NCBI GenBank assembly: GCA_016789495.1
Contig: JAEUOJ010000111.1
Span: forward strand, 1-32,469
Direction: 5' to 3'
Length of the DNA stretch: 32,469 bases
From: Accumulibacter sp.
GTDB taxonomy: Bacteria; Pseudomonadota; Gammaproteobacteria; Burkholderiales; Rhodocyclaceae
The notes under the pieces were generated by a model. It was not told the origin of the DNA and searched no databases. It saw only the letters and a program-made list of their open reading frames with translations. Both the position numbers and the translations under genes were made by a program. Every line of letters begins with the position of its first letter. Within the stretch, counting starts at the first letter, position 1. Below, piece after piece: positions 1-32,469 of this stretch.

Positions 1-2
1 TC

Positions 3-473
3 GGCCATCCACAGCCGCGTGTGCTGCTCCCGGGAAAATCGTTGACCACCGTCCAGGCAATGATGAACGCCGTCTTCGATCTCGAGCCGTCGTTACAGGT
101 TCCGGACTATCTGGCGGCCAGCGAAAACCTCGGCCGTCATCAGCGCAAGCGTGCCTTGGTGGTGTTGGTCACCAATCTGCGCGACGAGGATCACGAGACC
201 CTGCTGCCGGCGGTGAAAATCCTGCGCCGACGGCACGCGGTCACCGTCGCCAGTTTGCGTGAGCCGGTGCTCGACGAGATTGTCGACACCCCGGTTCGCG
301 ATTTCGACGAGGCATTGACCCGGGCGGCGGCGATCGATTACCTGCAATCCAGGCGTCGACAACTGGCGTTGCTGCGTCACGATGGTGTGCAAATTCTCGA
401 TGTCGCGCCGCGCGACCTGCCGGTGGCGTTGATCAATCATTATTGGTCACGCAAGCGGGCCGGCGCGTTATAG
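3..473 (+). CDS. DUF58 domain protein, C-terminal part (5' truncated by window edge)
   Basis: The reading frame is open to the left edge, so only the last 156 codons are seen. The segment RALVVLVTNLRDED followed by a run ending in VTVASLREPVL is typical of the C-terminal, von Willebrand A-like half of DUF58 proteins, where a beta-strand 'VLVTNL' and the later 'VASLR' strand are conserved. In this family the gene usually follows a MoxR-type AAA+ ATPase and lies among membrane proteins; the two membrane-protein genes downstream fit that setting. Its exact cellular role is not known; chaperone-like or envelope-associated maturation roles are proposed for MoxR/DUF58 pairs. The GTG at 21 is an internal codon and not a credible start. 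Confidence 0.8.
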   Translation, partial: GHPQPRVLLPGKSLTTVQAMMNAVFDLEPSLQVPDYLAASENLGRHQRKRALVVLVTNLRDEDHETLLPAVKILRRRHAVTVASLREPVLDEIVDTPVRDFDEALTRAAAIDYLQSRRRQLALLRHDGVQILDVAPRDLPVALINHYWSRKRAGAL

Positions 474-535
474 TGTGCGCCGCGTCGTCGGGGGCTCGGC
501 GGCGCGGTTGACCTTTTCGGTCCGCCTGATGACAT

Positions 536-542
536 AGGGAGG
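536..542 (+). promoter_or_regulatory. Shine-Dalgarno that selects a TTG start
   Basis: AGGGAGG lies 7 nt before the TTG at 550. A TAG at 535-537 closes the frame just upstream, and the nearby ATG at 545 is out of frame, so TTG is the only reasonable start for the next gene. Confidence 0.7.
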
Positions 543-549
543 GTATGGG

Positions 550-1323
550 TTGAGCAGCGACAGCAATCCGTTCAGACCGCCGGAAGCGCGGGTTTATGAC
601 CATGCGCCGACCAGCATGGGGCGATTCCTTCCCGATGGGCGCCGGGTACCCGCCGGACACGGCTACCGCTGGTTGCTGCGCGGTTGGGAAATCTTCCGTA
701 GCTCGCCGGGAACCTGGATCGGCATCGCCGTGGTATTCATGGCCTTGATGATGATCATCGGCATGATCCCGGTGATCAAAATTGCCGTCAATCTGCTGAT
801 CCCAATCTTCATTGGCGGCATCAGCGTCGGCTGCTGGGAGATCGAGCGTGGCGACGGTTTGCGATTCGATCATCTGTTCGCCGGCTTTTCCCGACAGCCA
901 GGACCCCTGTTGGCGGTTGGTCTGCTGTATACCGTATCGATGGCGATGGTGATGTTTGCCGGCGTCTTCGGCGTCGGCATCACCAAGGCAATGATCGACC
1001 ATGGTGTAGAAGGCACCGAACTGATGTCCCTCGGAATGATGTTGCTGATGGTGGTGTTGTTCGTCGCTTTTTCCGCGTTGGTGATGGCGGTGTGGCTGGC
1101 GCCGCCGCTGGTCATTTTTCATGAAATTTCGGCGTTCCGCGCGATCAAGGGCAGTTTGCGGGTGGCGGTGCGCAATATCCTGCCCTTTTTGGTGTACACC
1201 CTGCTGGTGCTGGTGGCGGCGGTGCTCGCCAGCCTGCCCCTGCTGCTCGGCTGGCTGGTACTGCTGCCGGTAATGTACGCCTCTCTGTATGCGGCTTACC
1301 GCGACATGTTTTTCGAGGCATGA
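550..1323 (+). CDS. BPSS1780-like integral membrane protein
   Basis: This 257-residue protein resembles the BPSS1780 family of betaproteobacterial membrane proteins of unknown function. After a short polar N-terminus with an NPFRPPEA motif comes a soluble stretch with YRWLLRGWEIF. Five or six hydrophobic segments follow, at roughly residues 58-78, 80-95, 120-150, 165-185 and 215-250. The start is TTG, chosen because of the AGGGAGG ribosome site upstream and an in-frame stop directly before it. The TGA stop overlaps the ATG of the RDD gene (ATGA), so the two are probably translationally coupled. Position between DUF58 and RDD genes suggests an envelope-related cluster, but no function can be assigned. 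Confidence 0.8.
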   Translation: MSSDSNPFRPPEARVYDHAPTSMGRFLPDGRRVPAGHGYRWLLRGWEIFRSSPGTWIGIAVVFMALMMIIGMIPVIKIAVNLLIPIFIGGISVGCWEIERGDGLRFDHLFAGFSRQPGPLLAVGLLYTVSMAMVMFAGVFGVGITKAMIDHGVEGTELMSLGMMLLMVVLFVAFSALVMAVWLAPPLVIFHEISAFRAIKGSLRVAVRNILPFLVYTLLVLVAAVLASLPLLLGWLVLLPVMYASLYAAYRDMFFEA

Positions 1324-2030
1324 TCGGCCAGACCGGGCCGCGGCTCGATACCATCTGCCGCATCGCCACGCCGGAAGGCTGCGAAATCGACTTGCGGGTC
1401 GCCGGCCCGGTGGCGCGCGCCCGGGCGTGGTTTCTCGATTTCCTGATCCGTTTGGGATGCTGGATGTTGTTGGGAATCGTCGCCTCGCAAATCGGCGAAT
1501 TCGGCATCGGTCTGATGCTGCTGGGCGCATTTCTCCTTGAATGGTTTTATCCGCTGTTGTTCGAGGTCTATCGACAAGGCCAGACACCGGGCAAGAAATC
1601 CTGCGGCTTGGCGGTCGTTCATGACGACGGCCGCCCGGTCGGCTGGCACGCGGCGTTCGTCCGCAATACCCTGCGGGCCGTCGATTTCCTGCCCTTGCTC
1701 TATGCGGCAGGCTTTGTCAGCACCTTGCTCAACCGCCAGGGCAAGCGACTCGGTGACCTGGCAGCCGGCACCCTGGTAGTGCACCTCGCACGTCCGGCTC
1801 GCGCCGAACCCGTCGGGGACGATATCGGCAGCGAACCCCCGCCGTTCGCCCTGACGCGCGACGAGCAGCTGGTGGTGGTCGAATTCAGCCAACGCGCGCC
1901 CTTGCTGACCCCTGAGCGCGCCGCCGAAGTGGCGACCATCGCGGGTCCGCTGACCGCCGGATTGAGCGGTGAAGCGGCCGAACGGCGCTTGCGCCGAATC
2001 GGCAATTTTCTCTTGGGTAATCGTTCCTGA
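1320..2030 (+). CDS. RDD family membrane protein
   Basis: The 236-residue product carries the RDD-domain landmarks: a first hydrophobic helix with RARAWFLDFLIR (Arg/Asp pair), the loop GQTPGKK, the segment RNTLRAVDFLPLLY and GKRLGDLAAGTLVV. These define a domain of about three transmembrane helices with conserved Arg and Asp residues. The last 70 or so residues are soluble and acidic/basic mixed and are less conserved. RDD proteins are mostly uncharacterised; a few have been linked to ion transport. The start ATG overlaps the upstream stop by four bases and there is no promoter space, so it is cotranscribed with the BPSS1780-like gene. The 132-base gap after it shows no clear terminator. Confidence 0.85.
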   Translation: MIGQTGPRLDTICRIATPEGCEIDLRVAGPVARARAWFLDFLIRLGCWMLLGIVASQIGEFGIGLMLLGAFLLEWFYPLLFEVYRQGQTPGKKSCGLAVVHDDGRPVGWHAAFVRNTLRAVDFLPLLYAAGFVSTLLNRQGKRLGDLAAGTLVVHLARPARAEPVGDDIGSEPPPFALTRDEQLVVVEFSQRAPLLTPERAAEVATIAGPLTAGLSGEAAERRLRRIGNFLLGNRS

Positions 2031-2162
2031 AAAATTTCGGCTATTGATTGCCAATCCTCGGCCTGTGGCCTCGTGAGACAATCAACCAGCCAACGTTGCG
2101 GCAAGCGTCGCCCTGGAAGCCAGGCACGTCATGTTCGTTGATCGTTCGCTCTGAGGATGTCG

Positions 2163-3392
2163 ATGCCCGAACCGTCCGCCGCCGTAGTGCCGATTGCCCG
2201 CCACGATCTGGAAACGATTTCGCTGGTCGGCTTCGTACACGGCGTATCGCACTTTTTTCATTTGCTTCTGCCGCCGCTGTTTCCTTGGCTGATGACCGAT
2301 TTCGCGCTCAGTTTCGCCGGGGTCGGGGCGACGATGACCGCTTTTTTCGTGATTTCGGCGATCGGGCAGGCCGGCGCGGGATTTCTGGTCGACCGTATTG
2401 GCGCGGCGCGGGTCTTGGCGCTGGGGATCGGCTGCTTTCTGTTGGCGGCGCTGTCACTGTCGCTGGTCGACGGTTACGCTGGATTGGTGATGGTGGCGGC
2501 GTTGGCCGGTTTGGGCAACAGCGTTTTTCATCCGGCGGATTTCACGGTGCTCAACCGTCGGGTCTCGTCGGCGCGCTTGGGACACGCCTTTTCGATGCAT
2601 GGCTTGTCCGGAAATCTCGGCTGGGCGTTGGCGCCGGTATTCATGACCGGCATGGCCGCCACCGTGGGTTGGCGGCTGGCGGCGCTGGCCGCCGCCGGGC
2701 TGGCCGCGCTGGCACTGGTTCTGGTGATCTGGCGGCGGAGGACACTGGCCGAGCCGCCGACGCAGGCGAGCGGGCAAACGGTCGGGACAGCTCGGGAAGG
2801 CGTGTTTGCTTTCCTGCGTTCCGCGGCGGTGTGGTGGTGTTTCACCTTCTTTTTGTTGATCACCACCGCTTTCGGCGCGATTCAGAATTTCGCCACACCG
2901 ATCCTGCAGCATCTGCACGGTTTGACATTGACCGCTGCGGCTACGGCGTTGTCCGCTTATCTGGCGGGCGGTGCCGGCGGTATCCTGACCGGCGGATTCC
3001 TGGCGCAAAAAGGCGCCCATGACCGGCTGATCGCCGTAGCGCTGGGTATCGCCGCGACCATGGCGGTGGTCTTGGCGACCGTGCCGCTGCCGAGCGGGTT
3101 GGTGTTGGCGGTGATGACCAGTGTTGGCTTCTGTACCGGCATCGCCGGGCCCTCGCGCGATCTGCTGGTCCGCCGCGCGGCGACGTCACGGTTTGGCCAG
3201 GCGGCCTATGGGCGAGTTTACGGATTCGTCTATTCCGGACTCGATACCGGTCTGGCCCTGGCACCGCTGGTTTTCGGCGGAATGATGGACCACGGCCGCT
3301 TCGCATCGGTGTTGATCGGGATTGCCGTCCTGCAGACCCTGGCCATCGTGACCGCCTTGCGCGTGGGCGGCGTGACCCGCGCCGCAGCTTGA
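2163..3392 (+). CDS. Major facilitator superfamily transporter, fosmidomycin-resistance (Fsr)-like
   Basis: About 409 residues with twelve predicted transmembrane segments split 6+6 by a polar loop near residues 190-215 (WRRRTLAEPP). Motifs shared with the Fsr/YfiS-like branch are GFVHGVSHFFH near the N-terminus, GQAGAGFLVDRIGAARV (the MFS loop 2-3 signature), GLGNSVFHPA, and FSMHGLSGNLGWALAP in helix 5. It is likely a proton-driven efflux carrier in the inner membrane; the substrate cannot be told from sequence. Two ATGs compete: 2157 touches the GAGG at 2153-2156, whereas 2163 has a normal 6-nt spacing and is preferred. It ends only 10 bases from the convergent hydrolase gene, with no room for a conventional terminator. 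Confidence 0.9.
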   Translation: MPEPSAAVVPIARHDLETISLVGFVHGVSHFFHLLLPPLFPWLMTDFALSFAGVGATMTAFFVISAIGQAGAGFLVDRIGAARVLALGIGCFLLAALSLSLVDGYAGLVMVAALAGLGNSVFHPADFTVLNRRVSSARLGHAFSMHGLSGNLGWALAPVFMTGMAATVGWRLAALAAAGLAALALVLVIWRRRTLAEPPTQASGQTVGTAREGVFAFLRSAAVWWCFTFFLLITTAFGAIQNFATPILQHLHGLTLTAAATALSAYLAGGAGGILTGGFLAQKGAHDRLIAVALGIAATMAVVLATVPLPSGLVLAVMTSVGFCTGIAGPSRDLLVRRAATSRFGQAAYGRVYGFVYSGLDTGLALAPLVFGGMMDHGRFASVLIGIAVLQTLAIVTALRVGGVTRAAA

Positions 3393-3402
3393 CAGGCGGG
3401 CT

Positions 3403-4377
3403 TTACGTCGCCTCCTGGAAAAAATCCAGGAGCCGCTGACCCAACCAATCCAGCCGGCCTGGCGGCGCGCCGGTGACGAAACCGACATGCCCCCCATGGC
3501 GAGGAAATTCGAGCTGAACTGCAGAAGTCACCTGCGCCGCGGTCGGCAGCGCCGACGCCGGCAGAAACGGGTCGTTGAGCGCGTTGAGTAGCAGCGTCGG
3601 CCGTCGGATGCCGATCAGCCAGGGCTTGCTCGACGCGCGCTGCCAATAATCGTCAGCGCCGGCGAAGCCATGCAACGGCGCGGTGACGACATCGTCGAAC
3701 TGGTACAGGTTGCGGGCGGCCCACATCCGTTTGCCATCGAACAACCCCGGGTAGCGACGCAGTTTCTCGGCGGCGCCTTGCTTGAGTGTCGCCAGGAAGT
3801 GCCGGGTATACACACGGTTGAAGCCGCGAGCCAGATGGTGACCGCAGGCGGCGAGATCGAGTGGCGCGCTGACCGCGGCGGCGGCATGCACGCAATCGCC
3901 GGCGGCCTCGCCTTGCTCGCCCAACCACTTGAGCAGGGCGTTGCCACCGAGCGAGACGCCGACAGCGTATTGAGTCCGCCCCGGGTCGAGGCGGCGGAAA
4001 CGACGGAGAATCCAGTCGATTTCCACACTGTCGCCGGAATGGTAAGCGCGTGGCAGACGATTGGCTTCACCGGAGCAACCCCGGAAATTGACGGCCACGC
4101 CGTGCCAACCGCGGGCAGCGGCGGCGCGGAGGATGGTGATCGCGTAGTGGCTGGCAGAACTGCCTTCCAGTCCGTGGAACAGCACCAGCAACGGTGCCGG
4201 GGGGGTCGACCCATCGTCGATCGGTGGCGGCAAATGCCAGTCGAGGTCGATGAAGTCGCCGTCCGGCGTGTCCCATCGTTGGCGCTGATAACAAAGCGGC
4301 GCGGGGCGTATCAGCAGCGGATAGATGGTTTGCGCATGGCCACCCGGCAGCCAGAGCGGGGCGCGGTAGGGAATCAA
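3403..4377 (-). CDS. YheT-type alpha/beta hydrolase
   Basis: A 324-residue alpha/beta hydrolase of the YheT/ABHD (UPF0017, COG0429) group. The family N-terminus YRAPLWLPGGHAQTIYP is followed by the oxyanion-region motif FHGLEGSSASHY (about 67-77). The nucleophile elbow GVSLGGNALLKW holds Ser142, ALNDPFLP holds Asp269 and RHGGHVGF holds His297, giving a complete Ser-Asp-His triad. Family members act as carboxylesterases or lipases; the natural substrate is unknown. The start is TTG at 4377 and overlaps the stop of the upstream gene (TTGA); no ATG fits the conserved N-terminus. It is the last gene of a minus-strand run from ilvE. Confidence 0.9.
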   Translation of the reverse strand: MIPYRAPLWLPGGHAQTIYPLLIRPAPLCYQRQRWDTPDGDFIDLDWHLPPPIDDGSTPPAPLLVLFHGLEGSSASHYAITILRAAAARGWHGVAVNFRGCSGEANRLPRAYHSGDSVEIDWILRRFRRLDPGRTQYAVGVSLGGNALLKWLGEQGEAAGDCVHAAAAVSAPLDLAACGHHLARGFNRVYTRHFLATLKQGAAEKLRRYPGLFDGKRMWAARNLYQFDDVVTAPLHGFAGADDYWQRASSKPWLIGIRRPTLLLNALNDPFLPASALPTAAQVTSAVQLEFPRHGGHVGFVTGAPPGRLDWLGQRLLDFFQEAT

Positions 4378-4820
4378 TGCAAGGTGTGCGGCTTGTTTCC
4401 GTCGCGGTCGCCGCTACTGAGGGTAGCGGCCAGTTCACCGTCGGCGGTCGATGCGTGATGAGCGAGCATCCGCCAACCATTGGCACCCCGTTGAAAAATG
4501 TTGGTCGCCAACATCGGCGCGTGTGGTTTCTGTTCGGCGCCGATGTACAGCGTTTCGACGACGTTATGCACCGCCATCAGCATGCCGCTCCAACGTACGC
4601 CGCGCGACAGTCGCACGGTCAGCCGGGGATTGTTGGCGAAGATCGTCCGCCAACTGTCGCGGATCGCTGCCGCTCCGGTCAGCCGTTGACCGGTCGGATG
4701 GATGCAGACGATCTCCTCGTCGTCAGCCCAGACGCTCATCAAAGCCGTTAGATCGCCGCGGGCGATCGCTTCGTAAAAGGTCGCTTCGACATCTTCGGGG
4801 CTGGCGAAAACGACGATCAT
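4374..4820 (-). CDS. SnoaL-like / NTF2-fold protein (YybH/SgcJ type)
   Basis: A 148-residue protein of the NTF2-like SnoaL superfamily. The helical start SPEDVEATFYEAIARGDLTALMSVW is followed by ADDEEIVCIHPTGQRLTGAAAIRDSW, a typical cone-shaped pocket pattern with WADDE and HP..G...G...I..SW. The C-terminal strands include NIFQRGANGWRMLAHHAS. Related proteins are of the DUF4440/SgcJ kind, often unknown in function. The ATG overlaps the waaF stop (ATGA at 4817-4820) and its stop overlaps the YheT start, so it is translationally coupled on both sides. A longer reading frame runs upstream to 5117 but lies wholly inside waaF and is not coding. No catalytic residues can be assigned with confidence. 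Confidence 0.85.
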   Translation of the reverse strand: MIVVFASPEDVEATFYEAIARGDLTALMSVWADDEEIVCIHPTGQRLTGAAAIRDSWRTIFANNPRLTVRLSRGVRWSGMLMAVHNVVETLYIGAEQKPHAPMLATNIFQRGANGWRMLAHHASTADGELAATLSSGDRDGNKPHTLH

Positions 4821-5827
4821 GCGACGACCTTGTTCAGACAGGCGTCGAGCACCCGTTCCGGCGACAGTTGGTTGAGGCAATCGAGATGACCGAGCGGGCA
4901 GGCGCGCTTGAAGCAGGGACTGCAATCGAGTTGCAGATGTACGATTTTCGCCTGATCGGACAACGGTGGCGTGAATCCGGGTGAGGACGAGCCATAAACG
5001 GCGACCAGCGGTCGGCTGAGCGCGGCGGCGAGATGCATCAATCCCGAATCGTTGCAGACGACCAGCGAAGCGGCGGCGAGCAGGTCGATCGCCTGTGTCA
5101 GCGAAGTCTTTCCGCAAAGGTTGAGTGTTGGCGCCACAGCGGCAGCGGCGATTTCGTCGCCAACCGGACGGTCGTTCGGCGAACCGAGTAGCCAGATGGT
5201 ATGACCCCGCGCCGTCAACTGGTCAGCAAGCGTGGCGAAGTGACGCGCCGGCCAGCGCTTGGCCGGACCGAATTCGGCTCCGGGGCAGAACACCGCCAGC
5301 TTGTCGGGAAGGCTCAGGCCGAGCGCGCACAGCGTCGCCGTGCGTTGCTCGCCGGTAGCGACCAGCCTGGGCGTCGGCAACGGGCGCGGCAGCAGCGAAC
5401 CGGGGGTTTCGGCGAGTTGCGCGAAGCGCTCGACCATCCGCGGCAACGCGGCCTTGTCCAGGGTATGTCGGCAATTGACCAGTCCGTAGCGCTTTTCACC
5501 GACGAAGCCGATCCGCTGCGGGATGCCGGCAAAGAAAGGAATCAGCGCCGATTTGAGCGAGTTCGGCAACACGTAGGCACGCTGGTAGCCGCTCTGCGCC
5601 AGTTGCCGACCGACGCGTCGGCGAGCCTTCAACGACAGTTCGCCATGTCGGAACGGGCTGTCGATTACCTGGGAGATTTCCGGCATCCGCTCAAGCACCG
5701 GTGCCACCCAACGTGGCGCCAAGGCGTCGAGTTGCAGATTGGGAAAGCGTTGATGCAGGCGGATGAACAGCGGTTGCGCCAGGACCGTGTCGCCGATCCA
5801 TGACGGGGCGACGACCAGGGCTTTCAT
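4817..5827 (-). CDS. waaF: ADP-heptose:LPS heptosyltransferase II
   Basis: A 336-residue GT9-family glycosyltransferase that adds the second L-glycero-D-manno-heptose to Kdo2-lipid A inner core on the cytoplasmic face of the inner membrane. The start KALVVAPSWIGDTVLAQPLF is the WaaF N-terminus, and the acceptor-domain LPNSLKSALIPFFAGIPQRIGF follows. The nucleotide-sugar domain has FCPGAEFGPAKRWPARHFA, WLLGSPND, NLCGKTSLTQAI and the NDSGLMHLAAAL...YGSSSPGFTPP block. A cysteine-rich segment, CSPCFKRACPLGHLDCL, near the end is also usual for this enzyme. The ATG at 5827 matches the family start; an in-frame TTG at 5839 would add four residues. It sits between the zinc-ribbon gene and the SnoaL gene, and the ilvE/zinc-ribbon/waaF order is common in Betaproteobacteria. 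Confidence 0.95.
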   Translation of the reverse strand: MKALVVAPSWIGDTVLAQPLFIRLHQRFPNLQLDALAPRWVAPVLERMPEISQVIDSPFRHGELSLKARRRVGRQLAQSGYQRAYVLPNSLKSALIPFFAGIPQRIGFVGEKRYGLVNCRHTLDKAALPRMVERFAQLAETPGSLLPRPLPTPRLVATGEQRTATLCALGLSLPDKLAVFCPGAEFGPAKRWPARHFATLADQLTARGHTIWLLGSPNDRPVGDEIAAAAVAPTLNLCGKTSLTQAIDLLAAASLVVCNDSGLMHLAAALSRPLVAVYGSSSPGFTPPLSDQAKIVHLQLDCSPCFKRACPLGHLDCLNQLSPERVLDACLNKVVA

Positions 5828-5875
5828 CGCCGGACGCAAATCTGGCGACCGGCGGTAGAACCCAGCCGCGTCGGC

Positions 5876-6073
5876 TTAATGATGGCCCTTGGGACGCTCG
5901 CCCTTGAGCACATAGTGGGCACTGCAGTACGGACACACGGCTTCGCCGGTCTGCAGGATGTCGAGAAAAACCCGTGGATGACGCGCCCACAACGGCGCGT
6001 CCTTGGTCGGACAGTGCAAGGGCAGATCGGCAGCGCTGACGTCGATGGTTTTCTGCGAAATGTTTTGAGACAT
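5876..6073 (-). CDS. Small zinc-ribbon protein, zf-CHCC family
   Basis: A 65-residue protein with Cys21, His32, Cys47 and Cys50 in the arrangement LHCP...RHPRVFLDI...AVCPYCSAHYVL, matching the zf-CHCC domain also seen in the NDUFS6-type subunit of complex I. It should bind one zinc ion. The ATG at 6073 is chosen because it gives the family-length protein; an open frame extends upstream to 6151 into the end of ilvE and is not needed. It ends with a His-His pair. Its conserved place between ilvE and waaF in Betaproteobacteria is a good orthology clue but does not reveal a function. Confidence 0.9.
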   Translation of the reverse strand: MSQNISQKTIDVSAADLPLHCPTKDAPLWARHPRVFLDILQTGEAVCPYCSAHYVLKGERPKGHH

Positions 6074-6107
6074 GGTGGCGACCTTGCGAGCGAGGATTCC
6101 GGAAGCG

Positions 6108-7028
6108 TTAGACGTAAGAGAGCCAGTCCTCATGCGCCGGCACCCGGCCATTGACGCAATCGAAGAACAGGGCCTGCAGGCGGCTGGTGATCGGACCGCG
6201 GTGACCGGCGCCGATCTGACGGTTGTCGAGTTCGCGGATCGGCGTAATCTCGGCCGCGGTGCCGGTGAAAAAGGCTTCGTCGGCGCAATAGACCTCGTCG
6301 CGGGTGATCCGCTTCTCGATCACCGGCAAGCCAAGCTCGCCCGCCAGCTCGATCACCGACGCACGGGTGATGCCTTCGAGGCACGAGGTCAGATCCGGCG
6401 TATACAGCTTGCCTTTCTTGACGACGAAAATGTTTTCACCGGCGCCTTCGGCGACATAACCGTCCACGTCGAGCAGCAGTGCTTCGTCGTAGCCGTCGTG
6501 AGCCACTTCCTGGTGGGCGAGGATCGAATTGGTGTACGTGCCGACCGATTTCGAGCGGCACATGTTGATATTCACATGATGACGGGTGAATGACGAGGTT
6601 TTGACGCGGATGCCGCGTTCCATGCCTTCGGCGCCGAGATAAGCGCCCCAGGGCCAGGCGGCGATAGCGACGTGCGTGCTGATCGCAGTGGCGGCGATGC
6701 CCATCGCTTCGGAGCCGTAAAAAACGATCGGCCGGAGGTAGCACGATTCGAGACGGTTGGCGCGAACAACTTCCTTCTGCGCTTCGAGCAGCGTTCCCTT
6801 GTCGTAGGGCATCTTCATCTGGAAGATGTACGCCGAGTTGAACAAGCGGTCGGTGTGTTCCTCGAGACGGAAAATCGCCGTCCCGCGTTCGGCTTTGTAG
6901 GCGCGGATGCCCTCGAAAACACCCATCCCGTAGTGCAAGGTATGAGTCAGTACATGGGTGGTCGCCGAACGCCAAGGCACCAGATCGCCGTCGTACCAGA
7001 TGAAACCGTCACGATCCGCCATGGACAT
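6108..7028 (-). CDS. ilvE: Branched-chain amino acid aminotransferase
   Basis: A 306-residue fold-type IV PLP enzyme that interconverts Leu, Ile and Val with their 2-oxo acids using glutamate/2-oxoglutarate. Visible features are the N-terminal FIWYDGDLVPWRSATTHVLTH, LHYGMGVFEGIRAY, and the substrate/phosphate loop IRVKTSSFTRHHVNINM. The PLP-binding Lys160 lies in CRSKSVGTYTNSIL, and VAEGAGENIF (193-202) and EGITRASVI follow. The start ATG at 7028 has GAGGAG seven bases upstream; a second ATG two codons later is less well spaced. The reading frame stays open to 7739 but that part overlaps the divergent nudJ gene and is not coding. It leads a minus-strand series ilvE / zinc-ribbon / waaF / SnoaL / YheT. 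Confidence 0.96.
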   Translation of the reverse strand: MSMADRDGFIWYDGDLVPWRSATTHVLTHTLHYGMGVFEGIRAYKAERGTAIFRLEEHTDRLFNSAYIFQMKMPYDKGTLLEAQKEVVRANRLESCYLRPIVFYGSEAMGIAATAISTHVAIAAWPWGAYLGAEGMERGIRVKTSSFTRHHVNINMCRSKSVGTYTNSILAHQEVAHDGYDEALLLDVDGYVAEGAGENIFVVKKGKLYTPDLTSCLEGITRASVIELAGELGLPVIEKRITRDEVYCADEAFFTGTAAEITPIRELDNRQIGAGHRGPITSRLQALFFDCVNGRVPAHEDWLSYV

Positions 7029-7094
7029 GATTCTGCTCCTCGATGGCCAATTTCGAAGCGCGAATTCTAGCCGATTTCGCCCCCAAGTTGGCGG

Positions 7095-7100
7095 TAAAAT
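7095..7100 (+). promoter_or_regulatory. Possible -10 element of nudJ
   Basis: TAAAAT lies 33 bases before the nudJ ATG in the only space between divergent ilvE and nudJ. No good -35 hexamer is found 16-18 bases upstream, so the call is weak. Confidence 0.3.
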
Positions 7101-7133
7101 AGCATCCCGAGACCACTCTAAAGGATCGCCGCC

Positions 7134-7583
7134 ATGACCTGGAAACCCAATGTCACTGTCGCCGCGGTGCTCGAGCGTGAGGGTCACTTCCTGCTCGTCG
7201 AGGAAGAAACCGATTACGGCGTCTGCTTCAACCAGCCCGCCGGCCACCTCGAATGTCGCGAGTCCCTGCTTGACGCGGTGATCCGCGAAACGCTCGAGGA
7301 AACCGCATTCAGCTTTCAGCCGCAGTATCTGATCGGGATCTACAACTGCCGCAACGAAGCGCGAGATGTCACCTACCTGCGATTCGCCTTCGGTGGCCGG
7401 ATTACCGGCTACGACCCGAACCGGCGACTCGACCCGGGCATTCTCGCCACACACTGGCTGACCTGGCCCGAAATACTCGCTCGTGAAGGGCAGCATCGCA
7501 GTCCGCTGGTCCGGCTTTGCGTCGAGGACTGGCTGGAAGGCAAGCGTTATCCGCTTGATCTGCTCAATCACTGTTCGGCATGA
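7134..7583 (+). CDS. nudJ: Nudix hydrolase NudJ-like (thiamin pyrophosphate / nucleotide phosphatase type)
   Basis: A 149-residue Nudix protein. The Nudix box runs from Gly37 to Phe59: GHLECRE, then Arg51-Glu52 and the metal-binding Glu55-Glu56 in RETLEETAF. The usual Gly of EExGU is Ala58. N-terminal WKPNVTVAAVLEREGHFLLVEE and the later FNQPAGHLE match the NudJ/YmfB subgroup, which in E. coli hydrolyses HMP-PP/TPP and nucleoside di- and triphosphates. NudJ and mnmA are neighbours in E. coli, and here one gene separates them, which supports orthology. AAGGA lies 8 bases before the ATG. The stop overlaps the next start (ATGA at 7580), indicating coupling. Confidence 0.9.
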   Translation: MTWKPNVTVAAVLEREGHFLLVEEETDYGVCFNQPAGHLECRESLLDAVIRETLEETAFSFQPQYLIGIYNCRNEARDVTYLRFAFGGRITGYDPNRRLDPGILATHWLTWPEILAREGQHRSPLVRLCVEDWLEGKRYPLDLLNHCSA

Positions 7584-8185
7584 CGTGGCTGTTGCCGTTG
7601 GCGCTGCTGGCGGCGGTCGGCGTGACCCATGCCGAAGTGGTTGCCGTCTGCTACAACTACGGTTGTCTGGACCAGGCTGAAGTCCATTACGACGACAGTC
7701 AGATGGCGGCGATCCGCAGGCTGCTCGAAGGCACGCCAAGCGCCGACGACGAGCGGTGGCGTCTATCGCTGGCCATCGGTCGGTTGCTCGGCTGGGCCGG
7801 CGAACAGTCGCCGATCGCCGCCGACCGCGGCGGCAACTACGCCGATCAGGGGGTTAACGGTCGCATGGATTGCATCGATCACGCGACGACCACCACTCGA
7901 TTGTTACAGATGCTCGAAGCTCGCGGCTGGCTGCGCCATCATCGCGTATTGGCGCCGGCTTTGCGGGTCCGCTACTTGTTCGCCACCCATTTCGCGGCGC
8001 AAATCGAAGAACTGGCGCCGTCACCCGGGTCACCGGGCGTCTTTGTCGTCGATAGCTGGTTCCGTGACAACGGGCAGCCGGCGGTGGTCAACGATCTGTC
8101 GAGTTGGCTGGCGGGCGCCGACGACGAGGATGAAGATTTCCGCACGGTCGCCCTGCCGACAACCAGCGGGTCGCGTCAACGATAG
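7580..8185 (+). CDS. Secreted protein with a transglutaminase-like Cys/His/Asp pattern (function unknown)
   Basis: A 201-residue protein with a short signal peptide: hydrophobic WLLPLALLAAVGV and a likely cleavage after THA at residue 18. The mature part opens with CYNYGC (Cys24, Cys29), which could form a disulfide. A conserved-looking core follows: GRMDCIDHATTTTRLLQMLEARG with Cys98, then THFAAQIEE with His137, then VFVVDSWFRDNG with Asp158. The order and spacing (Cys at the start of a helix, His in a strand followed by 'I/V.E', Asp in 'V.D.W') are those of transglutaminase-like thiol enzymes. I infer that fold; it was not tested. The gene is coupled to nudJ by an ATGA overlap. Similar hypothetical proteins seem widespread in Rhodocyclales from memory. 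Confidence 0.8.
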   Translation: MTWLLPLALLAAVGVTHAEVVAVCYNYGCLDQAEVHYDDSQMAAIRRLLEGTPSADDERWRLSLAIGRLLGWAGEQSPIAADRGGNYADQGVNGRMDCIDHATTTTRLLQMLEARGWLRHHRVLAPALRVRYLFATHFAAQIEELAPSPGSPGVFVVDSWFRDNGQPAVVNDLSSWLAGADDEDEDFRTVALPTTSGSRQR

Positions 8186-8221
8186 GCATTTTTCAATCCA
8201 CGCCCGTGACCGGGCGAAACA

Positions 8222-8271
8222 ACTTGGCGGAGGTTACGCCTCTGCCAAGTCAGATTATCCCCTGAAGGGGA
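8222..8271. repeat. Two consecutive hairpins before mnmA
   Basis: First hairpin: ACTTGGCGGAGG (8222-8233), loop TTACG, CCTCTGCCAAGT (8239-8250), 12 pairs with a single G-U. Second: TCCCC, loop TGAA, GGGGA (8258-8271). Neither has a T-run, so they are not classic terminators. They sit between the stop at 8185 and the mnmA start and may form an mRNA leader structure, a stabiliser or a dispersed repeat. Confidence 0.7.
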
Positions 8272-8296
8272 GATTTCCAACCGGAGTCAATTGTTG

Positions 8297-9427
8297 ATGA
8301 ATTCGGGAAAAACAGTGGTCGTCGGCCTCTCCGGCGGCGTCGATTCGGCGGTGGCCGCGCTGTTGCTCAAGCAACAAGGCTGGCAGGTACATGGCCTATT
8401 CATGAAAAACTGGGAGGACGACGATACTGACGAGTATTGCTCGTCGCGGCAGGATCTGATCGACGTGCTCAGCGTCGCCGACACGCTCGGCATCGACGTC
8501 GAGGTGGTCAATTTCGCCGCCGAATACCGCCAGCGCGTCTTCGCGCATTTCCTTGCGGAGTACCAGGCCGGTCATACCCCGAATCCCGACGTGCTGTGCA
8601 ACTCCGAAATCAAATTCGACGTCTTTCTCGAACACGCGCTGCGGCTCGGCGCCGACTGCATCGCCACCGGACACTACGCCGGAGTCCGTGAATTCGACGG
8701 CCGTTACCAGTTGCTGAAAGCCGAGGACGGAACCAAGGACCAAAGTTATTTCCTGCACCGCCTCGGCCAGGCGCAACTGGCAAAAACCATTTTTCCGCTT
8801 GCCGGCCTGTACAAACGCGATGTGCGGCGACTCGCCGACGAAGCCGGACTGCACGTGGCGTTGAAGAAAGATTCGACCGGGATCTGCTTCATCGGCGAAC
8901 GACCGTTCAAGGAATTTCTGATGCGCTACCTGCCACCTCGGCCAGGCGAGATCCGCGGTCTTGACGACGGCCGTCTGCTCGGCGAACACGACGGTGTCGC
9001 TTACCATACCATCGGTCAGCGCAAGGGACTGCACATCGGCGGCGTCAAAGGCGGCAAAGGGAGCGACCGCGGCGACCACGACGCCTGGTTTGTCGCCGGC
9101 AAGGATCTCGAGCGCAACATCCTCTATGTCGTGCAGGGGCACGCGCATCCGGCTTTGCTCAACGACGAACTGTGTGCCAGCGATCTGTCGTGGGTGGCCG
9201 GTACGCCGCCACATACCCATTGGGTGTATACCGCCAAGACCCGCTACCGCCAGGCCGACGCCCCGTGCGAAATCGAGCATGTCGATCGCGAGTCCTGCGC
9301 CATCCGTTTCGCCGAAGCGCAATGGGCGGTCACTCCCGGCCAGTCGGTGGTGGTGTATGAAAGCCGCGTCTGTCTGGGCGGTGGCGTCATCACCCGGGCC
9401 ATGGTCAATGACGAGGCACGCCAATGA
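8297..9427 (+). CDS. mnmA: tRNA-specific 2-thiouridylase MnmA
   Basis: A 376-residue PP-loop enzyme that thiolates U34 of tRNA-Lys, -Glu and -Gln in the cytoplasm using sulfur relayed from IscS. The ATP pyrophosphatase loop [17 protein letters not shown] is at 7-24. Catalytic Cys101 lies in [13 protein letters not shown] and the second catalytic Cys197 in [23 protein letters not shown] follows. [16 protein letters not shown] is also characteristic. The ATG at 8297 is preferred, with GGAG 10 bases upstream; two TTG codons just before it are alternatives. The stop overlaps the start of the small Cys protein (ATGA at 9424). Confidence 0.97.
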
Positions 9428-9630
9428 CCGCCTGGGGATGCCAATACGAAGTCAATGGCCACTGCGCCAATATCAACCTGTTGCCATGCGATCCGGGGAT
9501 GAAGGGATGCGTTCTTGCCGGACGTTACTTCTTTCTCGACAGTGACGAAAAAAATGTCCGCCGTCGTGAAAAACTGGCCCGCCAGTCGCCGGTGCCAAAC
9601 GACGAGAAGCCGCCAGCCGTCGACGACTGA
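9424..9630 (+). CDS. Small four-cysteine protein coupled to mnmA (function unknown)
   Basis: A 68-residue protein starting [14 protein letters not shown] with Cys6, Cys14, Cys22 and Cys29 at regular 7-8 residue spacing, followed by [14 protein letters not shown] and a highly charged, probably disordered tail. The four cysteines could bind a metal or an iron-sulfur cluster, or form disulfides; no family name is recognised. Its ATG overlaps the mnmA stop, so it depends on mnmA translation. The reading frame is supported by this coupling and by the ordered cysteine pattern. A role linked to tRNA thiolation is possible from position only. Confidence 0.7.
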
Positions 9631-9649
9631 GCGTCCCAAGCCGTTTCAT

Positions 9650-9667
9650 GCCGATGAGCATCGGTTT
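9650..9667 (+). terminator. Weak terminator-like hairpin after the mnmA operon
   Basis: CCGAT, loop GAGC, ATCGG followed by TTT, 20 bases past the stop at 9630. The stem is only five or six pairs. Alternative weak stems occur at 9750-9777 (TTGGCAA/TTGCCAA or ATGGTT/AACCAT) before the convergent chemoreceptor gene. Confidence 0.3.
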
Positions 9668-9825
9668 CCCGGGGCGTGCCGGGCGGCGAATCATTTCCTG
9701 GCGAAAGTCAAACGAAAAAAATCGTCGGTCGCGGCACCGTCATGCGAAATTGGCAACTTCAATGGTTTGCCAACCATCTTACCGTCTGTCATTGGCTACC
9801 CGAGATAATCGCGCAAGTCGACAAT

Positions 9826-10935
9826 TCACTTCAGATTGCGCGCTTGATTCTCGCTAGCCGCCAGCCGGTTCAAGCAATCGATCACTCGACGGCTGCCTTG
9901 TTCCATCGCCTGGATTTGGCGACGGACGGCTTCTACATCACCATTCTGCTTGGCCTCGAGCGCCGCGCGAGCGGACTTGTGCACGTCGACATGTGGCGTC
10001 TCGAGTTCGCGATACCCCGACGCGTGGCTGAAGCAAGTCTTTCCCTCGCCCTCGTAATACCATTTGCCGAGTCGGCAATTGGTATGAGAGGCCAGATTTT
10101 CGGGGTTCAGCGGCTCGAAACCGAAAATTCGTATATAGACATTCAGCTTAAAAACCAGATGATCGACTTTGGCCACTTCGATGAAACTCTTGAGCGCGCT
10201 GTTGGCGATCACTTGCTCCATATCCCGGCTCAAGGTGACCAATTGTTCCATGCTCTCGGTGGCCTGATTGCCGCGTTGGCTGAATTGATCCGCCGCTGAG
10301 GACAGGACATCCATGGCCTGTTTGGCGCTGGTCGAGTTTTGCCGGATACCAACGACCAGCGTGCCAATTTCTTGCGTCGCTTTGGCCGTGCGTTCAGCGA
10401 GTTTCCGGACTTCATCGGCGACAACGGCGAAGCCGCGCCCGGATTCTCCGGCACGCGCTGCCTCGATTGCCGCATTCAGCGCCAACAAGTTGGTCTGGTC
10501 AGCGATTTCATGAATCAATTGCACGATCGAGCTGATTTCATCGACCTGTTTGGCCAAAGTTTCGACTTCTTGTGCCGTGGCGGCGGAATCCTGTGCCAGC
10601 CGCCGCAGGCTCGTGGCAATTTCGGTGGTTGTCCCGCCGCTGGCTACCGCCACGTTGGCCGCTGCTTGCGCTTGGTTTTGTTCCTCTCGCAGCAAAGTGG
10701 CCATGCCGCCCAGACTGAGCTGGGAAGCGACCAAGGACTGGTTGAAGTCGGCCATATGACTGAGCGCTGCGGTAAGTAACTGATTATCTGTATTTTTGTG
10801 GTCGGCGTTGGCGCGAGCGGTGGCCAGTTCGGCGCGAAGCGATTCATTTTCTTGCCGCAGCGCCAGGAATTGCGCTTGCGTCTCGACCAACTGCGCTTGG
10901 CAGGCGCGCAGTGCCTCCTTCGTACGGAAAAACAT
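9826..10935 (-). CDS. Soluble methyl-accepting chemotaxis protein with C-terminal CZB zinc-binding domain
   Basis: A 369-residue cytoplasmic chemoreceptor with no transmembrane segment. Residues 5-60 form a coiled coil ([14 protein letters not shown]). The signalling hairpin spans about 110-250, with the conserved tip [19 protein letters not shown] at 147-165 and [15 protein letters not shown] after it. Residues 255-360 match the chemoreceptor zinc-binding (CZB) domain: [11 protein letters not shown] (His259), [16 protein letters not shown] (Cys287) and [10 protein letters not shown] (His315, His319), the expected 3-His/1-Cys zinc site. CZB domains sense zinc or oxidants such as hypochlorite, through redox of the Cys. 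The start is set at the ATG giving MFFRTKEAL, a usual start for this class; the open frame continues about 100 codons upstream without family similarity. It is divergent from the next chemoreceptor gene. Confidence 0.92.
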
Positions 10936-11453
10936 GATTATTCTTTGCTTGAGTCCGTAAACCGCGGTGAATCGGGAAGGGAGAGTAGCCCCCGCTCGGT
11001 TCGACAGACTAACGTTGTCGAGGGGTTGCTCAACCGAAGAAAAGCCTGCGAAGCGGCGGCCGATTTTAAGCTTAGTGTAGTCAAGGATGGGTTGCCAAGG
11101 ATTTTGAGCGGACAGGACGGAGTGGTGCAACGCCAACAGCAAGTCACTCTTGGAAAGGTGGTTCTCGATGTGGAAAGAGCAGCCGAGAGCGCGTGATTTG
11201 CCTCGTCCTGGACGAGGCGTCCGCATCGGCGGTTCAACCATTAGTCATTAAACGCACCGAGGAGAGTTGCCACCGGGGTGGCCGTTGATCCGAGCAGACC
11301 CGTGACTTTGGTGCGTAGCCCAGGAAATCCATGTTCAGCAAGCTTTGCCCCCATGAAATGAGAGGAGGAATAAACCTGCTATAAATTAGATGGAAAAGTC
11401 TGCTCGAGTCTTCACCACCAACTATTGCCTTGTTTTTGTCGCGAGGAATCAAC
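10936..11453. other. 518-base intergenic region between divergent chemoreceptor genes
   Basis: No credible gene was found. The minus-strand frame of the CZB receptor runs through about 300 bases here but shows no domain or ribosome site. The right side holds an extended -10 promoter for the plus-strand receptor. A purine-rich AGAGGAGG at 11361-11368 resembles a ribosome site but is not followed by a usable start. Confidence 0.5.
11377..11385 (+). promoter_or_regulatory. Extended -10 promoter of the membrane chemoreceptor
   Basis: TGCTATAAA matches the TGnTATAAT extended -10 form. It lies 68 bases before the ATG at 11454. The -35 region is poor, as is common with extended -10 promoters. Confidence 0.45.
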
Positions 11454-13145
11454 ATGCGCCCCTTTGATTCTCAGACAGCCAAGCGTACAACCGTGTGGTC
11501 CGGAGCCATGATCGCGCTATTGGTCTGGCATTTGATCTGCAGTGCGCTGTGGTGGTATGGCCAGCGGGAGTTGGCGCTCGGGATGTCGATGATCAGCGCT
11601 CTCGGCTTGGCCAATCTGGCCTTTGTCGTTCATCGCCGGTTCGGGCCGGCGATCGATGGTTTGCGTGGCTTGTTCGTTGTCAGCGAGGATCAGGAAACCG
11701 ATCTTTCACGGGAGTTGCCCACTGACAGTGCATCCCTGGACCCTCAGTTCACGGCGGGTTATCGGCAGTTCATCGACAAGCTGCGTCAGTCCATCGAGCC
11801 GATCCGCTCGAAAAACATCCAGATCGCCCAGGAAGCAGCCAGCGTTAAACTGCATATCGTCAAAACGATCAATGCGGTCGAGCGACAGGTCTCGTTGTCG
11901 GCAACGGTGGCCGAAGCGAGCGATCAGGCTAATCGTTCGATCGAGGAGGCAAACGGCAAAACGCAGCTCATCACCCAATCGACCAATAGTCACCTCTCCG
12001 ATGCTCGATCGTCGCTCACGGAAATGACTGACGCCGAGGCCAAATTGAATCTGGTCAGCGGCCAAATTCAAAAATTCAGCAGCACTGTCGGATCACTGTC
12101 GAAAAGTTCGGAAAGCATTCGTGAAGTGATCGACCTGATCGCTTCGATTTCGGTGCAGACCAACCTATTGGCGCTCAACGCGGCCATTGAAGCGGCGCGA
12201 GCCGGCGAAAGCGGCCGTGGCTTCGCCGTGGTGGCCGACGAGGTGCGCAAACTCGCCGAACGGACGCATACCGCCAGCAGCGAGATTGGCTCGAGCATCA
12301 ACGAAATGATCGTCTTGGTTCACGAAACACAGCGTGAAACGAGCAGCATCGTCGCCGATGTCGAGGTGGCTCAGAATGTGTTGGGGCGCACCGCCAAACA
12401 AATTAAACAAATGGTGGCCGAATTCGAAAATACCGGAAGCCAGCTCACCGAGATTGCCGGGACGATGGCCGAGCTGACCTCGAGCAATACGCGAATCTTA
12501 TCAAATATAAATGAAATCAATGAATTGACAAAAGATATCAGTGTCAGAATGACCACGGCCAATCAGGGTGCGGGTGCTTTGGCGCTGGTCGCCGAGCAGG
12601 TACAGTCTTTGGTCAGCAATATTCGTCTTGGCCATTGCGAGTTTGAAACGAAAATCGACCGTGTCAGTCGTTTCCGTGATCAGGTGCAGAACGGCATCGA
12701 GGCACTCAGGCAGCGTGGTGTACCCATTTTCGATCAGCAGTATCGGCAATTGCCCGACATCCAGCCAGCAAAATTCTCGGTGGCCTATCTTAATGAATTC
12801 AAGAAGGAAATCCAACCATTTTATGATGAATGGGATAAAGATGTGCCTGACTCGCCCTACGCCATTGCCGTCGATACCAATGGCTATGCGCCGATTCATA
12901 ATCGCCGCTATTCACAACCGCTGACCGGCGATCCCAAGGTCGACCTGACCGGCAACCGCACCATGCGCAAGTTCAATAGTCCCGAGGAACTGCGCTTCGC
13001 GCGCAATGCGAACAAGCGGGCATTCCGCACCTACTGCCGGGATACGGGCGAAGTGGTCACCGAAGTGTCGATGCCGATCTATATCTCGGGCAAGCTGTGG
13101 GGCAACGTCCGCGCCGGTATGGCGGTCAAACCGTCGGTCAGATGA
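11454..13145 (+). CDS. Membrane-anchored methyl-accepting chemotaxis protein with C-terminal sensor-like domain
   Basis: A 563-residue receptor. Two closely spaced transmembrane helices (about 14-35 and 40-59) leave almost no periplasmic loop, so sensing is probably not periplasmic. A coiled coil (105-230) leads to the signalling tip with [19 protein letters not shown] near 235-253 and [12 protein letters not shown] after it. Beyond residue 420 is an extra domain with [59 protein letters not shown] and [11 protein letters not shown]. This block resembles Cache-like modules that some receptors carry after the signalling domain. GAGGA lies 6 bases before the ATG at 11454; an in-frame start at 11430 is less likely. 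The ligand is unknown. Confidence 0.92.
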
Positions 13146-13339
13146 GCCGTGTTCGAGCATCACGATTTGTCTGGATGTTTTCAAAGCCGACCACGACCGC
13201 ACTTTGCTGACAGGGGTCGGCAGAATTCAGGCCAAACCGTTGTGGCGCCCGATTGGCGGAATTACCGCGCGGGCTGTGATCAGGAGACACTGATCCCCTG
13301 ACCAAAGCGGTCTACTCTACTGTTCGACCGGCAAATCCC

Positions 13340-13370
13340 TTGCCCAACCATTCGGAATAAGTCTTATACT
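13340..13370 (+). promoter_or_regulatory. Candidate sigma-70 promoter of the CoA-transferase/malyl-CoA lyase operon
   Basis: TTGCCC at 13340-13345 and TATACT at 13365-13370 are separated by 19 bases, slightly longer than ideal. Predicted transcription would begin about 75 bases before the TTG start at 13453. Confidence 0.4.
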
Positions 13371-13440
13371 CCTGAGAAAATAATGGAAAAACGTTGGCGG
13401 AAATCGATACTTGCTCAACCGGTCAGCGACATCCGATAAC

Positions 13441-13445
13441 AGGAG
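13441..13445 (+). promoter_or_regulatory. Shine-Dalgarno selecting the TTG start of the first CoA-transferase
   Basis: AGGAG lies 7 bases before the TTG at 13453 and is the best ribosome site in the region. The more upstream TTG at 13411 has none. Confidence 0.6.
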
Positions 13446-13452
13446 ACGGAAA

Positions 13453-14799
13453 TTGGAACCTGAGACCAGCGCGACCGCGCCCTCGTCCGCCGAACTTGCC
13501 AACAGCATGCGCGTGGGCGACGATGGCCACCAACCCGCGGACTCTTCGCCCGATCGAGGCGATGCCGAACGGGTGAAGCGGGAAAATTCCGGGGATGGCG
13601 AGTCGCTGCCGATGTCCGGTTTACGGGTGATCGATGTTGGGACGTTTCTCGCCGGTCCTTACGCGGCATCGATTCTCGGCGAGTTCGGCGCCGAAATCCT
13701 GAAAGTCGAGCATCCGGTGGCTGGCGATCCGATGCGACGTTTCGGGACCGCCTCGAAGCGCCACGACGCGACCCTGGCCTGGCTTAGCGAGGGCCGCAAC
13801 AAGAAGTCGGTGACCCTGGATCTCCGTCAGCGCGAAGGGGTCGAGCTGTTCCTGAAGCTGGTCGCCAAGTCCGATGTGCTGATCGAGAATTTCCGGCCGG
13901 GGACGATGGAGGAATGGGGTCTTGGCTGGGAGGTGCTGCGGCAGGCCAATCCGGGACTGGTGATGCTGCGCGTCTCTGGATACGGGCAGACCGGCCCCTA
14001 CCGGCGACGGTCCGGTTTCGCGCATATCGCGCACGGTTTCGCCGGCCTGTCGTATCTGGCGGGCTTCCCGGGCGAAACACCGGTAGTTCCGGGTACCGTG
14101 CCTCTCGGCGATTATCTTTCCAGCCTTTACGGAGCCATCGGTATCCTGATTGCCTTACGCCACCGCGAGGCGACCGGAGAAGGCCAGATCATTGACATTG
14201 GCATTTACGAGGCGGTTTTTCGGCAAATGGACGAAATCGCTGCCGCTTACGGCCTCTTCGGCAAGGTACGCGAGCGCGAGGGCGCCGGCAGCTTCGTCGC
14301 CGTGCCGCACGGCCACTTCCGGACGATCGACGACAAGTGGGTGGCGATCGCCTGCACCACCGACAAGATGTTCGAACGCTTCGCGACCGTGATGGGGCAA
14401 CCCGAATTGGCGGCCGCCGACCGCTACGGCAATCAGCGCAAGCGGCTGGCGGCGCGTGACGAGGTCAATCGGCTGGTCATCGCCTGGGTCGGTTCACTGA
14501 CCCGCGAGGAGGTGATGCAGCGCTGCATCGACGGCGAAGTGCCGGTTGGCAAGGTTAACAGCATCGCCGACATCTTCAAGGACCCGCACTTTCAGGCGCG
14601 AGGCAATCTGGCGCGATTGAAGGAAGAAGGGCTCGGTGAAGTGGTGATCCCCGGCGTGGTGCCAACGCTGTCCGAAACACCGGGCCGGATCGCCAATCTC
14701 GGGCCGCCGCTGGGCAACGCCACCTATGAGATTCTCCGCGAGCTGCTCGGTCTGTCGGCGCAGGAAATCCGCCGCTTGCGGCAGCGCAAAATCGTTTGA
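13453..14799 (+). CDS. smtA: Family III CoA-transferase, probable succinyl-CoA:malate CoA-transferase subunit (SmtA-like)
   Basis: A 448-residue CaiB/BaiF (family III) CoA-transferase. About 55 hydrophilic residues precede the domain start [23 protein letters not shown]. Then come the [38 protein letters not shown] and GYGQTGPY blocks. The expected catalytic aspartate, which forms the aspartyl-CoA thioester intermediate, is Asp220 in [15 protein letters not shown]. The protein is clearly paralogous to the next gene, more than half identical by eye through the N-terminal domain. Being a longer/shorter paralogue pair next to mct and mcl suggests the two-subunit succinyl-CoA:(S)-malate CoA-transferase of the 3-hydroxypropionate bi-cycle. 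The smtA label follows size and order only. Another dicarboxylate specificity (itaconate, citramalate, mesaconate) is possible. The TTG start is chosen by its ribosome site. Confidence 0.85.
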
Positions 14800-14819
14800 C
14801 CTCCTCTGCGAGAACCGCC

Positions 14820-16049
14820 ATGACCAGTTCCGATTCCGACGAGGCACGTTTGCCGCTGGCCGGCATTCGTGTCATCGACGCCGCCACGGTGATTGCCGCA
14901 CCGTACAGTGCCAGCATCCTCGGTGAATTCGGCGCCGAGGTGCTGAAGATCGAAAACCCGAAAGGCGGCGACCCGATGCGTTATTTCGGCACCGCCACCC
15001 GCCGCAAGGATACCCTGGCCTGGTTGAGCGAGGCGCGCAACAAGCGCTCGGTGACGCTCGATCTGCATTTGCCTGAAGGCGTCGAGCTGTTCAAGAAGCT
15101 GATCGAGAAGACCGATGTGCTGTGCGAGAACTTTCGTCCCGGCACCCTGGAAAAATGGGGGCTTGGCTGGGAGGTGCTGCGCCGGATCAACCCTGGGCTG
15201 ATCATGTTGCGCGTCACCGGCTACGGTCAAACCGGCCCGTACCGCGACCGCCCCGGTTTCGCGCGCGTCGCTCATGCCGTCGGCGGTATCGCCTTTCTGT
15301 CGGGAATGCCGCGCGGCACGCCGGTGACCCCGGGTTCGACGACGCTTGGCGATTACCTGACCGGCCTCTACGGCTGCATCGGCATCCTGATGGCCTTGCG
15401 TCATCGTCAGCGCACCGGACAGGGTCAGTACATCGACGCGGCGCTCTACGAATCGGTTTTCCGATGCACCGAAGAACTGGCGCCGGCCTACGGCATGTTC
15501 GGCCAGATCCGCGAGCGGCACGGCCCAACGCATAACGATTTCGCCTGTCCGCACGGCCATTTCCCGACCAAGGACGATGGCAAGTGGGTGGCGATTTCCT
15601 GCGTCACCGACAAGCTCTTCGAACGCCTGACGATCGCCATGGGGCGGCCCGAATTGGCCGCACCGCATGTGTATGGCGACCAGAAGACGCGTCTGGAGAA
15701 CCGACACGACGTCAACGAGATCGTCCGTGACTGGTGCGGCTCGCTGCACCGCGAGGATCTGCTCAATCGCTGCTTCGCCGCCGGCGCGCCGGCCGGACCG
15801 CTGAACAGCATCGCCGACATTTTCGGTGACCGCCAGTTTCATTCGCGGCGCAACCTGGTGGCGATCGACGAGCCGGATATCGGCGAAACGGTGATCGTGC
15901 CGTCGGTGCTGCCGCGGTTGTCGGCGACGCCGGGACGGATCAAGCATCTCGGCCCACGCCTCGGCGAACATACCGAAGAAGTGCTCGGCGATCTGCTCGG
16001 CCTGGACGCCGACGAGATCGCCTCCCTGCGCGAGAAGCGCGTCATCTGA
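14820..16049 (+). CDS. smtB: Family III CoA-transferase, probable succinyl-CoA:malate CoA-transferase subunit (SmtB-like)
   Basis: A 409-residue paralogue of the preceding protein without the long N-terminal extension. Domain start [24 protein letters not shown]; shared blocks are [38 protein letters not shown] and [15 protein letters not shown]. The catalytic aspartate is Asp178 in [15 protein letters not shown]. The retained aspartate means both paralogues could be active rather than one being a structural subunit. The C-terminal part has [15 protein letters not shown] and [19 protein letters not shown], usual for the family. The ATG at 14820 follows the previous stop by 20 bases; an in-frame TTG at 14796 overlapping that stop is an alternative. 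Pairing with the previous gene and with mct and mcl supports the Smt assignment. Confidence 0.85.
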
Positions 16050-16075
16050 GGCATCGGTCTGGAGAAAGGCGCTGC

Positions 16076-17296
16076 ATGAACGGTATTCTCAAAGGCTTGC
16101 GCGTCGTCGAAGGGTCGGCGTTCGTCGCCGCGCCGCTCGGCGGCATGACCCTGGCTCAGCTCGGCGCGGACGTGATCCGCTTTGACCCGATTGGTGGCGG
16201 CCTTGACTACGGTCGTTGGCCGCTGACGCTTGACGGCCGGCACAGCCTGTTCTGGGCCAGCCTGAACAAGGGCAAACGTTCGATCGCCGTCGATATGCGG
16301 CAACCGCGCGGCCAGGAGCTGCTGACCCGGTTGATCTGCGCGCCCGGTGATCACGCCGGCCTGTTCAGCACCAATTTCCCGGCCCGCGGCTGGCTGGCGT
16401 ACGACAGCTTGCGGGCGCACCGGCCGGACCTGATCATGGTCAATTTCAGCGGTCGTCGCGACGGTCGCTCCGAAGTCGACTACACCGTCAATCCACAGGT
16501 CGGTCTGCCGCTGATCACCGGCCCGAACTCGTCGCCGGAGCTGGTCAACCGCATTTTCCCGGCCTGGGATTTCATCAGCGGCCAGATGATCGCGCTCGGC
16601 CTGCTCGCCGCCGAACGGCACCGCCGGCTGACCGGCGAAGGGCAACGGGTCAGTCTATCGCTCAAGGATGTCGCCCTGGCGATGGTCGGCAATTTCGGGA
16701 TGATCGCTGAAGTCATGATCACCGATACCGACCGGCCGCGGCACGGCAACTACCTCTACGGGGCTTTCGGTCGCGATTTCGAGACCCTCGACGGCAAGCA
16801 CCTGATGGTCGTTGGGCTGACCACCCGCCAATGGCACTGTCTGATCAAGGCCACCGGACAGAAAGAGACGATGGCCGCCCTGGCCGCGCGGCTCGAGCTG
16901 GATCTCGAAGTCGAAGGCAATCGCTTTCGTGCACGTCGCGAAATCGCCGCCTTGCTCGAACCGTGGTTTTACGCACGCACCCTCGCCGAAGCCAGCCGGA
17001 TTCTCGACGCGCACCGCGTCACCTGGGGGCCGTATCGCAGCCTACGCGAAGCGATCGACAAAGACCCCGATTGCTCGACCGACAATCCGCTGTTTTCGAT
17101 GGTGGAGCAACCCGGCATCGGCGCTTACCTGATGCCGGCGACGCCACTCGATTTCAGCCGCGTGCCGCGTTTGCCGGCGGCGCCCGCCCCGGTGCTCGGT
17201 CAGCACACCGACGAAATCCTGCTCGGCGATCTTGGCCTCAGCGAAGCCGAGGTCGGCCGTCTGCACGACGACGGCGTCGTCGCCGGGCCGGCTTGA
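16076..17296 (+). CDS. mct: Mesaconyl-CoA C1-C4 CoA-transferase
   Basis: A 406-residue family III CoA-transferase that moves CoA within mesaconate, from the C1 to the C4 carboxyl, an intramolecular reaction of the 3-hydroxypropionate bi-cycle. The sequence is strikingly close to my memory of the Chloroflexus enzyme. Matching blocks are LRVVEGSAFVAAPLGGMTLA, QLGADVIRFDPIGGGLDY, DLIMVNFSGRRDG, the DYTVNPQ segment and GNYLYGAFGRDFETLDGK, plus STDNPLFSMVEQPGIGAYLM and HTDEILL. Catalytic Asp165 lies in FPAWDFISGQMIALGLLA. It differs clearly from the two transferases upstream. GGAGAAAGG precedes the ATG at normal spacing. It follows smtB by 26 bases and precedes mcl by 51. Confidence 0.93.
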   Translation: MNGILKGLRVVEGSAFVAAPLGGMTLAQLGADVIRFDPIGGGLDYGRWPLTLDGRHSLFWASLNKGKRSIAVDMRQPRGQELLTRLICAPGDHAGLFSTNFPARGWLAYDSLRAHRPDLIMVNFSGRRDGRSEVDYTVNPQVGLPLITGPNSSPELVNRIFPAWDFISGQMIALGLLAAERHRRLTGEGQRVSLSLKDVALAMVGNFGMIAEVMITDTDRPRHGNYLYGAFGRDFETLDGKHLMVVGLTTRQWHCLIKATGQKETMAALAARLELDLEVEGNRFRARREIAALLEPWFYARTLAEASRILDAHRVTWGPYRSLREAIDKDPDCSTDNPLFSMVEQPGIGAYLMPATPLDFSRVPRLPAAPAPVLGQHTDEILLGDLGLSEAEVGRLHDDGVVAGPA

Positions 17297-17347
17297 ATCC
17301 CACCCGTAGCGGGTCACTTCCCGCCATGACTTCCCGGAGAAATCGCC

Positions 17348-18391
17348 ATGAAACTGCCCGTCCATTTTTACAAGCCGCTGGCCATCGGCGCCCCGCAACC
17401 GCTGCGCGAACTGCCGGTTCGTCCGGAACGGATGATTCATTTCTTTCCCCCGCACATCGAAAAAATCCGCGCCAAGGCCCCGGAGACCGCCCGTCAGTGC
17501 GACGTGATGTGCGGTAATCTCGAAGACGCCATTCCGGTCGAAAGCAAGGAGGCCGCCCGCGCCGGCTTCATCGAACTTCTGGGTCGGCACGATTTCGGCG
17601 ACACCGCGATGTGGGTGCGGATCAACGCCTTGAACAGCCCGTGGGTCCTTGACGATTTGCATGACATCGTCAAACACGTCGGCAACAAGCTCGACGTGAT
17701 CATGATTCCCAAAGTTGAAGGACCGTGGGACATTCATTTCGTCGACCAGTATCTGGCACTTCTCGAAGCGAAATACGCCATCAATAAGCCGATTCTGCTG
17801 CATGCGCTGCTCGAAACCGCGCAAGGCGTGACCAATGTTGAAGCCATCTGCAACGCCAGCCCACGGATGCACGGTCTGAGCCTGGGTCCGGCCGACCTGG
17901 CGGCCTCGCGCGGCATGAAGACCACCCGCGTCGGTGGTGGCCATCCGGGGTATGGCGTGCTCGCTGATCCGGAAGACGGGCAGCCGCGGCGAGCCTTTTT
18001 CCAGCAGGATCTCTGGCATTACACCGTCGCGCGTATGGTCGATGCCGCCACGGCGCACGGTTTGCGGGCGTTTTACGGTCCGTTCGGCGATCTCAAGGAC
18101 GAAGCCGCCTGCGAAGCGCAATTCCGCAATGCCTTTCTGATGGGCTGTACGGGCGCCTGGTCGCTGGCGCCGAATCAGATCGCCATTGCCAAGCGGGTAT
18201 TCAGCCCCGAGGTCAAGGAAGTACTGTTCGCCAAACGGATTCTCGATGCGATGCCCGACGGCAGCGGCGTGGCGACCATCGACGGCAAGATGCAGGACGA
18301 CGCGACCTGGAAACAGGCCAGGGTGATCGTCGATCTGGCCCGGCTGGTCGCCCGCCGCGACCCGGAACTGGCGACGGCCTACGGTTTCTGA
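17348..18391 (+). CDS. mcl: Malyl-CoA / beta-methylmalyl-CoA / citramalyl-CoA lyase (Chloroflexus type)
   Basis: A 347-residue HpcH/HpaI-CitE superfamily lyase. It cleaves malyl-CoA to acetyl-CoA and glyoxylate, condenses glyoxylate with propionyl-CoA to beta-methylmalyl-CoA, and cleaves citramalyl-CoA to acetyl-CoA and pyruvate. N-terminal [20 protein letters not shown] and long internal blocks ([42 protein letters not shown]) match the Chloroflexus lyase as I recall it. So do [20 protein letters not shown] and [13 protein letters not shown]. The Mg ligands are expected at Glu156 (LLETAQG) and Asp183 (GPADLA); Arg91 likely binds glyoxylate. The family length is about 348. GGAGA lies 7 bases upstream of the ATG. 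A small stem (ACCCG/CGGGT at 17302-17314) lies between mct and mcl. It is the last gene of the operon. Confidence 0.94.
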
Positions 18392-18417
18392 GCGTTTCGC
18401 CGAACGCCACATCGACC

Positions 18418-18439
18418 CCGCCGCTCAATAATGCGGCGG
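18418..18439. repeat. GC-rich inverted repeat between convergent mcl and slyX
   Basis: CCGCCGC (18418-18424), an 8-base loop, GCGGCGG (18433-18439): seven perfect pairs. It begins 26 bases after the mcl stop and overlaps the last codons of slyX. No T-run follows on either strand, so a terminator role is only possible. Confidence 0.45.
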
Positions 18440-18628
18440 AATCTCATCGCGCGGCGTCCGTTGGCCGACATTGGTCTGGCTATCCTGGCACTGGCGGTGC
18501 AACTGGCGTAACTGCGCCTGCAGGCTGTCGATCTGCTGCTGTTGGCGATAGATGGTCAGATTGAGCGCCTCGAGCAAATCCTCGGCCAGACTGATCCGGG
18601 TTTCGACTTCGGTCAGGCGGTGTTCCAT
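18425..18628 (-). CDS. slyX: SlyX family protein
   Basis: A 67-residue coiled-coil protein. RLTEVETRISLAEDLLEALNLTIYRQQQQIDSLQ is the SlyX pattern (heptads with the YRQQQQID core), and the C-terminus PPHY is the usual SlyX ending. SlyX function is unknown; in E. coli it lies beside slyD. The ATG at 18628 has GGAG seven bases upstream; the ATG at 18634 is too close to it. It is the last gene of the minus-strand run behind the metallophosphatase, 63 bases away. Confidence 0.88.
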   Translation of the reverse strand: MEHRLTEVETRISLAEDLLEALNLTIYRQQQQIDSLQAQLRQLHRQCQDSQTNVGQRTPRDEIPPHY

Positions 18629-18691
18629 GGGCATACTCCATCGATGAGGGTCGTCAGGGGAGCAGCCGACGCCGCGACCGCACACAGGCGG

Positions 18692-20143
18692 CTAATCCGG
18701 TAAACGATTGACGATTGCTTGCAAGGGATCGACCGGATAGACCAGCGGCACCATTGTCCCGCCGACGCGAGTGAACACCCCGACCTGCGTCGGGTTGGCG
18801 CTATAGAGCACATGATGGTTGGCGATGCCCGCGCTGTCCAGCCAGAGTGTATTCTCGTCGTCGATCGGCGTGTGGCCGACGATCAAAGGGGCGGTTTTAT
18901 CGAGCTGCAACGAGCGGCGAAAATGCTTGACGTGCCGACGAGTGTAGCCCTGCGGTCGATCGGGACGCCGTGGACGGTTGTCGATCAGTTCGCCGATCAG
19001 TTCGGAATGACGGAAAATCTGCACCAGTGTGTCGACGCTGACCTTGGTCAACGGTGGCGCGGCATGACAGGCGACGAAATCGGTCGACGCGACGACATAC
19101 GGCAAGCGCTCGTAATAGTCGCGCATCGCCGACAGATACGCCGGACCACGCTGCTTGAGCAGTTCCTCGGCCCACAGTACGCCCTGCGGGACGCCATCCT
19201 TGGTCATCTCGGCCGAAAATGAGTCGTGGTTGCCGCGCAGGTAGAACACCTGTCGCGGGAAACGCAGTTTGAGCCGAAAAATGAAATCCATCATCACCAG
19301 CGAGCCGGCCATCTCGCGCAACCGACCATCGATTTCGCAATGCACCGCGTCGCCGAGAATGATCAGTGCCGCGCTTCCCTCCTGTAGTTGATCGAGAAAG
19401 GCATTCTGGCTGAGCACCGTCAACAGGTTGTCGAGCTGCGCGTGCAGATCGGCGACGATGATAGGCGTTAGCTGGCCGGGAAGCTGCAGCAGGCCACCGG
19501 GCATGCCGCGATCGTCATGCGGGCGATAGCTTTCGTCGCGCATCAGTGCATTGATCTTTTGCAGCAGAATCAACGCTTCGTCGGCCGGCAACGTGTCGAT
19601 CGGCCGGCCGAAAATCTCGCGCAGGCGCCGATAACGGTTTTCCGGCACCCAGCGCAGTTCGCGAAACGCCGGACCGACAGCGGCGCCGCTGTCGGCAAGA
19701 TTACGGAAGACCAGCGCGTCGCCGCTGTGCAGGACCACCAGATGCTCGTCCTCGACCAGCGACGGATAGCGGAACAACGCCTGTTGATTGGTGTCGGCCC
19801 GGCCGAGCGACAACCAGCTTTTCGGGGTCAGACGAAGAAAACCGTCGATCAACTTCGGGTCGGTGAACGGGTCGATGATGACGAAATTGCCCGTAACGAC
19901 CATTTCGCCGCGTGTATTGAGCCGCTTTTCCGGGTAGAGATGGAGTTTTTTGGCATTGGCGCCGAGAGTGATCTCGATCGGTCCGGCCTCCAGTGGAACC
20001 CGCAGCTTGCTGTCGCTCAGCCGGTACGATTCGCCGATCCGCAGATGGTGTCCCCAGCCGAATCCCCAATGGGCCAGCAAGGCGCGCAGCCAGGCCAGCA
20101 GACTGACCAGTTTGAATGTCCGACGGAAGCCGATCCGTCTCAC
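18692..20143 (-). CDS. Metallophosphatase with N-terminal FHA-like region (function unknown)
   Basis: About 483 residues. The C-terminal half has a full calcineurin-type dimetal site: IVADLHAQ (Asp232, His234), IILGDAVH (Asp265), YLRGNHDSF (Asn305, His306), ACHAAP (His360) and VGHTP near 427-431. It should therefore hydrolyse a phosphoester in the cytoplasm. Before it, around 110-157, LSLGRADTN...FRYPSLVEDEHLVV...LVFRNLADSGAAVGP follows the course of a forkhead-associated (FHA) domain: GR, Ser-x-His position, then L.D.GS.NG. The phosphothreonine-contact residues are only partly kept, so this part is inferred. The chosen GTG start overlaps the stop of the upstream ATPase (GTGA at 20140-20143); another GTG lies at 20173. 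Substrate is unknown. Confidence 0.85.
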   Translation of the reverse strand: MRRIGFRRTFKLVSLLAWLRALLAHWGFGWGHHLRIGESYRLSDSKLRVPLEAGPIEITLGANAKKLHLYPEKRLNTRGEMVVTGNFVIIDPFTDPKLIDGFLRLTPKSWLSLGRADTNQQALFRYPSLVEDEHLVVLHSGDALVFRNLADSGAAVGPAFRELRWVPENRYRRLREIFGRPIDTLPADEALILLQKINALMRDESYRPHDDRGMPGGLLQLPGQLTPIIVADLHAQLDNLLTVLSQNAFLDQLQEGSAALIILGDAVHCEIDGRLREMAGSLVMMDFIFRLKLRFPRQVFYLRGNHDSFSAEMTKDGVPQGVLWAEELLKQRGPAYLSAMRDYYERLPYVVASTDFVACHAAPPLTKVSVDTLVQIFRHSELIGELIDNRPRRPDRPQGYTRRHVKHFRRSLQLDKTAPLIVGHTPIDDENTLWLDSAGIANHHVLYSANPTQVGVFTRVGGTMVPLVYPVDPLQAIVNRLPD

Positions 20144-20754
20144 GACTTCGCCGGCGGCATGGCAAAGCGGCACGGCCGGCCGTCAGCGCCTTCGCGCAAA
20201 TAGACCTGAAAGCCTTGGCGATGGAGAAATTCGGCGATGCAGCGGAATGTCGCCAGTTGCGCCGCACAAATCGCCAGGCTCAATTGCTCATCGACCGGGT
20301 GACTGCTTTGGCGAGCGCGCTCGCGGCGTCGTGCGAAAACCAGTTCGGCTGGCGGCAACAGAAAATCGAACACATACCGCTGATACCAGTCGACCGAAAA
20401 AAAGTGACTCTTGCGCGGCGGCAAGACGATACGCGCGAAATCGATCGCCGGAAGCGGATCGCAATCGAGGAACTGAGCGTCGAAAACCGATACCGCGTTC
20501 TGCAGACCGCAAAACGGCAAGCCGAGATGGATTTCGCGCGGTCGGACGGCGAGGATTTCCGAACGCCACCAGTGTTTGCGCCCCAGGTCGAGGTAGCCTT
20601 CCTCCGACCAGCCACCGAGTTCGACGATCAAGGTGCTCTTGCCGACGCCCGGCGGACCGGTGACCAGCAACTGGCGAAACCGTACGTCGTCCGGAAAGGC
20701 GATCCCCTTGAAGTGCCGCAGCGATTCAATGGGCTGAATAGGCAGGTCGGACAT
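20140..20754 (-). CDS. P-loop NTPase coupled to the metallophosphatase (function unknown)
   Basis: A 204-residue P-loop protein with Walker A GPPGVGKST at 33-41 in the strand-loop-helix setting QLLVTGPPGVGKSTLIVELGGW. A later hydrophobic/acidic segment, AVSVFDAQFLDCDPLPAIDF, is a plausible Walker B region but is not certain. The rest contains RKHWWRSEILAVRPREIHLGLPF and a C-terminal helical part; no named family is recognised. The ATG at 20754 is used; an in-frame TTG at 20805 would add 17 residues. Its stop overlaps the GTG start of the phosphatase, so the two products are likely made together and may act together. A NTPase/kinase paired with a phosphatase is one reading, but not shown. Confidence 0.75.
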   Translation of the reverse strand: MSDLPIQPIESLRHFKGIAFPDDVRFRQLLVTGPPGVGKSTLIVELGGWSEEGYLDLGRKHWWRSEILAVRPREIHLGLPFCGLQNAVSVFDAQFLDCDPLPAIDFARIVLPPRKSHFFSVDWYQRYVFDFLLPPAELVFARRRERARQSSHPVDEQLSLAICAAQLATFRCIAEFLHRQGFQVYLREGADGRPCRFAMPPAKS

Positions 20755-20820
20755 GGCGGCGTGGAATATATCGGTTGCCGGCGGCCGGACCGGTCGGCGC
20801 AACAAGGCGAATTGTCCATT

Positions 20821-22083
20821 CTAGAAAAAAATCGCCTGCAATGCGCGGCAAACCAGTGCCGCCGACAGTGCGCTGACCGGCACGGTGATCAACCACGAAA
20901 CGATGATGCCGCCAATCACCCGCAAATCCAACGCGCCTAGGCCACGCGTGATGCCGACGCCGATCACCGCGCCGACGGCTACGTGCGCGGTGGCCAACGG
21001 CAGGCCCAGTCCGGAGGCGGTGACGGTCACCAGCGCGGTGGCGACGGCCGCACAGTACGCCCGGGACGGCGTCAGGGCAGTGATCCGCTTGCCGACCGTA
21101 GCCATCACCCGCGGTCCGTAAGTCGCCAGTCCGGCGACGATGCCGACACTGCCGAGCAGTAGTATCCAAGGCGTCACCGGCGAACGGCCCGGCACTTCGC
21201 CGGTGGCCAGAATCCGCAGCACGGTCGCCATCGGGCCGATCCCGTTGGCCACTTCGTTCGAGCCGTGGGCAAACGCCAGCGCCGCGCCGGTCAAGGCCAG
21301 TTGTGGCAGGAACAAGCGCTCGACGCTGGCATGCTGGCGGTCCCGGTCGAATGGATCGCCCAAATCGACACCGCCGATCAGCCGGCGCGCGGCGGCGGCA
21401 ATGGCGATTCCGACCGCGATGGCCAGCCACTGCCCGGCGATGCCCGACAGACGGATGTCAACGTGGCGCAATCCGCTGCCCACGGTGATCGCGGTCACAC
21501 TCCAGCCGACCAGAAAGGCATACAAGGGACTCCATTTGCGAGCTTCAGCCACCGGGCGGGCAGTGTTGAAAATCAGCCGACGGCAACTCATGGTCAGCAG
21601 CAGGGCCAGCAGGCAGCCAAACAACGGTGCGAGCAGCCAGCCGAAGCCAATTTCGACAACCGTCAGCCAGTTGACCGCTTCAACGTCGAGCGCGGCGATC
21701 GCCGCGCCACACAGCGCGCCGACCAGCGCATGCGTCGCCGCTACCGGCCAACCGCGTACACTGGCCAGCAACAGCCACATTCCAGCCGCCATCAGGGCGG
21801 CGAGCATCACCACCACCAATAATCGCGGCGCGTCGGCAAAATGCTGGCCGTCGATGATTCCGTGGGCGAGGGTATCGCTCACCTCGCCACCCGCCAAGTA
21901 CGCGCCGGCGAATTCCATGACCGCCGCCAACGCCACTGCCTGGCGAACAGAGATTGCGCCGCCGCCGACCGACGTGCCGATCACACTGGCGACGCCACTG
22001 GCCCCGATGCCGAAGCACAGCGCCAGACCGAAAACACCGACCAGTAGGTAAAAAAGCGTTTGCTGCTCGCTGATGATGTCCAT
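20821..22083 (-). CDS. PiT-type inorganic phosphate transporter homologue with altered signature motifs
   Basis: A 420-residue inner-membrane protein with about ten hydrophobic helices and the internal duplication of the PHO-4/PiT family. The N-terminal repeat reads CFGIGASGVASVIGTSVGGG, where most relatives have GANDVAN, so Asn, Asp and Asn are Ser29, Gly30 and Ala/Ser. The second repeat reads FAHGSNEVANGIGP (272-284), with Glu277 for the usual Asp. The Ser-Thr-Thr-His loops are PVAATHALVG and LPLATAHVAVG. Glu57, matching a conserved PiT glutamate, is kept. In PiT proteins the two aspartates matter for phosphate transport, so activity or coupling may differ. The ATG at 22083 gives the family start; the open frame upstream is not coding. 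It lies downstream of a DUF47 gene but beyond a terminator. Confidence 0.9.
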   Translation of the reverse strand: MDIISEQQTLFYLLVGVFGLALCFGIGASGVASVIGTSVGGGAISVRQAVALAAVMEFAGAYLAGGEVSDTLAHGIIDGQHFADAPRLLVVVMLAALMAAGMWLLLASVRGWPVAATHALVGALCGAAIAALDVEAVNWLTVVEIGFGWLLAPLFGCLLALLLTMSCRRLIFNTARPVAEARKWSPLYAFLVGWSVTAITVGSGLRHVDIRLSGIAGQWLAIAVGIAIAAAARRLIGGVDLGDPFDRDRQHASVERLFLPQLALTGAALAFAHGSNEVANGIGPMATVLRILATGEVPGRSPVTPWILLLGSVGIVAGLATYGPRVMATVGKRITALTPSRAYCAAVATALVTVTASGLGLPLATAHVAVGAVIGVGITRGLGALDLRVIGGIIVSWLITVPVSALSAALVCRALQAIFF

Positions 22084-22207
22084 AGCGGAGGGTTGTCGTC
22101 GATTACAGAGCCATCGGACGTCGAAGGCGAAGGGATCGCCGATGTTTGGGTCCTGACCGTTTCCTGGACTCGCTCGTTGCGCCAATGGCCCAGCGTCAGC
22201 CGGTCGG

Positions 22208-22236
22208 GAAAACAAACGCCCCGAAAACGGGGCGTT
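22208..22236 (-). terminator. Rho-independent terminator after the first DUF47 gene
   Basis: On the minus strand AACGCCCC, a 6-base loop and GGGGCGTT are followed by TGTTTTC. Eight perfect GC-rich pairs with a T-rich tail, 27 bases beyond the stop at 22263, make a convincing terminator. It would partly separate this DUF47 gene from the PiT gene downstream. Confidence 0.75.
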
Positions 22237-22262
22237 CGCCAATCACGAAAGATTCGCCGTAC

Positions 22263-22898
22263 TCAAGCGTTCTGGATCAGAATTTCCTCCAGCATTTGCG
22301 CCGACGCCTTGGTGGCGCGCAGCACTTTTTCCTGAAGAGAGTAGAACTGCCGCAAGGCAAAAGCGCGCAAGGCCGCCTGGTCATCGCCTTCAGTCTGGAA
22401 AAGGGTTTGGATCGCCCGGTGCATCACCTGATCCGATTTCTCTTCGATGCGCTCGATCTCCACGCACAGATCGACGGTTTCCGAACTGCGCTCCTTGTCT
22501 TTCAACGCGGTGATCGCGCGGCTGAGACGCAAGCAGGCGTCTACGGCCATCGCCGCCAACACCCGCGATTCGGAGGGTACTTCGGTGATATGGTAGATGC
22601 TGACCGCCTGGGCGACGTCCTGGATGGTGTTCATCACCCGGTCAATGTCCAGGGTGAGGGCATAGACCTGATCTCGGTTGAGCGGGGTAACGAAAGCCTT
22701 ATGCAGCATGTTCAACAAATCGGCCTTGATCTGATCGGCGCTCGATTCGTTCATATTCACTTCCTGAATCAGCGGCGCGATGTCTGCGTCACCGCTTCCC
22801 AGGCTGTTGACCAGGCGCAACATGGCGTTGGCGCCTGCCAGAACCCTCTCGGCGTGCGCCGCGAGAAGTTCAAAAAATTCGGTCCGCTTGGGTAACAT
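22263..22898 (-). CDS. DUF47 (PhoU-like) Pit-accessory protein, copy 1
   Basis: A 211-residue, all-helical protein of the DUF47/PhoU-like family. Typical segments are FFELLAAHAERVLAGANAML, TPLNRDQVYALTLDIDRVMNTI, a middle helix with DACLRLSRAITAL, and ERIEEKSDQVMHRAIQTLFQ with FYSLQEKVLRATKASAQMLEEIL at the end. DUF47 genes are nearly always beside pit genes and are thought to control Pit transporters. It is clearly paralogous to the DUF47 gene at 24211-24849. GGGAG lies six bases before the ATG. A strong terminator follows, so how closely it is tied to the PiT gene 180 bases downstream is unclear. Confidence 0.92.
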   Translation of the reverse strand: MLPKRTEFFELLAAHAERVLAGANAMLRLVNSLGSGDADIAPLIQEVNMNESSADQIKADLLNMLHKAFVTPLNRDQVYALTLDIDRVMNTIQDVAQAVSIYHITEVPSESRVLAAMAVDACLRLSRAITALKDKERSSETVDLCVEIERIEEKSDQVMHRAIQTLFQTEGDDQAALRAFALRQFYSLQEKVLRATKASAQMLEEILIQNA

Positions 22899-23137
22899 AA
22901 CTAACTCCCTTGAAAATCATCGGTGGTAACGAGGTATGGACGGCGATAGGCAACGGTCGCAGAGAGGCCGGGAGGCAATGACTTACGCATCAAATGCGCG
23001 TCCGTCACTGCTGAACATGACCCATCGGTGACGGTGCTGCCCGGGGCACGGTCATCGTAAAGAAAACGGCGGACGACCCGCGACGGCAGAAAATTGTGCG
23101 CTCCTGGCATTTGCCCTGAACCGTTGCTTGGCTGAAC

Positions 23138-23167
23138 CGACCGACGCCCGCGATGGCGCGTCGGTCG
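23138..23167 (-). repeat. 10-bp GC-rich hairpin behind pit
   Basis: CGACCGACGC (23138-23147), a 10-base loop, GCGTCGGTCG (23158-23167), starting 16 bases after the pit stop on the minus strand. No T-run follows. It may slow polymerase or protect the transcript end. The 240 bases between it and the DUF47 start hold no gene; a loose CCGTCAC/GTGACGG pair is present. Confidence 0.5.
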
Positions 23168-23183
23168 TGTCGGCAACCGCGCC

Positions 23184-24197
23184 CTATAGGAACTTGGTCC
23201 CGAAATACCAGGAGATCGCCGCAATCAGCCCCGCGGCGGGAATCGTCAGCACCCAGGCCACCAGCAGGTTCATGGTGATCGCCCAACGCACCGCCTTGAC
23301 ATCGGTAGCGGCGCCAACACCGATAATCGCACCGGTGATGGTGTGCGTGGTCGACACCGGAATGCCGCCCAAGGTCGCCAGGCCGAGGGTGATCGCTCCG
23401 CCCATCGATGCGCAGGAACCACTGACCGCGTTCAGCTTGGTGATCTTGGTGCCCATCGTCTTGACGATCCGCCAACCACCCAGATACGTTCCCCAGGCGA
23501 TCGCGAAATAACAGCTGTAGATCACCCAGGTTGGCAGTGTCGCCACATCCTTGGTCGCCACGCCGGCGGTGATCAGCAGCAGCCAGATGATGCCGATGGT
23601 TTTTTGCGCGTCGTTACCGCCATGGCCGAGACTATAGGCGGCGGCGGCGAACAACTGGCCGCCCTTGAACCATTTGCCGGCCTGATACGGCGAATGGTTA
23701 CGGAATATCCAGGCCACCAGCACCATCAGCAGTCCGCCGATGATCACCCCGACCAATGGCGAGATGATGATGAAGGCAAGGATTTTGCCGAAGCCCTCCC
23801 AGACGATTGGCGCCCCGGAGCCGGCTTTGGCCACTGTCGCGCCAACCAGACCGCCAACCAGCGCGTGCGAAGACGACGAGGGAATACCGTAGTACCACGT
23901 TATGATGTTCCAGGCGAGCGCCCCCATCAACGCTCCGAAAATCACATAATAATCGACGAACGATGGGTCGACGGTTCCCTTGCCGATGGTGGCGGCCACC
24001 TTGAGCTGGAACACCCAAAGCGCGGCGAAGTTGAAAAACGCGGCAAACAGCACCGCCTGCTTGGGCGTCAGCGCGCCAGTGGCGACGATCGTCGAGATCG
24101 AATTCGCACCGTCGTGAAACCCATTCATGAAGTCGAACGCCAGGGCGACTGCGATCAGCACCCCGAGCGTCCAGATGCTCATATTTAGGCCTTCCAT
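23184..24197 (-). CDS. pit: Low-affinity inorganic phosphate transporter (Pit family)
   Basis: A 337-residue inner-membrane Pit with about ten helices and two inverted repeats. FDFMNGFHDGANSISTIVAT has Asp29, and SLGHGGNDAQKTIGII has Asn195-Asp196, so both signature aspartates are present. Phosphate-loop motifs GIPSSSSHALVGG (104-116) and GIPVSTTHTITGA (278-290) are intact. It should import metal-phosphate with protons, or run in reverse. In polyphosphate-accumulating bacteria Pit-driven phosphate export has been proposed to build proton motive force. The ATG at 24197 has AAAGGTAG six bases upstream; an ATG at 24182 is an alternative. It follows a DUF47 gene by 13 bases and forms an operon with it. 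Confidence 0.95.
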   Translation of the reverse strand: MEGLNMSIWTLGVLIAVALAFDFMNGFHDGANSISTIVATGALTPKQAVLFAAFFNFAALWVFQLKVAATIGKGTVDPSFVDYYVIFGALMGALAWNIITWYYGIPSSSSHALVGGLVGATVAKAGSGAPIVWEGFGKILAFIIISPLVGVIIGGLLMVLVAWIFRNHSPYQAGKWFKGGQLFAAAAYSLGHGGNDAQKTIGIIWLLLITAGVATKDVATLPTWVIYSCYFAIAWGTYLGGWRIVKTMGTKITKLNAVSGSCASMGGAITLGLATLGGIPVSTTHTITGAIIGVGAATDVKAVRWAITMNLLVAWVLTIPAAGLIAAISWYFGTKFL

Positions 24198-24210
24198 TTT
24201 GGGCTACCTT

Positions 24211-24849
24211 TCAGGAGTTTTCGATCAGGATTTCTTCGATCATTTTGGCCGCGTCCTGACAACTGTCGAGAACGGCTTCCTGCAGCGAATAAAATTCCCG
24301 CATCTTCATTGTCTGCCAGACATTGGCCCCATCCTGGAACAAGGCAGTGATCGCCTTTTGCTGCACCTTGTCGGCCTTGCTTTCGATTTCCTCGATTTCC
24401 TTGCACATGTTGAGCGTTTCAGTGCCACGGCCCTTTTCACCGAGAGCAGACACCGCCCGGTTGAGGCGCATGCAGGCGTCGGCGCTCAATGAAGCCATTT
24501 CGCGCGCCTCGACGGTCGATTGCTTGATGCCGTACATGTCGATGGCGTTGGCCACCGACTGCAGCACATTGAGCGTCATGTCGAGTTCGGAGATCAAGGA
24601 GTGAATCTGATCGCGGTTGATCGGGGTCGTAAATGACTGATGCAGGCGGGCAATGACTTTCGCCTTGATTTCATCGGCGCTTTTTTCGTTGGCATTGACT
24701 TCCGCCACCAGCGCGGCGGCATTGCTGTTGCCGTCGCCAAGCCCATTGATCAGACGCAACGTTGCATTCGCCCCGGCGGCGACTTTTTCGGAATGCGCGG
24801 CGAGAAGCTCGAAAAACTCCCGGCGTTGCGGCATCAAACTACTGAACAT
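24211..24849 (-). CDS. DUF47 (PhoU-like) Pit-accessory protein, copy 2
   Basis: A 212-residue helical DUF47 protein. FFELLAAHSEKVAAGANATL, TTPINRDQIHSLISELDMTL, DACMRLNRAVSAL, EEIESKADKVQQKAITALFQ and FYSLQEAVLDSCQDAAKMIEEIL match copy 1 block for block. It is probably the regulator of the adjacent Pit, in line with the usual pit/DUF47 pairing. GGGAGG lies four bases before the ATG. Its 5' region carries a hairpin and a repeated 9-mer (24874-24929), a candidate control site. It is the first gene of the DUF47-pit unit; the next upstream gene ends 199 bases away. Confidence 0.92.
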   Translation of the reverse strand: MFSSLMPQRREFFELLAAHSEKVAAGANATLRLINGLGDGNSNAAALVAEVNANEKSADEIKAKVIARLHQSFTTPINRDQIHSLISELDMTLNVLQSVANAIDMYGIKQSTVEAREMASLSADACMRLNRAVSALGEKGRGTETLNMCKEIEEIESKADKVQQKAITALFQDGANVWQTMKMREFYSLQEAVLDSCQDAAKMIEEILIENS

Positions 24850-24873
24850 ACGACCTCCCTTGGTTAAGGTTCC

Positions 24874-24929
24874 GCTCGGATGAGCGACTCTCGGTTAAAA
24901 CCGGTGCCACCGGGATGAGCGGTGGTACC
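24874..24929 (-). repeat. Hairpin and 9-bp direct repeat in the DUF47-pit leader
   Basis: GGATGAGCG occurs at 24878-24886 and 24913-24921. Each copy lies in a stem: GCTC/GAGC around the first, and GGTGCCACCG paired with CGGTGGTACC (24903-24912, 24920-24929, one G-U) around the second. Between them is CGGTTAAAACCG. It lies 25-80 bases before the start at 24849 and could be an operator or leader structure. No Pho box consensus is seen. Confidence 0.5.
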
Positions 24930-25048
24930 TGGTATGCAAAAAACAAAATTCTTCCATTCGGTTCGTCCGTGCGGGCCAGGAACGCGAACGGCCTGCAGCT
25001 AGTTCTGACCGGTAGAGAGAGCGGTCTTCTGTCAGCGGTCTCACCCGT

Positions 25049-25609
25049 TCAGCCCTTTTTCCGACCCTTCACCGGCGGTGCCACCGCCGCCAGCAATTCC
25101 TTTTTGGCGCCCGTTTTCTGCTCGGCGAACAACTGCACCGCCGCGCGAACGATTTCCGACTTGCTCGCTTTCCAGCCCGTGGTTTTCGCCAAATCGCTGC
25201 GCAAGGTATCGATGGCCGCGTCTTCGCTCTTCGGCAATGCCACCGCGCAGCGCACCATTTTTTCCGGCTTGCGCTCGACTTCCTTGGCCGGTTTACCGAC
25301 TTTGCGAGGTTGGGCGCGCACTGCCTTTTTGTCGATCTTCTTGCCGACTTCCTTCGTCGCCTTGCCAACGGACGCCTGCCTGCCCCGAGCGAGCATCGCT
25401 CCGGACACCAGCGGCCCATCCCCCACGTCAATGTTCTTGCTGGTTACTTGCGGTGTCTGGCCTGTATTGCCAGCGACCGAGGTCAGCACCCGGTCGGCAA
25501 GCAACTCGCCGGCGCTGTCCGTCAAGCGGTTGGCCAATGATTCGTCTTCCTTCTTCAGACTGGCGCGCAGCGCCGCCTTGTTGTCAATTGGGGTGGTCGG
25601 TGTGGTCAT
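25049..25609 (-). CDS. Probable ribbon-helix-helix partner of the ParA-type ATPase
   Basis: A 186-residue, very basic protein of no named family. The N-terminal 75 residues are polar and probably flexible. Residues 76-117 are rich in Lys and Arg (GKATKEVGKKIDKKAVRAQ and similar). Residues 118-165 read as a strand RCAVALP, helix SEDAAIDTLRSDLAKTTG, turn and helix SKSEIVRAAVQLFAEQ, which is the ribbon-helix-helix (CopG/ParG-like) pattern. Its ATG overlaps the ParA stop (ATGA at 25606-25609). ParA followed by a small RHH protein is the layout of type Ib partition modules, where the RHH protein binds repeats upstream and its flexible tail stimulates the ATPase. DNA binding here is inferred. Confidence 0.75.
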   Translation of the reverse strand: MTTPTTPIDNKAALRASLKKEDESLANRLTDSAGELLADRVLTSVAGNTGQTPQVTSKNIDVGDGPLVSGAMLARGRQASVGKATKEVGKKIDKKAVRAQPRKVGKPAKEVERKPEKMVRCAVALPKSEDAAIDTLRSDLAKTTGWKASKSEIVRAAVQLFAEQKTGAKKELLAAVAPPVKGRKKG

Positions 25610-26274
25610 ACGGTTTCTCCCAGTTGTTCACGAATGGCTTTGACGAGCTTGCGGACTTCCTGTTGCGCGGCATCGGCGCTGGCACCGAGTTGAAAAACAG
25701 ACGCGCCAACCACCGCGCTCTGCGCGTAGGCATTGCGTTGCGACAACTGCGCATCGAGCACCGGCAATGTGAATTCTTTCAGCAAATCAAGAACATCAGA
25801 AGCCAAAGCGGTATTTTGAACCCGATTCGGGAGAATGCAGCCGTGCAGACGATGGCTATGTTCCATGCGGTTGAGGATCAGTCGCTCGACGGCCAGTGTC
25901 GACCAGAGATCGGTCGGCCCAGGCACCACCGGAATGACTGCCAGATGCGCCACCGCCAACGCCGCCATCGTCGATGGATGAGTCAATGACGGCGGGGTGT
26001 CGAGCACGATGTAGTCGGCTTCACTCTGCAAAGCGGCGATCTGCTTGATCAGTTCGAGGCCCGACATCTTGCGCACATCCAACTGTAAATCCGAGTCGAG
26101 CAAGGGTGCCGATTCGGCCCACCGGAACGAACTTTCCTGTGGATCGAGATCGATCAACAACACCGACGCTCTCATGGCATGAAATCCGCCACCCAACTGG
26201 ACGGCGACCGTAGTCTTTCCTGCACCACCTTTTTGTGAGATCACAGCAATTACCCGACCTGAGGACCCGGACAT
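25606..26274 (-). CDS. ParA/MinD-type ATPase (small, type Ib-like)
   Basis: A 222-residue deviant Walker ATPase. Walker A is QKGGAGKTTVAVQLG with signature Lys15 and Lys20; Walker A' is LLIDLDPQESSFRWAE (Asp42, Asp44); Walker B is YIVLDTPPS (Asp92). There is no N-terminal helix-turn-helix, so it belongs with small ParF/Soj-like proteins rather than plasmid P1-type ParA. Such proteins position plasmids, chromosomes, chemoreceptor arrays or storage and carboxysome-like bodies on the nucleoid. The ATG at 26274 has AGGA at good spacing; the frame upstream is open to 26508 but contains the repeat array and is not coding. No rep gene or other plasmid gene is seen, so the cargo is open. Confidence 0.9.
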   Translation of the reverse strand: MSGSSGRVIAVISQKGGAGKTTVAVQLGGGFHAMRASVLLIDLDPQESSFRWAESAPLLDSDLQLDVRKMSGLELIKQIAALQSEADYIVLDTPPSLTHPSTMAALAVAHLAVIPVVPGPTDLWSTLAVERLILNRMEHSHRLHGCILPNRVQNTALASDVLDLLKEFTLPVLDAQLSQRNAYAQSAVVGASVFQLGASADAAQQEVRKLVKAIREQLGETV

Positions 26275-26357
26275 GGGAAATCCTTGAATAGAGCGAATTA
26301 ATCTGGATCTGCAGACAACGATTATGCCAGCAGACGACAAACGGAAAAGGCTGCGAC

Positions 26358-26411
26358 TGGCCCGGAACGGGCCACAAAACGGGCCAAAAAACGGGCCATT
26401 TTGTGGCCCGT
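26358..26411. repeat. 12-bp tandem repeat array with inverted flanks upstream of parA-like gene
   Basis: Three direct copies at exact 12-base steps: AACGGGCCACAA (26366), AACGGGCCAAAA (26378), AACGGGCCATTT (26390). They share ACGGGCCA. Inverted copies flank them: TGGCCCGG at 26358-26365 and TGGCCCGT at 26404-26411. The array ends 84 bases before the ParA start. It is a good candidate operator or centromere for the RHH-like protein. Confidence 0.75.
26386..26411 (-). terminator. Possible terminator of the LAL regulator gene inside the repeat array
   Basis: Read on the minus strand, ACGGGCCA, loop CAAAA, TGGCCCGT is followed by TTTTT: eight pairs and a T-run, about 134 bases after the regulator stop at 26545. 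The same bases form part of the direct repeats, so one or both roles may be real. Confidence 0.55.
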
Positions 26412-26544
26412 GCGTGGTGGCTTGATCTACCTCATGGGCAACCCGGTCAACGCACCTTTTCACGGCGGTAACAAGGATAGCAGCGAAAGCGCCCGGCGCC
26501 GTCTGCACGTCCGTTGCGAGTTGCCATCGCCCGACCGTTGGCGG

Positions 26545-29229
26545 TCAAATGTCGGTCAATAAACCCAGTGTCCGGGCGATGCTGACCGCCTCGCGACGAT
26601 TCGAGGCGTGTAACTTGCCGTAGATGTTTTGCGTGTGCCGTTTGACGGTCGCCCGCGAGATGCACAACTGATCGGAAATTTCCGGATTGCTCAAACGGGC
26701 GGCGAGCAATTTGAGAATTTTCATCTCGCGTCGCGTCAGTTCGGCGGTGACTTGGTGGTGCTGGGCCGTACCGGTCAGCCAGTCCTGATGGCAGGCCGCC
26801 AGCAGTTCGCCAACATAGCGCGTTTTGGTGGGGCGCGGATCGAGGCGTTTCAACAACGGCACCAACCCCGAACCGAGATCGACGAACAGCCGGATGAAAC
26901 CGGCCGGCTGCGCCAAGCTCAACGCGCGGGCCAGCGTTTCACAAGCCCCGCTCTGATCGTTGATCGCCTGTGCCAGCAACGCCTGGGTAGCCAGCGTTTC
27001 GATCAGGAAACGGTGATTGTGCCGGGATGTCAGTTCGTCGGCCAGCAACTGTAACAACTGCGCGGCTTGTTCGCGGCTCTCGAGACTGCCCTCGGCCAGC
27101 CAGACTCGGGCCAGAGTAAGATGCGGGGCATTGAAAAAACGATAGATGAAACGGACCGGCCCGGGATCGAAGTTGCGCGCCCAGGCCAGTGCGTCGGCCA
27201 GCCGACCCTGTCGGAGCGCTAATTCGGCCTGCCAGGCCTGGGCGCGGAACAGCGCCGGCAGATCGCCGTTATCGAGCAGATGCTCGATAACGGCGTCGAT
27301 GATCGACCGCGCCCGTTCGGCTTGTCCGAGCGCCTGGCAGATGGCGGACATCAGAAACGAAATCTCGGTACGATAGCCCAGACGCGGACCGCCTTCGGGG
27401 GCGAAGGCCGGCGCCAGTGTCGCTTCCGCCTGTGACAGTTCGTTGCGCTGGTACTGGACCAGCGCCAGGAAGTACCGCCCGATTGCCTGATTTCCTTCGG
27501 TCGCGAAGCGCGCGCCGCCGAGATGGTAATGCTCGATCGCCGTCCATTGCAGCGCTGACAGGTCAGCGGCCATCCAGTCGATGAAACATCGGGCGACGAC
27601 CAGCGGCGCCTGGCAGACGTCGATCGGCCCGCTCGCCGTCGCCAGGGCATGATCGATCACCGCGCGGGCACCCGGCAGATCGCCGGCCATCTGCCGGGCA
27701 CCGGCGAGAACGCTGTAGGCGGTGACGCTGGCGTGGGTGCGATCGTCCGGCAGATGACGCAGCGCCTCGTCGGCCGTTCGCTGCGCCAGCTCCGCCTGTC
27801 CGTCGCAGTACGCCTGCAGGCTGCGCAACGCCAGCAAGCCGCCCCGCACCACCCGTCGGTCCATCGGCTCGACCGACTCGTCGTCCCGGGCCAGCAGACT
27901 GTCGATGCGTCCCAGGATCGCCGGCGTTTCGAGATGGCGGCCCTGGTGATAAAACAACCAGGCTTTCATCATCAACAATTCGGCGTCGTTCTCGATCGTA
28001 TCCGGCGGCAATCCTTGCAGGCAACGCGCCAAGCGATGGCGCTGCTCGCGATTGATCAGCAGATTGCGATGACGGACCAGTAGACGCCCGGCGGCGGCGG
28101 GACCGCCGGCGGCCAGCGTGTGTGGCACGGCGTCCATCAACAGACCGTGCGCTTCGAACCAGTCGGCAGCCGCTTGCTGCCAGCCGGCGATTTCCGCCGG
28201 CGAATGACGTTCTTCGAGCAGGCGTTGCAGGAATTCCCGGAACAACGGATGGTAACGATACCATTCGCTGTGCTCGTCCACCGCCGTGCACAGCAGGCCG
28301 CCGTTGGCGATGGTCAGCATGAATGCCGGGCCATCGAATTCGGCGCCGCAGACCGCTTCGCACAACGAACCGCAAAAGCGTTGCAGAATCGAGGTTCGCA
28401 AAAGATCGACCAGCGGCGGCAGCGACTCCGGTCGCCCGAGGACTTCGTCAACGAAGTACTGGCGCACCGCCGGCAACCAGCCGCCGAAAACGCGCGGCAG
28501 TTCGTCCGCGCGCGCGCCCTGGCGCAATGTGGCGCAAAGCAGGCGAACGCCGACCGGCCAGCCTTCGATGCGTTGCCGCAGGCTGGCCAGCCACGCCGCG
28601 TCGGACGGCATCCGGTCCGTGGCGTCTTCAAGCAGCGTCACCATTTCGTGATCGGCAAAACGCAGTTCGCGCACATGCAGTTCGCTCATCAGTCCGCACA
28701 CCCGTAGCACACCCAGCGATAACGGCGGTTGATGGCGAACGATCAGCACCAGGCGCAGCCCGCTGGCCGGGTACGCCAGCAAACCGCCGATCAGCGCATG
28801 TATGGCCGGCGAAGTCAGGCGATGGTAGTTGTCGAGCACCAGCACCAGCGGCGCCGGCAGCGCGTCTAGATCGTTGCTCAGACTGGCGCCCAGACTGGCC
28901 AGCAACGGTGGTGGCTCGTCTTCCAGCAAGCGGATGGTTTCCGGGCAGGATTCCGGTAACGCCGAGCGCACCGCGGCTACCAGATAGCGGACGAAGACTA
29001 GCGGCTCGCTGTCCTCGCTGTCCACCGACAGCCACGCCGACAGCCCGTTCCGACCGGCCAGCCAATGCGCGACCAGCGCCGTCTTGCCATAACCGCCGGG
29101 AGCCGACACCAAGGTCAACGGCAAACGGCTGCCGTCTTCCAGCAACTGCCGCAAATGCGGGCGGTCGACATAATCGGCGACCACGGGCGGCCGCCGCAAT
29201 TTAGCGCGCAGGATCGGCAAAGTAGACAT
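26545..29229 (-). CDS. LAL/MalT-type LuxR-family transcriptional regulator
   Basis: A large 894-residue regulator. The N-terminal STAND-type NTPase has Walker A APGGYGKT at 43-50 and a Walker B-like LVLVLDNYHRL, then winged-helix and long helical (TPR/MalT-like) repeats through about 400-820. The C-terminal 64 residues are a LuxR helix-turn-helix: LTRREMKILKLLAARLSNPE, then ISDQLCISRATVKRHTQNIY and GKL. MalT-type proteins bind ATP and an inducer and then oligomerise on DNA; the inducer here cannot be guessed. The ATG at 29229 gives the family start TLPILRAKLRRPPV; no good ribosome site precedes any candidate, and upstream in-frame starts reach 29334. It lies behind the acyltransferase, 262 bases away, so it may have its own promoter. 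Confidence 0.92.
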   Translation of the reverse strand: MSTLPILRAKLRRPPVVADYVDRPHLRQLLEDGSRLPLTLVSAPGGYGKTALVAHWLAGRNGLSAWLSVDSEDSEPLVFVRYLVAAVRSALPESCPETIRLLEDEPPPLLASLGASLSNDLDALPAPLVLVLDNYHRLTSPAIHALIGGLLAYPASGLRLVLIVRHQPPLSLGVLRVCGLMSELHVRELRFADHEMVTLLEDATDRMPSDAAWLASLRQRIEGWPVGVRLLCATLRQGARADELPRVFGGWLPAVRQYFVDEVLGRPESLPPLVDLLRTSILQRFCGSLCEAVCGAEFDGPAFMLTIANGGLLCTAVDEHSEWYRYHPLFREFLQRLLEERHSPAEIAGWQQAAADWFEAHGLLMDAVPHTLAAGGPAAAGRLLVRHRNLLINREQRHRLARCLQGLPPDTIENDAELLMMKAWLFYHQGRHLETPAILGRIDSLLARDDESVEPMDRRVVRGGLLALRSLQAYCDGQAELAQRTADEALRHLPDDRTHASVTAYSVLAGARQMAGDLPGARAVIDHALATASGPIDVCQAPLVVARCFIDWMAADLSALQWTAIEHYHLGGARFATEGNQAIGRYFLALVQYQRNELSQAEATLAPAFAPEGGPRLGYRTEISFLMSAICQALGQAERARSIIDAVIEHLLDNGDLPALFRAQAWQAELALRQGRLADALAWARNFDPGPVRFIYRFFNAPHLTLARVWLAEGSLESREQAAQLLQLLADELTSRHNHRFLIETLATQALLAQAINDQSGACETLARALSLAQPAGFIRLFVDLGSGLVPLLKRLDPRPTKTRYVGELLAACHQDWLTGTAQHHQVTAELTRREMKILKLLAARLSNPEISDQLCISRATVKRHTQNIYGKLHASNRREAVSIARTLGLLTDI

Positions 29230-29491
29230 GAACACGGGCGGAGTGGGAAAGTGGCGCGGCCGGGCCAGGGCCACGGTACGCACAGCGACGATCATACCGG
29301 GCGCCGCCACAACAAGCACGCCGCGATACAGCATTTCCCGCGGCGTAGGCGAGTAGCGGGACGGCCAATCAAGGAAACGCGGAATAAACGGCTATGCTGG
29401 CGAATCGCGGCGTTGCGCGCTGCTTGCCACCTCGCCTGTCCGATGCAAGTTTCGGGGTCCGCAGACCTGAGGCTTCCACTCGCCGATTCCT

Positions 29492-30388
29492 TCAGCGTTT
29501 ACCCAGCAGGGCGGCGATCTGCTGATCCTTGCGCCGCCAGATCGCCTCCAGCCAATTCCGGAACGCTTGGCGAACCGCCGGGTCATTGGCGTAATCCCCG
29601 TTGGCCAGGTCGCGCGGCACCGGCAGCGCCTGCACCCGGACCCGGACCCGCCGTAGACGGCCGCAAAGAAAGTGCCAGAAAGTCGGCACACCGTCGGGAT
29701 ACACCAGCGTCACGTCGAGAATGGCGCGGAACTTGCCGCCCATCACGTTCAGCGCCAGGGCGATGCCGCCGGCTTTCGGACGCAGCAGATGGCGGTACGG
29801 CGATTGCTGGTGACGATGTTTGAGCAGGGTAAACCGCGTTCCCTCGCAGAAATTGACCACGCTGGTCGGGATCAGCGCAAATTTCTCGCAAGCGATCCGT
29901 GTCGCTTCCTGATCGGCACGGCGCAATTCCGGGCGCTTTATCAATTCTTCCTCGCTGTGCCGGCGCATGAACGGAAAATCCAGCGCCCACCACGCCAGCC
30001 CCATCACCGGTACCCAGAGCAGTTGCTGTTTGAGAAAGAATTTCAACAACGGAATGCGCCGGTTCAACAGATACTGCAGCACCAGGATGTCCACCCAGGA
30101 CTGATGGTTGCAATTGACCAGATACCAACTGTCGGCATCGAGATCGGTCAATCCGTCGACGTCCCAGTCGGTGCGCTGGACCACGCGCATCCAGGCGCTG
30201 TTGCCAGCGATCCAGCTCTCGGCGACGGCGACCAGCAGGGGGTCGAGGCGCGGACGGACGGCCTGCACCGGCAACAGCAGCTTGACCAGCGCCAACAGCA
30301 GCAGGATCGGTACCCACAGCAGGGTGTTGAACAGCAAAGCCAGGCCGGCAATGACTCCGATCAGCGGCGGCGGCAATAAATCGAGCAT
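29492..30388 (-). CDS. PlsC-superfamily acyltransferase (YihG-like)
   Basis: A 298-residue membrane acyltransferase. Two N-terminal hydrophobic helices (PLIGVIAGLALLFNTLLWVP and the adjacent ILLLLALVKLLLP) anchor it. The HX4D catalytic motif is NCNHQSWVDI and the acyl-acceptor motif FCEGTRFT stands for the usual FPEGTR. The middle LLKFFLKQQLLWVPVMGLAW is typical of YihG, a 1-acylglycerol-3-phosphate acyltransferase that tunes phospholipid acyl chains. The ATG at 30388 is used; a TTG at 30406 overlapping the GTPase stop (TTGA) is an equally possible coupled start. It is downstream of ylqF. Confidence 0.9.
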   Translation of the reverse strand: MLDLLPPPLIGVIAGLALLFNTLLWVPILLLLALVKLLLPVQAVRPRLDPLLVAVAESWIAGNSAWMRVVQRTDWDVDGLTDLDADSWYLVNCNHQSWVDILVLQYLLNRRIPLLKFFLKQQLLWVPVMGLAWWALDFPFMRRHSEEELIKRPELRRADQEATRIACEKFALIPTSVVNFCEGTRFTLLKHRHQQSPYRHLLRPKAGGIALALNVMGGKFRAILDVTLVYPDGVPTFWHFLCGRLRRVRVRVQALPVPRDLANGDYANDPAVRQAFRNWLEAIWRRKDQQIAALLGKR

Positions 30389-30402
30389 CGACGGGGTGAC
30401 GA

Positions 30403-31374
30403 TCAAGTGGTGGTAAGAGCGGAGAGATCCTTTGTCGTCGCTGGCGGTCCCGCCACCGGTGCGTCGTCGCTGCCCCGCTCGTCGCTCCCGGCCACCGTCG
30501 TGGCGCGGCTGGCGTCGAGCATCGCGAGTCGCGTCAGCGGTGTTTCCAGCGTGATGCGGCCGAGCAGGCCGTCGCGATAATCCTGCAGCAGTACCGTCGC
30601 CGCCTTGGCAAAATCGACTTCACCGCCGCGTCGGCGAAAACCGCGTCGCTGCGCGATGCCTTCGATCACCGCCACGGCATCGCTGCCGTCAAGTACCGCT
30701 GCCGGTAAGGCGTAGCGTGCGGCGAGTAACGCCGGGTAGCGGGCCAACAGCACTCCGGCCAGAAAAATCGCCACGTCGTCGTCGACCATCGCGTTACGTC
30801 CGATGGCGTGGCTGGCCGCGAGCATCAGCCCGTCGCTGGGATGTTCGATCTTCGGCCACAACAGGCCAGGCGTGTCGGTCAGCGAATGACGGAGATCGAT
30901 TTGCGAGGTCTGCTGCATCTTGGTCACCGCCGGTTCATCGCCGACCTGCGCCAACTTGCGTTTGAGCAGCACATTCATCAGCGTCGATTTGCCGACGTTG
31001 GGAATGCCCATGATCATCATCCGCAACGGTTTGGTGTTGTCGCCGCGATGCGGCGCCAACTGACGGCACAACGCCGGCAAGCGCGCCACGTCGCCGGGAC
31101 GGCGGCACGATACCGCCACCGCCAGAAGGCCATCCTGGCGGCGGAAATGCTCCAGCCACTGCCGGGTGACCTGCGGGTCGGCCAGATCGGCCTTGTTCAG
31201 CACTTTCAGACAGGCGCGCTGGCGGAAGGCCCGCAGTTCATGAACCAGCGGATTGCTGCTCGCCGCGGGCAGCCGCGCGTCGACCACTTCGATGACCACG
31301 TCGGTGACGGCCATCGTTTCAGCCGCCTTCTTGCGCGCCGACGTCATGTGACCGGGAAACCACTGAATGGACAT
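30403..31374 (-). CDS. ylqF: Circularly permuted ribosome-biogenesis GTPase YlqF/RbgA-like
   Basis: A 323-residue cpGTPase with motifs in permuted order. The N-terminal family signature IQWFPGHMTSARKKA comes first, then the DARLPAASSNP switch-like stretch, G4 as LNKADLAD, G1 as GIPNVGKSTLMNVLL and G3 as DTPGLLWPK. RbgA-type proteins assist maturation of the large ribosomal subunit. The C-terminal helical region has YALPAAVLDGSDAVAVIEGIAQRRG, and a polar Thr/Ala-rich tail of about 35 residues ends the protein. The ATG at 31374 matches the family start; an ATG at 31407 would add 11 residues. It is first in a run with the acyltransferase. Confidence 0.93.
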   Translation of the reverse strand: MSIQWFPGHMTSARKKAAETMAVTDVVIEVVDARLPAASSNPLVHELRAFRQRACLKVLNKADLADPQVTRQWLEHFRRQDGLLAVAVSCRRPGDVARLPALCRQLAPHRGDNTKPLRMMIMGIPNVGKSTLMNVLLKRKLAQVGDEPAVTKMQQTSQIDLRHSLTDTPGLLWPKIEHPSDGLMLAASHAIGRNAMVDDDVAIFLAGVLLARYPALLAARYALPAAVLDGSDAVAVIEGIAQRRGFRRRGGEVDFAKAATVLLQDYRDGLLGRITLETPLTRLAMLDASRATTVAGSDERGSDDAPVAGPPATTKDLSALTTT

Positions 31375-31636
31375 CGGCTGAGCGCTGGAAGTGGCAAAGA
31401 CTGTCATTATCTCATCGCTAGGCCACCGCGGCCACGCCGACCCGCACCCGAGCACACCCGATCTTTCTCGTCACACCGCTGCCGTCCGCGCGGACGCGGC
31501 GCGGCGCACCGGGGATTCACAGCCCGGCGCAACAACAAAAGTTATGGCCAGATAACGGCACTACAGATTTTCGGAAGGCCGCCGTTAAAAACATACACTA
31601 CTGCCCCGCCGCGAAGGTCTTTTTTGGAGGTGTCAA

Positions 31637-32469
31637 ATGACCATCAACTCCTTTACACGAAATGTTGTCATTTCGGCCACGCTCATCGTGACCATGATCA
31701 TCGCTTTAGCCATCCAACTGAAAATCATCGCGCACGTCGCTGCCTCTGATGAACAGCGCTATGTGTCGTATTTGCTGGCCGATGAATTGCGTCAGTCGTC
31801 CGACGATCTGACGCGGCTTGCGCGCACCTATGTCATGACACGCGATGCGGAATACGAGCGCCAATACCTGAAAATTCTCGCCATTCGAAACGGTGAGGCC
31901 GCGCGCCCGAAAGATTATCAGCGCATTTACTGGGACTTTGTCGCCGTCGATGGCAAGGCGCCGCGCGAAGACAGTGCCGACCGGATTGGCCTGATCGAAC
32001 TGATGCGCAGGAACGGGTTTACCGACGCGGAACTGGCGAAACTCGAAGAAGCCAAGCGCGCGTCTGATGCGCTGGTTAAAACGGAAACCGAGGCGATGAC
32101 ACTGGTGAAACAGGAAAACGCCGCCGACGCGTACGAGCGGGCCGCAAAAATGATGCATGACAAGACTTACCATCAGAACAAGGCCATCATCATGAAACCG
32201 GTGGATGAGTTTTATGTACTCATGGGCAACCGGCTGGATGCAGAACGCGCCACGGCAAATGGGCGGAAAATCATCATCCAGATTGTTACCGGTTTGATTT
32301 TGATTGCATTGGGATTTTTCCTATGGCGGACTTATCGCTCCTTGGTGCACATCATCGGTGGCACAGTCGGTGACATGACCCACAGTCTGAGCAAAATGGC
32401 CGCCGGCGATTTTTCATCGCAGATCGAGGCCAAATCGCCCCAAAGCCTGCTCGGTCAACTGAATGAAGT
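31637..32469 (+). CDS. Chemoreceptor-like membrane sensor, N-terminal part (3' truncated by window edge)
   Basis: The frame is open to the right edge and gives 277 residues. Transmembrane helix 1 is near 11-30 (VISATLIVTMIIALAI). The periplasmic part has LADELRQSSDDLTRLARTYV, then LAIRNGEAARPKDYQRIYWD, a sensor block common to many receptors and histidine kinases. Helix 2 (IIIQIVTGLILIALGFFLW) is followed by the beginning of a HAMP domain with MTHSLSKMAAGDFSSQI. The output domain is outside the window; a methyl-accepting protein is most likely but a kinase or cyclase cannot be excluded. GGAGG lies six bases upstream of the ATG. A weak TACACT -10 element lies at 31594-31599. Confidence 0.85.
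   Translation, partial: MTINSFTRNVVISATLIVTMIIALAIQLKIIAHVAASDEQRYVSYLLADELRQSSDDLTRLARTYVMTRDAEYERQYLKILAIRNGEAARPKDYQRIYWDFVAVDGKAPREDSADRIGLIELMRRNGFTDAELAKLEEAKRASDALVKTETEAMTLVKQENAADAYERAAKMMHDKTYHQNKAIIMKPVDEFYVLMGNRLDAERATANGRKIIIQIVTGLILIALGFFLWRTYRSLVHIIGGTVGDMTHSLSKMAAGDFSSQIEAKSPQSLLGQLNE

Follow-up and report, generated by a model that had tools for sequence, protein, structure and literature searches.

The 3-hydroxypropionate bi-cycle is a carbon-fixing pathway known above all from Chloroflexus; what does Accumulibacter, a wastewater bacterium, do with a short operon that codes for enzymes of the pathway's second half? The window, by which we mean the whole stretch of 32,469 nucleotides that was analysed, is a single contig from an Accumulibacter genome with 203 contigs and a completeness of 87.6%. 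Four frames on its + strand (Table 1), in the order smt-smt-mct-mcl, are separated by -4, 26 and 51 bases; a scan for promoter and terminator signals around this operon gave none above chance. An earlier note, made from the letters alone, had described two paired family III CoA-transferases, a mesaconyl-CoA C1-C4 CoA-transferase (Mct) and a Chloroflexus-type malyl/citramalyl-CoA lyase (Mcl) in an Accumulibacter host. The host is borne out, and the frames, the full-length PDB matches and the family model TIGR04253 all agree with this description. What the note says of such genes in Accumulibacter is in print: the genus is named as a carrier in the available text of PMC6593406.

Table 1. Positions in the window of the operon and of the gene that follows it.
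Gene	Position	Strand	Assignment or evidence
smtA-like	13453..14799	+	family III CoA-transferase, subunit 1, putative succinyl-CoA:L-malate CoA-transferase
smtB-like	14796..16049	+	family III CoA-transferase, subunit 2
mct	16076..17296	+	TIGR04253, PDB 8apq/7xkg, kept residues
mcl	17348..18391	+	PDB 6kin, 4l7z; Arg92/Asp318 equivalents
slyX	18425..18628	-	PF04102, 74.8 bits, 67/67 positions; unrelated gene

The product of the third gene scores 797.4 bits against TIGR04253, over 403 of 403 positions (the NCBIfam cut-off is 725), and its residues 1-405 match PDB 8apq (E 2.5e-218) and 7xkg, which are the Mct of C. aurantiacus and of Roseiflexus, respectively (PMC9813914). Among the residues whose roles are given in the accessible part of that paper, Leu43, Arg47, Arg75, Phe101, Arg104, Tyr136 and Asp165 are kept, and Met replaces Ile74. 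Asp165 is present in 41 of the 41 rows of the Mct alignment, which comprises the window and 40 of 41 loci (L041 was left out because its best piece is short). These matches confirm the third gene as mct, predicted to code for a mesaconyl-CoA C1-C4 CoA-transferase. Mct is carried by 27 of the 28 Accumulibacter genomes, and a search of 33 genomes from other genera found it in none. We suspected that mct had been replaced in the window's genome, its product being 78-83% identical to that of other Accumulibacter, versus 90-93% for Mcl; this idea was given up, since the Mct of other Accumulibacter differ from one another to a similar degree (81% between L003 and L013, for example).

The fourth product matches 6kin over residues 1-347 (E 5.9e-206) and 4l7z, which we take to be the malyl-CoA lyase of C. 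aurantiacus, over residues 2-346 (E 3.2e-199, 664 bits), whereas the Rhodobacter-type malyl-CoA lyase 4l9y reaches only E 3.1e-55 and 191 bits. It keeps the equivalents of Arg92 and Asp318, whose roles are described in the part of PMC3832036 available to us. Its assignment as a malyl/citramalyl-CoA lyase of the Chloroflexus type, as predicted from these matches, is likewise confirmed.

The two CoA-transferases that precede mct share 59% identity with one another and about 30% with Mct; in both, an Asp stands at the position that aligns with the nucleophile of Mct. The first frame opens at 13411, and we favour the TTG start at 13453, which has GGAG upstream and was also used in the earlier note. 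Neither protein passes an NCBIfam cut-off in a search of the curated models, so that the name Smt rests on the gene order common to the Chloroflexota loci: both subunits lie beside mct in 19 of the 41 Mct loci, Chloroflexota included, and the smtA-like product is 72-80% identical to those of the same-position genes of five Chloroflexota loci. We consider the pair a putative succinyl-CoA:L-malate CoA-transferase. In several Accumulibacter loci, such as L005, L006, L013 and L022, mct and mcl have no adjoining smt.

The link with Chloroflexus that had been proposed holds in the Mct tree, where a single clade (100/99) unites the betaproteobacterial genes, one gammaproteobacterial gene and those of Chloroflexota, and the other Proteobacteria and the Myxococcota fall outside it. 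The earlier note called transfer between phyla likely; Chloroflexota as the donor is neither demonstrated nor rejected. AU tests do not reject the monophyly of Chloroflexota (p-AU of 0.417 for Mct, 0.156 for Mcl and 0.247 for Smt2), and Proteobacteria or Myxococcota make up the deeper branches of the Mct tree. The trees that join the Accumulibacter and Chloroflexota genes appear compatible with either direction of transfer.

The operon lacks two genes of the second half of the bi-cycle, mch and meh, a point on which the earlier note is silent. In most relatives mch occupies the place directly 3' of mcl, which is taken by slyX in the window. There is no match to mch within the window, and neither an orthologous mch nor an orthologous meh was found in the rest of its incomplete genome, by loss or because of an assembly gap. 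Its only relative of mch is a MaoC protein (31%), which also occurs in 20 of the 26 mch-bearing genomes, in the operon of the ethylmalonyl-CoA pathway (EMC) where this was inspected, and was rejected as a specific substitute for Mch. Its only relative of meh lies on contig C106 and clusters in the tree (97/90) with sequences from five genomes of the order that have no Mct, a position that does not support it as an orthologue of the Accumulibacter Meh. Unlike the window's genome, each of the other 26 genomes of the genus with Mct (26 of 27) has an orthologous mch; a Meh gene is present in 25 of the 27, and in every case checked it is of the Chloroflexus type. Of the enzymes of this half of the bi-cycle, the operon codes for a putative Smt, Mct and Mcl, but for neither Mch nor Meh.

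The metabolic reading first given to the operon was incomplete, since it requires a C1 hydratase that the operon lacks. The EMC genes lay outside its view: they are near mct in many relatives, and here they form an operon on another contig (C41), none being found in the window, which extends 13 kb to the 5' side of the mct operon and 14 kb to its 3' side. The C41 operon codes for Ccr, MeaB, an acyl-CoA mutase, a PF19315 hydratase and an acyl-CoA dehydrogenase. Ccr scores 558 bits (cut-off 378.55); among solved structures it is closest to AntE (535 bits) and to crotonyl-CoA reductases, with 4gi2 at 485. The dehydrogenase matches the (2S)-methylsuccinyl-CoA dehydrogenase 8ciw at 586 bits, ahead of 6es9 (313), listed as an acyl-CoA dehydrogenase and presumably another methylsuccinyl-CoA dehydrogenase, the rest being at 232 or less. 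The two enzymes by which we recognised the EMC, Ccr and methylsuccinyl-CoA dehydrogenase, are thus both encoded. The mutase, a candidate ethylmalonyl-CoA mutase, reaches 530 bits versus a methylmalonyl-CoA mutase cut-off of 876, and the solved structures closest to it are methylmalonyl-CoA mutases, in a comparison without an ethylmalonyl-CoA mutase reference.

Across the genus, ccr is present in 23 of the 27 Mct genomes, and Ccr is found neither in the one Mct-less genome nor in any of the 33 searched from other genera. In 16 of these 23 genomes Ccr is encoded within 20 kb of mct (17 if either Ccr or the EMC hydratase is counted); in the other six, EMC genes and mct are on different contigs, though in one of the six (G027) DUF6986 and a piece of the dehydrogenase are present at the end of the contig with mct. 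The Meh gene and ccr share a contig in 18 of the 21 genomes that have both, with gaps of 2.3-23.5 kb. The absences can be reciprocal: G000 has the EMC hydratase and no mch, G003 has mch and no EMC hydratase. This linkage may have been inherited from few ancestral events. Ccr is missing in four of the 27 Mct genomes of the genus and in 15 of the 19 genomes behind other Mct loci, which shows that Mct exists without the EMC. No epimerase above the TIGR03081 cut-off (114.95) was found in any of the 28 Accumulibacter genomes (13 have weak matches, 44-47 bits), which may leave the EMC route with a missing step; the accessible text of PMC12604563 contrasts Accumulibacter with the epimerase-bearing Propionivibrio.

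We lean towards the reading that the operon codes for Smt, Mct and Mcl of the second half of the bi-cycle and is used heterotrophically, fed by the EMC in most of the genus. In this scheme, Ccr, the mutase and methylsuccinyl-CoA dehydrogenase would convert acetyl-CoA or PHB-derived crotonyl-CoA, with CO2, into mesaconyl-C1-CoA, of which the EMC is the proposed main source in most of the genus. Mct would move the CoA from C1 to C4, a Meh-type hydratase encoded outside the operon would hydrate the C4 ester to (S)-citramalyl-CoA, and Mcl would cleave the latter into acetyl-CoA and pyruvate, so that, on balance, acetyl-CoA and CO2 would give pyruvate without a C4 dicarboxylate. Propionyl-CoA and glyoxylate could also enter at mesaconyl-C1-CoA, through Mcl and a C1 hydratase. 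Gene identities (from sequence), gene order, co-occurrence and the linkage seen in relatives are observed, whereas we infer the substrates in the window's strain, the direction, the flux and the hydratases that serve its genome.

The entry of propionyl-CoA and glyoxylate, suggested in the earlier note, may instead be the main use: Mcl would join the two, Mch would dehydrate the product, and Mct, Meh and again Mcl would yield acetyl-CoA and pyruvate, which is compatible with a route fed by the EMC. The mch and Meh genes of the relatives and the four Mct genomes that lack Ccr speak for this co-assimilation, and such use is proposed for Kentron and for Chloroflexus in the available part of PMC6593406; but it needs a mesaconyl-C1-CoA hydratase, which the operon does not encode, orthologous Mch and Meh were not found in the window's genome, and the proximity of mct and meh to the EMC operon in many relatives is left unexplained. 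We regard it as rather unlikely. It is possible, though we would not call it probable, that the operon is a reduced remnant, or that mch and meh lie in an unassembled part of this fragmented genome, for example in a separate block, as in G017, where meh, an mcl and mch are together on one contig and mct is on another, at the EMC operon. Against a remnant, the four frames are open, the checked residues of Mct and Mcl are kept save for the change of Ile74, and G061 likewise keeps smt-mct-mcl without an orthologous mch.

That only Smt and Mcl matter, malate being activated and cleaved into acetyl-CoA and glyoxylate, would fit the presence of both genes in the operon; it is improbable, as it leaves a well-conserved Mct unexplained and several Accumulibacter loci have no smt beside mct-mcl. 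Replacement of the glyoxylate shunt is unsupported as the purpose of the module, because isocitrate lyase is present in 28 of 28 Accumulibacter genomes, which leaves no obvious need for the EMC-fed route either. A complete autotrophic bi-cycle, some of whose enzymes are encoded in the window, is extremely improbable: the largest acetyl-CoA-synthetase-like frame in the window's incomplete genome has 681 aa, and no frame the size of propionyl-CoA synthase was found in the five non-Roseiflexus genomes searched, whereas the Roseiflexus control contains a frame of 1947 aa, which, judging from its size, is propionyl-CoA synthase.

Returning to the EMC-fed reading, Mct-type genes near EMC genes in many relatives suggest a naturally occurring route by which pyruvate would be formed from a storage polymer and CO2. 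In phosphorus-removing sludge, conversion of PHA to glycogen is ascribed to Accumulibacter. We tentatively propose, short of thinking it probable, that it naturally runs a reductive citramalyl/ethylmalonyl-CoA route, in which PHB or acetyl-CoA would pass through Ccr and Mct to acetyl-CoA and pyruvate, an oxygen-tolerant, CO2-fixing and carbon-conserving way from storage polymer to glycogen. If this is true, pyruvate is made directly with net CO2 uptake, and the carbon and redox models of such sludge would change. McIlroy et al. 2014 is reportedly a source on the EMC in Competibacter, being cited for it by others. In the literature searched, which does not include Zarzycki and Fuchs 2011 and Shih et al. 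2017, we found no description of the EMC neighbourhood of mct. EMC transcription in Accumulibacter is reported in PMC12604563, in whose available text the terms mesaconyl, hydroxypropionate and mct do not occur; the proposed route would make the role of this transcription testable.

The window operon resembles the second half of the Chloroflexus bi-cycle (Smt, Mcl, Mch, Mct, Meh) in its full-length Mct and Mcl matches, and Roseiflexus-type loci in its gene order. It differs from the Chloroflexus bi-cycle in lacking mch and meh, propionyl-CoA synthase is absent by frame size, and the host genome has EMC genes whereas Ccr was found in none of the seven Chloroflexota genomes searched. Ca. Kentron and its relatives are likewise non-autotrophic Proteobacteria with most of the bi-cycle and without its key enzymes, but unlike in Accumulibacter the EMC is not predicted in Kentron, according to the accessible part of PMC6593406. 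With the ethylmalonyl-CoA pathway the host shares, in one operon, Ccr, a B12-type acyl-CoA mutase, MeaB, methylsuccinyl-CoA dehydrogenase and the PF19315 hydratase; that pathway usually ends in propionyl-CoA and glyoxylate, whereas here Mct would branch off at mesaconyl-C1-CoA and no epimerase exceeds the cut-off. The closest counterpart of the whole route is the reductive citramalyl/ethylmalonyl-CoA pathway outlined in the available text of PMC10521678 (2021), which has the same intermediates, from the EMC to mesaconyl-CoA, citramalyl-CoA and finally acetyl-CoA and pyruvate. In the literature searched it was found described only as an artificial design, whereas the Accumulibacter version is known here from genes in natural genomes alone; such genomes would be a natural source of enzymes for what has until now been a designed pathway.

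The four genes of the operon are genuine and closely spaced, as the earlier note had claimed. They lie on contig C58 of a draft genome of 3.26 Mb, which is 87.6% complete and is inferred to belong to Accumulibacter. Judging from their sequences, the identities of the enzymes are near certain. The mesaconyl-CoA C1-C4 CoA-transferase (Mct) exceeds the curated cut-off of its family, and of the residues described for the C. aurantiacus enzyme all are retained but Ile74, which is Met here; the malyl/citramalyl-CoA lyase (Mcl) has a full-length match to the Chloroflexus-type lyase, far better than to the Rhodobacter type. Both proposed assignments hold. Genes 1 and 2 encode mutually related CoA-transferases, whose SmtAB role we infer from the gene order. 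These identities stand, but the 3-hydroxypropionate bi-cycle, to whose second half the same note had assigned the reactions, is, as such, not supported. A chimeric route, in which the ethylmalonyl-CoA (EMC) pathway is joined to Mct, is plausible to likely in the genus, and less certain in the present genome. Elsewhere in the window, two PHO4-type phosphate transporter genes, each paired with a DUF47 (PhoU-like) gene, are fitting for a polyphosphate accumulator.

In the chimeric route, crotonyl-CoA carboxylase/reductase (Ccr) and the mutase would supply the methylsuccinyl-CoA dehydrogenase step, giving mesaconyl-C1-CoA, which Mct would convert into the C4 ester; hydration would then give (S)-citramalyl-CoA, and the lyase would release acetyl-CoA and pyruvate, so that overall acetyl-CoA and CO2 would be converted into pyruvate. 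PMC3832036, PMC9813914, PMC5592240 and PMC12290011 jointly describe the formation of mesaconyl-C1-CoA by methylsuccinyl-C1-CoA dehydrogenase, that of the C4 ester by Mct, the hydration of this ester to (S)-citramalyl-CoA, and the favoured cleavage of the latter into acetyl-CoA and pyruvate by the Chloroflexus lyase.

The EMC half is found on contig C41, in an operon that encodes a quinone-type reductase, Ccr, MeaB, an acyl-CoA mutase, a PF19315 hydratase, an acyl-CoA dehydrogenase that its match to 8ciw identifies as a methylsuccinyl-CoA dehydrogenase, and a DUF6986 protein. We assign this operon to the EMC pathway, although the mutase is a putative one for ethylmalonyl-CoA and no epimerase exceeds its cut-off in any of the 28 genomes of the genus. 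Ccr carries C-terminal CBS domains; all 23 Ccr matches are open frames of 584–674 amino acids, which suggests that the CBS pair occurs throughout the genus. Since adenine nucleotides are frequent ligands of CBS domains, Ccr may be regulated by energy charge. The DUF6986 protein, a member of the EMC operon in the loci examined, weakly resembles HpcH/HpaI and malate synthase barrels and may be a CoA-ester lyase. In G003, another genome of the genus, the dehydrogenase match of the EMC operon comes about 26 bases after the mutase match; this genome carries mch (mesaconyl-C1-CoA hydratase) instead of the EMC hydratase, the reverse of the present genome.

Coordinates of features in the window and in the compared loci
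Feature	Location	Positions	Strand
smtA-like, smtB-like, mct, mcl operon	window	13453-18391	+
Two PHO4-type/DUF47 gene pairs	window	20821-24849	-
Ccr with C-terminal CBS-domain pair (PF00571)	L059 (contig C41)	2304-4055	-
DUF6986 protein (PF22484)	L059 (contig C41)	10069-11520	-
EMC operon without PF19315 hydratase	L082 (G003)	11566-14941	
BhcC-like protein, PF19315 hydratase, Mct homologue (60%), consecutive	L033 (marine Gammaproteobacteria)	7774-11206	
Hydratase-Mct pair as in L033	L035 (marine Gammaproteobacteria)	8984-11206	
Cluster with Mct homologue (53%)	L040 (Gammaproteobacterium SAT1358)	2501-12814	
mct in two overlapping pieces	L041 (ACC003 genome)	10001-11219	

At a threshold of E 1e-100 or better, Mct is present in 27 of the 28 genomes of the genus and absent from all 33 genomes that represent other genera of the family and order. 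The exception, G008 (93% complete), is also without a match for Mch, Meh (mesaconyl-C4-CoA hydratase), Ccr and EMC hydratase at the thresholds used. The scan of genome contigs gave 41 Mct loci, of which 19 are labelled Accumulibacter and 7 Chloroflexota, the others belonging to other Proteobacteria, unnamed Pseudomonadota and Myxococcota. The split mct of L041 is a frameshift or an assembly error. Such genes in Accumulibacter are already reported in PMC6593406 and PMC9813914, which bears out the earlier note on this point.

In many relatives the EMC operon is near mct, often divergent from it. According to distances computed from the coordinates of the Mct, Ccr, Meh and EMC hydratase matches in the genus, Ccr lies within 20 kb of mct in 16 of the 23 genomes that have both, and Ccr or EMC hydratase does in 17; in the remaining six (G000, G003, G011, G020, G026 and G027) mct is on a different contig from these, which in G027 carries DUF6986 and, up against its end, part of the dehydrogenase. 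The Meh gene is on the Ccr contig in 18 of 21 genomes, 2.3–23.5 kb away, in at least two layouts. By simple arithmetic, chance would place any two chosen genes within 20 kb of each other in about 1% of cases when the genome is 4.4 Mb long. Since the genomes share ancestry, few independent linkage events are behind these counts; the existence of several layouts suggests that the linkage outlasted rearrangement.

Of the 41 loci, 30 include a Chloroflexus-type mch (at least 66% identical to Roseiflexus), and at least two of the 11 others (L024 and L028) end at a contig edge near mct or mcl. The gene next after mcl in the window is slyX, on the opposite strand. The present genome contains no orthologous mch, the sole relative (31%) being inside the C41 operon, and its Meh relative clusters with those of genomes from the order that lack Mct. 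The 26 other Mct genomes of the genus all have an mch orthologue (76% or more to the query), and all except G011 have a Meh gene, 64–70% identical to Roseiflexus Meh in the part of these 25 genomes covered by the scoring. Incompleteness of the draft can explain the absence of mch and meh. The operon probably occupies a different chromosomal site in this genome, since neither ten flanking proteins of the window nor slyX have a match in the 41 loci (whose flanks are at most 10 kb). In G017, meh, a copy of mcl and mch form a separate block. A search of seven genomes found no orthologous mch in G061 (L029) or in the Competibacteraceae genome G062 either; five of the seven have an mch relative at 52–79%.

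Mct also occurs outside the EMC context. Ccr is absent from four of the genomes of the genus that carry Mct (G005, G006, G018 and G024) and from 15 of the 19 genomes behind the other Mct loci, including all seven Chloroflexota, one of the four matches (G065, Propionivibrio) being partial and below the cut-off; the EMC pathway is therefore not required for Mct everywhere. The presence of isocitrate lyase in 28 of 28 genomes of the genus also counts against the chimeric route. The gene row of L033, whose BhcC-like protein scores 310 bits (below the cut-off of 690), may point to a use of Mct that is linked to glyoxylate; L035 has the same hydratase-Mct pair. The Mct homologue of L040, which is clustered with a methylsuccinyl-CoA dehydrogenase relative (60%), a thiolase, an HMG-CoA-synthase-like protein, an SDR, a MaoC/MFE-2 hydratase and an AMP ligase, is possibly the CoA-transferase of a different degradation route.

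Regarding the origin of the genes, the Mct tree (40 of the 41 loci and the window, rooted on L040) has a single clade (100/99) that unites Chloroflexota, Accumulibacter, some other betaproteobacterial loci and one gammaproteobacterial locus, apart from Gamma- and Alphaproteobacteria, Competibacteraceae, Magnetococcales and Myxococcota. The betaproteobacterial rows are together in this tree (99/95), and likewise in the Mcl and Smt2 trees; monophyly of Chloroflexota is not rejected for Mct, Mcl or Smt2. These groupings make the transfer between phyla that had been proposed likely, in either direction. According to PMC6593406, Chloroflexi too probably acquired the pathway by transfer.

In the literature searched, we found no description of natural genomes with both halves close together. 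The matching module of PMC10521678 is estimated at -39 +/- 9 in the free-energy table and uses no ATP directly, electron transfer being projected to cost 1.25 ATP. That module is an artificial design, whereas here the genes for both halves occur in natural genomes.
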